Below are positions 1 to 47,204 of a DNA stretch of 47,204 bases, piece by piece. Position numbers and translations under genes: made by a program. The notes beneath the pieces were generated by a model that searched no databases, was not told the DNA's origin, and saw only the letters and a list, made by a program, of their open reading frames with translations. The stretch lies in the NCBI GenBank assembly GCA_029553545.1, contig JAKPKU010000157.1, positions 1 through 47,204 of the forward strand, read 5' to 3'. Each line of letters begins with the position of its first letter. Positions within the stretch are counted from its first letter, which is position 1. This DNA comes from Candidatus Cloacimonadota bacterium. GTDB lineage: Bacteria > Cloacimonadota > Cloacimonadia > Cloacimonadales > WRIO01.

Positions 1-3
1 CAT
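1..3 (-). CDS. Start codon of a gene running off the left edge
   Basis: Only the ATG is inside the window (CAT on the plus strand). It is preceded on the minus strand by an AAGGAGATAAGAA ribosome-binding stretch and by a good promoter at 34-61, so a real gene almost certainly begins here. It lies downstream of ftsZ in the same direction but has its own promoter. Nothing can be said about the product. Confidence 0.6.
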
Positions 4-33
4 TTCTTATCTCCTTGTGGTTGATTAAGTACC

Positions 34-61
34 AATATAAACCTCCTAACTTATTTGTCAA
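34..61 (-). promoter_or_regulatory. Sigma70-type promoter for the left-edge gene
   Basis: On the minus strand a consensus TTGACA (56-61) is separated by 16 bases from TATATT (34-39). The start codon lies about 30 bases downstream. The promoter makes the edge gene transcriptionally independent of the dcw operon, which ends at the terminator near 245-274. Confidence 0.65.
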
Positions 62-129
62 GAGATATTTACATTAATTTTATGCCTTTTTTTAAATAGA
101 TTTCTTGAGAAAATATAGTTGACTATGCA

Positions 130-162
130 ACACCCTCTATATAGAGGGTGATGTTTTTATTT
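130..162 (+). terminator. Hairpin with T-tract, possible terminator or small repeat
   Basis: CACCCTCTATATAGAGGGTG forms a perfect palindromic stem and is followed on the plus strand by a T-rich run. No plus-strand gene leads into it. The segment just before it, ACTATGCAACA, recurs near position 199, so it may belong to a small repeat instead. Confidence 0.35.
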
Positions 163-244
163 TTGATTCTGCTTTATTCTTTTATAAGCAATTTTGGTTA
201 CTATGCAACAGCCTCAGATTTTATATTCAAAAAGCAGGTCAATG

Positions 245-276
245 AAAAAAGGCGTGGGCATTGATGCTCACGCCTT
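245..276 (-). terminator. Rho-independent terminator of the dcw operon
   Basis: The stem GGCGTGgGCA / TGCtCACGCC (251-274) with a TTGA loop is followed on the minus strand by six T residues. It lies about 20 bases beyond the ftsZ stop codon and closes the division operon. Confidence 0.85.
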
Positions 277-294
277 GTATAATAGCATTGAATA

Positions 295-1584
295 CTAATC
301 AAATATTTTCTTCAAAAATGATGGTCTTTCAGGTATTTCATTGTTTGATTTTTGTATTGTACTTGTGGTTTTTGTATAGTCAATTACATTGCTGTTATTC
401 TGAGTAGGGTTGATATCTGGTTGATGAAACTGTATATTAGGCTTGTGTTGAATATCAGGTTGTGTACCACCAATTCGTAGCACAGGTGTTGGGTTTACTG
501 GTGTATTTTGTTGCATAAATGAAGGAGGATTGACTTGTTCAGTGGTGCTTGATGGTGTATTTCTTGTTGTATTATTGATAGTTGCAGGTTTTTTTAATTG
601 AAGCGATTTACTCAAAGAACTGATATCATTAAAGTCGATACCAGTGGCAATAATGGTCACAATCAAATTATCTTTCATCTCAGGGTTGAAAGTGATACCT
701 GTTATGACATTTTCATTATCACCAGCAGCGCCAATTATGCTTGTATTGATAGCTTCATATTCGTCCATCATCAAATCGTCACCACCAGTAACATTAATAA
801 GTATGCCTTTGCACTTGTCAAGGTTCACATGAGATAAAAGAGGATTTGAAGATGCTAATTGAGCAGCTTTTAATGCACGACCTTCGCCAGAAGCTTCGCC
901 AGAGCCCATTAAAGCATAACCTGGATAACTCATAATTGTTTTTATATCTGCGAAGTCTACATTGATATAGCCGCTCTTATTGATAATATCAGAGACAGCT
1001 TTTGCAGCATTAGCAAGTACTTCGTCACATTTTAAAAAGGCATCTCTTACGCTTAAACGTCCGTAAACTTCACTAATTTTGTCATTTGGTATCACAATTA
1101 GTGTGTCGACATTTTCTTCAAGTTCAGTTAATCCATCCATTGCATTCCTTGCCCTGTTTGATCCTTCCCAGGAAAAGGGGAATGTAACAATACCAAGAGT
1201 TAGAATTCCTCTTTCACGTGCTTTTTTTGCAATAACTGGCGCTGCGCCTGTACCAGTGCCTCCGCCCATACCAGCTGCGATAAAAAGCATATTTGCATTT
1301 TCAATTTGTTCTTCGATATCATGCATCGATTCAATTGCTGCATCTTTACCAACAGTTGGGTTTGCGCCAGCACCTAAACCATTTGCAATTCTTCCACCTA
1401 ACTGAACTCTGTTTTCTGATAATGAAATATTTAAAGCTTGAGTATCAGTATTTGCTACTATATATTCGACACCTTCGATGTCTTTATTAATCATTGCATT
1501 TATTGCGTTTCCACCGCTGCCCCCAACGCCAATGATTTTAATTCTTGTATTAAAGTGATTTTCTGCTGCGTATTGAATGCTCAT
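295..1584 (-). CDS. ftsZ: Cell division protein FtsZ
   Basis: This is the tubulin-like GTPase that polymerises into the cytokinetic Z-ring under the membrane. The 429-residue protein has the N-terminal nucleotide fold with GVGGSGGNAINAM, the tubulin signature GGGTGTGAAP near residue 105, and the T7-loop region NVDFADIKTIM. A Gln/Asn/Pro/Thr-rich linker from about residue 330 leads to a C-terminal peptide EIPERPSFLKKIFD of the kind that binds FtsA. The ATG follows a GGAGGAAACG ribosome-binding site nine bases after the ftsA stop. It is the last gene of the dcw operon, with the terminator just downstream. Confidence 0.98.
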   Translation of the reverse strand: MSIQYAAENHFNTRIKIIGVGGSGGNAINAMINKDIEGVEYIVANTDTQALNISLSENRVQLGGRIANGLGAGANPTVGKDAAIESMHDIEEQIENANMLFIAAGMGGGTGTGAAPVIAKKARERGILTLGIVTFPFSWEGSNRARNAMDGLTELEENVDTLIVIPNDKISEVYGRLSVRDAFLKCDEVLANAAKAVSDIINKSGYINVDFADIKTIMSYPGYALMGSGEASGEGRALKAAQLASSNPLLSHVNLDKCKGILINVTGGDDLMMDEYEAINTSIIGAAGDNENVITGITFNPEMKDNLIVTIIATGIDFNDISSLSKSLQLKKPATINNTTRNTPSSTTEQVNPPSFMQQNTPVNPTPVLRIGGTQPDIQHKPNIQFHQPDINPTQNNSNVIDYTKTTSTIQKSNNEIPERPSFLKKIFD

Positions 1585-1593
1585 CGTTTCCTC

Positions 1594-2856
1594 CTATGTT
1601 AATTCTTTAAAAAAATTTATTATTGATTGTTTAATTCCTTTTAAACCGAATGAGAAATTAAAATTACTCTCTTTTTTATTGCCTGTTAAATCATCCAATG
1701 CAAAGTAGAGGGTGCCTACGATAGTTGAATAATTTGGTGTATTGAGGTCTTGGACGATAGAGGTAAAGCCAGAAAAGTCTGGGTAAGCTATCCTTACAGA
1801 CATATTAAATATTTTATAACAAAGCTTGCTAAAGCAATTCATATGCGCAGCACCACCCGTAAGAACAATACCGGCTACAGGAGAATTAATCTTTTGATAA
1901 TTGTTTAGGTAATGCTTATATACTTCATTTAATATTTCTTCTACTCTATCTTCGATGATTTTAATAATAAAATCAAGCGGTACAACTCCTGCAGGTCTTC
2001 CACCAATGCCTTTAATCTCGACATCTGTGCCTGGATAAGCTGTATCATTTGCATAATTATTTACTTCTATTTTGATTTGTTCTGCAAAGTCTGGGGTTGT
2101 TTTTAAGTGAGTGTATAAGTCGTAGGTGATAAGCTGGCTACCTTTGTCTACAGATAAAGCAAATTGTGGGTACTTCTTATTCATCAGCAATAAATCTGAG
2201 ATATTGCTCCCTACATCAAGTAATAGTCCACCAAGATCTTGTTCGTATTCATTCATGGTTGCCTTTGCAGATGCTATTGGGGCATAAACATATTTTGCCT
2301 CTGAAAATCCCGCCATTTTAATTGCTTTTTTAATATTTCGCATAGGCGCAACTTCAGCAGTAACAATTAATGCTTTGACACTTAGCTCATAACCATCCAT
2401 ACCAATGGGATTTGGGATATTCTCTTGTTCATCTAATGTATAATATTGAGGGATGCAATGAATTATCTCATATTGCTCTGAATTGAAATGACGCTTATTC
2501 TCAATAACAGCATTGCTTAAAACATGATCAACATGTAATTGTTCTATTTCTGTAAGACCTTGTCCACTTGTTAAATGAACTGTGCCTTGCGAAATATGAG
2601 AAGATAAATATGATCCAGCTATTGAAACGTATAAGTTTTGAGCTGTTTTGTTGGCAACGCTTTCTGCAGTTGTTATTGAAGATATAATTGATTCAGAAAA
2701 CAGCTTTAAATCTTGCACTTTCCCATTTAGGAATCCTGCTGTTTTTGCTTTACCAATACCTAAAACAGTAATCTTTAGGTCCTTGTCTATTGATGCAATT
2801 ACTGAGCTAATTTTTGCACTCCCTATGTCAAGCCCGGTAATTATTGTTTCTTTCAT
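1594..2856 (-). CDS. ftsA: Cell division protein FtsA
   Basis: FtsA is an actin-family ATPase that tethers FtsZ filaments to the inner membrane and recruits late division proteins. The 420-residue protein opens with the phosphate-1 motif TGLDIGSAKISSVIA and contains the second phosphate motif LLLDVGSNISDLLLM near residue 215 and the adenosine motif GIVLTGGAAHM near residue 335. The extreme C-terminus, IKQSIINFFKEL, can form the amphipathic membrane-targeting helix. A GGAGGATAA site precedes the ATG. It sits between ftsQ and ftsZ in the standard order. Confidence 0.97.
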   Translation of the reverse strand: MKETIITGLDIGSAKISSVIASIDKDLKITVLGIGKAKTAGFLNGKVQDLKLFSESIISSITTAESVANKTAQNLYVSIAGSYLSSHISQGTVHLTSGQGLTEIEQLHVDHVLSNAVIENKRHFNSEQYEIIHCIPQYYTLDEQENIPNPIGMDGYELSVKALIVTAEVAPMRNIKKAIKMAGFSEAKYVYAPIASAKATMNEYEQDLGGLLLDVGSNISDLLLMNKKYPQFALSVDKGSQLITYDLYTHLKTTPDFAEQIKIEVNNYANDTAYPGTDVEIKGIGGRPAGVVPLDFIIKIIEDRVEEILNEVYKHYLNNYQKINSPVAGIVLTGGAAHMNCFSKLCYKIFNMSVRIAYPDFSGFTSIVQDLNTPNYSTIVGTLYFALDDLTGNKKESNFNFSFGLKGIKQSIINFFKELT

Positions 2857-2925
2857 TTATCCTCCAATAACTGATGCCATTTTACAAATACTGATTATTT
2901 AATCAAGATATTTTTTTAAAACTTT

Positions 2926-3678
2926 TTATTCTCTTATAACTGCTTGATCTTTAAACCTTAAGTCGATTGTAATGTTTTTTTGAAAACTTTGATTATCTCT
3001 CAGAAATATATATCTTTCAAGTCTTTTATTGATATCTGTATCCCCAATTATTACACGGCATCCTTTATGAGCGTCGATAAAGGCAATATCTTTTCCTTTG
3101 AAATAATATTCTGAAATATTGTTAGACAAATTAATATCCTTCTTCTTTATACTATTGTGAAGTTGAAAAATCTGTTTCAAGCTCTTATTTTCAATGGCTT
3201 TACCTATTTGAATGCTTGTATTTTGAATATTGATATTTGCAAAAGGTATATCTTCTGCTGGGTAAAAATCCGCCTTATCTAATACAATAAAGTTTTCATC
3301 AACAGGAAAGAAATCGCCCTCTGGTGTCTTAACATAAAGAACTCCAAGCCTCTCGTGTATTTCAATCCTAACTGTTGATGGCAACCTTCTTGATACGATT
3401 ACAGATTTTACCCTAACGATGTTTTCATATTTTCGAATAAAGTCCTGCTTTTTTACTTTAAATGTGTTCTTGCCGATAAATTCTGCTGATAAGTTTTCCA
3501 AAAAGACAGGGTCAAGGTTCTTCTGACCAACTATTTCGATTTTTTTAATATTGAAGGCATCCATATCTTTAATAAAATAGACAATTAAATGCCACATACC
3601 TATTACGAAAAATGTTATTAGTATGAAAAAGACAAAAAATCTTGTCGATCCCCTTTTTCTGCGATAACGTCTATTCAT
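2926..3678 (-). CDS. ftsQ: Cell division protein FtsQ (DivIB family)
   Basis: FtsQ is a bitopic divisome scaffold protein that binds FtsL/FtsB. The 250-residue protein has a basic N-terminus (RRYRRKRGSTR), one transmembrane helix at about residues 12-34, then a POTRA domain starting at IKKIEIVGQKNL and an FtsQ-type C-terminal domain containing RLPSTVRIEIHERLGVLYV. The ATG overlaps the end of murB by 8 bases. A gap of about 70 bases separates it from ftsA, the largest gap in the 3' part of the operon. Confidence 0.9.
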   Translation of the reverse strand: MNRRYRRKRGSTRFFVFFILITFFVIGMWHLIVYFIKDMDAFNIKKIEIVGQKNLDPVFLENLSAEFIGKNTFKVKKQDFIRKYENIVRVKSVIVSRRLPSTVRIEIHERLGVLYVKTPEGDFFPVDENFIVLDKADFYPAEDIPFANINIQNTSIQIGKAIENKSLKQIFQLHNSIKKKDINLSNNISEYYFKGKDIAFIDAHKGCRVIIGDTDINKRLERYIFLRDNQSFQKNITIDLRFKDQAVIRE

Positions 3679-4531
3679 TTATTATTTTAATCTCCAGCTC
3701 AAGCTCAATGTTGTACTTGCGCTTTACTTCACTCTTTATTTTATCAATGAGAGTCAACATTTCTTTAAACGACGCTTGCCCTTTATTAATTAGGAAATTA
3801 GCATGCTCATAACTGACCATTGCATCGCCGACAGCATAACCTTTTAGCCCACAACTATCAATTAGCCTGCCAGCAGAGTTATTCTCTGGGTTTTTAAAGA
3901 AACAGCCTATATTTGGCATATTCAATGGCTGGCTTTGTCTTCTTTTATCAATGTTTTCTCTCATTTTGCTTAATACAATGCCTTTGTCGACTTTTTCAAC
4001 ATTAAGTGTGATTTCTACAATGAAACCATTTATCGAAGATTTTCTATATGAGAAATGGCAATCTTCTTTCCTGAATGTCTTAATTCCATCTTGATTTGCT
4101 ACTTTTATAGAATGAACATAGTCTCCAATCTGTTTTTGGTAGGCGCCAGCATTCATTGCCACTAACCCGCCCATATTTGCAGGTATGCCTGATAGAAACT
4201 CCAGCCCACCTAAATTGTATTCAGCAAGCTTCTTGATTAAAACATTGATGTTTATGTTCGGAGAAATAGTTAAAAGGTTGTTATCTTCTTTTGTTTTTTC
4301 TAAAATGAATTTCCAAGGTATGTATTTATCACTGATTAAAACGTGGTGTTCCGTATTTCCAAACAGTATGTTTGAGCAGCCACCTAAAGGGATTATCTTG
4401 TTAGTATTATGATACTTCTGATAAAGATTGATCAAGTCATCAAAACTCTTTGGAAAGTAAAGATGCGAGGTATCTTCTCCAATTTTGATATGCGATAAGT
4501 CTCTTAAAGACAGCATACAAGGCTTGTTCAT
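3671..4531 (-). CDS. murB: UDP-N-acetylmuramate dehydrogenase MurB
   Basis: MurB is an FAD enzyme that reduces UDP-GlcNAc-enolpyruvate to UDP-MurNAc with NADPH. FAD-binding motifs LGGCSNILF and LSGIPANMGGLVAMNAGAY are visible, followed by the substrate-loop motif FSYRKSS and the catalytic-serine motif in NNSAGRLIDSCGLKG. The length (286 residues) and missing extra loop suggest the shorter type II form. It overlaps murC by 4 bases and ftsQ by 8 bases. No ddl gene separates it from ftsQ, as one often does elsewhere. Confidence 0.96.
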   Translation of the reverse strand: MNKPCMLSLRDLSHIKIGEDTSHLYFPKSFDDLINLYQKYHNTNKIIPLGGCSNILFGNTEHHVLISDKYIPWKFILEKTKEDNNLLTISPNININVLIKKLAEYNLGGLEFLSGIPANMGGLVAMNAGAYQKQIGDYVHSIKVANQDGIKTFRKEDCHFSYRKSSINGFIVEITLNVEKVDKGIVLSKMRENIDKRRQSQPLNMPNIGCFFKNPENNSAGRLIDSCGLKGYAVGDAMVSYEHANFLINKGQASFKEMLTLIDKIKSEVKRKYNIELELEIKIINE

Positions 4532-5895
4532 TTTAATCTCTCCAAGATCTCTGCACCGTATTTGTAAATATCTCCTGCCCCCATTGTGATAAGTACATCT
4601 TCTTTTTCTAAGTGCTCTAAAACTGTGCTGATAATATCATCTTTATTTTCGATAAAGTGCACATGATGGTGCCCAGATTGTATTGCAGCATCGGCTATGA
4701 GTTGGCCAGTAACTCCTTCGATAGGCAATTCGCGTGCAGGGTAGATTGGTGCAACAAAAAGCAAGTCGGATTGATAGAATGAACGCCCAAAGTCTAAGGC
4801 AAAATCTTTTGTTCTGGAATACAAATGCGGTTGAAATAGGACTATGATTCTTTTTTGGGTATTTTCTCTTATGCCAGATAGAGTAACTTTTATTTCTGTT
4901 GGATGATGTGCATAATCATCATATATCCTGATGCCTTTAGCTTCTCCAATAAATTCAAATCTCCTAAATACGCCTTTAAACTCTTCTATGCCTTTTTTTA
5001 TCATCTCAAATGGTATATCCATTTCAATACCAACAGCAATGGCAAGTAATGCATTTTGAATATTGTGATTGCCGATAAGTTCAGTATTGATATTGCCTAA
5101 AATATATTCTTTGTAAAGTACATCAAATGAAGTCTTGAAACTATCTTGGTTAATGTTTATAGCTCTAACTTCAGCTTGACGTGATAAACCGTATGTTAAA
5201 ACCCTCTTTTTTATGCTTGGTAAAACTGATTGCACACCATTATCATCGAGGCAAGCTATCACGCAGCCAAAAAAAGGTACTTTATTAGCATACTGAATAA
5301 AGGCTGACTTGATTTCATCAAGGTCTGTATAACAATCTAAGTGGTCTGCTTCGATGTTTGTGATTGCCGCAATAACTGGTGTAAGCGTCAAAAATGAACG
5401 ATCATATTCATCTGCTTCTACAATCATATATTTCCCAGAGCCAAGGCGATTGTTTGTACCAAAATTTTGCACTCTTCCACCAACTATAACAGTCGGATCA
5501 AGCATGGCATTACTCAATACCATACCAACTAAAGATGTGCTTGTGGTTTTGCCATGTGTACCTGCAATGCCAATACCAAAAGACATTCTCATTAGTTCTG
5601 CGAGCATTTCAGCGCGTCTGATAACAGGTATCTTTTGGCTTATTGCATACACAACTTCGGGGTTGTTATTTTTAATTGCAGAAGACTTTACAACAACATC
5701 CACTTCTTTAATATTGTTGACATTATGGTTGTAAAAAATGACTATGCCTTTGTCTTCTAAGTATCGTGTGATTTCTGAATTTTGCATATCGGAACCAGTA
5801 ATCTCATAGCCATGGTTCAAAAGAAATTCAGCAATGCCACTCATACCAATTCCGCCAATCCCTATAAAATGAATCTTTTTTGTCTTACCTAACAT
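4528..5895 (-). CDS. murC: UDP-N-acetylmuramate--L-alanine ligase MurC
   Basis: MurC adds L-alanine to UDP-MurNAc with ATP. Motifs are HFIGIGGIGMSGIAEFL (N-terminal UDP-binding Rossmann fold), GTHGKTTSTSLV (ATP P-loop) and YDDYAHHPTEI in the C-terminal domain. I chose the ATG at 5895 because it follows AGGAGGTAAT directly. An upstream in-frame ATG at 5925 would include that ribosome-binding site. With this start the enzyme has 455 residues, normal for the family. Confidence 0.96.
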   Translation of the reverse strand: MLGKTKKIHFIGIGGIGMSGIAEFLLNHGYEITGSDMQNSEITRYLEDKGIVIFYNHNVNNIKEVDVVVKSSAIKNNNPEVVYAISQKIPVIRRAEMLAELMRMSFGIGIAGTHGKTTSTSLVGMVLSNAMLDPTVIVGGRVQNFGTNNRLGSGKYMIVEADEYDRSFLTLTPVIAAITNIEADHLDCYTDLDEIKSAFIQYANKVPFFGCVIACLDDNGVQSVLPSIKKRVLTYGLSRQAEVRAININQDSFKTSFDVLYKEYILGNINTELIGNHNIQNALLAIAVGIEMDIPFEMIKKGIEEFKGVFRRFEFIGEAKGIRIYDDYAHHPTEIKVTLSGIRENTQKRIIVLFQPHLYSRTKDFALDFGRSFYQSDLLFVAPIYPARELPIEGVTGQLIADAAIQSGHHHVHFIENKDDIISTVLEHLEKEDVLITMGAGDIYKYGAEILERLK

Positions 5896-5939
5896 ATTAC
5901 CTCCTGAATTTCTTTTCTTTATCATAGTATTATAAAAGG

Positions 5940-7025
5940 CTATTTTATTGTACCTTGTAAGGTATTTATTATTGAATTATAAATAACCAAGCTTGCTTCT
6001 ATATGGATTGAATCTACAAATTTGTCTTTGATTTGATCGAGGTTTTCAGAACATGATAAAAAGACTTTTTGAAAATTGTGGCAATATTTTTGTTCTAAAA
6101 CAACAGCATAACCTTTATTTTGAAAGTCTAATGCATTAAATACTTGATGATTACCTGCTGCATCTGGTAGAGGAATAATCATAGAGGGCAACTTCTTACT
6201 CTCTATTTCAGAGAGTGTCAGCGCACCAGCACGGCATACAACCATGTCTGCTGAATTATACATTTTATGAAGTTCATCAGAAAAATCAAATGCAAAAATG
6301 CCATTCTGATTATCTATTCGATTTTGAATTTTCTTTAGATGATCTTTGCCTGTTTGCCATAAGATCTCAAAACCATTACTTTGAATAAAATCGATATTCT
6401 TGAGTATTAATGAGTTAATAAAGAGAGACCCTTGGCTGCCACCGAGTATTAATAACTTTTTGCTATCTTGTTTGAGCTTATATTTGTCGAAATCAATCTT
6501 CTCATTTGATAATAACTTTTCTTTATAAATGGGGTTCCCTGTATATACTGTCTTATTTTTCACAAAATAGGTTTTCGAGTCTTGATATGCTATATAAGCT
6601 TTTTTAGCATATTTGCCCAAAAAGCGTGTGGTGATTCCTGGATAGCTATTTTGCTCATGAATAAAGAGAGGGAACTTTGCCAATATCGATGCAATCCCAA
6701 CAGGACCTGAGACAAAGCCGCCTGTACAAATAACAAAGGCAGGTTTGTATTCTCTAATTTTTAGATATGATTTTAAGACACTGTTCAATAATTTAAAAGG
6801 GAATTTTACGTGTTGAAATGTCCAATTTCTATATAGTTTTTGAACATCGATAGGGTAGAATGGGATGTTTTTCCCTGTAACTATCTTTTCTTCAAGGCTA
6901 TCTTTATTGCCGATATAAAGGATCTCCCAGCCATTCTTTAAGAACTCATCACAGATAACCAATGCAGGAGTAATATGTCCACCTGTTCCTCCTGCTGAAA
7001 CAACGATTCTTTTATTATTAATCAT
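5940..7025 (-). CDS. murG: Lipid II synthase MurG
   Basis: MurG is a GT28-family peripheral membrane enzyme that transfers GlcNAc from UDP-GlcNAc to lipid I. The 361-residue protein shows the N-terminal glycine-rich loop SAGGTGGHITPALVI, the second loop GGFVSGPVGIA, HEQNSYPG, and the donor-binding C-terminal domain with GGSQGSLFIN and the ESKKLPSMIIPLPDAAGNHQ region. The start overlaps the ftsW stop by 4 bases. Confidence 0.96.
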   Translation of the reverse strand: MINNKRIVVSAGGTGGHITPALVICDEFLKNGWEILYIGNKDSLEEKIVTGKNIPFYPIDVQKLYRNWTFQHVKFPFKLLNSVLKSYLKIREYKPAFVICTGGFVSGPVGIASILAKFPLFIHEQNSYPGITTRFLGKYAKKAYIAYQDSKTYFVKNKTVYTGNPIYKEKLLSNEKIDFDKYKLKQDSKKLLILGGSQGSLFINSLILKNIDFIQSNGFEILWQTGKDHLKKIQNRIDNQNGIFAFDFSDELHKMYNSADMVVCRAGALTLSEIESKKLPSMIIPLPDAAGNHQVFNALDFQNKGYAVVLEQKYCHNFQKVFLSCSENLDQIKDKFVDSIHIEASLVIYNSIINTLQGTIK

Positions 7026-8185
7026 ATTTCACCTTCTTCAAATGTACTTAAATTGAGTATAAGCCCCATATTCACAGCATTAAAGAAAAATGATGTACCT
7101 CCATAGCTCAAAAACGGCATTGTTAAACCAGTTGGAGGTAAAGCAGAAATAGAGACGCCAGTATTTACCATTGCTGGTAGAAAGAAATTTAATGCTAAAC
7201 CTATGCCTGCTAATTGTAGATATAAGTTTTTTGTTTTCCAGGCAATAGTGCATGATTTTAAGAAAATAAATGTATAAATAACGATTACGATTAATCCCCC
7301 TATAAAGCCATATTCTTCAGCTATTATAGCAAAAATATAGTCAGACTTTGCATCAGGGAGAAAATAGTGTTTTGCTCTGCCTTTCGATGGTCCTGTGCCA
7401 AATATATGCCCACTTGAAATTGCTGTGAGGCTCTCCTTTATTTGATATGCATCATCATTTGTATCACTTACTTTTATTTTGAAAAGCTTATGATATAAAG
7501 AGTATTGTGAAAACATCTCCATGCGTGATGAACGATAGCTTTCTTCGCCATGCTTGATCGTAAATAATGCTAAACCACCGACTAATACTACTAAAATCAA
7601 TAAGGTTGAAAACCTGATATTTGCAACAAAAAACATACTAAGAATTGCTATACCTAAGACTATTAATGTACTTAGGTGTTTCTCTGCATAGATTAAGCCA
7701 AAGACTAATGCACAGATTATTAGTAGAGGCAAAAAGTCCTTGATAAAATTAATTAGAGTTGATCTCTCGATATATAAGTACTTTTTATGAATAATCTTTG
7801 CCGTATAAAGGATGAGAATGATTGACGCTGGCATGCTCGGTTGAAGGCCAATTCCTCCAAAACGTAGCCAGCGAGTACCACCCTTTTGAGTAGTTCCTAT
7901 GATTAAAACCAGTATAAGTGCAACAATCGAAAAAAGAATTAGTAAAAAAGATGCTTTATTTATTAGGGTGAAGATGTTTTTTATACGAGAGAGCACAAGC
8001 ATTGTAGGGAGGGATATCAAAGCCCATTTTAATTGCATTTGGAAGTACTGAAGAGAATGCTCTGTACCTCGTGAAGAACCAATACTTAATTGAAGTAATA
8101 ATCCAAAAGCCATTAGTGCTAAGCACATAAATAATATGCTTTTGTCACAGGGATTATCATTCAAAAACTTCTTAACTATTTTCAT
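7022..8185 (-). CDS. ftsW: SEDS peptidoglycan polymerase FtsW
   Basis: FtsW is a polytopic glycosyltransferase that polymerises septal lipid II together with its partner PBP (the ftsI product upstream). The 387-residue protein has about ten hydrophobic helices and the SEDS hallmarks GGTRWLRFGGIGLQPSM, KSDYIFAIIAEEYGFIGG and a C-terminal PFLSYGGTS. It lies between murD and murG in standard dcw order, which favours FtsW over RodA. It overlaps murD by 14 bases. Confidence 0.95.
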   Translation of the reverse strand: MKIVKKFLNDNPCDKSILFMCLALMAFGLLLQLSIGSSRGTEHSLQYFQMQLKWALISLPTMLVLSRIKNIFTLINKASFLLILFSIVALILVLIIGTTQKGGTRWLRFGGIGLQPSMPASIILILYTAKIIHKKYLYIERSTLINFIKDFLPLLIICALVFGLIYAEKHLSTLIVLGIAILSMFFVANIRFSTLLILVVLVGGLALFTIKHGEESYRSSRMEMFSQYSLYHKLFKIKVSDTNDDAYQIKESLTAISSGHIFGTGPSKGRAKHYFLPDAKSDYIFAIIAEEYGFIGGLIVIVIYTFIFLKSCTIAWKTKNLYLQLAGIGLALNFFLPAMVNTGVSISALPPTGLTMPFLSYGGTSFFFNAVNMGLILNLSTFEEGEI

Positions 8186-9512
8186 CTTTCAATTTCTTCA
8201 CAATCTCTTTAAATACTTGACCGCGGTGCTCAAAATTTTGGAACATATCAAAGCTTGCACAAGCAGGTGAGAGGACGATATAATCGCCTTTTGTTGATTC
8301 TGCAAACGCTTTTCTCATTGCAGTTTCGAGGTCTGCAAACGATTCATATACTATTTTGTTTTGAAAACTATTTATCATTTTCTCTTTTGTTTCTCCAATG
8401 AGATATGTTTTTTGTGCATGATTCTTTAAAAGGTCGATCAGTACGCTATAATCTTCCCCTTTTTCAGAGCCACCCAAGATGATATGAATAGGTTTATCAA
8501 AAGAGAGAAGGGCATTTCTTACTGAGTCTGTATTGGTAGCTTTTGAGTCATTGATAAAGCTTATGCCTTTAATTGTATCGACGTGTTCTAATCTGTGCTC
8601 CAAAGCATGAAAAGTCTTTAAACCTCTTGTAAGAGTATTATCGTCAATCTTTACTTCATCTACAGCAAGTAGGGCTGACATAATATTGCAGTAATTATGA
8701 GGTCCTTTTAGCTGAGTATCAGTTAAAAAGATCTCTTTACCTTTCACACACAATATGTTTTCTTCTTTTTTATAATAGGCATCTGTGCAGTTTATTAGCG
8801 AAAACTCTTCTATCTTGGCTTTAATTAAGTGCCTATACTTTTTGATCATTATATCATCTGCAAAAAGAATTGCCTTTTGCTTTTTAGTTTGGTTTTTGAA
8901 AATATTAAACTTTGCTAAAATGTAGTCATCATAGCTATTATAGCGGTTCAGATGGTCTGGACTAATATTTGTTAAAACAGCTATATCTGGCATAAAATCT
9001 TTGATAAGCTCAAGCTGAAAACTACTCAGTTCAAGCACAATCCAATCATACTCATTTTCGATATCAAAGCTGCTAAAGGCATCGCCAATATTTCCTGCTA
9101 AAAGAGTTTTGTACCCAGCTGTTTTTAATAAATGGTAGATTAATGATACTGTCGTACTTTTCCCATTTGATCCTGTCACAGCTATGACTTTGCTCTTCTT
9201 GTTCATAATTTGATAAGCAAATTCAATTTCACTCATCACAGGCAAACCTCTATCCATAGCCTTTCTGACGATAGGAATGCTCTGTGGCACGCCTGGGCTC
9301 AGAATAATGTAATCAGTATCTAATACTTTTTCTGTATTGCCACCAAACTCGCAGTCATAGAGTGTTTCAAGCGAAGCGCTTTCAGGAATACTCTCTTTCT
9401 TTTTTGAGTCTGATAAAAACACATAGCCGCCAGCTTTTTTAATCTTTTCAGCTGCCGCTAAACCACTTCTGGCTATACCTATTATTGAAAATCTTTGTTT
9501 TAAAAATAACAT
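8172..9512 (-). CDS. murD: UDP-MurNAc-L-Ala--D-Glu ligase MurD
   Basis: MurD adds D-glutamate in the cytoplasmic stage of peptidoglycan synthesis. The 446-residue protein has an N-terminal Rossmann domain (FSIIGIARSGLAAAEKIKKA), the P-loop TGSNGKSTTVSL near residue 115, NISPDHLNRY, and the C-terminal FINDSKATNTDSV motif with GGSEKGEDY. Three bases separate it from mraY. Confidence 0.96.
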   Translation of the reverse strand: MLFLKQRFSIIGIARSGLAAAEKIKKAGGYVFLSDSKKKESIPESASLETLYDCEFGGNTEKVLDTDYIILSPGVPQSIPIVRKAMDRGLPVMSEIEFAYQIMNKKSKVIAVTGSNGKSTTVSLIYHLLKTAGYKTLLAGNIGDAFSSFDIENEYDWIVLELSSFQLELIKDFMPDIAVLTNISPDHLNRYNSYDDYILAKFNIFKNQTKKQKAILFADDIMIKKYRHLIKAKIEEFSLINCTDAYYKKEENILCVKGKEIFLTDTQLKGPHNYCNIMSALLAVDEVKIDDNTLTRGLKTFHALEHRLEHVDTIKGISFINDSKATNTDSVRNALLSFDKPIHIILGGSEKGEDYSVLIDLLKNHAQKTYLIGETKEKMINSFQNKIVYESFADLETAMRKAFAESTKGDYIVLSPACASFDMFQNFEHRGQVFKEIVKKLKDENS

Positions 9513-9515
9513 ACT

Positions 9516-10616
9516 TTATCTCAACTTTAATGTTCCTAAGCCTATTGCTACTAATAGCATAGCTACAATCCAAAACCTTAAGACAATCTTCTCTTCGGCA
9601 ATATTCATCATCTCGAAATGATGGTGTATAGGTGCTTTTTTAAAGAGTCTTTTACCCTCACCGAACTTAATACGTGTATATTTAAAATAATATCTTTGTA
9701 GCATAGACGAACCAGCCTCTGCAATAAAGATTAAACCAATGATTGCAAAGAATAATTCCTCTTTAAGAATGATGGATATTAGAGCAAGTAGCCCACCAAG
9801 CGCTAAAGACCCCGTGTCTCCCATAAACACCTGAGCTGGCTTTGCATTAAACCACAAGAACCCAATAGTCGTACCAATCATAGATGTAGCAAAAATTGCC
9901 ACCTCACCTGCTTCTGGTAAAAACTCCATATTCAAATAGGACGCCATGACTGAGTGCCCTTTAAGATATGCCATTATTCCGAGTCCGAAACATGCTATGG
10001 AAATTGTGCCTGCCGCCAAGCCATCAAGCCCATCTGTTAAGTTTACCGCATTTGATGTCGCTGTTATCATAAAAATGACAAAAGGTATAAATAGCCACGA
10101 TAAGCAGATGAAAGAGTTTTTTAAAAAAGGTACACTTATTACTGTTATATCGGTTGAGCCTGGCATAAAGAACAAAGCCGTTCCAAGAATCAAGCCAAGA
10201 GATACTTGTCCTAAAAGCTTGTATCTTGGGATAAGCCCCTCTTTTTCCTTCAAAAAGTTCTTGAGATAATCATCAAGAAAACCAAGCCCACCAAGCCACA
10301 GTAGCGTTAAAAGTAAAAGCAAGATATTAGTGTTTAGCAGATTATTCCACAATAGAGTTGATAATAAGATTCCTGATAGGATTATCAAGCCACCCATCGT
10401 CGGCGTGCCTTGTTTGGTCTTGTGACTTTCAGGCACTTCATCGTTAATTGTCTCTACTGCTCTACTTACTTTTAAAATTCTAATTATCTTAGGTCCGATG
10501 AAAAAAGTAAATAGCAAAGACGTGATAAATGCTGCTACAGCTCTAAAAGTGATGTAGCGAAACACATTAAAGAAAATGTGATATTGCGCTAATGGATAGA
10601 ATAAATGATAAAACAT
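9516..10616 (-). CDS. mraY: Phospho-MurNAc-pentapeptide translocase MraY
   Basis: MraY is an integral membrane enzyme that moves phospho-MurNAc-pentapeptide to undecaprenyl phosphate to make lipid I. The 366-residue protein has about ten transmembrane segments. It shows the KTKQGTPTMGG motif, FLDDYLK with catalytic-site aspartates, NAVNLTDGLDGLA and the C-terminal FKKAPIHHHFE. It begins three bases after the murE-murF stop. Confidence 0.97.
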   Translation of the reverse strand: MFYHLFYPLAQYHIFFNVFRYITFRAVAAFITSLLFTFFIGPKIIRILKVSRAVETINDEVPESHKTKQGTPTMGGLIILSGILLSTLLWNNLLNTNILLLLLTLLWLGGLGFLDDYLKNFLKEKEGLIPRYKLLGQVSLGLILGTALFFMPGSTDITVISVPFLKNSFICLSWLFIPFVIFMITATSNAVNLTDGLDGLAAGTISIACFGLGIMAYLKGHSVMASYLNMEFLPEAGEVAIFATSMIGTTIGFLWFNAKPAQVFMGDTGSLALGGLLALISIILKEELFFAIIGLIFIAEAGSSMLQRYYFKYTRIKFGEGKRLFKKAPIHHHFEMMNIAEEKIVLRFWIVAMLLVAIGLGTLKLR

Positions 10617-10619
10617 ATA

Positions 10620-13484
10620 TTACCTCTCTATCAGTTTTTGTAATTGGATTCCATTTGAAGCCTTGATCAAAACAACACTACCTTCTGGTATCTCGTTCAA
10701 AATACCACTACTAATCAACTCACCTACAGTCATATAATGTTGTTTACTATTGAATGCCTTGCTCAGTTTTCCTACACTATACACATGTTGATTGACCTTG
10801 TGCTTTTCGAGCAATTCGCCTATTTCTTGGTGGTAAAACTCTGATTTATTACCAAGTTCGAGCATATCACCAAGTACTGCAAAGTGCTCTTTTTCTTTTT
10901 GTAAATTTACCCAATATTCAATGGCAGATTTCATTGAAACGGGATTGGCATTATAGCAGTCTGCCAGCCATAAACTACCATTAATCTCTATTTTTTTCAT
11001 TCTATAACTTATATTCAAAGGCTTTATTATACCTGATTGGATCTCATCGTGACCAAAGTCCATCTTCTTTGCTACAGCTATTGCAAAGGCAACATTTTGT
11101 ACTTTAAATCTAACATTATCATTGATAAAGAAATCTTCTTGATTGATAGAAAAATCAATGCACTGTTCTGTTTCTTGTAAAATTTCAACTCTGTAATCTG
11201 CATTCCCACACTCACCAACACTAATTGAATGTATATTATCTTGTTTGAACTTGTCAAACCTTCTATCATTACAGGGATAGATAACAGTGTCTTTTGTGAA
11301 TCTAAAGAGCTCTGATTTCTCCTTAAATACGCCATCTTCATTACCAAAAAACTCTAAATGGGCTGCACCAATATTAATAATGAGAGAGATATCTGGTTGA
11401 GTAATCTCTGCAAGTGCTTTTATCTCTCCAAAGTGATTAGTGCCAAGCTCAAGCAAAGCCACCTCATGATATGCCTGAAGCGCAAAGATCGTTTTAGGAA
11501 CACCAATAAGATTGTTCTCATTACCCTTATTTGTCAAAACTTTATATCTCTCTGAAAGTATATGAAAGAGGTATTCTTTTGTTGTTGTCTTGCCTGTACT
11601 TCCAGTTAATGCGATTACTTTTATGCCAAATAATCTTAAATATTTATGCGCCATTAACCCATAAGCCTCTTGTGTATCATCAACAAATATTATTCTATCT
11701 TTGAATTCCTTTTCGAGAGATGATGCACCATGATAACTCTTATTTACAAGGCAGAAGGTATGATTTGTTTTTAAAATTTCTCGGCAAAAGTCTCCACCAT
11801 CAAATCTATCACCTTTTAATGCCACAAATAGACTGTGCTCTTTGATCGACCTTGAATCAGTTACAATGTGTTCGATAAAGTCAAAACTACCATGCCTTGC
11901 TTGTTCAAATGGAAGCCCAAACCACCACGAAAAGTTCATCAAGTCAATAGGTATCGGTAAAGCATCACCACTCTCTGTCTCTTTGTCATGGCATAACAAA
12001 TATTCAGATAAAATTGCATACTCATCGAATGAGTGCTTCTCACCTTTTATCTCTTGATAGGTTTCGTGCCCCTTACCAGCTATTAAAACAATATCACCCT
12101 TTTTAGCCAGAGACAAGACACTTTGCAAAGCTTTTTTCCTATCTCTAATAATGAGAATATTTGTCTTATGATCGATACTATCTAACATATTTTCTATTAT
12201 TTTAAAAGGTTCTTCATCTCGTGGATTATCATCGCATAATATCACAAGATCAGAGTAATGTAAAGCCGCTTTTGTCATGAGAGGCCTTTTTGATTTATCT
12301 CTATTCCCACCAGCACCAATAAGAGTGATTAAGCGCTGATGCATACTTTTATTTAAGTTTTTCAAAACGTTTTCTACTGCATCTGGCGTGTGTGCATAAT
12401 CTATGTATATACCCAGCCCAAGACTGTTTGGTACGAGCTCTATTCTACCTTTTGCAGATTTGAGCTCTGCAATAATATCTTTCATGCTGCGATCACACTT
12501 ATTTGCTATCTCGTCAGTTATAGCAATTGATGTAATACAATTTGAGATATTAAAATCGCCAACAAGACTTGTAACAAGACTTTCATCATTATGCAATGGA
12601 CTATTCAGCACAAAGCGTGTCTTCTGCAAATCAAACTTTATATCTTTTGCCAGGTAGGTTTGTTTATCATGTTTTTTATCTACATTAATGCTTACAGGCT
12701 TTACTCTTACATTTATTTTATTGGCAATATCTTGTCCAAAATCATCATCAATATTAATCACACTAAATCCATTTTCATCTTGGAGCTCTGTAAAAAGCCT
12801 GAGCTTGGTCTGAGCATAATCTTGCATATCATGATGAAAGTCAAGGTGATCTTGGCTGAGATTAGTAAAGGCTGTAATATAGAAATTCAAACCATAAACC
12901 CTACTCAAGGCGATGGCATGAGAAGATACTTCCATCACCACATATTCAACTTTTTCTTCTCTAATCTGCGAGAATATCCTATTCAAATCAATTATATCTG
13001 GAGTAGTTCGTTCAGAATCGTATTTGACACCATTTATATAATGCCCCAAAGTACCTATCATGGCAACCTTATACCCTTTTGCCTGTAATATCTGCATCAC
13101 AAGCCATGCACAGGTCGTTTTGCCATTTGTTCCTGTAATACCAATCAGCTTAAAAGAGTTTGCTGGGTCATCATAATAATGTTTAACTAAGATCGCCATT
13201 GCTTTACGACTATCTTTAACTATCATTTGCACTGCATTATCTATCTCTATTTTATGCTCTACAACAAGAACATTCGCTCCTTTGTTTACCGCTTCTTGGG
13301 CTAATGTATGCCCATCTACAGAAAAGCCCTTGATGCAGACAAATATATCATCTTGTTTTAGCTCTTTTGTATTTGCTGTTACGCCAGCTATTTTGATGCA
13401 ATTTATATCACTTTCATTTGATATTATGTCTATCAAAATGCCATCTTGTTTTAATTGATTTATATATTCCTGTAAATGTTTCAT
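10620..13484 (-). CDS. murE-murF: Fused MurE-MurF ligase
   Basis: One continuous frame encodes two successive Mur ligases. Residues about 1-480 are MurE, with P-loop GITGTNGKTTCAWLV, the UDP-substrate region YVVMEVSSHAI and DDNPRDEEP, whose DNPR predicts meso-diaminopimelate as the amino acid added. Residues about 490-950 are MurF, with P-loop ALTGSTGKTTTKEYL and LADCYNANPVSMKSAI, which adds D-Ala-D-Ala. The start at 13484 overlaps the ftsI stop as ATGA. An upstream ATG at 13502 lies inside ftsI. Normally these are two adjacent genes, so the fusion links consecutive steps. No linker frameshift or internal stop is seen. Confidence 0.95.
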   Translation of the reverse strand: MKHLQEYINQLKQDGILIDIISNESDINCIKIAGVTANTKELKQDDIFVCIKGFSVDGHTLAQEAVNKGANVLVVEHKIEIDNAVQMIVKDSRKAMAILVKHYYDDPANSFKLIGITGTNGKTTCAWLVMQILQAKGYKVAMIGTLGHYINGVKYDSERTTPDIIDLNRIFSQIREEKVEYVVMEVSSHAIALSRVYGLNFYITAFTNLSQDHLDFHHDMQDYAQTKLRLFTELQDENGFSVINIDDDFGQDIANKINVRVKPVSINVDKKHDKQTYLAKDIKFDLQKTRFVLNSPLHNDESLVTSLVGDFNISNCITSIAITDEIANKCDRSMKDIIAELKSAKGRIELVPNSLGLGIYIDYAHTPDAVENVLKNLNKSMHQRLITLIGAGGNRDKSKRPLMTKAALHYSDLVILCDDNPRDEEPFKIIENMLDSIDHKTNILIIRDRKKALQSVLSLAKKGDIVLIAGKGHETYQEIKGEKHSFDEYAILSEYLLCHDKETESGDALPIPIDLMNFSWWFGLPFEQARHGSFDFIEHIVTDSRSIKEHSLFVALKGDRFDGGDFCREILKTNHTFCLVNKSYHGASSLEKEFKDRIIFVDDTQEAYGLMAHKYLRLFGIKVIALTGSTGKTTTKEYLFHILSERYKVLTNKGNENNLIGVPKTIFALQAYHEVALLELGTNHFGEIKALAEITQPDISLIINIGAAHLEFFGNEDGVFKEKSELFRFTKDTVIYPCNDRRFDKFKQDNIHSISVGECGNADYRVEILQETEQCIDFSINQEDFFINDNVRFKVQNVAFAIAVAKKMDFGHDEIQSGIIKPLNISYRMKKIEINGSLWLADCYNANPVSMKSAIEYWVNLQKEKEHFAVLGDMLELGNKSEFYHQEIGELLEKHKVNQHVYSVGKLSKAFNSKQHYMTVGELISSGILNEIPEGSVVLIKASNGIQLQKLIER

Positions 13485-15643
13485 TGTGCACTCACTTTGC
13501 ATTTTTGAAGGTAATTAATTGGTTCTCCTGGGGGGATTGATTGACAAACGATAATGCCACTACCAGAGATTTCAAGCTCAATTTTCAGGTTCTTTGCAAC
13601 AGCATTAGCTTTTCTAATCGACATTCCAACCAGATTAGGCATCTTAGAAACATCATTATTGCTTTCTGGTGAAGCCTTTTTACCAATGACAATTGTTGCT
13701 TTTTCATTTGAGCTAAAAGAAACATTAGCTTTTGGATATTGGTCAATCACTATGCCATTAGCCTCTTTTTCTGCAATCTGGTATTGAATCTTTTCTTTTG
13801 AAAGTTTTTGCTGAGCAGCAGTTTTGCTGAGCCCCATTATGTCTGGCATTTTTACCATTACTTGTTTTTCCCATTTCATATTAGGAATAAGTTTGCACGA
13901 AGGTAAAGCGATGATTTGCTCTGTTATCTTTTTAAATGTTGGCACCGCTGATGCAGAACCAAAGTGAAACTCATAGGCTGGCTCATCATAAGCAACGGTA
14001 ATAACATACTGTGGGTCTTCAACAGGAAAGAACCCAACAAATACTGCCGTATAGCTGTATTTTGCATAAGAAGTACTTCCAGATTGAATTTTCTCAGCAG
14101 TTCCTGTTTTCCCACCAATAGACACATAATCTAAGTATGCTCTCGATCCAGTTCCTCTTTCAACTACGTTTTTGAGATATCCTTTTTCCGTTTTTGTGTT
14201 TGCTACTGTTGAAATATTTCTAATAACTTTTGTATTTGTTTTAGCAATTGTTTTGTTTTTAGAGTCTTTGACTTCATGAAGAATATACGGTCTTAAGACT
14301 TTTCCACCATTAGCAATTGTACAATAGGCATTGGTCAGCTGTAAGGCATTGACTGTCATTTCTTGACCAAATGATACTGAATGTAGAGTAAAACCACTCC
14401 AATTTGTATATTTTTTAAACGTACCAGCGCTTTCTCCATATATATTAGATCCAGTTTTATTGCCAAAACCAAGAGATATATAATAATTGTACAAGTCAAT
14501 AGCACCGACTCTTTCGGCTATTTTTGCTACTCCAACATTGCTTGACTGCACAATAACATCTTCAAAAGTAAGGCTCTTCATCTCATGACTATCGCGAATT
14601 ATTCGATTTCCAAGATGGTATGAGGAACAATCGATATAGTCATTTGATCTAAATAGCTTTTTATCAAGGGCGAGCAAAGATACAAAGGGTTTCATGGTCG
14701 AGCCTGGTTCAAACCGATGAGTTACTGCAAGGTTGGCACTTGATCGAATAATTGCTTCATTTGTATTACCATCTTTTCTTGCAACGCTGCCCATAGCCAA
14801 TATCTCGCCAGTTTTTGGATTCATTACGATTGCTATCGCATTAAGAGCTTGATACTTCTTGATACCTTCCCACAGATTATCTTCAACAATCTCTTGTATC
14901 TCAGCATCTATTGTTAAATATACCGAATTGCCATCTTTAGCTTGTTTTTCTTGTAAATCTGGATAGCTCACAATAGAATTATTTGCATCATAAAGTGCTT
15001 CTTTCCAACCATATTCTCCTGCAAGATAGTCATTAAATGAAGACTCAATACCGCAAAATCCTTCCATACGATAAACTGCTCGGTTCTTTGCATCTGTATC
15101 ATCTTGAATATCTTTGACCATTCCCAAGAGCCGTGCCCCAAGCTTTCCTTTTGAATATATCCTCTTCATAGAGTTAAATGAGGGTATTATTACATTATGA
15201 AGGTCCTCTTTTTTTAACTCTTCATTTATTTTTAATAATTCGCTTTCTTTTATTGAATTAGACACCATAACGCTTTTTGCTTTTTTATTACTCAACTTTT
15301 TTAAAATACTTTTTCTTTCTTCTGAACTATTATTGCTGATTATCTTTGCGATAAGGTCATATAATATTTCTGGGTCTTTTTCTTTTTTTTTTGCAGATCT
15401 TTCAACCACTGTTTTATCTATGTCTATTTGATAATATTTGATTGTACTGGCGAGCATTTCGCCATTACGATCATAGATATTGCCTCTTACTGGTATTGTG
15501 ATTTCTTTACTCGGATTATAGCGTACTTGCCTTCGATAAGAGAGATTAAAAACATCAAATATTTGCACAGTAAATAAGTAAATAGCCCACAAAGAGGCTA
15601 ATAATATCATCAATACTTTTAAAATGACAAAACGCTTATTCAC
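13481..15643 (-). CDS. ftsI: Division transpeptidase FtsI (PBP3) with two PASTA domains
   Basis: This class B penicillin-binding protein cross-links septal peptidoglycan. The 720-residue protein has one N-terminal transmembrane helix (about 8-30) and a dimerisation domain beginning at IPVRGNIYDRNGEMLA. The transpeptidase domain carries SXXK in EPGSTMKPF, SXN in VQSSNVGVA and KTG in GGKTGTAEK. Two C-terminal PASTA repeats start at MPDIMGLSKTAAQ and MPNLVGMSIRKAN. PASTA tails are familiar from Gram-positive SpoVD/PBP2x but also occur in some diderm lineages. It overlaps the ftsL-like gene by 8 bases. Confidence 0.94.
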   Translation of the reverse strand: MNKRFVILKVLMILLASLWAIYLFTVQIFDVFNLSYRRQVRYNPSKEITIPVRGNIYDRNGEMLASTIKYYQIDIDKTVVERSAKKKEKDPEILYDLIAKIISNNSSEERKSILKKLSNKKAKSVMVSNSIKESELLKINEELKKEDLHNVIIPSFNSMKRIYSKGKLGARLLGMVKDIQDDTDAKNRAVYRMEGFCGIESSFNDYLAGEYGWKEALYDANNSIVSYPDLQEKQAKDGNSVYLTIDAEIQEIVEDNLWEGIKKYQALNAIAIVMNPKTGEILAMGSVARKDGNTNEAIIRSSANLAVTHRFEPGSTMKPFVSLLALDKKLFRSNDYIDCSSYHLGNRIIRDSHEMKSLTFEDVIVQSSNVGVAKIAERVGAIDLYNYYISLGFGNKTGSNIYGESAGTFKKYTNWSGFTLHSVSFGQEMTVNALQLTNAYCTIANGGKVLRPYILHEVKDSKNKTIAKTNTKVIRNISTVANTKTEKGYLKNVVERGTGSRAYLDYVSIGGKTGTAEKIQSGSTSYAKYSYTAVFVGFFPVEDPQYVITVAYDEPAYEFHFGSASAVPTFKKITEQIIALPSCKLIPNMKWEKQVMVKMPDIMGLSKTAAQQKLSKEKIQYQIAEKEANGIVIDQYPKANVSFSSNEKATIVIGKKASPESNNDVSKMPNLVGMSIRKANAVAKNLKIELEISGSGIIVCQSIPPGEPINYLQKCKVSAQ

Positions 15644-15995
15644 TGTACGTGTAAAGAGCTTGTAAATCTGGCGTCATATAGTCAATAAGACTAAACATAA
15701 GGCTATTACTCTTTTGCTCTTCACGGACATACATGACTCTATCTGAATAATCAATATCGTCGGAGGTGACGCATACCATGTCAAGTTTTGTTTGTGCAAA
15801 GCTATAAATTCTCTCTCTTAAGCACAGTTTATTATTCTGGGCTAATAGCTCTGAATTACAGTTCTTTGCAGCAGTTAACTCGGATACAAAATCATTGATC
15901 TTACGATTGTTTTTAGTGATGCTATGCTGATTAAATTGTGTGACGATATAGTGAAATAATAGTACAATGACTAATGTAGATAAATATTTTCTCAT
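15636..15995 (-). CDS. ftsL: FtsL-like small bitopic division protein
   Basis: The 119-residue protein has a short cytoplasmic stub, one transmembrane helix at about residues 5-21 (STLVIVLLFHYIV), then a polar, helix-prone stretch with weak heptad character. FtsL sequences are poorly conserved. The call rests mainly on topology, size and position between rsmH and ftsI, where ftsL sits in most dcw clusters. It overlaps both neighbours by a few bases. Confidence 0.7.
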   Translation of the reverse strand: MRKYLSTLVIVLLFHYIVTQFNQHSITKNNRKINDFVSELTAAKNCNSELLAQNNKLCLRERIYSFAQTKLDMVCVTSDDIDYSDRVMYVREEQKSNSLMFSLIDYMTPDLQALYTYSE

Positions 15996-16948
15996 TTAAG
16001 CCTCCCAAGCTTTTCAACAACTCTTAATTTTGCACTACGTGCATTTGAGTTTACACTAATCTCATCTTCTTTTGGTGTGATAGCTTTTTTGCTGATTATC
16101 TTTACCAGGGCTGTGTGTTTGCAGACACATTGTGGTACTGACTTATCGCAAATACAATCTGTGGATTCTCTTTGGAAAAGGTTTTTTACTATTCTGTCTT
16201 CAAGGCTATGCCAAGAAATAACAAGCAAGCGGCTCCCCGGTCTTAATGTATAAATTGCATCTAAAAGCGATTGCTCCAAAATGCCCAATTCATCATTAAC
16301 TGCTATTCTTAATGCTTGAAAGATTCTGGCTTTTGTCTTAATATAGTTCACTTCTGCTTTGTGTTTGCCTTGTAAGTATGCTAAACTTTTTTCAATTATA
16401 TCGCTAAGCTCACCTGTGCGGCTTATTCTTTTTTCATTACGATGGTAAATAATGGTTTTTGCAATATGTGCTGAGTAGTTCTCTTCACCATAATTAAAAA
16501 AAATCTCTTTTAGTTGATTTTCTGGGTATTCATTGACTATTTTCTCTGCTGTTAAGGGATTATCTTTATCCATACGCATATCTAAGTCTGCATCTTCCAT
16601 AAAGGTAAACCCTTTTGCTGGGTTAGTAATCTGATAGTTTGATACACCAATATCAAATAAAGCGCCATCGATATAATTAATCTTTTCCAATGCTAATCTG
16701 GTCCTCATGTTTTTGAAGTTTGCTTTAATAATTGTTACTTGATTTTGAAATTCTGACAATCTCTCACTTGCAAAGTTTATTGCATCTTGATCCTGATCGA
16801 AGCCTATAAGTCTGATATTCGCTTGTTTTGATAGCATTGCATAGCTGTGACCACCTCCACCGAGGGTGGCATCGACATACAAGCCGCCACTTTTGAGCTG
16901 CATATGAGCTAAGACTTCATCGACTAATACAGGAACATGGTATGTCAT
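15992..16948 (-). CDS. rsmH: 16S rRNA (cytosine-1402-N4)-methyltransferase RsmH
   Basis: RsmH (MraW) methylates N4 of C1402 in 16S rRNA using S-adenosylmethionine. The 318-residue protein shows the conserved start YHVPVLVDEVLAHM, SAM-binding VDATLGGGGHSYAML, ALFDIGVSNYQI and the C-terminal RLLVISWHSLEDRIVKNLF. It overlaps mraZ by 4 bases, as is usual. Confidence 0.97.
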   Translation of the reverse strand: MTYHVPVLVDEVLAHMQLKSGGLYVDATLGGGGHSYAMLSKQANIRLIGFDQDQDAINFASERLSEFQNQVTIIKANFKNMRTRLALEKINYIDGALFDIGVSNYQITNPAKGFTFMEDADLDMRMDKDNPLTAEKIVNEYPENQLKEIFFNYGEENYSAHIAKTIIYHRNEKRISRTGELSDIIEKSLAYLQGKHKAEVNYIKTKARIFQALRIAVNDELGILEQSLLDAIYTLRPGSRLLVISWHSLEDRIVKNLFQRESTDCICDKSVPQCVCKHTALVKIISKKAITPKEDEISVNSNARSAKLRVVEKLGRLK

Positions 16949-17385
16949 ATTTGATAATCCAGTGAATTGAAATCATGCTGATGAGCTTCAAGTTTTTGCT
17001 GTCTAAGTTGTTTGAATTTTTCAGGGTTCCATAAAGAAATATAAGACCCCTCACCTTTAATAATCACAGATTCATTAATATTAGCTATATTGAGCAACTC
17101 TTCGCTTATTCTTACACGCCCAGGACCCTCTAAAGGCTGCTCTGGAATTGCAAAGTCTTTGAGGTTATAGATAAGCTTTTTAACTTTTTCATCACCATTT
17201 TCTGCTCGTTCTTGTAGTGCATTCCAGTTGTCCAAAGGGTAAATAGCAATGGAATGATTTGGACCGATTGTAATGATTACATTTTGTTCAGCTTCAGATG
17301 AAAACTTTGCTTTAAATGGGGCTGGTATGGTAATTCTCTGTTTATTAACAGAGTTTTCAAAAGTACCTAAAAAATCACCTGACAT
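16945..17385 (-). CDS. mraZ: Transcriptional regulator MraZ
   Basis: MraZ is a DNA-binding AbrB-fold protein that often represses its own dcw operon. The 146-residue protein has two MraZ repeats. The first starts MSGDFLGTFENSVNKQRITIPAPFK and the second includes QPLEGPGRVRISEELLNIA. The start ATG follows AAAGGAAATGAG. It is the first gene of the dcw operon, and the prophage lies only about 330 bases upstream, so operon control may have been altered by the insertion. Confidence 0.94.
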   Translation of the reverse strand: MSGDFLGTFENSVNKQRITIPAPFKAKFSSEAEQNVIITIGPNHSIAIYPLDNWNALQERAENGDEKVKKLIYNLKDFAIPEQPLEGPGRVRISEELLNIANINESVIIKGEGSYISLWNPEKFKQLRQQKLEAHQHDFNSLDYQI

Positions 17386-17585
17386 CTCATTTCCTTTCTC
17401 TTTCCCTCTTTTAGACTATTCTGCCTAACACTCGTATGACAAAGTTTGACTTTTTATGATCAAACATGAGATATTTTGACAAAATATGATATTTAGTCAA
17501 GTATTATTTTCTTTTTTTCAATAATATTTTTTATTAGATAAGGAATCCCTTTATCAATCAGCTTTTATCAATATTAATTATTTTA
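17386..17585 (-). promoter_or_regulatory. dcw operon upstream region
   Basis: This 200-base AT-rich gap between mraZ and the 127-bp repeat must hold the native operon promoter. On the minus strand TTGTCA followed 17 bases later by TCATAA (about 17452-17480) is one candidate, and TTGACT near 17496-17501 another. TTTGTCA-like motifs occur more than once and could be regulator sites, but I do not recognise a clear MraZ box. Confidence 0.4.
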
Positions 17586-17712
17586 ATATAATCTCAATAA
17601 TGAAAATTAATTGGATTTGGGCAGGGGTAAATAATGAAAAATACAGCTTGATTTAGGTAAAAAGCCTCACTAAAGCTGTCAATCTCATTGAAAAATAATA
17701 CAAAAAAGCAAT
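17586..17712 (+). repeat. 127-bp perfect direct repeat, left copy
   Basis: Every base is identical to 42187-42313, in the same orientation, 24,601 bases away. It ends four bases before the proposed left prophage terminus. It holds the imperfect hairpin ACAGCTTgatTTAG...CTAAAGCTGT and an 18-codon reading frame beginning MKINWIWAG without an evident ribosome-binding site. See findings. Confidence 0.95.
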
Positions 17713-17715
17713 TAA

Positions 17716-17873
17716 TGTCGGAAGAAATTGTTGAGAAATCTGGAAGAAATTGTTGAGAAATTTCTCAACAATTATTGCCAACTTTTTGAGAAAAATACAG
17801 TTTTTGATGTTTTTTGTGCCAAATTTCTCAACAATTATTGCCAACTTTTTGAGAAAAATACAGTTTTTGATGT
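17716..17873 (+). repeat. Prophage left (late-side) end with transposase-site-like repeats
   Basis: Two copies of GAAGAAATTGTTGAGAAAT lie at 17721-17739 and 17743-17761, exactly 22 bases apart. They are followed by two identical 53-base direct repeats (17758-17810 and 17821-17873) that start with the inverted form AAATTTCTCAACAATTATTG. The same motif clusters at the other prophage end (41997-42103). By analogy with Mu R1-R3 these are likely binding sites for the transposase. The exact terminus is not certain; TGT at 17716-17718 fits the Mu-type TG start. Confidence 0.6.
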
Positions 17874-17892
17874 AAATAACATTTACACTTTC

Positions 17893-17920
17893 AGCCGCTC
17901 GAAAGAGCGGCTTTTTGCTT
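17893..17920 (+). terminator. GAAA-tetraloop hairpin at the end of the late operon
   Basis: AGCCGCTC-GAAA-GAGCGGCT (17893-17912) is a perfect stem with a GNRA loop. The T-run follows it on the plus strand, so it is a canonical terminator for plus-strand transcription entering the prophage. For the minus-strand late operon, which ends at 17932, it is a hairpin without a U-tract. Confidence 0.55.
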
Positions 17921-17931
17921 TTGTACACTTT

Positions 17932-18975
17932 TTAGCTAAAAAAACGTATTCCTTTAGCCCTGAAACTCTTAATTGAATCAAGTGTTTCAGTGTCATATTC
18001 TACATCTTGAACATAATAATCAACACCATCAAGACGAATTGTATAGCCAGAATATACCACCTGAGCAGCATATCCCCAAATACTATATCGCTTGAAATTG
18101 ACCGACTTTTGGAGTCTGGAAAAGACATAAGCATTGACCTTATCCGTGATAGAGATCCATGGATTGCCAGGTAAAACAGTCCTATACATCACAGATTGTA
18201 CAATAGAGGAGCTCTCTATGACCTGATCTTGCGAGTCATACTCCTCGCTTGATACATAACCTGTAATCTCGATAGGATCGTCTAAATACTGTTGAAAAGG
18301 TATAATATGGAACTTCTTTTCTTCGATGTCATAAATAAACTTAGCATTAAAGAACTGAGCAAATAACTTAATGAGTCCCGCTCTGCTACCTGAATAAGTA
18401 CTTCTGACCTGTAACATGTATTGACCGTCAGATGCAAAATGTGTTTTTTTGATGACATTTGCTAATCCATTTAGCGACTCAATTTCGTCGCAAAATCGAT
18501 ATCCTATAGTAGAACCACAGTGGCGAACCCAAAGCTTAGAAAACCATGTTTTCCATAACTGTCGAAGCTCAGCCAAGCTATAATAAGGGTAAAACGCCAT
18601 AAATGCGCCATTTGGACCAAAATTAGTCATAGACACTTCTTCCTCTAACCAAACCCCCATTTCAGATCTACAAGTAAACTCTACTGCAAAGTTCTCACGA
18701 TCCTCATGGTAGCTATAGAGCTTGCCTCTTGCTAACAGATTGTTATCTCTGTCCTTCAGTGTGACAGAGATATTGGAGCTAAAAACACCTAACTTGAAAG
18801 TCTTCCACCATACAGAAAACTCGTCAGATTGAGAAGAGAACACATCATAATCCATCGTGATTACGAACTCAGGCGCAGACATTGACGTCAGCAGCAGTTC
18901 GTCGTACATCGATAAATCAACATCTCTAATATTAGAATATACAAGGTTTTGGCTATCGCTGAAAATAGCTATCAT
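17932..18975 (-). CDS. Phage tail protein downstream of tape measure (distal tail/hub-like)
   Basis: This 347-residue protein follows the tape measure gene with an ATGA overlap, the place where siphoviruses encode the distal tail or hub protein. I recognise no diagnostic motif. The sequence is rich in beta-prone and aromatic segments, such as VWWKTFKLGVFSSNISVTLKDR and the C-terminal YTIRLDGVDYYVQDVEYD, suiting a structural ring or hub. It is the last gene of the late operon. Function is inferred from position only. Confidence 0.55.
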   Translation of the reverse strand: MIAIFSDSQNLVYSNIRDVDLSMYDELLLTSMSAPEFVITMDYDVFSSQSDEFSVWWKTFKLGVFSSNISVTLKDRDNNLLARGKLYSYHEDRENFAVEFTCRSEMGVWLEEEVSMTNFGPNGAFMAFYPYYSLAELRQLWKTWFSKLWVRHCGSTIGYRFCDEIESLNGLANVIKKTHFASDGQYMLQVRSTYSGSRAGLIKLFAQFFNAKFIYDIEEKKFHIIPFQQYLDDPIEITGYVSSEEYDSQDQVIESSSIVQSVMYRTVLPGNPWISITDKVNAYVFSRLQKSVNFKRYSIWGYAAQVVYSGYTIRLDGVDYYVQDVEYDTETLDSIKSFRAKGIRFFS

Positions 18976-21809
18976 TTGACTACCTCTCTATACCTGTATT
19001 GGGCTTTTTCTATTTCTCTAGCGAATTCAACGCCCTTAAATTTCGTTTTCACAGTAACACTATAGTCTTTCTTTTCTATAGCATCAAGCCGCTCAATAAC
19101 ACGATCGAGTCTTTTTTCAAGGTTTTTGGTGTCGAAACTAAGACCATGATGCCTAACATATCCGCCCGCAGCATAAGAGATCTTCGGCATTGCAGGTACA
19201 TTGATTGCAGGAAGCGAAACACCCGCAAAAGCTTTTTGTATAGCAGGAAGAGGACTGTAGTTCAGGTAGTCAAGAAACGGTTTGAACATACTCGTCTTTT
19301 TGGCGTTGATTACATATTCTCCGTTTGACAGCATGGCAGGAATTGAGTCGCTTGTTCCTGTCCCTTCTCCAGAGACATATCCTCCACGAGAAAATCCGAC
19401 AGCTGACATCACTGCACCTCCCCAAGTAATAGGATTGCCCGTTATAAGCCCGAGAGCTTTCAACACAAGCATTCGAGCAATAATTCGATTAATCTCATTG
19501 ATCGCTTGTATTGCCATGTTTTTGAAAGACTGCTGCATGATCTTCGAGAAAGATCGACCCTCTATTATCAGTTGGCTAAACACGGTGCTAAAGCTATCAG
19601 CAATACTATTTGCCGTAGATTCAATTACGTGCTTCAAAAGACGAAACTCATCATTGAGAGCTCTAAGAAGGAACGACATTTCATCGGCAAAATCTCTGAT
19701 AGAAAGCTTTTTCATTTCGTCATCAACCTCTGCAATTTTCAAAGCCAACTCATCTGATTTAAGTCCAAGCTCTCCCAACAATGCTTTATAGGAACCATGT
19801 ATAACTTTTAAATTATTTAATTCTATTAGATCATAACGATACATCTGAGAGTATTGATCCCAAGCTTCGCGAAGCTCTTTCAACAGCAAATCTTGGTCTT
19901 GTTTCAGTTCTTCCTGGTGGCGAAGTGCAGCGTTTCTCTTCATGTTCAGAGCATCAGTATATTCTCTTGCCTCTTTTCCATATACACTTACCACCCAATC
20001 ATAATACCCATCGACAATTATTTGAAGCTCTTGGTACGTCATAATACCAAGTGACTTTTTCTTCTCTGCAAAGCTTATCTCTGCCTCGTATTCTTCTCGT
20101 TTCAGACTGGATAGTTCATCATTAAGTCGCTCTTTTAACTGTTTCAAGTAGGCATTATAATCCTCTTGAGATATCATTCCTTGACTCTGCGATAGCTCTA
20201 TAATCTCTTTTTCAGTCTCATAATTTTCCCGTAAAATTGTTTCCTTTTCTTTTAGCTTTTTCAATAAATTCTCCAGATCTTTTTCGAGCTGGTCATTATT
20301 GATCAACATGTCTTTAGGGTAAAAATCTACTTTATCAGGTGTTTCAGCTGCAGCATTAGATAAAACACTTGAATAAGTCGCAATAAACTCATCGAGATCT
20401 GCTTGTGCAAGGTCTCTCTTTTTCTTCATCTTTTCATTGAGAGAGTCGATTCTTTTTAGTTGGTTTTCTATTCTTTTTTCTGCACTTGCGACACTTTTGG
20501 CGGCCTGTTCAACAACTGGCACAAAGAGGTGCCCCAACCTGCCAGCATTTTGAAACTCTTTTACTTTTTCGAAAAGCCACTCTTGCTTAACGACGAACTC
20601 TTCTTGTAGTTTGACAAGTTTATCGTTTTCTTCTTTTGACTTTTTCACCCAGGAGTAGTTGATGTCGCCGACTTTGTTGACAAAATCTTCTCTCTCAGCA
20701 AGTACTTTTTTTGTTGTTGCTTCCTTGATCAGCTCATCAGTAGCTTTCGCTACAGAGAGACGAAATTCATCATACTTAGCTGTTGCTAAGTCGATATTTC
20801 CAAGATAAGATCCGAACTGTGTATTGAGTTTTTCCACCACTGATTTCAGAGCCTCGTTAGACTCCACGCTTTCCCCTTGCTTGAAACGCAAAGTCTCATA
20901 TACACCAATCAATGCACGAAACTCAGCCTGCTGGGCAGATGTAGAGCTTGTTACTTTTTCCAGCTGTGATTTTACGGGAGTTATCGATCTAAGAAACTCC
21001 CCAATCGCATCTACACCTGCCTTGATTGTAGGCATTAGGTTCGCACCCATTGTCGCAGAGAAGTTCGTCCAGGCATCTCCCATTATGGCAACAGATCCTA
21101 CATATGTATCTGCCAAAAGGTCAGTTGCACCTGCAATACCACTGGCAGAGTCCATGAAAGTCGAGATCATAGCCTCCCTAAACTCAGGGAGTGTGAGTTG
21201 CGTAAGGTCTTCAATACCCTTGAACTCTGAAATCAGATTGAGCACACCTCTCTCTCTGAGAATATCAGCCGCTCCGGCACCACCCGCAAAAGCCCGCCCG
21301 ACCGCGTTCGCCGCTTCAACGACATCAATTCCCATGTAAGCAGCCAGGTCGGCAATGGGCTTGATCGTTTCCTCTGCATTCATCCCAAACGCTTTCAGTT
21401 GGGCACCAGCCTCGACTACACCAAGCATATTAAAAGGAGTAGACAGAGCAACTTGCTGGAAATACTCGAACACCTCAGTAGCCTTGTCTGCGTCTTGGTA
21501 CAGATTCACGAGCCTGGTACGCATGAACTCAAAATCAGAAGCTGGCTGCACAAACTGTTGGACAGAGCTCTTGATGAGATCTATTGCCTGATGGATACCG
21601 TGCATAGCCAAGCCGAACTGAGAGATATTTGATTGTATTTTTTCAAACACTCCGCTGATAGAGCTTCCAAAGCTTTGGTACTGTGTTTTCGTTTCATCTA
21701 CATTTGTCTCTATTTTTATACTATGAGGCTTTTCGCAGACGTTGAAAAGCTTTTCTACCTCGTTTTTACCTTGCAAATCTATGTTTATTTTAAGTTTTAA
21801 GTCTTGCAT
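18972..21809 (-). CDS. Tail tape measure protein
   Basis: This 945-residue protein would set tail length and is a strong marker of a long tail. The N-terminal third carries a tape measure core (FEYFQQVALSTPFNMLGVVE through FRSITPVKSQLEKV). The middle, about residues 440-720, is highly charged coiled coil. A C-terminal hydrophobic, glycine-rich part (INEINRIIARMLVLKALGL, GGYVSGEGTGTSDSIPAML) resembles many siphophage tape measures. The start follows AAAGGAAAAAAA. It is preceded by the frameshifted tail chaperone genes, the canonical order. Confidence 0.93.
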   Translation of the reverse strand: MQDLKLKINIDLQGKNEVEKLFNVCEKPHSIKIETNVDETKTQYQSFGSSISGVFEKIQSNISQFGLAMHGIHQAIDLIKSSVQQFVQPASDFEFMRTRLVNLYQDADKATEVFEYFQQVALSTPFNMLGVVEAGAQLKAFGMNAEETIKPIADLAAYMGIDVVEAANAVGRAFAGGAGAADILRERGVLNLISEFKGIEDLTQLTLPEFREAMISTFMDSASGIAGATDLLADTYVGSVAIMGDAWTNFSATMGANLMPTIKAGVDAIGEFLRSITPVKSQLEKVTSSTSAQQAEFRALIGVYETLRFKQGESVESNEALKSVVEKLNTQFGSYLGNIDLATAKYDEFRLSVAKATDELIKEATTKKVLAEREDFVNKVGDINYSWVKKSKEENDKLVKLQEEFVVKQEWLFEKVKEFQNAGRLGHLFVPVVEQAAKSVASAEKRIENQLKRIDSLNEKMKKKRDLAQADLDEFIATYSSVLSNAAAETPDKVDFYPKDMLINNDQLEKDLENLLKKLKEKETILRENYETEKEIIELSQSQGMISQEDYNAYLKQLKERLNDELSSLKREEYEAEISFAEKKKSLGIMTYQELQIIVDGYYDWVVSVYGKEAREYTDALNMKRNAALRHQEELKQDQDLLLKELREAWDQYSQMYRYDLIELNNLKVIHGSYKALLGELGLKSDELALKIAEVDDEMKKLSIRDFADEMSFLLRALNDEFRLLKHVIESTANSIADSFSTVFSQLIIEGRSFSKIMQQSFKNMAIQAINEINRIIARMLVLKALGLITGNPITWGGAVMSAVGFSRGGYVSGEGTGTSDSIPAMLSNGEYVINAKKTSMFKPFLDYLNYSPLPAIQKAFAGVSLPAINVPAMPKISYAAGGYVRHHGLSFDTKNLEKRLDRVIERLDAIEKKDYSVTVKTKFKGVEFAREIEKAQYRYREVVK

Positions 21810-21839
21810 TTTTTTTCCTTTACCTTGTAAAAAAGAGAG

Positions 21840-22273
21840 CTATTCGCCCTCTTTCATCACTTCTTCGTTGATTTTTTTCAGCACCCAAAGCACTTCATCA
21901 AGCTCCATATCATCAGGGCAAATCCCATTTTTCATCAGGCTGAAATTGATTTCATAAAAGAGATCCTCTACGCCTTCGCTGCTGTGAGGCTGATTCTTTT
22001 CACTATCTCCGAGCCCTTCAACGACTCCTTGATAGCATCGAAAAAACCCAGTATGACACGCTCCAACTCCAACAGACTATAGCTTTCTTCGAAGTCATCA
22101 TCGAGGCCAGTCACGGTGCGACAAAACTCATTGACAACCTCGTGCTCAAACAGTTGATCTGCCAACTTTTGAAAATCAAATGTTGATTCGCCAGAGAATA
22201 GACCTTCAAGTCCTACTCTTTTCGCTATTTGGTACACCTTTTTTATCGTTTTAAAGTTTGTTTTATAGTTCAT
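21840..22273 (-). CDS. Tail assembly chaperone GT fusion via -1 frameshift
   Basis: Ribosomes reading the 101-codon frame that starts at 22273 meet the slippery heptamer T TTT TTC (22040-22046 on the minus strand, codons for FF at about residues 77-78). In the -1 frame the reading continues open for 66 more codons to a TAG at 21840, giving about 144 residues with the tail EDLFYEINFSLMKNGICPDD. This matches the lambda G/GT layout of two chaperone products directly before the tape measure gene. Coordinates span the whole recoded product; translation is not in one frame. Confidence 0.75.
21968..22273 (-). CDS. Tail assembly chaperone (G-like), unshifted product
   Basis: The 101-residue protein is the normal termination product of the frameshift gene. 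It is mostly helical and acidic in its middle (VTGLDDDFEESYSLLELERVI). The ATG follows AGGAGTAAAAA. Homology was not recognised directly. The assignment comes from the slippery site, the extended -1 frame and the tape measure gene next door. Confidence 0.75.
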   Translation of the reverse strand: MNYKTNFKTIKKVYQIAKRVGLEGLFSGESTFDFQKLADQLFEHEVVNEFCRTVTGLDDDFEESYSLLELERVILGFFDAIKESLKGSEIVKRISLTAAKA

Positions 22274-22285
22274 TTTTTACTCCTT

Positions 22286-22936
22286 TTAGTTTGGTACACT
22301 CTCAACTATCCCGTTTCTCTTAAATCGCACGGTTGTCTTTCCTCCGTCATAGAGGAAATACCATGATTGATCAACCATATCTTTCGGGTGTATCTCGGAG
22401 TCGAAAACCCCAATATATAGATCAGATCGAAGGAACTGTGTCTTGATGTTGTGAAATCCGAAGAAGAATTTAGATGGCGATGTCGGGAAAGTAGATGGCA
22501 TATTCAACCCAAAAGAAGAGACGATTGAGAAAAACTTGTGCGTATCAGAGGTCTCTTCGCCTCTGTATCTTGCGACAATTTTGCCGTTCGAGACGGCACG
22601 TATCGCATACCTGCCTGGATTGAGATATAGCGGTGCTGCACCAAGAGAGACTTGGAACATTCCTGACTGTATCTTGTGAGCAGAAGTATGGTACAGGATG
22701 GCAGCCCCTGTTTCGTACCGATATACCTCGAGTTCAAGAATACCGTTTCCAACATCTTGTATCTCCATCATGAAAGCGAAGATGAGCATAGGCTTGGAGA
22801 CCTGAACACAGATTCCCCCCGAGCCATAAGTATCATATACCGCTTCTTGATTTCCTACTGCGAATACCTCAGCGACACTCAGTTGTGTGCTGTACCAGTC
22901 TTTTGGATCCGCAGTATCAGGGATTTTTACCCACAT
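22286..22936 (-). CDS. Hypothetical phage structural protein
   Basis: This 216-residue protein, beginning MWVKIPDTADPKDWYS, lies between a fibre-like gene and the tail chaperones. It has many beta-prone stretches (ICVQVSKPMLIFAFMMEIQDV, YLNPGRYAIRAVSNGKI) and resembles a receptor-binding or fibre-tip beta-sandwich, but I do not recognise a family. The ATG at 22936 follows GGATAGGAT. Confidence 0.55.
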   Translation of the reverse strand: MWVKIPDTADPKDWYSTQLSVAEVFAVGNQEAVYDTYGSGGICVQVSKPMLIFAFMMEIQDVGNGILELEVYRYETGAAILYHTSAHKIQSGMFQVSLGAAPLYLNPGRYAIRAVSNGKIVARYRGEETSDTHKFFSIVSSFGLNMPSTFPTSPSKFFFGFHNIKTQFLRSDLYIGVFDSEIHPKDMVDQSWYFLYDGGKTTVRFKRNGIVESVPN

Positions 22937-22942
22937 CCTATC

Positions 22943-23584
22943 CTATCCTTTCCATACGTACAGGGCTGACCCGAAGCGTATTATTTCGCCTTCATTGCCT
23001 GTGGCTGGCAATGTTGTTTTCGAGGCTATCAGATCGTTTGTACCGAGCGTTACATCAGCAGACAGTGGTTTATTGTTGACTTTCCTGGTGGTATCCACCT
23101 TATTATCGAGAGCGGTTGTAAGATCTGTGATTTTCGATTGTGGCAGCGTAGGTATTCTATCTTCAACGAATGTACCCGATGTGATCTTCGATGCTGCCAG
23201 GTTTGGTATATCTGCTGCAGCAGGCGTCCAAGTGCTTGCTCTCGCACCTACATCGGAAGCTGCCAGCGTTACATCTGCAGAGAGCGCTTTCCCGTTGACT
23301 TTCCTGGTGGTATCCACCTTATTATCGAGAGCGGTTGTAAGATCTGTGATTTTCGATTGTGGCAGCGTAGGTATTCTATCTGCACCGAATGTACCCGATG
23401 TGATCTTCTCAGCTGCCAGGTTTGGTATATCCGCAGCCGCGAGCGAGCTTTTCAGCGCCAGAGACCCCAGGCCGTCAACTTTGGAATTCGGTACATTTTG
23501 CACCAATTTTTGGTTAGAATCGAGGGACGCAAGTCCTCCAGCTATGCCTATTTTCTCTTCGTCGAGAATTTCTTTCCATGCCAT
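22943..23584 (-). CDS. Repeat-containing tail fibre protein
   Basis: The 213-residue protein contains two copies of a 73-residue unit built around SKITDLTTALDNKVDTTRKVN, with ITSGTF and RIPTLPQ, a pattern common in phage tail fibre shafts. The C-terminal end GNEGEIIRFGSALYVWKG looks like a small tip domain. The two units are almost identical at DNA level. The ATG follows GAGGAGGCATAAA, which overlaps the end of the preceding 50-codon gene. Confidence 0.75.
   Translation of the reverse strand: MAWKEILDEEKIGIAGGLASLDSNQKLVQNVPNSKVDGLGSLALKSSLAAADIPNLAAEKITSGTFGADRIPTLPQSKITDLTTALDNKVDTTRKVNGKALSADVTLAASDVGARASTWTPAAADIPNLAASKITSGTFVEDRIPTLPQSKITDLTTALDNKVDTTRKVNNKPLSADVTLGTNDLIASKTTLPATGNEGEIIRFGSALYVWKG
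23076..23433 (-). repeat. 219-bp near-identical tandem repeat inside the fibre gene
   Basis: The segment beginning at 23076 recurs at 23295, a period of 219 bases (73 codons). About 87 bases are identical and the similarity continues with few changes. This DNA-level identity suggests recent duplication or ongoing gene conversion. Confidence 0.8.
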
Positions 23585-23585
23585 T

Positions 23586-23738
23586 TTATGCCTCCTCTTT
23601 CATCATTTCTTGTATTATCATAATAGCCCCTTCTGTCTGAAGGATCCTTTTTGAGAGCTCTTTTCTTTGTTTTTTCAGCGCACTGTAGTTAGCTATAAGA
23701 TTGTCGTATGTCTCTTCTATCTTGTCTTTTTTTTTCAT
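23586..23738 (-). CDS. Small hypothetical coiled-coil phage protein (50 aa)
   Basis: This short gene has an excellent AAGGAGTCTGA ribosome-binding site before its ATG at 23738. It overlaps the upstream gene's stop by four bases (23735-23738) and ends two bases before the fibre gene's ATG. The product starts MKKKDKIEETYDNLIANYSA and is charged and helical throughout, with a leucine/isoleucine heptad pattern. It may be a fibre chaperone or trimerisation factor by position. That role is inference. Confidence 0.7.
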   Translation of the reverse strand: MKKKDKIEETYDNLIANYSALKKQRKELSKRILQTEGAIMIIQEMMKEEA

Positions 23739-23995
23739 TCAGACTCCTTATATATATATAGTTTACTTTTTTTTTGGAATATCTGCCCATTGATAGGATT
23801 GGTAGGGAACTCACTACCACCCAGAAGGAGATTATTGTTTCTTATCCCAAGATCCTCTTTCTGGCGAATCTCGGTTTTTCGTATGAACCCTGCATCCATA
23901 TCATTAGACAGGACTGGCGGAGTCTGATTTCCGAACAAGCTTTCCGCCGATATGTTCGACTTATTTTGTCTTTCTACGAGCTTCAACAGGTTCAT
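23735..23995 (-). CDS. Small phage structural protein, fibre-associated
   Basis: The 86-residue product ends with PINGQIFQKKSKLYIYKESE, like the short beta tip motifs (GxIwxxxxLYVY) seen at the ends of fibre proteins. The ATG overlaps the upstream fibre gene's TAA by one base and follows GGAGAACCAATA. No catalytic motif is visible. Confidence 0.6.
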   Translation of the reverse strand: MNLLKLVERQNKSNISAESLFGNQTPPVLSNDMDAGFIRKTEIRQKEDLGIRNNNLLLGGSEFPTNPINGQIFQKKSKLYIYKESE

Positions 23996-24708
23996 TATTG
24001 GTTCTCCGATTGCAGTAGGGCTATCTTATGCGCCAGCGTATTTGAACTATGTAGTACATTCGCTAGCGATTGAAGAGCGTCCGTGTCTTGTGCGAACGCA
24101 TTGACTATATTTTGGATTGTTAGTGTTTGCATGTAGTTTTTGACTTGTGTTTCAAAATCAGAATCTATGTGCTGAAACACGTGAGAATACTGTGCCTGTC
24201 TGTAAGACTTGCCAGAAAAAACCATTATTTTGATATGCAATTGTGCACCATTAGGTACTCCCAAAGCAGCCTCTGGAATATACAGAAAGCTCGAAGACGA
24301 AGAAGCGCTAAAAACTGTATAAGAATTGTACATTACCGCAACCATTATAGAAGAAACGACTATTGAAGGTTCGGTAGATATCGAAATACTTAATCCTCCA
24401 GGTCTATTAGAAATAGACGAGGTGATTTCTATACCTTCCAAGTCAGGCATCAATAGATCAAGTGTATTCTTTATTTCTGATATTCGGTCAGACATATCAG
24501 AAATATCCTCTTCTATTACGCCGATAGATGCATGATTATGATCGATGGAGGAATACTCATCGTCATGGTTGTGATTAATAGGTGCATATCCAGAATGAGT
24601 ATGTTCCGAGTCCGCTTTGCTTGATACCATAGCCAGTAAGGTATTCAAGGCAACTCGAAATTTTTCGCCCCATCCTGTTTCACCATCGCTTGGTAGGTTT
24701 AAACTCAT
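23995..24708 (-). CDS. Tail fibre / collar-like protein with His-rich repeats
   Basis: The 237-residue protein contains HTHSGYAPINHNHDDEYSSI and a further IDHNHASI, histidine repeats that in phage fibres coordinate metal along a trimeric shaft. A predicted coiled coil (residues 65-88) follows, then a beta-rich domain. The start codon follows AAAGGAGGATTTAT. It is the first of a run of fibre-type genes placed before the chaperone and tape measure genes, which is not the usual siphophage position. Confidence 0.7.
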   Translation of the reverse strand: MSLNLPSDGETGWGEKFRVALNTLLAMVSSKADSEHTHSGYAPINHNHDDEYSSIDHNHASIGVIEEDISDMSDRISEIKNTLDLLMPDLEGIEITSSISNRPGGLSISISTEPSIVVSSIMVAVMYNSYTVFSASSSSSFLYIPEAALGVPNGAQLHIKIMVFSGKSYRQAQYSHVFQHIDSDFETQVKNYMQTLTIQNIVNAFAQDTDALQSLANVLHSSNTLAHKIALLQSENQ

Positions 24709-24720
24709 ATAAATCCTCCT

Positions 24721-25146
24721 TTAGTTTAGTATTGTATTCTCTATTGTACTGATATTCCATTTCATATTTTTTGTAATATTCTCCATTGAGGAGTTTATTT
24801 CGTAATATGGCAAGCTCTCGAGAGCAAAATCTATCTTCCCATCCAAATACCTTAGTTGAGAAGGATATGGTAGTTTTTCCTTTAATTTTCGCCACTGATA
24901 GCCAGAAAGAGTCTCCCAAGCTACCAAGAACTCTTCGCAACCCATAACCAAGTAAAAAAGAGACTCATACTCTGCAGAACTTGCCAAAATCGATATTTGT
25001 AACTTGTCTGTATAGTACTTTCCGTGTCGAAAGGGTTGGTTGGCGACAAAAGGATTTTCCTTTTCAAATACATATTTCACTTCTGGAGTTACCTCTATTG
25101 TTCCCTGAAACTCATACAATTCGTCGCCAACCTTGATTCGTATCAT
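24721..25146 (-). CDS. Hypothetical phage protein after tail tube candidate
   Basis: This 141-residue protein begins MIRIKVGDELYEFQGTIEV, a small beta domain. I do not recognise a family. The ATG follows CAGGGAGCTAATA. Position between a tube-like gene and fibre genes suggests a structural or assembly role. A different reading frame at 24680-24940 overlaps it but has no ribosome-binding site. Confidence 0.55.
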   Translation of the reverse strand: MIRIKVGDELYEFQGTIEVTPEVKYVFEKENPFVANQPFRHGKYYTDKLQISILASSAEYESLFYLVMGCEEFLVAWETLSGYQWRKLKEKLPYPSQLRYLDGKIDFALESLPYYEINSSMENITKNMKWNISTIENTILN

Positions 25147-25148
25147 TA

Positions 25149-25682
25149 TTAGCTCCCTGTCCCTATGCTCAATTTCTTATATTTTACCGCATCTGTGATT
25201 TTGTTGCATTTTCTTGTCGCCCTGAAAGTAATTTTCGAAGGTGTATCTCCTTCTACAACCGAAAGGCTGCCTTCGCTTGTTACAACAACCCCTGACAGTG
25301 CAAAAAATATGTCCTTTGCTTGATCTGGCACGAACAAAAAGGAATATACTTTTCGACCGAGATCGCCACAAAAATCAAGCATCTCATCTGTAATTGTTAC
25401 GCTCACAAAATTGCCTTGCACCTCATACCCCAGACCAACAGTAGAGAAGTCAATCTCATATGTCTTTTCAGTCCAGCTTATATTAGATCCTGTATTGTCC
25501 ATATCCCCAAACGGGAGGAAATCTCCCGAGCTGCCATATAATGCGGCAAGCGCTTCAAGGTCAGAAGGTATATCATCATCGCCGAATTCACCTTCGGCAA
25601 TATAAATCCTACATTTCGCTGCAAGTATCGCGTTTACCTGGTGCTGGAATCCATTTGTATTCGTTATTTTTTTTAATGCCAT
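25149..25682 (-). CDS. Putative tail tube / major tail protein
   Basis: The 177-residue protein is beta-rich, with SWTEKTYEIDFSTVGLGYEV and a C-terminal Ig-like looking stretch GVVVTSEGSLSVVEGDTPSKI. Size and position, upstream of the fibre and tape measure genes in the late operon, fit a tail tube protein, but I could not recognise a specific family. The start follows GGAGATTAAAAA. Confidence 0.5.
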   Translation of the reverse strand: MALKKITNTNGFQHQVNAILAAKCRIYIAEGEFGDDDIPSDLEALAALYGSSGDFLPFGDMDNTGSNISWTEKTYEIDFSTVGLGYEVQGNFVSVTITDEMLDFCGDLGRKVYSFLFVPDQAKDIFFALSGVVVTSEGSLSVVEGDTPSKITFRATRKCNKITDAVKYKKLSIGTGS

Positions 25683-25685
25683 TTT

Positions 25686-25907
25686 TTAATCTCCAAACTG
25701 TTGATCTAACTCGATCATTTTTTCTTTTCTGTCTTTACCAAATGCACCATACAATATTTCTGCGATGATCTCCACCGCAGCGTCATCAATCGTGTTTTCT
25801 GTTCGTTTTGCCAAGTCACGAAGGACCTTAATTATTAGGTCCAGAATTGCCTCATTAGGCAGTATAGTCATAATTATATGCAGTATCCATTTCATTGTAC
25901 TTTTCAT
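25686..25907 (-). CDS. Small hypothetical protein in the lysis region
   Basis: The 73-residue product has an amphipathic N-terminus (MKWILHIIMTILPNEAILDL) and an acidic helical remainder. It starts from ATG after GGAGAATAT and overlaps the endolysin gene by 4 bases. This could be a lysis accessory protein, but no clear transmembrane pair is seen. Confidence 0.55.
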   Translation of the reverse strand: MKSTMKWILHIIMTILPNEAILDLIIKVLRDLAKRTENTIDDAAVEIIAEILYGAFGKDRKEKMIELDQQFGD

Positions 25908-26329
25908 ATATTCTCCTTTTTTTTTTCATGAGCTACCATCTTGGATAGCTCTATTGCACGTTTTCCTACTTGCTTAGCCCACAGAGAATCAAGCATCTCT
26001 TCCGATGCCTTGACATATTCTCCATTTTGCAGGAAACGAAGTGTTTTTTTGAAACCCAAAAGCCCTCCAATACCAAGATTGAAGCACATATCTACCAACA
26101 CATATTGTATCGCTTTGGGCTGTTCTTTCCACCAGCTCATCTGTCTATCGAGGCTGTCCATGCAATCTCTGATATCGTTAGTGAGCATCATCGAGGCTTC
26201 CGCCTCGCTTATACCTCGAGCTTCCAAGTTACGACCATACCCTATAGTAAGTTTACCTGCACTGCATTTATAGGGCTTCAACACCAGCCCTTCATGCTTT
26301 TTTAACATGTTTTCAAGTTCTTTGATCAA
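25904..26329 (-). CDS. Phage endolysin, T4-type lysozyme (GH24)
   Basis: This muramidase cleaves MurNAc-GlcNAc bonds for host lysis. The 141-residue protein has catalytic Glu13 (KKHEGLVLKPYKC), then Cys22 and Thr28 in CSAGKLTIGYGRNLE, fitting the known E-8aa-(D/C)-5aa-T triad with the cysteine variant. No signal peptide is visible, so it needs a holin. The start is TTG, preceded by GGGAGGATTTCG, and overlaps the upstream stop as TTGA. Confidence 0.93.
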   Translation of the reverse strand: MIKELENMLKKHEGLVLKPYKCSAGKLTIGYGRNLEARGISEAEASMMLTNDIRDCMDSLDRQMSWWKEQPKAIQYVLVDMCFNLGIGGLLGFKKTLRFLQNGEYVKASEEMLDSLWAKQVGKRAIELSKMVAHEKKKENI

Positions 26330-26598
26330 CGAAATCCTCCCATCTGCGACACGATCACCGATATTCCAGCTATCGCTAATATCAAGCGGTAGCCAGTCTC
26401 AAGAAGGCTCACCCATCCATTTCTCTTTTGAAGATTATCTCGATTATATTTTGCCATGTTTTTGAAAAAATAAGATGAGTCATCATGTTTCACGAAATTG
26501 TCGCAGGAGAAAAGAGCAAGCAGCTTATCAATTTGGCACTTCATATGCTCGATTGTTGACTCAAGTTTCACAAGTCTCTCCGCATCATTTCTTTCCAT
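26326..26598 (-). CDS. Small membrane protein next to endolysin, possible holin
   Basis: From the ATG at 26598 the product is about 90 residues. A polar helical N-terminus is followed by one hydrophobic segment near the C-terminus (YRLILAIAGISVIVSQMGGF). Immediate linkage to the endolysin by a TTGA overlap supports a holin-type role. An upstream in-frame ATG at 26646 would overlap the capsid gene and is less likely. Confidence 0.6.
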   Translation of the reverse strand: MERNDAERLVKLESTIEHMKCQIDKLLALFSCDNFVKHDDSSYFFKNMAKYNRDNLQKRNGWVSLLETGYRLILAIAGISVIVSQMGGFR

Positions 26599-26612
26599 GT
26601 TTCGTACTCTTA

Positions 26613-27527
26613 TTAGCTTGTAGGATCTGCTGTAGTTTTGTCGCACACCATGACCACATAACTGTCTTCAAGTTTAGCATTTCCAAAGGTATTATAGGGG
26701 ACATATCTGTCTGCATTCGCAAGGTCTTGCAAACTATAGTTTGTTTCTACTAATTGCTTTCCATACATATACGCCAACGACTGCAAGAATATGACAGGTG
26801 TAGAGTCGTTTTTCTTCGCAGTGGAGTTGATTTCGCCTTTTTTATCAACCATTGGAAGATGGTTGAGAAGAACTATGTCGAAGCCAAATGCTCGCCCAAC
26901 AAAGCCTTCTACGATAGGCATATTGCTTGTTTTTCCTATCTTGTCAGCACTCACAAACTCAGCTATCTCCATTAGTTGAGATTCGTGCTCTGGACCTATA
27001 ATACACACCCTGCCATGGAGCGGAGCATTCGCCTCGTTCAACGCCTTGCGAGCAGCAATGAAGTCTGCCTTTGTTATTGTGTCAGCTGCGGTGCTTGCAG
27101 CTGAAAAATCGACTATGTTCGCAGCCTTGACAGAACCAATAATGCCCTTCAAAATTTCCACATCCATGCTTTCCAAAATATGTTCTGCTGCTATTTTGGA
27201 CTTCTCCTCCACTATTTTCACTGTAGTCTGATATGCAAGATCACGCTTGACTAAAAATGGATTACCAACCTTCTTATTCAAAAGAAGGTCTTTTGAACCA
27301 ACAGCGTCGCCAGAAGGTGCATCGAATGCAGCTCCCACGGATACTACTTGACCATCGTCATTTTCCAAGTATGGAACGTGTATTGCCGCTTGCCCCTTTG
27401 TTGCATACTGAGACACGTTTGTTACGTACTTGAGAGCGTACGCTCTGGTCTCCAAAGCTCTTTTCATTGAGTTTAGTGTTTGGCCTGTAACTATATCGCC
27501 GTATATTGTGTTCGATGCTTGTGCCAT
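26613..27527 (-). CDS. Major capsid protein
   Basis: The 304-residue protein, MAQASNTIYGDIVTGQTLNS at the start, follows the protease-scaffold gene with a one-base TAATG overlap, the classical position for the coat protein. Features such as KITKADFIAARKALNE-like helices, GRVCIIGPEHESQLMEI and FGFDIVLLNHLP suit an HK97-fold coat protein. No separate decoration gene is recognised. The lysis genes follow directly downstream, a compact and somewhat unusual order. Confidence 0.85.
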   Translation of the reverse strand: MAQASNTIYGDIVTGQTLNSMKRALETRAYALKYVTNVSQYATKGQAAIHVPYLENDDGQVVSVGAAFDAPSGDAVGSKDLLLNKKVGNPFLVKRDLAYQTTVKIVEEKSKIAAEHILESMDVEILKGIIGSVKAANIVDFSAASTAADTITKADFIAARKALNEANAPLHGRVCIIGPEHESQLMEIAEFVSADKIGKTSNMPIVEGFVGRAFGFDIVLLNHLPMVDKKGEINSTAKKNDSTPVIFLQSLAYMYGKQLVETNYSLQDLANADRYVPYNTFGNAKLEDSYVVMVCDKTTADPTS

Positions 27528-28552
27528 TATCTATTTCCCTCCATCCATTGGTTTTTGAGCTCCTCGTATAGAGCTTGATTGTCTCTATATATTTCTTCTG
27601 CTTTTGCAGGGTTTTTCATGAGCATATCCCATGTGATTTCCTCTGTATCGCCAGCTATAATCTTTGTTTCTTTAGTCATTTTTTGAGGCTGTTTTCTTGC
27701 ATTTTGGATATACTCATCCAGTAATGATTCGTCATGCTTCAAAAGAATTTCAGCAAATCCTTTTTGTCTTGGCGTAATGATCCCTTCCGCAACCGCTTGG
27801 TTTAGTTTAGCCTCATTGTTTGCACTTTTAAGTGCCTTATTTTCCTGCTCCATCGCCAACAATCTATCAATCTTGACGATTGCTTCCTCTCCGTTTTTGA
27901 CGCCTAAGATCTTGTATAGATCCTGCATATTTTCCTCCTTTTTATTTGCCATTAGTGGCATGCTTTGCATCTCTACAAATTTCTTGTACTCTTCTTTTTC
28001 AGAAAAGTAGTCTGACCTGTACTTGTTTGTTATTTGCACTGCTTCAACGACTTCTGTGCATAGCCCATATGACTTTGCCTCTTCAGCCGTGAACCATGTT
28101 TCCTTCGACATTAATTCGCTAATTCTTTCCGTGCTCATGCCTGAAAAAGTACTATACGTATTCACCAACTGGCTTTTCAACTTGTCGAGAAGATCCGCTG
28201 TCTTCCTCATTTCCTCGCTATCTCCACATACGGAAGATATAGGGTTGTGAATCATCATCATGCTGTTTTTTGCCATCTTGATTGATTTGCCAGACATGGC
28301 AATCACCGATGCCATCGAGGCAGCAAGGCCCTCAACAACCACCTCTACATCAAGATTTCTCAAGACATTGTAGATCGCAAGCCCCTCAAATACTGACCCG
28401 CCTGGAGAATTGATTCGCAGTGTTATCGTACCTTTGATATCCTTGATCTGATCAATGAATCTCTTGGCACTAATGCCCCAGATCCCAATCTCGTCAAAAA
28501 GATATACATCTGCTCCGCCTCCACGGTTGTTTTCTATCTTGTACCAGTCCAA
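27527..28552 (-). CDS. Prohead protease, ClpP-like, with C-terminal scaffold region
   Basis: The N-terminal 190 residues are a ClpP-family serine protease with INSPGGSVFEGLAIYN, nucleophile Ser in EGLAASMASVIAMSG, catalytic His in MMMIHNPIS and downstream acidic residues. The C-terminal 150 residues are a charged coiled-coil-like scaffold (DRLLAMEQENKALKSANNEA), as in Mu gpI where protease and scaffold are joined. The start codon is TTG after GGAGGTAAAG. It is the first gene of the minus-strand late operon and is driven from the divergent promoter near 28600. Confidence 0.9.
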   Translation of the reverse strand: MDWYKIENNRGGGADVYLFDEIGIWGISAKRFIDQIKDIKGTITLRINSPGGSVFEGLAIYNVLRNLDVEVVVEGLAASMASVIAMSGKSIKMAKNSMMMIHNPISSVCGDSEEMRKTADLLDKLKSQLVNTYSTFSGMSTERISELMSKETWFTAEEAKSYGLCTEVVEAVQITNKYRSDYFSEKEEYKKFVEMQSMPLMANKKEENMQDLYKILGVKNGEEAIVKIDRLLAMEQENKALKSANNEAKLNQAVAEGIITPRQKGFAEILLKHDESLLDEYIQNARKQPQKMTKETKIIAGDTEEITWDMLMKNPAKAEEIYRDNQALYEELKNQWMEGNR

Positions 28553-28587
28553 CTTTACCTCCTTTCTAATTCTTTTCTAATTCTTTC

Positions 28588-28682
28588 TGGCGTCATTATA
28601 GCACAGATACTTTTTTTTATTCGTTTTTGTAGGTAAAATGCCCACAAAATGCGAACAAATTCTCATTCTGTGGTATAATGAC
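28588..28682. promoter_or_regulatory. Mirror-image divergent late promoters
   Basis: The minus strand has CTGTGCTATAATGACGCC and the plus strand CTGTGGTATAATGACGCC, giving -10 boxes at 28595-28600 (minus) and 28674-28679 (plus). They serve the protease gene and the gp37-like gene respectively. Neither has a recognisable -35 box, which suits promoters needing an activator like Mu C or Mor. Confidence 0.75.
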
Positions 28683-28705
28683 GCCCGAAGAAGAAAGGAG
28701 AATAT

Positions 28706-29092
28706 ATGCTGGAAACACTGATGAACGACATTATCACAGCAATACAAGAAACAAAGCTCTTCAGGCAAATTGAACCATACGAAGGTCAATTCGACAATCT
28801 GGACGAATTTCTTGTGATGCCACCGTCATGCTTCATTGAGCTCTCTGGAGGTGCACCTGACAATGCACTCCAAAGAAAATCGATCATTGAAGTAGCATTA
28901 TATATAACAACAAACCACATTAAGGGCAAAACAAACGCAGCAATGCTCAACGCTCTGGAGATGACAAAAAAAGCACTCAATCAAAAAAGATTGACAAACG
29001 GATATACACACTATCTTTCTTTCGATCGATTGGGTATATTCCCTGGCTTCTGCACATACCGAATGATGTTCAACTTCAAGGAGGACTTATGA
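28706..29092 (+). CDS. Mu gp37-like protein (DUF1834 type)
   Basis: The 128-residue protein has the pattern of Mu gp37-family proteins: an N-terminal helix followed by PSCFIELSGG, IIEVALYITTNH and a C-terminal FPGFCTYRMMFNF. It lies next to the gp36-like gene, as in Mu, though the gp37-gp36-gpG-gp27-gp28 order here is rearranged. The ATG follows AGAAAGGAGAATAT. It is the first gene of the plus-strand block. Confidence 0.65.
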   Translation: MLETLMNDIITAIQETKLFRQIEPYEGQFDNLDEFLVMPPSCFIELSGGAPDNALQRKSIIEVALYITTNHIKGKTNAAMLNALEMTKKALNQKRLTNGYTHYLSFDRLGIFPGFCTYRMMFNFKEDL

Positions 29093-29469
29093 TATACACA
29101 ACAATCTCAAAGATAAAAGACTCGCTTGGCGACAAAAAAGATATGATCATCGCAGATATCGACGACAACAGGCTCGCAGACATTATCGCCGACCAATCAG
29201 CTTATATTGACGGATATCTGCGAATCAGATACGACCTGCCTATAGACGAAAACAACCCAATACTGGAGAGAATTTGTCTTCTACTCTCAAAAACTGAAAT
29301 ATACAGACTTTTCGCCGCAAACGATATCCCAGAAACAGTGAAAGAGCAGGAAATACAAGCAAGAAAAGAACTTGAGAAGATTCAAAAAGGCGAAATTATT
29401 ATAAAAAAAGACACAAATGCTGATGATGAAATCATCTCAAAGCCAACATATCACACGGAGTGGCTCTAA
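29089..29469 (+). CDS. Mu gp36-like head-tail protein (DUF1320)
   Basis: The 126-residue protein has DNRLADIIADQSAYIDGYLR and YDLPIDENNPILERICLLLS, typical of the DUF1320/gp36 helical head-tail connector family. It overlaps the previous gene as ATGA after GGAGGACTT. Confidence 0.8.
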   Translation: MIYTTISKIKDSLGDKKDMIIADIDDNRLADIIADQSAYIDGYLRIRYDLPIDENNPILERICLLLSKTEIYRLFAANDIPETVKEQEIQARKELEKIQKGEIIIKKDTNADDEIISKPTYHTEWL

Positions 29470-29958
29470 ATGGAAAACAGAGCAATGCTGATGGCGATAG
29501 GTGCTACAATATCCTCAAAAATCAAAAAAAGAATCAGAGAAAACAAGATTAAGCCTTCTGCAAACAAGCAAAATAACAAAGCAACCCTCGTAGAAACAGG
29601 CAACTTGCTCAGATCGATAACATACACTGTACGAGGAGACACCATCTATATTGGTACAAACGTAAAGTATGCAAGGATCCACCACGAAGGAGGTACTATC
29701 CGACCACAAAGAGCCAAATTCCTTGCAATACCGCTCACACCTGCAGCAAAAGTCAAGCGACCATTAGAATGGGAAAACACCTTTATCCAAAAAGGCATCA
29801 TCTTTCATACTCTGAAAAACGGCAAGCTGGAAGCTTTATACAAGCTAAAAAAAAGCGTTGAAATACCTGCAAGACCATACATGTTCGTCGATAAGCAGGA
29901 CATCGCTCAAATCGAAGAAATGGTTCGTAAATATGTAAAAAATATGAGGAGTAAATAA
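29470..29958 (+). CDS. Phage virion morphogenesis protein (Mu gpG-like)
   Basis: The 162-residue protein contains LVETGNLLRSITYTV, IYIGTNVKYARIHHEGG and the C-terminal PARPYMFV, the signature series of the gpG/gpS tail completion family. It probably acts at the head-tail junction. It begins directly after the previous stop. Confidence 0.88.
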   Translation: MENRAMLMAIGATISSKIKKRIRENKIKPSANKQNNKATLVETGNLLRSITYTVRGDTIYIGTNVKYARIHHEGGTIRPQRAKFLAIPLTPAAKVKRPLEWENTFIQKGIIFHTLKNGKLEALYKLKKSVEIPARPYMFVDKQDIAQIEEMVRKYVKNMRSK

Positions 29959-29959
29959 A

Positions 29960-30415
29960 ATGGCATATACGCAAATAGAAAGAAATCACGCTGAAAACCT
30001 ATACGTTATAGAAGGGAAAAGCATTAATGAAATAGGAAACATCATGAAAATCCCCATAAAAACACTCTACGCCTGGAGAAAAAAAGATGAGTGGGATCTC
30101 ACAATAAAGACCTCTGGTGCAACTGGGCTTGCACTTGAACTCTCAAAAAGCATGTCAAACGAGCTAAAAAAGGCAATGGCAGAAGGGACTCTCAGCGATC
30201 CAAAAACAGCTGACGCCCTCTCGAAAATTGCTAAAATCGTAGAGAAAATACAACCAGAAAGAACCATGCTATCCAACATATACATTATGCTCGACGATGT
30301 AACAAAGATAATACACCATCTTAACGCACCCGAGCTCATGGCTCTCTGGCTGAAGCATATCAGAGAGATATCTGATGAACTTAGAAAGAAATATGCTTCT
30401 GGTGGAGTCAGATAA
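29960..30415 (+). CDS. Small terminase-type protein (DUF1804, Mu gp27-like)
   Basis: The 151-residue protein has an N-terminal helix-turn-helix (AENLYVIEGKSINEIGNIMK, then IKTLYAWRKKDEWD) and a helical remainder. It sits directly before the large terminase with an overlapping stop/start and probably recognises packaging DNA. The ATG follows GAGGAGTAAATAAA. Confidence 0.82.
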   Translation: MAYTQIERNHAENLYVIEGKSINEIGNIMKIPIKTLYAWRKKDEWDLTIKTSGATGLALELSKSMSNELKKAMAEGTLSDPKTADALSKIAKIVEKIQPERTMLSNIYIMLDDVTKIIHHLNAPELMALWLKHIREISDELRKKYASGGVR

Positions 30416-31917
30416 TGAAATACAAAAAAATGACTGAGCAACAGTTCGAGAAAAAACTCGACCTGCTTATCAACTCGATAAAAAAAGAAGCGACTCCTTT
30501 CGTAGGAGACACAACAGAGCAAAACACAAGAGTAGCAAAAGCAAAAAACGACTTTTTTTTCTTTGCCAAAACTTATTTCCCTCACTACATTAGATCGCCT
30601 TTCGGCGATGGACATAGATTAATGCACCAAGAAACAGAAAAAAGAGGGCAAATAACAGCCATTGCTGGCTTCAGAGGCTTGGGAAAAACAACCCAATTAA
30701 GCATTATAAAGCCCATTTGGCTCGCCCTGAAAGAAGAGATCTATTTCAATACCAAGGTCGCCAAATCTGATGAAAAAGCAGCAGAACGAACTGCTGCAAT
30801 AAGAGCAGAATTTCTTTTCAATCAGAGAATCATACAAGACTTTGGAGAACAGGTGAACCCTATGACTTCAATCTCCGATTTCACAACCAAGTCAGGCTGT
30901 CGTTTCCTCGCACTTGGATACAAATCAAGTATCCGTGGTGTCCTTCACATGACTCATAGACCAGACTATATCGATATTGACGACTTGGAAGATCATCAGT
31001 CTTTCAATGAACGCATCGCGAAAGAAAAGCTTCAATTCGTCACAGAAGAAGCATATGGTGCGATGGAAGATGCAAACGGATATCTGATCTGGCTTGGTAA
31101 TCTAACACACCAGAAAAGTGCATTAAACCTATTCAAACGCTCCACAGAAAGCGGTGAGTTTGCAGGGAGAAAGATGCTCATAATCAAAATTGACGATGGT
31201 CATTTCAACCCAACATGGCATGAAAAACATACCAAAGACCAGCTGATCAAAATATATCAGACAGTTGGTCGATTTGGCTATGAGAGACATTACAGGATGA
31301 ATCCCATAGTAGAAGGATTGAAGTTCAAAGAAGAATGGATCAAATACTATGATCCCAGAGAGTACCTTAACGCAAGGTTTGATAAAATCGTAACATACAC
31401 TGATCCTTCTCTGGGGGAAAAGGCTACAAGCGATTACAAGGCGACCATGACAGTAGGTTTCATTGGAGGAAAATATGTTCTGCTAGAGCATCGCCTAAGA
31501 AAAGAATCAATTATTGACATGTTGAAGTACTTGTACGATGTTCATCATCGGTACAACTCGCATCTGTTCATGGAATCAAATTTCTGGCAAAAAATTCTCT
31601 GGGACTTCATTCCTAAGATGGCAGAGCAATACGGATATTTGCTTCCTGTGAGAGGAGTGGAAAACAGAGAAACAAAAGCTCTCAGAATAGAACGCCTTGA
31701 GCCTTACTTCGAGTGGGGTTGGCTGCTTTTTCCAAACATAGTCAATGAAGAGCTTGAACTATTAAAAGACCAATTGCTTGGCTTCCCAAACTACCCAAAC
31801 GATGACGGACCAGACGCATTAGCTGGTGCCATTAATGCACTAAGAATAAACACGCAAAAAGATACATACGAAAGCATTGAGTCTTCACTTGCCACACAGT
31901 TTTCTGATGTGTGGTAA
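30415..31917 (+). CDS. Terminase large subunit (Mu gp28-like)
   Basis: The packaging motor and nuclease. The 500-residue protein has a Walker A loop in AGFRGLGKTTQLS near residue 84, a Walker B region in DYIDIDDLED near residue 183, and a C-terminal RNase-H-like nuclease starting YTDPSLGEKATSDYKATM near residue 327, with late acidic GPDALAGAINAL. It overlaps the small subunit by one base. Packaging is probably headful from integrated copies, as in Mu. Confidence 0.93.
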   Translation: MKYKKMTEQQFEKKLDLLINSIKKEATPFVGDTTEQNTRVAKAKNDFFFFAKTYFPHYIRSPFGDGHRLMHQETEKRGQITAIAGFRGLGKTTQLSIIKPIWLALKEEIYFNTKVAKSDEKAAERTAAIRAEFLFNQRIIQDFGEQVNPMTSISDFTTKSGCRFLALGYKSSIRGVLHMTHRPDYIDIDDLEDHQSFNERIAKEKLQFVTEEAYGAMEDANGYLIWLGNLTHQKSALNLFKRSTESGEFAGRKMLIIKIDDGHFNPTWHEKHTKDQLIKIYQTVGRFGYERHYRMNPIVEGLKFKEEWIKYYDPREYLNARFDKIVTYTDPSLGEKATSDYKATMTVGFIGGKYVLLEHRLRKESIIDMLKYLYDVHHRYNSHLFMESNFWQKILWDFIPKMAEQYGYLLPVRGVENRETKALRIERLEPYFEWGWLLFPNIVNEELELLKDQLLGFPNYPNDDGPDALAGAINALRINTQKDTYESIESSLATQFSDVW

Positions 31918-31932
31918 ATAAAAGGAGGAAAT

Positions 31933-34491
31933 ATGAATTTTTTAAAAAAACTTTTTCAGACTGACAATATTGCCAATCAGACAGGGAAGTCACTGCTTAG
32001 TGTATCCCAAATCGATCAACAAAAACCATTATGGTCAGCAAAAATTACACCTGGTGAGATAGCAACTGCTCTCAGCTTCGCACGTTCAGGAAAGCTCAAG
32101 CATCTTCTATCTTTATACGCAAACTTATATTCGCTTGATGACAATCTCGCTGGAGATACCGATGTCAGAGTGGAGTCAATCAAGTCTGCTACATGGACTC
32201 TACCAGAAAATCTTAGCAAAAAACAAACTGAGTTTTTCAACAATTTCTTAGATGAATTCTTTCCCACTCTCATCGACCAGGCGACAGACTTAAAGCTCAC
32301 AGGTGCCCTTTTCAGGCAGATTATATATCGCCTGGAAAACGGATTATACACCGTCGACAAATTCATTAGCTATGAAAATCTTGATCTTCGAAATATCAAT
32401 GGTGAACTTGTTTTGTATATTGACGAAGTACCTCAATCCTTAGATGATGCCAAATTTATTCGTTTTTTGCAGGATTACAGCGTTTACGAGTCGATAGTCA
32501 AGTACTATGCCTTCTTTTCCTTTTCGCTCAATAATTGGGCTTCTTTTATCGAAATATATGGCAAACCTGTTCGCATTGGAAAATACAAGCCTGGCTCTTC
32601 AACAGAAGAAAAAAATATATTGAAACAAATGGTCAAAAATCTTGGAACAGATCTCGGAGCTGTAATCAGCGAAAACACCCTCATCGAGTTCGCGGACTTC
32701 AAAAATGCATCCGCAAACGCAAACCTGTATAGCGACCTACTTGACTTCTGCAAAAAAGCAGTGTCAAAAAGGATACTTGGACAAACTCTCACTACCAATA
32801 CAGAAACAACAGGCTCATACGCACAAGCCAAAGTACATGACATGGTGAGACAAGATATCCTTCGAGCTGACTTACGAGACTGTGAAAAGTATGTTTCTTG
32901 GATATGCACTAAGCTGAACAACCTGAACTTCAACAACGATAGCATCAAAATCAAACTCTCTACAGCCCAAAACGTAGAGCTATCAAGCAGGATCGACATC
33001 GACGTCAAACTCAACAATATCATCGAAATCGACCCTGAGTATTGGTATCAAACATACAATATCCCAATCCCAAAAAATGGGGCAAAAGCAAAAGAAATCC
33101 AAACTATGCAATTCCCTATGTGGGGAAAAGCAAACAATACACCAGAGCCTGTTGAAAGTGGTTATTTCCAAAATGGAAACAACCACTCTATTATTAGGAA
33201 ACTGAAAGAGATAAGAGAGAAAATAAACAATGCCAAATCATACAATGAGATCAAAAATATCAAATACCCTGTTGAACTTTACCATGCCGTAGCAAGCGAA
33301 ATGTATCAATCTGTGATGAATACATATACTGAAATTAGACTTGATTGCAAAAGTAATAGAAATATACAAAACAAAAAATACTTTGAGATTGATTGGACTC
33401 TGGAGGACATTGAAGCTCTTCACGCCTTCCGTGCGGAAACATTTATTGTAGCTGGTGTGTCCTCGCAAACGCTCATCGATATGATCAAAGAAGAAGCTGA
33501 AAAAGCATTCACACAAGGTACAACTTTTGACGATTTTAAGAGAACACTAAAGCTCAATGGATTCGAGCCAGAAAACCCATATCACCTCAGAACAAACTTC
33601 TACCAGGCAATCAATACCGCAAGAGCGGCTGCGGAGTGGAAGAACTACCAAACCACAAAAGAAATATTTCCATACTTAAGATACGTAACTATGGAAGATG
33701 AAGCTGTGAGAGATGAACACGCAGGTCTACACGGCATTGTCAGAGCGATTGACGATCCTTTTTGGCAAAAATACTATCCTCCCAACGATTGGGGATGTAG
33801 ATGTTATGTCGAACCTGTTGCCGCCGATGAAGCGGCAGGCGATACCAATTTCAATAAAATGCCGCCCACTGATTATCAGATAAAAGAAGAGTTTCAAAGG
33901 AATCCCGGAGAAGACAACTCTCTGTTTGGCTCTTGGCTTTCATGCGAAGATGCAAAAAACATAGCATCCTTCGAGCAAATTACGGCAAGATCAATAAGAC
34001 TCTACATTCACAACTCAGGGCAAAGATACTGTCCTCAGATGTACGAAAAAACATATAAAGACCTCAATTTAAAAGAATGGCAGGATATGAAAGAACACAA
34101 ACTCCCTGATCTTTTTCCTACTGATGGATTGTCAAAAGAAGAAATGCTCAAAGCATATAATGAGTATCTGGGAGACAGAACAATCCTAGACGCAACAAAT
34201 ACACCAATAAAGCTTAAATATGATAACAAGCTCGTTAATCCAAAATACGATAAATATAATGTGGCAAGACGAGTACAGCATATGTACTGTATTGAAGATG
34301 TTATCAAGGCTCCAGATGAAATTTGGCAGACAGATAAAAAAGAAGGAAGAGCATATTATTTTAAAAAGTATTCTAACAATGTTATAATTATGGCTGACTT
34401 TGTTAATGGCTCCTTAGAGTACTTCAACATATTTACTGCAAGGGATAGCTATATAAACAAACAAAGAAAGGGATTTATGATAAAAGCATAA
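31933..34491 (+). CDS. Portal-MuF-toxin-like triple fusion protein
   Basis: The 852-residue protein joins three parts. Residues about 1-400 are a DUF935 portal (Mu gp29), with TDVRVESIKSATWTLPE and GYFQNGNN nearby. Residues about 490-650 are a MuF/gp30 minor head domain, with NFYQAINTARAAAEWKNY, YVTMEDEAVRDEHAGLHG and NDWGCRCYVEP. Residues about 700-852 form an added C-terminal domain with RRVQHMYCIEDVIKAPDEIW, AYYFKKY and a final INKQRKGFMIKA, resembling phage BECR-fold RNase toxin domains. The start follows AAAGGAGGAAAT. No immunity gene is apparent. See findings. Confidence 0.88.
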   Translation: MNFLKKLFQTDNIANQTGKSLLSVSQIDQQKPLWSAKITPGEIATALSFARSGKLKHLLSLYANLYSLDDNLAGDTDVRVESIKSATWTLPENLSKKQTEFFNNFLDEFFPTLIDQATDLKLTGALFRQIIYRLENGLYTVDKFISYENLDLRNINGELVLYIDEVPQSLDDAKFIRFLQDYSVYESIVKYYAFFSFSLNNWASFIEIYGKPVRIGKYKPGSSTEEKNILKQMVKNLGTDLGAVISENTLIEFADFKNASANANLYSDLLDFCKKAVSKRILGQTLTTNTETTGSYAQAKVHDMVRQDILRADLRDCEKYVSWICTKLNNLNFNNDSIKIKLSTAQNVELSSRIDIDVKLNNIIEIDPEYWYQTYNIPIPKNGAKAKEIQTMQFPMWGKANNTPEPVESGYFQNGNNHSIIRKLKEIREKINNAKSYNEIKNIKYPVELYHAVASEMYQSVMNTYTEIRLDCKSNRNIQNKKYFEIDWTLEDIEALHAFRAETFIVAGVSSQTLIDMIKEEAEKAFTQGTTFDDFKRTLKLNGFEPENPYHLRTNFYQAINTARAAAEWKNYQTTKEIFPYLRYVTMEDEAVRDEHAGLHGIVRAIDDPFWQKYYPPNDWGCRCYVEPVAADEAAGDTNFNKMPPTDYQIKEEFQRNPGEDNSLFGSWLSCEDAKNIASFEQITARSIRLYIHNSGQRYCPQMYEKTYKDLNLKEWQDMKEHKLPDLFPTDGLSKEEMLKAYNEYLGDRTILDATNTPIKLKYDNKLVNPKYDKYNVARRVQHMYCIEDVIKAPDEIWQTDKKEGRAYYFKKYSNNVIIMADFVNGSLEYFNIFTARDSYINKQRKGFMIKA

Positions 34492-34516
34492 AAAAAGAGA
34501 GGCTTTGCAGCCTCTC
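34490..34516 (-). terminator. Terminator for the minus-strand early operon
   Basis: GAGAGGCT-TTGC-AGCCTCTC (34497-34516) is followed on the minus strand by a run of T. It begins five bases after the portal gene's stop and faces transcripts coming from the right, separating early and packaging blocks. Confidence 0.75.
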
Positions 34517-34649
34517 TCACAAATCTAAGTAAACCTTAGCCATTTACTCGTTTCCGCTTCGATCAAATGAGGGCTAAGCTCTCTCTCCACTTCTGATTAA
34601 CAATTTAAACAATTCTTCTCTTTTGTCAACTTATATTTTTAAAATCATA

Positions 34650-34680
34650 AAAAAAGGCACCCGTAGGTGCCTTTTTGTTT
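34650..34680. terminator. Bidirectional terminator between convergent blocks
   Basis: GGCACC-CGTA-GGTGCC (34656-34671) has A-runs before and T-runs after, so it can stop transcription in both directions. With the hairpin at 34497 it insulates the plus-strand packaging operon from the early operon. Confidence 0.85.
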
Positions 34681-34697
34681 TTGAAATGCCATCTTTT

Positions 34698-34728
34698 AGT
34701 GGTAGTCAACCATTAGTTGACAACCACT
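34698..34728. repeat. 13-bp inverted repeat after the small early gene
   Basis: AGTGGTAGTCAAC and GTTGACAACCACT (12 of 13 complementary) flank a CATTA loop. The repeat ends one base before the stop of the 53-aa gene. There is no T-run, so it is as likely an operator or mRNA-stability stem as a terminator. Confidence 0.6.
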
Positions 34729-34890
34729 CTATACGTTTTTCCCATAGTAGATATCTTTCACTCGAGAGTATGAAAGATAAAACTGCTTCGCAGTCAATTC
34801 AAGCGATACTGTCAATGAAAATCCGTTTTTTGTAATGTACTCTTGAATCTGATTTCTAATCTTTTCGTCCCTTTCTTTTCTTTGTTTCAC
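34729..34890 (-). CDS. Small putative DNA-binding protein (53 aa, GTG start)
   Basis: The gene starts with GTG at 34890 after GGAGGGCAAA, overlapping the TGA of the gene upstream (GTGA). The product is basic: KQRKERDEKIRNQIQEYI at the start and TAKQFYLSYSRVKDIYYGKN at the end, which looks like a short helix-turn-helix. It is the last early gene before the terminators and so in the place of a middle-gene activator, though it is much shorter than Mu Mor. The function is inference. Confidence 0.6.
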   Translation of the reverse strand: MKQRKERDEKIRNQIQEYITKNGFSLTVSLELTAKQFYLSYSRVKDIYYGKNV

Positions 34891-35108
34891 TTTGCCCTCC
34901 AAAAAAAGTGCTTTTCAGCATAGTCATCGCCTGCTTGTTTTCCCATATATTTTTCGACTATACTGCGGTTCAGGCGAATTTGGCTCACTTCCAAGAGGAA
35001 GTACTTTCGGAGGGCACAGTTTCGTTTTTCACTTCTGGTGCATATATTGAGCTCACATCGTGGAACACTGCACCCTACGCATGCCTGAGTTTGCTTGTAT
35101 TTGTCGAT
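34887..35108 (-). CDS. Small four-cysteine protein with likely AUC start (73 aa)
   Basis: An open frame runs from ATC at 35108 to TGA at 34887. The sequence AAGGAGGGGAAAA precedes the ATC at ideal spacing and follows the upstream stop. The product has a zinc-binding-like cluster CVGCSVPRCELNIC followed by a fifth Cys in KRNC, then a basic helical tail. No ATG, GTG or TTG occurs in frame before the cysteines. The GTGA overlap with the next gene supports translation. AUC starts are rare, so a sequencing error is possible. Confidence 0.55.
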   Translation of the reverse strand: MDKYKQTQACVGCSVPRCELNICTRSEKRNCALRKYFLLEVSQIRLNRSIVEKYMGKQAGDDYAEKHFFWRAK

Positions 35109-35121
35109 TTTTCCCCTCCTT

Positions 35122-35457
35122 CTATATTGCCACAGAGAAATTGACCTTTTCGGCCACTTTCCAATATGTTACGATTATCTTTTTTTCAGCAACTCTTGCC
35201 ATCATAGATCGTATTACCTGTGTCGGCACTATATCTGCTTCCATTATCTCCTCTATCTCGCCATCTTCTACACTGCGATAGATTTTGACCACATCTTGTG
35301 CAATCTCTACTGTGACGTCTCCATCCTGAAATACAATGGAGTTCTCTTTCATTGAGCTCGCTGTATATCCGCTGCAATATCCCTTCAGCTCTACCTCTGG
35401 ATGCTCGAATAAGACGTTTTTTTTCATAATCTCGTCATACATATTGAACTTACCCAT
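35122..35457 (-). CDS. Hypothetical early phage protein (111 aa)
   Basis: Not recognised. The product starts MGKFNMYDEIMKKNVLFEHP and has alternating beta/acidic segments such as IVFQDGDVTVEIAQDVVKIY. It overlaps the DUF3164 gene by 8 bases and so is translationally coupled. Its place in the early operon suggests a regulatory or replication accessory role. Confidence 0.6.
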   Translation of the reverse strand: MGKFNMYDEIMKKNVLFEHPEVELKGYCSGYTASSMKENSIVFQDGDVTVEIAQDVVKIYRSVEDGEIEEIMEADIVPTQVIRSMMARVAEKKIIVTYWKVAEKVNFSVAI

Positions 35458-36076
35458 CTTGTTGTTCCTCCCATACCTCTACAGCTGAAAAATGAAGAGA
35501 TATTGTCTCCCACTTGCCACGTGCATCATCTCGAACACGAAAGTTGATGTACTCCTTGCTACCTACGGTCATTAGAGAATCGTCGATTAACTTCATCGCC
35601 TCGTTCCACTCCTCATCGTCGAATTTGAGTTTTCTTAAATCGAGGATCTGCTTTGTATCGACAGTGCCTGATTTGTCCACGTTGAACGCCCTCATCACAA
35701 GAGCTCGTAGCTCATGCTTTGCGTTTTTTGACCATTTTTCCAAGCACTTATCTATTTTGCTTTTTGCGATGTTGAGTCGCTCGTCAAAAGCTATTCTCTG
35801 CTGAACCTTCACGTCGACCATCTTGGTTTGAGGAAAGTTCATTAAAGCAGCATTTCCTCGCCATTTTTCGCTGTACTGGTCGGCTACGCTCTCCAAGTAT
35901 TCTCCTACCAGGTCCACAACTTGCCGCTTGAGTTTTCTTAGCTCTTTCTGGTGAAAGAGCACCATGCCAAGAACTCTCTCAACCATCATATGTCGATCGA
36001 GATCAATGGGATCAATATACTTCACAGGTACTGAATGTCCATCTCCATCCAGGAGAAATGTTGTTTTTTTGTTCAT
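35450..36076 (-). CDS. DUF3164 family Mu-like early protein
   Basis: The 208-residue protein has FLLDGDGHSVPVKYIDPIDL at the N-terminus, a long central helical region and a C-terminal stretch RDDARGKWETISLHFSAV, matching the DUF3164 proteins common in Mu-like early regions. The molecular role is unknown. The start follows AAAGGATATAAAG. Confidence 0.82.
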   Translation of the reverse strand: MNKKTTFLLDGDGHSVPVKYIDPIDLDRHMMVERVLGMVLFHQKELRKLKRQVVDLVGEYLESVADQYSEKWRGNAALMNFPQTKMVDVKVQQRIAFDERLNIAKSKIDKCLEKWSKNAKHELRALVMRAFNVDKSGTVDTKQILDLRKLKFDDEEWNEAMKLIDDSLMTVGSKEYINFRVRDDARGKWETISLHFSAVEVWEEQQDG

Positions 36077-36117
36077 CTTTATATCCTTTCTTGTTCAGTG
36101 CCTCCGCACTGTAGTTT

Positions 36118-36438
36118 TCATTTACTCATCATCTCCATTACTACAGCATTCGATGTTCTTAGGTTTTCAAGTGCAGTGTAATGCTGCCCCTGTAGGACGT
36201 TATAGAGGTGATTCAACGCCTCGTATTTTTGTCGAACATCTGTTAATTCTTCGTCCTTCTGTAGTTTTTCTACCATTACATCTAACAGTTTGTGATCAAG
36301 TTCTTTTGATCGTCCCTTGTAGAATTCCATTTCATTCTTCGCTCTGCCAATTTCTTTTTGATAGCTACGATATAAGATATACAACATTGTATATCCCACT
36401 ATCACGATCAATAGCCCAATCCATGTCATATTAGTCAT
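36118..36438 (-). CDS. Small membrane-anchored coiled-coil protein
   Basis: The 106-residue product has one N-terminal transmembrane helix (WIGLLIVIVGYTMLYILY) and a long coiled-coil (EIGRAKNEMEFYKGRSKELD onward). It overlaps the next small membrane protein gene as ATGA after GGAGGCAAT. The pair could be spanin-like or an early membrane-associated complex. Neither can be shown from sequence. Confidence 0.6.
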   Translation of the reverse strand: MTNMTWIGLLIVIVGYTMLYILYRSYQKEIGRAKNEMEFYKGRSKELDHKLLDVMVEKLQKDEELTDVRQKYEALNHLYNVLQGQHYTALENLRTSNAVVMEMMSK

Positions 36439-36608
36439 ATTGCCTCCACTATTTTTATTTCTTTTCGGACTGCTTTTTCAGCCCTTGCATCTTCAACCTC
36501 TTTAATCGCGTTTCTCTGTCTTCTAATAGTTCTTGTCTGTCGTGTGATAATTCTTCTCTGCCAAACAATTAAGCTTATAAGTACGATAGATATTAGTGCT
36601 GTTGTCAT
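36435..36608 (-). CDS. Small membrane protein, early region
   Basis: From the ATG at 36608, placed after AAAGGAGACAAA, the product has about 57 residues: a hydrophobic N-terminal helix (TTALISIVLISLIVW) followed by a strongly basic, helical tail. It is coupled to the downstream coiled-coil protein gene by a 4-base overlap. No family is recognised. Confidence 0.6.
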   Translation of the reverse strand: MTTALISIVLISLIVWQRRIITRQTRTIRRQRNAIKEVEDARAEKAVRKEIKIVEAI

Positions 36609-37009
36609 TTTGTCTCCTTTTTTGCGGAGCAAAATAGGCGTACATAATCAAAAACCTCATATAGCTCCTTGAGTGTCAGGGCTCGGAGTGATTCTCCATA
36701 GCCCCATATTTTCATTGCATCGTGCATATCAGAATATGTGAATCCGTTTGCTGTCCAAAGCCCCATTATGTTTTTTCTAAGCTTTTTGCCTTTTGCCGCT
36801 TGTTGCGCTGCCCTGTTCTTTGCGGCGTACTTGCGAAGCATCGATATTACTCTTCTTCGCTCTGATTCGTTGATAAGGTTCCAGTGGCTCTTTCTGAAGT
36901 TTTTGACAAGAAAACCCTGAAGACCTTTTTCATCCCAGCCTGCATCTTTCATCAGGCTGTGCATGTACAATCCTTGCTCGTCATATTGAGCTTCTTTGCA
37001 ATAGTTCAT
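36605..37009 (-). CDS. GemA-like early protein (DUF1018, Mu gp16 type)
   Basis: The 134-residue protein contains LMKDAGWDEKGLQGFLVKNF and INESERRRVISMLRKYAA, a layout like the DUF1018/GemA proteins of Mu-like phages, which modulate host gene expression. The C-terminal half (LRKNIMGLWTANGFTYSD) also fits. Similarity is moderate by eye. The ATG follows GGAGTCAAA. Confidence 0.65.
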   Translation of the reverse strand: MNYCKEAQYDEQGLYMHSLMKDAGWDEKGLQGFLVKNFRKSHWNLINESERRRVISMLRKYAAKNRAAQQAAKGKKLRKNIMGLWTANGFTYSDMHDAMKIWGYGESLRALTLKELYEVFDYVRLFCSAKKETK

Positions 37010-37377
37010 TTTGACTCCTTTCCGATGAGCGTCTTGTACTCTTCTTCGCTCATCGACAATACACTGTTTTCATATTGTGTCCCGTACTTGATCCTAAGAT
37101 CTTCTACAGGCATTTCATCGAATGTGGTTCTCTTTCTGCGTTCTTTTTTTTTGTCTGGTGTTCTTGGTCTGGGTGCCTTCCCTAATGGAATCCACCGATA
37201 TAGCTTCGGACGGTTTGATGCACATACTCGCTCTATCTCGCCATCTTCGAGCATCTTCTGAAAGACCCAGTGCACACTGGGTCTTGACAAGTTTGTATTA
37301 TCTGCCACTTCTGCTATGGAAAACGGCTTGCGAATTTGAATACAATATCGTTTGATTGTCTCTTCGTTACTGCTCAT
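37006..37377 (-). CDS. Winged-helix DNA-binding early protein
   Basis: The N-terminal 60 residues form a winged helix (FSIAEVADNTNLSRPSVHWV, then FQKMLEDGEIERV). A lysine/arginine-rich linker (PRTPDKKKERRKR) and acidic C-terminus follow. I chose the ATG at 37377, five bases after AAGGAG. A GTG at 37383 lies within that site. It overlaps muB by 11 bases and probably is a transcriptional regulator of the early operon. Confidence 0.75.
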   Translation of the reverse strand: MSSNEETIKRYCIQIRKPFSIAEVADNTNLSRPSVHWVFQKMLEDGEIERVCASNRPKLYRWIPLGKAPRPRTPDKKKERRKRTTFDEMPVEDLRIKYGTQYENSVLSMSEEEYKTLIGKESK

Positions 37378-38134
37378 TATCACTCCTTAGTGCTGAAGTG
37401 CTGATGACGATGTCTTTGACACCTATAGTGTTTAAGCCGTTCATTATTGCGATTTGCTCCATTTCTTTGATGAGCACTTCAAGGTGATGCAGGCTCCCGT
37501 TAGCCCTTTGAACGAGCATTGCTGCGACCTCCTTGTCGCACTGGATCTCCATTGTCTTGGAGATGATTGTTGTCATGTCTTCCTTCGATGCGATGTCGAA
37601 CTCGCAAAAGTTTGAGCAACGGTTGAAAAAGTGGCTATTGTATTTCTCTAAACGCTTCTTTGTGTCTTCTTCTCCTATCATTATGATCTTCGCATCTGCT
37701 ATGTCGCGGAAGTCTCGGATCAGCTCTATTATTTGCCATTTTCTGTGTTGTATTGCGAGGTTTATCTCATCGATTACAAAAATTAATGGCGTTCCACTAT
37801 TAGTTTGCTCTCTTTGATAAGTGACATCTTGAAAGAGGTCAATGACCGCCTTGGCCATAGCTGCTCCATCACCTTTGATGGAGTTCTCTCTGCCTGAGTA
37901 CTCATATGAGAGGCTTCGATATATCTCTCGCAAAAAGCTTTTTGGCGTTTCCATGGTTTCGATTCTATAGTAGCCCCAGCCTTGTGGGGCGAAGTTTTTC
38001 TTGGCGTAATGACTCTTGCCTGTACCTGGATGACCATATATGAGGGTCATATCCGCACCTTTTTTCATCTGCATACGACGAACCATATTGTTCGCCTTTT
38101 TTACATTTGTGGTTTCAATTAGAATGCTTTTCAC
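37367..38134 (-). CDS. MuB-like AAA+ ATPase, transposition target selector
   Basis: The MuB partner binds target DNA and delivers it to the transposase. The 255-residue protein has Walker A in IYGHPGTGKSHYAKK near residue 36, Walker B in LIFVIDEINLAI near residue 120, and sensor region KIIMIGEEDT. It begins with GTG at 38134 after GGAGGTAGAT. It sits directly downstream of the transposase gene, as in Mu. Confidence 0.92.
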   Translation of the reverse strand: MKSILIETTNVKKANNMVRRMQMKKGADMTLIYGHPGTGKSHYAKKNFAPQGWGYYRIETMETPKSFLREIYRSLSYEYSGRENSIKGDGAAMAKAVIDLFQDVTYQREQTNSGTPLIFVIDEINLAIQHRKWQIIELIRDFRDIADAKIIMIGEEDTKKRLEKYNSHFFNRCSNFCEFDIASKEDMTTIISKTMEIQCDKEVAAMLVQRANGSLHHLEVLIKEMEQIAIMNGLNTIGVKDIVISTSALRSDNEQ

Positions 38135-38222
38135 ATCTACCTCCAGATAGTTTTTTTGTTTATTCTATTATTAATGATTTACTGTCTTTAACACTCTATG
38201 CGTCTGTAAAGGGATCACCTAA

Positions 38223-40595
38223 TTACTGAATGCCAAGCTTGCGGAAGGCTTCTTCCAGATCCTTCTGGGTATATTCTTGTTCTTCTTCTTCTCTGTTTTT
38301 TTGGATCTGGGCTTTTTGTGTCGCTTCCCATTCCGCAGCTTCAATTGCTTCTTGTGCCCTTCTTGCTGCTGCTGCCTTTTCTTCTCGTTCCTGGTCTGCA
38401 ATTGCTTTTTCTTGTATTTCTTCCCATTGTGCATCAGTAATTTCGACACTTATCTGTTTTTTATTTTCTCTGCGTATCGAACGACGCCCCTCAAGGCTTA
38501 TCTTGTCGTCTTTTCGCAATTCTTGTAGTCTGTTTTGCTCTTCTAATGTATTACTTGCCATTTCATCGAGTGCTCTTTGTTTGGCTCTAATACTCCCTGT
38601 ACCTATATGCTCTTGCATCGCAAGATATGCTAATTTGCCTTCTTTTTCACGACGGCGCGTATCAGCCAAAGCTTCCATGTCATCGCCAACTTGTAGTCCA
38701 GGCATGACCATTTTTGCCCTTTCTGGCAGCATCTCACCATGCTCTGATCCTACCAGAAGAGATCCAATATTCTTTTCATCGTACCAATACTTGATGCGAC
38801 GACCATTTAAGGCCAAAAACATTGGATGGCTGTAGTAGATTCCGTTGACCAATACCTCTCCACGTGATACTGTGGAGATTTGGGGATATGGATCTCTTAT
38901 CAATCTGTCTGCATCATATCGAGACAGTTTTTTCAGCGAAAGCTCTTCAAATACCTCGAGTGGACTCATTTTCTCGCCAACTGCATTTCTTAATACAGGA
39001 CGTTTTTCATTGTTCCACTCCGCCACAAAAAGCCCAAATAAACGGTCATATTCCTCCCAAGTGGGGATAGCTTTACCGTATTTCCTAAGAAGCGCTTGGT
39101 TTGTTTTTCTTAGCTCTTCGTGTCGTGTTTCGATTTTATTGCCGATCCATACTGGAAAAGCTTTTTCATATCGAGAGACACAAAAGCCCCAGAATGGCTC
39201 TATCATCTTCGACTCTGCATTGCCTGGTATCGTGAAACTATAGTTGATTCCCAAATTACGATAGAGTCCCATGTCCCCTTTGATTATCATTTCTATGGCT
39301 TTTGTCTTCGCTTGGCTACTACCTCGCTGCCCAGCAAATTCGTGTGGGCAATGATCTGTATTCTTATACGAACTGCCATTGTCAATTCGTATTGATGATG
39401 GAATGCCCCAGTTTTCAAGCGCGTCGCGCAAAGAGGTACGCACTGAATTTGGAGTCTCTGCTACTGTCATGCAATAGCCAACGATCATTCCCGTTGCTAT
39501 GTCATACCATACTACTACTATAGGTCGCACAAGAAATCTGAAGGATGGCCGATGAGCATAGAAGGGACTCAATATCAAGTTGTTCATCTTGTGTCCATCT
39601 GACTCGTATATGTCGCCTGGTGCCGCATTGTTGATGCGATGTACATGAGGCCGTACTGTATCCTTCCATGCTTTTTTGCCTTTGCTTATGCTCATTGCAA
39701 CGTCATCTTGACGTGCTTTTGCCACTATTGACGATACCGCTCGCAATGAAAGAGGCATCTCTTTTCCTACGTACGCTTTCTCACGTTCAATTAATCTGTA
39801 TATTTCTGTCGCATGTAGATTTCTAAAATCACATGCCATCTTTTTTACTTGATCTCTGAATGCTTTTGATGTTTCTTTAGGTCTTCCTATAGAAGTGCTT
39901 ATTTGTCGTTCATCGGCTAAAACCAAAGGTAGTTCTGGGTCCCCTGCGTCTCTATATGCTTTTTCCCAACGTCTAAGTGTTTGAATTGATACTTTTCCGA
40001 GTAGTCTCATCTCAGGTTCACACTCTTCCAAGAAATTTAGCCTTTCGACCAATCTCTCTGTCGCTTTTACAAGACTTATTTTATTGTTTTTTGCTTCTTG
40101 TCGAGCAGATCTATATGTACGTACAAGAACGAGTCTTGCCCACGCTATTTCTTTGGCATCGAAAGAAAGCATTGCAAATTCTTTTTCTTCGTCGCTCTTT
40201 GTTATTTCAGCTATAGCTATGCTTTTATTCTCTATTTCGAGGCTGTCAAGCTTGATCATTGTTTGAGGTTTTCCTATTAGATCTGGTTGGCTTATAGCAA
40301 GGACTTCTCCGTTATTTATCTTGCGATATAGTGTTCGCTTGCTCACCCCTGCCAAACTTGTAGCAGATTCGAGCGGTACCCAACCATCAACTGGTTGGGG
40401 TTCTTCGCTCGGCTGCTCAGCTTCTTTCACTTCCAAATCTGCCACTATATATATAAGGAGTGTTTTTGTCTTTCCATTATGATTGTTGTCAAATAATTCG
40501 TACTTCGTTTCATACTCGCCTGATTTGATGCGACGACGTATGGTTTTTGTCGTTACTTCAAGCTTTTTAGCAGCTTCTTTGACAGTCAGCCACAT
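38223..40595 (-). CDS. MuA-like DDE transposase
   Basis: The enzyme of integration and replicative transposition. The protein has about 790 residues. It starts with an excisionase-like HTH (WLTVKEAAKKLEVTTKTIRR), then a second HTH (ATSLAGVSKRTLYRKINNGE). The RNase-H core carries Asp in DIYESDGHKMNN (about 332), Asp in SIRIDNGSSYKN (about 405) and Glu in SKMIEPFWGF (about 466). The C-terminus is a highly charged coil. I chose the ATG at 40595 after AGGGAGATTGT. It overlaps the Ner-like gene. Confidence 0.94.
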   Translation of the reverse strand: MWLTVKEAAKKLEVTTKTIRRRIKSGEYETKYELFDNNHNGKTKTLLIYIVADLEVKEAEQPSEEPQPVDGWVPLESATSLAGVSKRTLYRKINNGEVLAISQPDLIGKPQTMIKLDSLEIENKSIAIAEITKSDEEKEFAMLSFDAKEIAWARLVLVRTYRSARQEAKNNKISLVKATERLVERLNFLEECEPEMRLLGKVSIQTLRRWEKAYRDAGDPELPLVLADERQISTSIGRPKETSKAFRDQVKKMACDFRNLHATEIYRLIEREKAYVGKEMPLSLRAVSSIVAKARQDDVAMSISKGKKAWKDTVRPHVHRINNAAPGDIYESDGHKMNNLILSPFYAHRPSFRFLVRPIVVVWYDIATGMIVGYCMTVAETPNSVRTSLRDALENWGIPSSIRIDNGSSYKNTDHCPHEFAGQRGSSQAKTKAIEMIIKGDMGLYRNLGINYSFTIPGNAESKMIEPFWGFCVSRYEKAFPVWIGNKIETRHEELRKTNQALLRKYGKAIPTWEEYDRLFGLFVAEWNNEKRPVLRNAVGEKMSPLEVFEELSLKKLSRYDADRLIRDPYPQISTVSRGEVLVNGIYYSHPMFLALNGRRIKYWYDEKNIGSLLVGSEHGEMLPERAKMVMPGLQVGDDMEALADTRRREKEGKLAYLAMQEHIGTGSIRAKQRALDEMASNTLEEQNRLQELRKDDKISLEGRRSIRRENKKQISVEITDAQWEEIQEKAIADQEREEKAAAARRAQEAIEAAEWEATQKAQIQKNREEEEQEYTQKDLEEAFRKLGIQ

Positions 40596-40777
40596 ACAAT
40601 CTCCCTTATTTTTTGGCATGTTTCGGCAGAGAGCTTTTCTACTGACTCTGTTTCAAGATAAGAAACAGCTCTTTGGGATGTCTTTGTTAATGCGCCGAGT
40701 TCCGCTTGTGTCAGTCTGTTGATCGCTCTGTAGACTCTTGCTTTTTCAGCTATTTTCAATTTTTCATCTTTTTTCAT
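40586..40777 (-). CDS. Ner-like HTH regulator
   Basis: This 63-residue Cro/Ner-type protein has RAINRLTQAELGALTKTSQR and AVSYLETESVEK, an XRE-type helix-turn-helix. It is the first gene of the early operon and diverges from the repressor gene, as ner does from c in Mu. The ATG at 40777 follows GAGGGTTTGTCA. It overlaps the transposase gene by 10 bases, so the two are probably translationally coupled. Confidence 0.85.
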   Translation of the reverse strand: MKKDEKLKIAEKARVYRAINRLTQAELGALTKTSQRAVSYLETESVEKLSAETCQKIREIVCG

Positions 40778-40789
40778 TGACAAACCCTC

Positions 40790-40860
40790 TTTTATTTCTA
40801 GTATAGAAACAAGATTATAAGTATTATTATATTTGTCAAGATAAATTATATTGAAATCGT
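40790..40860. promoter_or_regulatory. Early divergent promoter-operator region
   Basis: Between the Ner-like and repressor genes lies the palindrome TTTCTA-GTA-TAGAAA (40795-40809), a likely operator. On the minus strand TTGACA (40834-40839) and TATAAT (40814-40819) are 14 bases apart, a short spacing. On the plus strand TTGTCA (40833-40838) is a candidate -35. AT-rich repeats surround them. Confidence 0.6.
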
Positions 40861-40887
40861 ATATTTTTATTAGATTAGGAGATATTA

Positions 40888-41316
40888 ATGAAAACAGGAG
40901 ACAGGTTAAAGGAAATTAGGAGAAAGCTAAAGCTTAGTCAAATAGCGTTTTCAGACTCTATAGGTGTTACGCAGCCTGCTATATCATTAATGGAAAAAAA
41001 TGCGTCAGCACCGTCAGCTGAAGTACTCAATAATATTCGAAAAACATATAATATTGATCTAAATTGGCTTTTGTCTGGGCAAGGTGAAATGTTCTTGACA
41101 AAAATAGAAGAAAAAAGCACTATCGAGACTCGGCTTATACAAAGTCGAGATGAACTGCAAAAACAAATTAACCAATTAAAAAAAAGCATTGCTGAGCTTG
41201 AAACTGCATATTCGCAAGAAAAAGAATACAGTCGCCAGCTTAATCAAGAACTTGCTCAGTGCATGAAAGACCTGGTATCGACGCAGAAACTGATCATTGA
41301 CCTACAAAAAAGGTAG
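40888..41316 (+). CDS. C-type repressor (XRE HTH plus coiled coil)
   Basis: The 142-residue protein has an N-terminal XRE domain with LSQIAFSDSIGVTQPAISLMEK and ends the HTH part at NIDLNWLLSGQGEMFL. The C-terminal half is a long coiled coil (ETRLIQSRDELQKQINQLKK) rather than a LexA-type peptidase, so induction by RecA is not expected. Divergence from the Ner-like gene toward the prophage end matches Mu c. The ATG follows AGGAGATATTA. Confidence 0.9.
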   Translation: MKTGDRLKEIRRKLKLSQIAFSDSIGVTQPAISLMEKNASAPSAEVLNNIRKTYNIDLNWLLSGQGEMFLTKIEEKSTIETRLIQSRDELQKQINQLKKSIAELETAYSQEKEYSRQLNQELAQCMKDLVSTQKLIIDLQKR

Positions 41317-41996
41317 TCAATATAATATGATGAAGTGAATATTAGTAGCTTCAATATTTAGTAGAGAACTTGGATAATCTTCTCCAGGGAAAAGAACGTA
41401 ATAAACTTTTTTTAAACGTTACTTTCTCTCAGATGAAACGATTGTAAACAATATTTACACCTAAATTTATGATAAAAAAGTCGATATTTGACCAAAAAAT
41501 GGCACTGTGATAAATGTCCATGTGATAAACCAAATGTCCATGTGATACTTTCTTTTATTTATCAATACTTTACGAGCCTACAGAATCAAAAACACACGAT
41601 TTTTGACCAAATAATGTCCATGTGATAAACCAAATGTCCATGTGATACTTTCTTTTATTTATCAATACTTTACGAGCACGAAACTGCAATAATGTCCATG
41701 TGATAAACCAAATGTCCATGTGATACTTTCTTTTATTTATCAATACTTTACGAGCTTGAAAAAAGTTGTGACAAAAAAAATGGCACAGTTGATGTGCCAG
41801 GAATGTGATATTTTGTGTTTTTTAAGAGTAATTTTTTGAGAAAATAGATCATCAGATGGACATTTGGCATTGTGATGAATTGATGGAATAGTTGATTTAT
41901 TTAGTTTTTAGATACTCTTTTAAACCTTGTCTGGATGCGATGTTCGATGATATTTTGTTTTGACATATAGCTTCATTTACATTTTATCAGATGCTC
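41317..41996. other. Non-coding early-end region with iterons
   Basis: No gene is supported in this stretch between the repressor gene and the end repeats. It contains the three 65-bp repeats at 41513-41755 and related motifs at 41761-41880, including GGCACAGTTGATGTGCC and GATGGACATTTGGCATTG. In Mu the corresponding stretch past c is shorter. Confidence 0.7.
41513..41755 (+). repeat. Three identical 65-bp repeats carrying paired iterons
   Basis: Copies at 41513-41577, 41613-41677 and 41691-41755 are identical. Each begins with AATGTCCATGTGATA, repeated exactly 20 bases later, and ends ATCAATACTTTACGAGC. Spacers are 35 and 13 bases. The six 15-base iterons are thus in pairs on one face of the helix. 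This suggests an array for a repressor, transposase enhancer or replication factor. Confidence 0.9.
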
Positions 41997-42110
41997 AATT
42001 TCTCAACAATTATTGCCAACTTTTTGAGAAAAATACAGATTATGAAATTTCTCAACAATTATTGCCAAAAAGGTACTTTTTCGATGAATTTCTCAACAAT
42101 TTCATTTTTT
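41997..42110 (+). repeat. Prophage right (early-side) end with transposase-site-like repeats
   Basis: The 42-base motif beginning AATTTCTCAACAATTATTG occurs at 41997-42038. Shorter forms follow at 42045-42067 and, truncated to AATTTCTCAACAATTTC, at 42087-42103. The last is inverted relative to the outermost sites of the left end, as expected of transposon termini. The outer terminus lies at or just after 42104-42110 by inference (a CA at 42111-42112 is a candidate). Another 75 bases separate it from the 127-bp repeat. Confidence 0.6.
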
Positions 42111-42186
42111 TCAAAATGCTTCCAAAGAAGCTCCAGTAGTGGCTTCCTTATCACTTGCTCATTTCTCATCTATTTCTTCCCCCCTT

Positions 42187-42313
42187 ATATAATCTCAATA
42201 ATGAAAATTAATTGGATTTGGGCAGGGGTAAATAATGAAAAATACAGCTTGATTTAGGTAAAAAGCCTCACTAAAGCTGTCAATCTCATTGAAAAATAAT
42301 ACAAAAAAGCAAT
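42187..42313 (+). repeat. 127-bp perfect direct repeat, right copy
   Basis: Identical at all 127 bases to 17586-17712, same orientation. It starts about 75 bases beyond the inferred prophage end. It is intact, so it is probably the original host-side copy or another copy of a dispersed host element. Confidence 0.95.
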
Positions 42314-42486
42314 ATGCATAATGTAAATCCAGACAAATTGTAAAAGATTAAATCTGTATTATGAAATAAAAAAAACAATACCCTCTATATATATAGGGCT
42401 TATAAAACGAGGTTTTTTGAAAACTATTTTTATCTAATTCAGCAGATGACTACTACAAGCGGGTTTAGGGGTGATTTTTTATTTTT

Positions 42487-42560
42487 CAACACACTTTTTA
42501 AAGCACTTGCAATACTGTTCCATGAGACATTTACGCAACTGATACATTCCTTTTTTTTTA
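42487..42560 (+). repeat. Isolated copy of the degenerate 75-85-bp repeat
   Basis: CAACACACTTTTTAAAGCAC through ACATTCCTTTTTTTTAA matches the tandem units at 46257-46500 in the same orientation with few differences. It is followed by another CAACACAC and an arm GGTCCTCGCTACGCTGCG that resembles the hairpin arms at 46523-46574. It is about 3.7 kb from the others, on the opposite side of the ORP-like operon. Confidence 0.85.
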
Positions 42561-42600
42561 ACAACACACCTTTGGTCCTCGCTACGCTGCGGGTTAGGAG

Positions 42601-42627
42601 CTTTCACATTCGTGAAAGGTTTTTTTA
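42601..42627 (+). terminator. Plus-strand rho-independent terminator
   Basis: CTTTCAC-ATTC-GTGAAAG followed by G and seven T. No gene on the plus strand ends here, so it may belong to the repeat element or terminate readthrough. Confidence 0.65.
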
Positions 42628-42769
42628 AAGGTAGTTACAACTTTCTCTATACTACAATACACTTTTTAAGCTTTATTATTCTTCAAGTCAGCAAATCAAA
42701 ATGGTAAAATACACATTAAAAACAATCCCTCTATATGTGAGTAATCATTATTAAGTCAAAATATATTAA

Positions 42770-42806
42770 TAAAAAATCGGCTCCCGTTTTTTGGGAGCCG
42801 AGTTGT
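42770..42806 (-). terminator. Terminator of the ORP-like operon
   Basis: CGGCTCCC-GTTTTTT-GGGAGCCG has a T-rich run on the minus strand and lies about 120 bases beyond the last NifX-like gene. It is a strong eight-base GC-rich stem. Confidence 0.82.
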
Positions 42807-42927
42807 CTATTCACAAGAATCGACAGATATTTTTACTTACTCATACGAAGCAAGGTATATTCCCACGACAAAATCGCATTTTTACCTGCTCCTATTTTCC
42901 AATTCTAAAACAGTAAAGTTTGCGCCA

Positions 42928-43272
42928 TTATTCATCATGATGATGATGATGACATACAGACCCAGTTGATTTCAACTCTCCTTTGAGATAGCTCTTTGCA
43001 AGGTCTTCTGCTTTACCTGATGCACCGACGATTACTTCGATATTTCTTTCATTGAAAATATCTATTGCACCGCCGCCCATACCACCAGAGACAATTACAT
43101 TTACTCCTAAATCACCTAAAAAGTTTGGCAAAAAGCCAGGTCTATGTCCTGGGTTTGGTATTGATTCGCTTTTAATTATTTGCTCGCCTTCTGTATCAAA
43201 GATATAGAAGTTCTCACAATGTCCAAAGTGTTCTGTCACAAATTCGCCTTCACATGCTACTGCTATTTTCAT
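42928..43272 (-). CDS. NifX/NifB-like dinitrogenase cofactor-binding domain protein
   Basis: This 114-residue protein of the NifB/NafY/NifX (dinitrogenase iron-molybdenum cofactor) superfamily binds metal clusters in related proteins. It starts MKIAVACEGEFVTEHFGHCE and contains IVSGGMGGGAIDIFNER; the end VCHHHHHDE is a His-rich tail likely to bind metal. I chose the ATG at 43272 since an ATG at 43278 lies within the AAGGAGATGCTT ribosome-binding site. Last gene of the operon. Related orange proteins bind a Mo-Cu cluster. Confidence 0.88.
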   Translation of the reverse strand: MKIAVACEGEFVTEHFGHCENFYIFDTEGEQIIKSESIPNPGHRPGFLPNFLGDLGVNVIVSGGMGGGAIDIFNERNIEVIVGASGKAEDLAKSYLKGELKSTGSVCHHHHHDE

Positions 43273-43286
43273 AAGCATCTCCTTTT

Positions 43287-44150
43287 TTAAAATATGTGTT
43301 TTATTGTATTTTCAAATACTTCTTTTATTGCTGCACTTGCTTTGCAGTCGATCTCCACAATGTTCTTCCCTTGATTAACTGCTTGAATCACATGCATATC
43401 ATAAGGTATAAGCCCAACAAAAGCGAGCTCCTCTTCTTGACAATACACTTTTATTCTTTCAGTGATTTCTTCATTTGTATCGTATTTATTAATGCAGATT
43501 ACTGGCTTTGCTTGCAGTTTTTTACTTGTTTGTACTATTCTTTTTAGATCGCTCATACCTGATAAGCTGGGCTCTGTGACTATTAGTACTAAGTCAACAC
43601 CGCTCAAAGACGCTATTACAGGGCATCCAATACCAGGCGAGCCATCGATTATTGCCAGCTTTGTCTGATCTATTTTGTTCTCTTTCATTTGTTTTTTAAC
43701 TTCTGAGACCAATAAACCAGAATTACCATTACCCATTCTCAATTTGGCACTTGAGAAGACTTTATCATCTTTATAGAACTCTAAGTCACCTATCACGCAA
43801 GGAACCATTGTGATAGCTTTTTCGGGGCAAATTTCATAACAAAGAGCACAACCCTCACAGGCAAAGTCATCTACAATAAACCTACCTTCTTCTTGCAAAA
43901 TAGCATCAAAGCGGCAGTGTTCAAAGCATATGCCACAGCTGGAGCATTTATCTTGATCGATATTTGCCTTATCCATACCATAAAAGTCTTTTTTTACAGA
44001 CTTTGTATCTTGCGACATTAGCAAGTGCAGATTTGGTGCATCGACATCACAATCTGCAAAGGCTTTAGCATTTGCCAATTCGATAAAAGCGCTGGCAACT
44101 GTTGTCTTACCCGTGCCACCTTTACCACTCAGTATTAATAGTTGTTTCAC
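43287..44150 (-). CDS. MinD/Mrp-type ATPase with inserted 4Fe-4S ferredoxin domain
   Basis: This 287-residue P-loop ATPase has a deviant Walker A in LSGKGGTGKTTVASAF and an inserted two-cluster ferredoxin: CSSCGICFEHC with CRFDAI, and CEGCALCYEIC with CPEKAI. Walker B-type IDGSPGIGCPV follows. Such pairs occur in anaerobes beside NifX-like genes, including the Desulfovibrio ORP operon. The start is GTG after GAGGAGGTTCAATT, overlapping the upstream ATPase's stop. Confidence 0.92.
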   Translation of the reverse strand: MKQLLILSGKGGTGKTTVASAFIELANAKAFADCDVDAPNLHLLMSQDTKSVKKDFYGMDKANIDQDKCSSCGICFEHCRFDAILQEEGRFIVDDFACEGCALCYEICPEKAITMVPCVIGDLEFYKDDKVFSSAKLRMGNGNSGLLVSEVKKQMKENKIDQTKLAIIDGSPGIGCPVIASLSGVDLVLIVTEPSLSGMSDLKRIVQTSKKLQAKPVICINKYDTNEEITERIKVYCQEEELAFVGLIPYDMHVIQAVNQGKNIVEIDCKASAAIKEVFENTIKHIF

Positions 44151-44983
44151 AATTGAACCTCCTCTTTAATTTTGAGAAGTATTTCATAAAAAAGCTGTTT
44201 ATAGTGGTCGTCTTTATCGATGATTATATCTCCATTAGAGTTCATTTCTGCGATTCTTTTTTCAAAAGGAATATCTCCAATGATAGGTATTTGATGTTTG
44301 TGGCAAAGCTCTGCAGAGGGATTATCTCCTGTCAAACTCTTATTTAAAACCACACCGTGCTTTTTATTAAATAGCTTGACCAAATCATAAACCATCTCAA
44401 GATTATGTGCCCCAAAAATGCTCGGTTCTGCTACCAATACGCAATAATCTGCCTCTTGAATGCTCTCCATTACCGAGCACGCACTGCCTGGAGGACAGTC
44501 AATCACCACATCAAGATCTTTACTTGCATTTTTTAACAAGCTTTTAATCAAAGGAATACCATTTGCAACGCCTACATTCATAAATCCACTACTTGCCTTT
44601 ACATTATCAGCCATACCTTCTTGAACATAGCCAATGACTTTATCAATTTCAGTGATAGCTTTTTCTGGGCATAAGATGGAGCAAGCACCGCAAGAGTGAC
44701 ATATATCATCAAAAACCTTGATCTTACCGCCTATCAATGCCAATGCATTAAATCTACAGACCTCAACGCATTTGCGGCAAGCTGTACACTTATCATGATC
44801 TACCAAAGGCTTTTTAACTGATATATCATGTTTCTTATCTATTAATGGCTTAAAAAAAAGATGCCCATTAGGTTCTTCTATATCGCAGTCGATATAATGT
44901 GCTGTGTCTAAAGCTTTAGCAAGATTTACCGATACGAGAGTCTTCCCTGTTCCACCTTTTCCACTCAATATAGCGATTTTCAT
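44147..44983 (-). CDS. Second MinD/Mrp-type ATPase with ferredoxin domain
   Basis: A paralogue of the downstream gene, about 278 residues: SGKGGTGKTLVSVNLAK at the N-terminus, ferredoxin motifs CTACRKCVEVC and CHSCGACSILC with CPEKAI, then DVVIDCPPGSACSV. The two ATPases probably form a heterodimer. I chose ATG at 44983. A TTG at 44992 overlapping the upstream stop is an alternative. Confidence 0.92.
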   Translation of the reverse strand: MKIAILSGKGGTGKTLVSVNLAKALDTAHYIDCDIEEPNGHLFFKPLIDKKHDISVKKPLVDHDKCTACRKCVEVCRFNALALIGGKIKVFDDICHSCGACSILCPEKAITEIDKVIGYVQEGMADNVKASSGFMNVGVANGIPLIKSLLKNASKDLDVVIDCPPGSACSVMESIQEADYCVLVAEPSIFGAHNLEMVYDLVKLFNKKHGVVLNKSLTGDNPSAELCHKHQIPIIGDIPFEKRIAEMNSNGDIIIDKDDHYKQLFYEILLKIKEEVQL

Positions 44984-44988
44984 ATTAA

Positions 44989-45732
44989 TCAACCATGATG
45001 CCCATGGAATCCGCCATGGAATTGGTCAAGTTTTTCTAACTCATTCTTTTCAAAGGCTGCAATATTATCTGTAATTGATTCGCCATTGCTTTTATAAATA
45101 TCGACTTTTGCCGCTAATAGAATTTCAGCAGCATTATCGCCACAACGAGGGGTGAGCACAGCATCAACATTATTATCTACTAAGAACTGCGAAGCCTTTA
45201 CCCCTGCGCCGCCTTGTGCATTTGCAGCGGGATTATTAAGATAGTTATATTCTTTTGTGTCAGTTGAATAGATTAAATAATATGGTGCTCTGCCAAAAGA
45301 TGAACAAATGCCTGCCTGATTATTATTTTCATTAACAGGAATACCTATTTTCATAATTTTCTCCTTTTTATCTTTATCTTGTTTCATACGGCATCTGTGG
45401 CAAGCAAAGCTCTGTGGACTCTTCTCACAGAGCTCATAATTGCCACCCTCAATTTTTAAAATATGACCATTAACCAAAGCATCAGCGATCTTCTTACGTG
45501 CTCCAAAGTATATCCTTTGCACAGTAGTCCTTGCAACATTCATTAATTCTGCACATTCTTCTTGCATCAGCCCTTCATAGTCAATTAGGCGGATACACTC
45601 ATATTCTTCTACATGTAAATAGATTATCTGGTCGGAATTTGCATTACTGTCTATCGCTCCAAACTCTGTATTATCCGGCAAACAACATACTCGCCTGCCT
45701 TTGCGTGGTCGCCCTTGTCTTGGTCTATTCAT
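44989..45732 (-). CDS. DUF134 DNA-binding domain fused to NifX-like domain
   Basis: Residues 1-120 are a DUF134 protein with [37 protein letters not shown] and [12 protein letters not shown] (helix-turn-helix). Residues 127-247 are a NifX/dinitrogenase cofactor domain ([20 protein letters not shown]) ending in His-rich [10 protein letters not shown]. They are commonly separate adjacent genes. Here one frame joins them, but an AAGGAG site precedes the internal ATG at 45354, so two products may be made. ATG follows AAAAGGATTGAGAT. Confidence 0.85.
45354..45366 (-). promoter_or_regulatory. Internal ribosome-binding site and ATG for the NifX half
   Basis: AAGGAGAAAATT precedes ATG (codon 127 of the fusion). 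In-frame position and the similarity of the downstream part to stand-alone NifX proteins suggest an independent start. Confidence 0.55.
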
Positions 45733-45754
45733 ATCTCAATCCTTTTTAAAACTA

Positions 45755-46093
45755 TTAATTGTCATTATACTTATCAAGTTCTTCATTAATCCTCTTTAAG
45801 TTTTCTTCATATTGAACTTTTTGGCTTCTCAGCAAGTCAACCTGCTGTTCCTTACTAAGCATTTGATTTTCTGGATATTCTGCAAAGTAATCTCTTTGAC
45901 CATAGCCTCTATTATTAAAGCCTCTTCCTTGTCCAGCAAATCCCCTTCCACGACCTCTGCCACAACCATAACCAAAAAAAGAACCCAATCCTCTAAAGAA
46001 TCCGCCTCTCTCATTGCTTACTTGGCAATTACCCATTCTACGTCCAGTTAAAGGTCCTTGTCCTAAAGGTCCCGATCCGTCTCCACGTGGCAT
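45755..46093 (-). CDS. DUF5320 family Gly/Arg-rich protein
   Basis: The 112-residue product starts MPRGDGSGPLGQGPLTGRRM, the classic DUF5320 motif, continues with GCGRGRGRGFAGQGRGFNNR and ends in a short coiled coil (LSKEQQVDLLRSQKVQYEEN). The ATG at 46093 follows GGAGGATGCATT; the frame extends upstream without a better site. DUF5320 genes travel with NifX and MinD-ferredoxin genes. Function is unknown. Confidence 0.88.
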   Translation of the reverse strand: MPRGDGSGPLGQGPLTGRRMGNCQVSNERGGFFRGLGSFFGYGCGRGRGRGFAGQGRGFNNRGYGQRDYFAEYPENQMLSKEQQVDLLRSQKVQYEENLKRINEELDKYNDN

Positions 46094-46107
46094 AATGCAT
46101 CCTCCTT

Positions 46108-46196
46108 TATAATTTTTATGTTCATTTTCATTATGAACATATGTCCAGAATATACAGTAGGCTAATCTTGTCAAGTACTTTTTGACATATGTTCAA
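46108..46196 (-). promoter_or_regulatory. Promoter with paired TGAACATATGT operators upstream of DUF5320
   Basis: TGAACATATGTC (46134-46145) and GACATATGTTCA (46184-46195) are a perfect inverted pair, each close to the palindrome GAACATATGTTC. A further ATGAACAT half-site lies near the start. Between them, on the minus strand, TTGACA (46168-46173) is spaced 16 bases from TATTCT, so the operators flank the core promoter. Such motifs suit an ArsR-like repressor that is not encoded in this window. Confidence 0.7.
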
Positions 46197-46256
46197 AACA
46201 ATTTTTAATAAATCTATAAAAGCATTGATACCAGATGGATATGGTTACTTTTTTAA

Positions 46257-46500
46257 CAACACACCTTTTAAAGCACTTGCAATAATGTTCCTTGAGACAT
46301 TAACGCAACTGATACATTTCTTTTTTTTAAACAACACACTACAACACACCTTTTAAAGCACTTGCAATACTGTTCCATGAGACATTAACACAACTGATAC
46401 ATTTCTTTTTTTTAAACAACACACTACAACACACTTTCTAAAGCACTTGCAATACTGTTCCATGAGACATTAACACAACTGATACATTTCTTTTTTTAAT
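46257..46500 (+). repeat. Three tandem 85-bp repeats
   Basis: Units start at 46257, 46342 and 46427, a period of 85 bases. Each has AAAGCACTTGCAATACTGTT (or close), then CCATGAGACATTAACACAAC and a poly-T stretch. They match 42487-42560. Confidence 0.92.
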
Positions 46501-46522
46501 AAACCAGACAACACACGATTTT

Positions 46523-46574
46523 GATCCTCACTTCGTTGCGAAATAAAGTACCAAATCGCAATGGAGCGAGGACC
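46523..46574. repeat. Imperfect hairpin after the tandem repeats
   Basis: GATCCTCACTTCGTTGCG (46523-46540) and CGCAATGGAGCGAGGACC (46557-46574) are complementary at 14 of 18 positions. The same arm sequence follows the isolated repeat copy at 42573-42590. Confidence 0.65.
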
Positions 46575-46641
46575 AAATAGTTCTCTTTTTACAAAATTTT
46601 AACTCAATAGCGTAAATGATAATATGTCAGACATTTACCCC

Positions 46642-46705
46642 TTTGATTCCCGTTACATTCCCCTTGCTATCTTGGAGAATGCAAGGTAATCTAATAGGAA
46701 TCAAA
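46642..46705. repeat. Long imperfect inverted repeat
   Basis: TTTGATTCCCGTTACATTCC at 46642 onward and ATCTAATAGGAATCAAA at 46689-46705 pair over arms of about 25 bases with a 13-base loop. It may be an RNA stem or a remnant element. Confidence 0.55.
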
Positions 46706-46825
46706 AGGGAATCAAAAGGAGATTTATTCTGCTTTTTTGTTGATGTCTGTTTGTGTCAAGGAGACAGGTGTTTTGACACTTTCGCTTTTCACCTTCTCAG
46801 GCGGTCAGTGGTCGTTATATGCATT

Positions 46826-47075
46826 GGCAGCAACTATGTGCCATGGAACTATTTATCAAAAGCCTTAAATCCAAGTGTGTTACAGTGTGTTGTAAGTGTG
46901 TTGTCGTGTGTTGTTAAAAAAAAAGAATGTACCAGTTGTGATAGAGTGCCATGGAACAGTATTGCAAGTGCTTTAGAAAGTGCGTTGTAGTGTGTTGTTT
47001 AAAAAAAAGTTGATTATCTTGATCTATGTGCCATGGAACCGTTTGTCAAAGGCTTTAACCCTAAGAGGGTGTTGA
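46826..47075 (-). repeat. Inverted, diverged copies of the same repeat
   Basis: Three units carry GTGCCATGGAAC at 46839, 46947 and 47029. The middle one is close to the reverse complement of the units at 46257-46500. The outer two are more diverged but keep GTGCCATGGAAC-n-TCAAA-GC-TTA. Confidence 0.8.
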
Positions 47076-47204
47076 ATAATGCATAACTCAGGTTTACAGA
47101 CTTGAAGAATAATGGGTTGTTAGAACTGAGAGCAGAGTTGATGGGTAATTTCGCTTCGTAAAATTGATTGATGGATCTGGAACAACTAATGGTAGTTGTT
47201 GATA

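Follow-up and report, generated by a model that had tools for sequence, protein, structure and literature searches.

How might a phage arrange the expression of two late gene blocks that are transcribed away from each other? The question is raised by a 153-bp gap in a genome of Candidatus Cloacimonadota, which separates the gene for a head protease (27527-28552, minus strand) from the first gene of a connector/terminase/portal block (28706, plus strand) and which holds, within it or at its edge, two copies of an 18-base element in mirror-image orientation. The window considered here, i.e. the whole stretch of 47,204 nucleotides analysed, includes both blocks, the early genes that follow them and part of the neighbouring host chromosome.

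Gene blocks of the prophage

The host of the gap is a Mu-like prophage. The combination of a MuA-type transposase, a MuB-type ATPase and Mu portal and F domains is that of a Mu-like transposable phage; the families Portal_Mu, Phage_Mu_F and AAA_22 are matched above their cut-offs, DDE_2 and rve below theirs, and the MuB label rests on gene order and relatives. By family profile, the closest relatives of the large terminase among named genomes are in Candidatus Cloacimonadota, the window's own phylum holding more of them.

The leftward late block (17932-28552, minus strand) encodes the Clp-type head protease, major capsid protein, lysozyme, tail proteins and tape measure; size, gene order and comparison with relatives were the basis for naming the last two. 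The rightward late block (28706-34491, plus strand) comprises a small head-tail gene, gp36-like and gpG-like genes, the small and large terminase genes and a Mu-type portal/F fusion; this portal gene (31933-34491) joins Mu portal and Mu F-like domains to a C-terminal PBECR2-like nuclease domain. A bidirectional terminator-like hairpin (34651-34676) lies between the convergent late and early operons. The early operon (35122-40619, minus strand) encodes the transposase, the ATPase, a winged helix-turn-helix (wHTH) protein, a protein in the gp16/GemA position, a DUF3164 protein and small proteins, and is followed by an HTH_3 repressor-like gene (40888-41316, plus strand). The region ahead of the latter (about 40.6-40.9 kb) has a palindrome, TTTCTAGTATAGAAA, different from that in the gap. 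Several near-identical units containing ATGTCCATGTGATAAACCAAATGTCCATGTGATACTTTC follow the repressor gene at 41470-41780, close to what is presumably the right end of the prophage.

Mirror-image -10 elements

A preliminary description of the locus had proposed an inverted pair of CTGTG[C/G]TATAATGACGCC elements, 79 bp apart, at 28588-28682. Both copies are present, CTGTGCTATAATGACGCC at 28589-28606 on the minus strand and CTGTGGTATAATGACGCC at 28668-28685 on the plus strand, with starts separated by 79 bp; the pair itself stands, but its right copy extends three bases further than had been given. A motif search of the window at up to three mismatches returns these two copies only, where 0.03 matches would be expected by chance, and none of 100 shuffles gave two matches, the pattern being one derived from these copies. 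Similarly, TATAATGACGCC occurs twice in the phage's own 2.88-Mb genome, both times at this gap. Inverted matches at 17/18 bases whose starts lie 18-150 bp from each other number three in the window, the present pair among them, versus none in each of 10 Markov-1 windows.

Both copies contain an extended -10 element of the form TGTGn, followed by a C-rich discriminator. The leftward promoter reads TGTGC-TATAAT, with its hexamer at 28600-28595 and an expected start at about 28587-28588, and the rightward promoter reads TGTGG-TATAAT, with its hexamer at 28674-28679 and an expected start at about 28686-28687. Neither has a -35 box, as had been claimed: with spacers of 15-19, the best match to TTGACA is 3/6 on the plus strand and 2/6 on the minus strand, on which grounds a sigma-70 promoter with a -35 was rejected. 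The window contains no Rfam element. The view that these are divergent late promoters without -35 boxes, one directed towards the protease, capsid, lysis and tail genes and the other towards the connector, terminase and portal genes, is retained, and such an arrangement would be expected to give synchronous expression of the packaging and capsid/tail operons.

The near-identity of the two copies had also been taken to include a shared contact site for an activator or RNA polymerase; comparison with other phages does not support a shared activator site within it. Within one phage the two arms agree at 17/18 bases in the window, at 12/18 in the relative L003 and at 1-9/18 in the other 12 two-arm phages, and the 18-mer with fewer than four mismatches is found in none of eight related viral contigs. 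Because the arms in other phages match at just 1-12/18 bases, an activator site inside the 18-mer was rejected. When 30 arms are aligned on the hexamer, the columns kept are T-A-T..T, a weak TG ahead of it, and C-rich bases followed by an A, the presumed start. Judged by these comparisons, the 18-base identity is peculiar to the window, and regulatory conservation does not reside in the 18-mer as such.

A palindrome midway between the promoters

The conserved regulatory feature appears to be an imperfect palindrome, GTAGGTAAAATGCCCAC (28629-28645), to which the preliminary description did not refer. Its centre, at 28637, is the very base that lies halfway between the two TATAAT hexamers, and is at about -49 from both expected starts. 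We propose that it is the shared operator of an activator; the earlier suggestion that one activator is common to both divergent late promoters is, from the sequence arrangement, very probably right.

The zero-mismatch operator is a single copy in its own genome. Near matches with up to two mismatches number 37 per strand, versus 31 in the control, i.e. without clear excess, and a site belonging to a host regulon was rejected. Two relatives with the gene layout of the window, L003 and L004, likewise have hexamers 79 bp apart and, halfway between them, a palindrome, which is GGGTAAAATACCC in L003 (at 7875) and TATAGTAACTTACTATA in L004 (at 8158).

Conservation of geometry in related loci

The promoter analysis covered 15 loci, drawn from 161, and the window, giving 16 loci in which a protease/capsid block on the minus strand diverges from a block running from gA to terminase and portal on the plus strand. 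Loci on the same or near-identical contigs (L025, L026, L101, L104-L108 and L144) were left out before counting, as were those with no gap on the contig (L012 and L142), colinear relatives (L005-L009, L111, L112 and L145-L161) and more distant loci. L023 is without a left arm, and the near-identical left arms of L028 and L029 are both included in the count of 31 arms, with one of them in the alignment of 30.

A palindrome is present in the gap of all 16 loci. In 12 of these no other palindrome of the stretch scores higher; the exceptions are the window, L003, L103 and L024, where it is imperfect (6/9 pairs) and is surpassed by another within the 420-bp stretch. The palindromes fall into letter classes, i.e. 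GTGGGTAnnnTACCCAC, TATmGTAAnTTACkATA and GGTGAAATTTTCACC, and because the letters vary by class, what is common to all loci is position. At 36-38 bp from the palindrome centre a hexamer matching TATAAT at four or more of six bases is found in 26/31 arms, compared with 14 at the best non-neighbouring offset; for at least five of six bases the corresponding numbers are 16/31 and 3. Matches of 3/6 alone occur at the expected offset in the right arms of L027, L031 and L109 and in the left arms of L028 and L029. When up to 301 possible centres per locus are scored for mirrored -10 elements, the palindrome centre is within the top 0.3-14% in 15 of 15 two-arm loci. The palindrome centres were picked by eye, which in the case of the window, L003 and L004 was done once the -10 elements had been seen. 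The Fisher combined value of 7e-11 treats the loci as independent and overstates significance because they are related.

Proposed mechanism

We consider that the gap is probably (about 70%) a symmetric bidirectional late promoter, in which one phage activator dimer on the central palindrome would serve both directions. The proposal builds on the gene layout, the mirrored -10 elements, the exactly central palindrome, a geometry conserved with diverging letters and the lack of -35 boxes; on this view the palindrome would be bound by a protein, and the effect of binding would be activation. On the proposed mechanism a single palindromic operator lies on the dyad axis, with -10 elements, beginning 37 bp to either side, that the housekeeping RNA polymerase of the host would recognise. 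As its early phase closes, the phage would produce a dimeric activator, which would bind at about -49 from both starts, take the place of the missing -35 contacts and recruit polymerase to both promoters, such that a single binding event would turn on the capsid, lysis and tail genes leftward and the packaging and portal genes rightward.

One dyad feeding two opposed polymerases at a fixed distance would provide a clean natural test of the contact between activator and RNA polymerase, and also of whether one bound dimer fires both promoters. It would further offer a handle on late gene control in the phages of a largely uncultured phylum, and mirrored -10 elements around a palindrome may serve as a geometric signature for late promoters and activators in metagenomic phages without database-matched regulators.

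A candidate activator

The candidate late activator is the 57-residue product of a helix-turn-helix (HTH) gene, possibly acting with a Cys-rich partner, whose own gene (34729-34902, minus strand) closes the early operon. The Cys-rich partner would be the product of a small reading frame paired with the HTH gene (34887-35108, minus strand), which has no ATG, GTG or TTG upstream of its Cys motif, the sole apparent start in the window being an ATC after a good ribosome-binding site. An HTH protein of 53-70 residues is encoded at the distal end of this operon in seven of seven phage segments examined, and in two of six further records; of the four misses among the latter, three are contigs that stop in or near the portal gene (L030, L103 and L024) and the fourth is L003. 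A small frame with the pattern C-x4-C...C-(A/M)-L-R precedes the HTH gene in nine of nine phages, in a shortened form in L004. Across nine phages, five of which are from one clade, distance at the end of the recognition helix is related to operator distance when terminase distance is allowed for (partial r 0.45, p 0.023), compared with r 0.13 for the N-terminal part of the protein in the same test.

AlphaFold predicts a three-helix HTH fold for the protein (pLDDT 86). Matches to DUF434 are found for three of seven HTH members (best E 4e-5), as are weak matches to PHROG 836, 'late transcriptional activator' (three of seven, best E 0.13); the window member has no Pfam match above cut-off. Membership of the Mor/C family was rejected, in that none of the seven matches PF08765 at E<=5, Mu Mor and C themselves matching it at E values of 4e-33 and 9e-34, and that profile comparison of the HTH family with Mor/C (hhalign) gives a probability of 1.7. 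The best 50 Foldseek matches of the HTH model are to generic HTH proteins and the DNA-binding domain of Mu transposase, none with E<=0.001, and being generic they do not identify the family. A tblastn search with one HTH member against 50,697 phage records gave no match. A full family member is present in G040; additional matches in G102, G001, G004, G121 and at a second site in G000 are partial, broken or outside a phage context, and were not counted. The Cys-rich frame matches no Pfam family, and no family of the Ogr type is found among 20 window proteins or in that frame; a scan of small standard-start frames of the window for Cys patterns gave just one antisense frame in the tail genes.

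Relation to known systems

The closest known case is the PP/PO region of phage P2, on which the gap described here is a variation within another lineage of phages. In the P2 annotation an activator site for 'pO, pP' (3057-3087, centre 3072) is midway between starts at 3016 (minus strand) and 3127 (plus strand); the protein acting there we take to be Ogr. As in P2, a terminase/portal block and a scaffold or capsid block diverge from one gap, a dyad element lies midway between two starts (inferred here, annotated in P2), and the promoters, examined in this respect in the window, are without -35 boxes. By contrast, the P2 site is at about -55 rather than about -49, the P2 starts are 111 bp apart rather than about 98 bp, the operator differs, and the small terminase gene of P2 is on the capsid side. 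A further difference is that the phage studied here is Mu-like and that no zinc-finger activator of the P2 type (Ogr/Delta) was found in the window.

Mor of phage Mu is, according to PMC4390567, a dimeric activator that binds an inverted repeat at -43.5 and replaces the -35. The present phage resembles Mu in its general type and in the location of the (candidate) activator genes beyond the transposition genes, and it may have an inverted-repeat operator in place of the -35. In Mu, by contrast, all genes annotated between gp16 and the portal (within 7000-15500), those for Mor, C and lysis included, point the same way, and Mor and C have 129-140 residues compared with 57 for the HTH candidate.

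Alternative explanations

The palindrome could instead be the operator of a repressor, either a CI-type phage repressor or a host regulator, which would silence two self-sufficient extended -10 promoters in the lysogen. Palindromes are typical of repressors as well, and a perfect TATAAT with TGTGn can function without a -35 (as stated for TGn in PMC4390567). A position of about -49, however, is upstream of the core promoter and in activator territory, near those of Mor (PMC4390567) and the P2 site; moreover, the repressor gene region has its own palindrome, the -10 elements of most relatives are weaker than those of the window and would need help, and near matches to the operator are not enriched in the host genome. 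We regard repression as unlikely. It is quite improbable that the gap contains two independent, activator-free promoters, with mirror copies produced by recent inverted duplication or conversion and with an incidental palindrome: activator-free function is possible for extended -10 promoters, and the high arm identity of the window compared with its relatives is what recent conversion would give, but the exact geometry and the centred palindrome recur in relatives with dissimilar arms. If the palindrome were not bound by protein but acted as a terminator in both directions or as a structured-DNA element, this would account for the A- and T-runs that flank it in L023, L031 and L013, and for a weak minus-strand hairpin predicted at 28639-28657, overlapping it in the window. 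Yet the palindrome is upstream of both expected starts, hence outside both late transcripts, no T-run follows it in the window, and a terminator would have no use for a constant 37-bp separation from two -10 elements; it is very improbable that this is its role.

It may also be that the symmetric architecture is right and that the activator is another early protein, e.g. the wHTH protein (37006-37383), or a host factor, which we consider a real possibility, somewhat short of even odds. L003, the closest relative by terminase, has a similar operator, and no member of the HTH family was found in the 1.1 kb beyond its portal gene (L167 1-1131), which counts against assignment of the HTH protein as the activator; this stretch contains a different HTH-like frame (...LTQEETAKILGVGIKAIYTRESEL...), possibly as a result of regulator replacement. 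The absence of significant similarity to Mor/C, and of a Pfam match for the window member, points in the same direction. Against another activator are the location of the HTH gene where the early operon ends in all seven phages, its weak covariation with the operator and the weak PHROG 836 matches.

Distant Mu-like contigs

The overall picture, put forward tentatively, is of a strictly symmetric late switch with one site and two promoters in Mu-like phages of Cloacimonadota and, by analogy, Bacteroidota, employing a previously undescribed minimal HTH activator of about 57 residues, perhaps with a Cys-rich partner, whose recognition helix would co-evolve with the palindrome, and with spacing classes (79/78 bp around a single palindrome, 99 bp around a pair) that are one operator period of about 21 bp apart. 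No description of such a symmetric late promoter in these phages was found in the open-licence literature. Among Mu-like phages of Porphyromonas and Bacteroides, BK068094 and hankyphage p00 (BK010646) resemble the window in that terminase/portal genes diverge from protease/capsid genes; the 99-bp ANTTTGCA mirror pair was found in the tested gap of neither. The accessible text of the hankyphage paper names no late promoter (PMC12135933).

More distant Mu-like contigs were compared by means of a motif-pair test, which replaced a generic score that missed distant tandem operators, and which used those 30 of 80 loci with enough upstream DNA (L062, with an unclear gap, being left out). Judging by their motif, which resembles a promoter, and by the occurrence of Bacteroides and Porphyromonas phages in the database results, they are probably phages of Bacteroidota; the protease and terminase blocks diverge in most of them. 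With one mismatch allowed and a motif one base longer than in the first run, ANTTTGCA forms a mirror pair exactly 99 bp apart in 14 of the 30 (0.09 loci expected per distance), in the gap upstream of terminase (L034, L036, L037, L045, L046, L048, L052, L064, L070, L071, L073, L076, L086 and L096). Pairs at other distances occur at 100 bp in two, at 78 bp in two and at 50 bp, the lower edge of the range, in 11. The first run, with no mismatches and the shorter motif, gave five of 30 loci at 99 bp and two at 78 bp. Mostly two tandem palindromes, e.g. GTGTGCAACGGTTGCACAC, are seen by eye between the 99-bp mirror sites, and a single palindrome in the 78-bp versions (L068 and L097). The 99-bp pair may be an independent analogue of the architecture in the window.

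Insertion site

The prophage immediately precedes mraZ and the entire division/cell-wall cluster (17385-17932; gene names read from translations), towards which leftward late transcription would head. The junction between prophage and mraZ (17653-17928) includes a repeat that codes for IKNCIFLKKLAIIVEKF twice. In a genome of the same genus (L263 7789-8757), the region upstream of mraZ holds a remnant with a 94%-identical portal C terminus and a broken HTH gene, left by an old insertion of a related element in this position.

What the first reader, a model, noticed from the sequence alone, without database searches (positions are those of the whole stretch)
41513..41755. Three identical 65-bp repeats with 20-bp-phased iterons at the early end
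Each repeat holds two AATGTCCATGTGATA iterons exactly 20 bp apart and a fixed 30-base tail ending TTTACGAGC. Spacers are 35 and 13 bp and differ. Perfect identity suggests recent duplication or strong function. The array lies between the repressor gene and the transposon end, unlike the Mu operator/enhancer, which is between c and ner. It may bind the C repressor, the transposase or another early protein, or lock out superinfecting phages.
Basis: partly seen in the sequence, partly recalled or inferred. Interest (0 to 1): 0.66.

Follow-up and report, generated by a model that had tools for sequence, protein, structure and literature searches.

The report
Transposase-matched DNA enhancer in Mu-like phage
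The triple repeat is probably a landing pad on which a Mu-like phage's own transposase gathers before the phage jumps; related phages carry the same kind of pad in other places, and the DNA word it is made of changes together with the DNA-reading part of the transposase.

Summary
The tail holds a perfect IHF consensus (TATCAATACTTTA); three of the seven such sites in the window are these tails. Relatives explain the iteron. Its core, TGTCCA, forms 5-12-copy arrays beside or inside the transposase gene of other Mu-like elements. The core follows the recognition helix of an Xis/MerR-type (HTH_17) domain fused to the transposase or encoded just before it: KTxRR helices go with TGTC-CA, RTVWRY with TGTC-AC, one RTVWRR with TGTC-AA. 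The second pairing was predicted before it was looked at (7/7); both held in new loci (11/11 and 14/14). In one relative (L188) the motif lies inside the transposase gene in three reading frames, so it is kept as DNA. Best reading: a transpositional enhancer, working like Mu's but on the far side of the repressor gene and read by a different transposase domain. Shown: anatomy, IHF motif, helix-iteron covariation. Inferred: binding and enhancer action. A 2021 paper says the enhancer-binding domain "so far appears specific to Mu"; this argues otherwise.

The parts
41513..41577 (+). Unit 1: iterons 41513-41527 and 41533-41547, IHF consensus 41560-41572
41613..41677 (+). Unit 2: iterons 41613-41627 and 41633-41647, IHF consensus 41660-41672
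41691..41755 (+). Unit 3: iterons 41691-41705 and 41711-41725, IHF consensus 41738-41750
41498..41512 (+). Degenerate iteron AATGGCACTGTGATA (3 mismatches), directly before unit 1
41850..41864 (-). Inverted iteron AATGTCCATCTGATG (2 mismatches)
41781..41799 (-). Intrinsic-terminator-like hairpin TGGCACA-TCAAC-TGTGCCA followed by T8 on the minus strand; would stop transcripts entering from the phage end
38223..40619 (-). MuA-type transposase, 798 aa; proposed binder of the iterons
40440..40595 (-). N-terminal HTH_17/excisionase-type domain of the transposase (about residues 9-60) with recognition helix TTKTIRRRIKSGE
   Evidence: Pfam HTH_17 E 5.8e-8, NCBIfam excise, Xis-like model, covariation
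37367..38134 (-). MuB-type ATPase
40586..40783 (-). Small HTH protein in the Ner position
40888..41316 (+). HTH_3 (cI-like) repressor with a C-terminal part resembling coiled coils
41997..42187 (.). Early-end region with probable transposase end sites (core TTGTTGAGAAATT, outermost GGAAGAAATAGATGAGAAAT on minus strand); phage terminus about 42187
   Evidence: terminus by inspection
17713..17880 (.). Late-end region with matching end sites; phage terminus 5'-TAATGTCGGAAGAAATTG about 17713
   Evidence: terminus by inspection

Best explanation
The array is a transpositional enhancer of a Mu-like phage. The six (to eight) iterons TGTCCATGTGAT are bound, as head-to-tail pairs on one face of the helix (20-bp phase), by the Xis/MerR-type winged-helix domain at the N-terminus of the phage's MuA-type transposase. 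An IHF-family host protein bends the DNA at the end of each pair, so that three [pair + bend] modules wrap into a compact complex about 430-675 bp inside the early end. This loads transposase onto the phage's own DNA and helps bring the two phage ends together. Shown: the anatomy, the IHF consensus, matched arrays in relatives, and covariation of the iteron core with the recognition helix. Inferred: physical binding, bending, and stimulation of transposition.
For: Perfect IHF consensus in each tail, 3 of 7 in the window, P about 0.005 per 30-nt tail; host encodes an IHF-like protein. Closest relative L188 carries 12 copies of the same core, often at 20 bp, inside its transposase gene and in three reading frames. 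Pattern scan of 2.9 million viral contigs hits 7, of which 5 beside L188's own have a Mu-type transposase at the array. Helix-iteron covariation: in the discovery set 5/5 KTxRR loci and 0/24 others have the TGTCCA array; prediction noted, RTVWRY 7/7 with TGTCACA; out of sample 11/11 and 14/14; third helix RTVWRR with TGTCAAAG. HTH model most like Xis, BldC and Cox.
Against: No binding or transposition data. The position downstream of the repressor is not Mu's. Perfect IHF sites are seen only in the window array, not in relatives' arrays. Some TGTCACA loci have no HTH_17 found in the fetched stretch. L191 has TGTCCAGG repeats with a different helix. Related loci are not independent.
Confidence: 0.75

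Rival explanations
1. The transposase-linked HTH_17 domain does bind the iterons, but the array is a transcriptional operator (auto-repression or anti-repression of early genes), not a transposition enhancer.
For: In L193-type phages the array lies just after the divergent early promoter region, at or in the start of the HTH gene. Mu's enhancer is itself an operator.
Against: In L188 the array lies well inside the gene, and in the window it lies beyond the 3' end of the repressor gene, about 900 bp from the transposase start, with no early gene next to it.
Confidence: 0.13
2. The array is an operator or sink for the C repressor (immunity, superinfection exclusion).
For: It lies directly downstream of the repressor gene.
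Against: The iteron is an asymmetric direct repeat, whereas the repressor is HTH_3 type; repressor recognition helices differ between array-bearing phages (TQPAISLMEKN, SPVTLSRYKAG, SSASLTRYKSG) although they share the core; the core tracks the HTH_17 helix instead.
Confidence: 0.06
3. The units are extra transposase end-binding (subterminal) sites, like L1-L3 of Mu.
For: The array is near the early end; DDE transposons often have repeated subterminal sites.
Against: The recognisable end sites have another sequence and are present at both ends, inverted; the iteron is absent from the late end.
Confidence: 0.03
4. A recent, functionless duplication.
For: The copies are letter-identical; no other genome or contig searched has this exact array.
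Against: Spacers differ in length and sequence, so it is no simple tandem; the core and 20-bp phase recur in distant relatives with diverged flanks.
Confidence: 0.03

Closest known systems
Phage Mu transpositional enhancer (IAS, operator/enhancer E)
   Same: Several short sites plus an IHF site near the repressor end; bound in Mu by the N-terminal winged-HTH subdomain I-alpha of the transposase (PMC3362531; PMC3820752).
   Different: Here it lies between the repressor gene and the phage end, not between repressor and early genes; three identical [direct-repeat pair + IHF] modules; the transposase domain is HTH_17/excisionase type and the repressor HTH_3 type, so the two need not share sites as they do in Mu.
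Xis/Cox/BldC-type winged-HTH proteins on direct repeats (lambda Xis sites X1 and X2, 20 bp apart: from memory)
   Same: Same fold class by model; head-to-tail direct repeats.
   Different: Here the domain is part of, or encoded with, a DDE transposase; no tyrosine recombinase is involved.
Transposable prophages of Leptospira and other non-Mu saltoviruses
   Same: MuA-type transposase; TA...TA termini as inferred for the window phage.
   Different: Reported to lack an enhancer-binding domain, said to be so far specific to Mu (PMC8705779).
Plasmid or phage origin iterons
   Same: Phased direct repeats with an IHF site.
   Different: No Rep-type initiator noted among the phage ORFs; a transposable phage replicates by transposition.

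Membership tests
Mu-type transpositional enhancer | Cluster of several short sites near the repressor end | tested here: met
   Six exact and two degenerate iterons
Mu-type transpositional enhancer | IHF site within the element | tested here: met
   Consensus in each unit; occupancy not tested
Mu-type transpositional enhancer | Sites are read by the N-terminal DNA-binding domain of the transposase | tested here: inconclusive
   Strong covariation of core with helix, but no binding assay
Mu-type transpositional enhancer | Lies in the operator region between c and ner | tested here: not met
   Lies between the repressor 3' end and the phage end
Mu-type transpositional enhancer | Repressor and transposase have homologous DNA-binding domains sharing the sites | tested here: not met
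   Repressor is HTH_3, transposase domain is HTH_17
Mu-type transpositional enhancer | Needed in cis for efficient transposition | not testable with these tools
   Needs a transposition assay
Transposase end sites (L/R sites) | Same sites at both ends, in inverted orientation | tested here: not met
   Iteron absent from the late end; other repeats meet this feature
cI-like repressor operator | Palindromic sites matched to the repressor's HTH | tested here: not met
   Iteron is asymmetric and direct; repressor helices do not covary with it

The most novel reading that the evidence does not exclude
A whole group of Mu-like phages uses a one-helix recognition code: the HTH_17 helix in or beside the transposase dictates the central dinucleotide of a TGTC-NN-AGTGST iteron (CA, AC or AA), and the matched array is carried next to, or even written into, the transposase's own coding sequence across reading frames. 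Transposase and enhancer thus evolve as matched, mutually exclusive pairs that keep related phages from activating each other.
Probability: 0.55. Interest if true: 0.85.

Novelty: new variant of a known kind. Interest (0 to 1): 0.78.

Why it matters
The transpositional enhancer has been treated as peculiar to Mu: a 2021 survey states that the enhancer-binding domain so far appears specific to Mu (PMC8705779). The data here point to enhancers of a different build in many Mu-like elements, with a readable protein-DNA code (three helix classes, three core dinucleotides) and arrays hidden in coding DNA. This makes enhancer function, its position independence and its role in keeping related transposable phages apart directly testable with natural pairs.

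Tried and rejected
Exact iteron search of IMG/VR: 81 single, scattered hits, no array, none with a related transposase. Transposase as single-protein query in viral and genome collections: nothing. Genus and family relatives: no intact array; G001 holds only fragments of the phage ends. Compact relatives L146-L151, L190 and phage phiRTG5: no similar array. Rfam: nothing above a gathering score. Array as a coded peptide: the minus-strand 57-aa ORF (41570-41743) repeats a peptide, but the 100-bp offset between units 1 and 2 breaks the frame; rejected. Naming the host: the genome-contig scan gave only a distant hit. Named-phage relatives of the HTH protein: none. Literature on iterons in transposable phages: none in the held library.

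Full report
THE OBSERVATION. The three 65-bp units are there and letter-identical, with spacers of 35 and 13 bp that differ in sequence. Each holds AATGTCCATGTGATA twice, 20 bp apart, and a 30-base tail. The exact iteron is absent elsewhere in the 2.88-Mb genome, and the clustering is far beyond shuffles. A degenerate iteron at 41498 and an inverted one at 41850 extend the element.

THE SETTING. The window holds a Mu-like prophage: MuA-type transposase (38223-40619, minus), MuB-type ATPase, a small HTH protein in the Ner position, and a divergent HTH_3 repressor (40888-41316, plus). Matching inverted end repeats place the phage at about 17713-42187, with termini 5'-TAANNNNGGAAGAAAT at both ends (by inspection). 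The array therefore lies between the 3' end of the repressor gene and the early-end sites (41997-42187), in non-coding DNA, next to a minus-strand terminator.

THE TAIL IS AN IHF-CONSENSUS SITE. The tail contains TATCAATACTTTA, a perfect match to WATCAANNNNTTR. Only seven such sites exist in the 47-kb window and three are these tails; a 30-nt stretch of this composition has one with P about 0.005. The host encodes three HU/IHF-family proteins, one of which scores best as IHF-alpha (87 bits, against 58 for HU-beta), below the curated cut-offs.

RELATIVES. Exact iteron searches gave nothing useful. The closest relative, L188 (IMG/VR), has a transposase 47% and a MuB 61% identical. Its transposase gene carries an insert of about 120 codons between two HTH_17-like domains with 12 copies of TGTCCAAT(T/C)G (minus strand), spaced 20 bp in several places. 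The core occurs in all three reading frames (8, 3 and 1 copies; peptides EQLDI, PIGHL, HNWTP), so selection acts on the DNA. A pattern made from the common core, TGTCCAWKTG-N10-TGTCCAWKTG, was then scanned over 2.9 million viral contigs. It hit seven: L188's own, five with a Mu-type transposase beside an array of TGTCCAAGTGGTT (L193, L194, L195, L197, L199; these form two close groups), and one without a transposase. In these phages the HTH_17 domain is in a short protein encoded just before the transposase. The array lies directly upstream of the HTH domain, in an open frame, with copies in three frames and one on the other strand. The first four sites keep the geometry 0, +30 (inverted), +101, +121 in eight different loci.

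COVARIATION. Loci fetched only by transposase homology were then typed. Five of 29 have a TGTCCA cluster (7-9 copies), and these are exactly the five whose HTH_17 recognition helix reads KTIRR, KTVRR or KTMRR, like the window (TTKTIRRRIKSGE) and L188 (NSKTIRRRLKKGE). Seven others have a helix reading RTVWRY. I noted the prediction that these should carry a different array before looking. All seven carry 5-10 copies of TGTCACA in the same place. A second set of loci from the phylum confirmed both pairings without exception among loci with an intact, scored helix: KTxRR 11/11 with TGTCCA; RTVWR[YF]/RTAWRY 14/14 with TGTCACA and none with a TGTCCA array. One locus with RTVWRR (L344) has TGTCAAAGTGCT. 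The cores line up as TGTC-CA-AGTGST, TGTC-AC-AGTGST and TGTC-AA-AGTGCT; the window variant is TGTC-CA-TGTGAT. Descent alone does not easily explain this: split-type KTxRR and RTVWRY elements are close relatives (transposases 52-72% identical), whereas the window's transposase is only 21-25% identical to the L193 type yet shares the KTxRR core.

STRUCTURE. A model of transposase residues 1-133 (mean pLDDT 64.5; the first HTH about 79-83) best matches mycobacteriophage Pukovnik Xis (probability 1.00, E 0.014), then BldC, a phage P2 DNA-binding protein and RdfS: small winged-HTH proteins of the excisionase/MerR kind. MuA I-alpha was not among the 50 matches listed, so resemblance to it is one of role, not of demonstrated homology.

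MECHANISM. The simplest account is that the transposase's N-terminal domain binds the iterons, IHF bends each module, and the complex acts as an enhancer that loads and orients transposase for end synapsis. The element lies next to the gene, inside the gene, or far from it in different phages, which suits an enhancer better than a promoter operator; an additional regulatory role is not excluded. Mu's enhancer is bound by MuA subdomain I-alpha (PMC3362531); Mu's operator/enhancer region and IHF sites are described in PMC3820752.

LIMITS. No binding data; related loci are not independent; several TGTCACA loci have no recognisable HTH_17 in the fetched stretch (L343, L345, L346, L347, L372, L375); L348 (KTIRR, domain match partial, 2 sites) was not counted; L191 has TGTCCAGGTTGC repeats with another helix and may be a coincidence, while L386 (helix KTIKRR, weak domain match) has TGTCCAGACTG copies and fits. 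Perfect IHF sites are a feature of the window array only. The paper library held nothing on such arrays; subscription journals are not covered.

VERDICT. Real, functional-looking, and a new variant of the Mu enhancer idea rather than a member by its strict definition, since position and repressor coupling are not met.

Noticed in passing
17586-17712 and 42187-42313: A perfect 127-bp direct repeat, found nowhere else in the genome, abuts both inferred phage termini exactly. It is far too long for a Mu-type 5-6-bp target duplication. It may reflect recombination between two insertions about 126 bp apart, or an assembly chimera (127 is a common assembler k).
   Followed up: partly
L157 (G001:C13), 243-1386: The same-genus genome G001 has jumbled fragments of a closely related phage (up to 93-96% identity to both phage ends and to 34339-34794) upstream of the same gene, mraZ: a possible insertion hot spot or old shared prophage.
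   Followed up: partly
42335-42665 and 46240-47060: A dispersed host repeat of about 100-150 bp (AAAGCACTTGCAATACTGTTCCATGAGACATT...) with some 40 or more places in this genome, some inverted or tandem.
   Followed up: no
L039/L150, L045, L058, L037: Transposase genes with other helix types carry other repeated words near their N-terminal coding region (TTGTTAAGTC x8; a 9-bp unit with TGCGAAC x9; ACTATCG x7; TTGGTTGCA), possibly further helix-iteron pairs.
   Followed up: no
34491-34900: Phage segment with hairpins after the 852-aa ORF; parts are found twice at 95-96% identity in G001's remnant; only sub-threshold Rfam sRNA matches.
   Followed up: no
23046-23226 and 23265-23445: A 181-nt tandem duplication (91% identical) inside a predicted structural (fibre-like) gene of the phage.
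   Followed up: no
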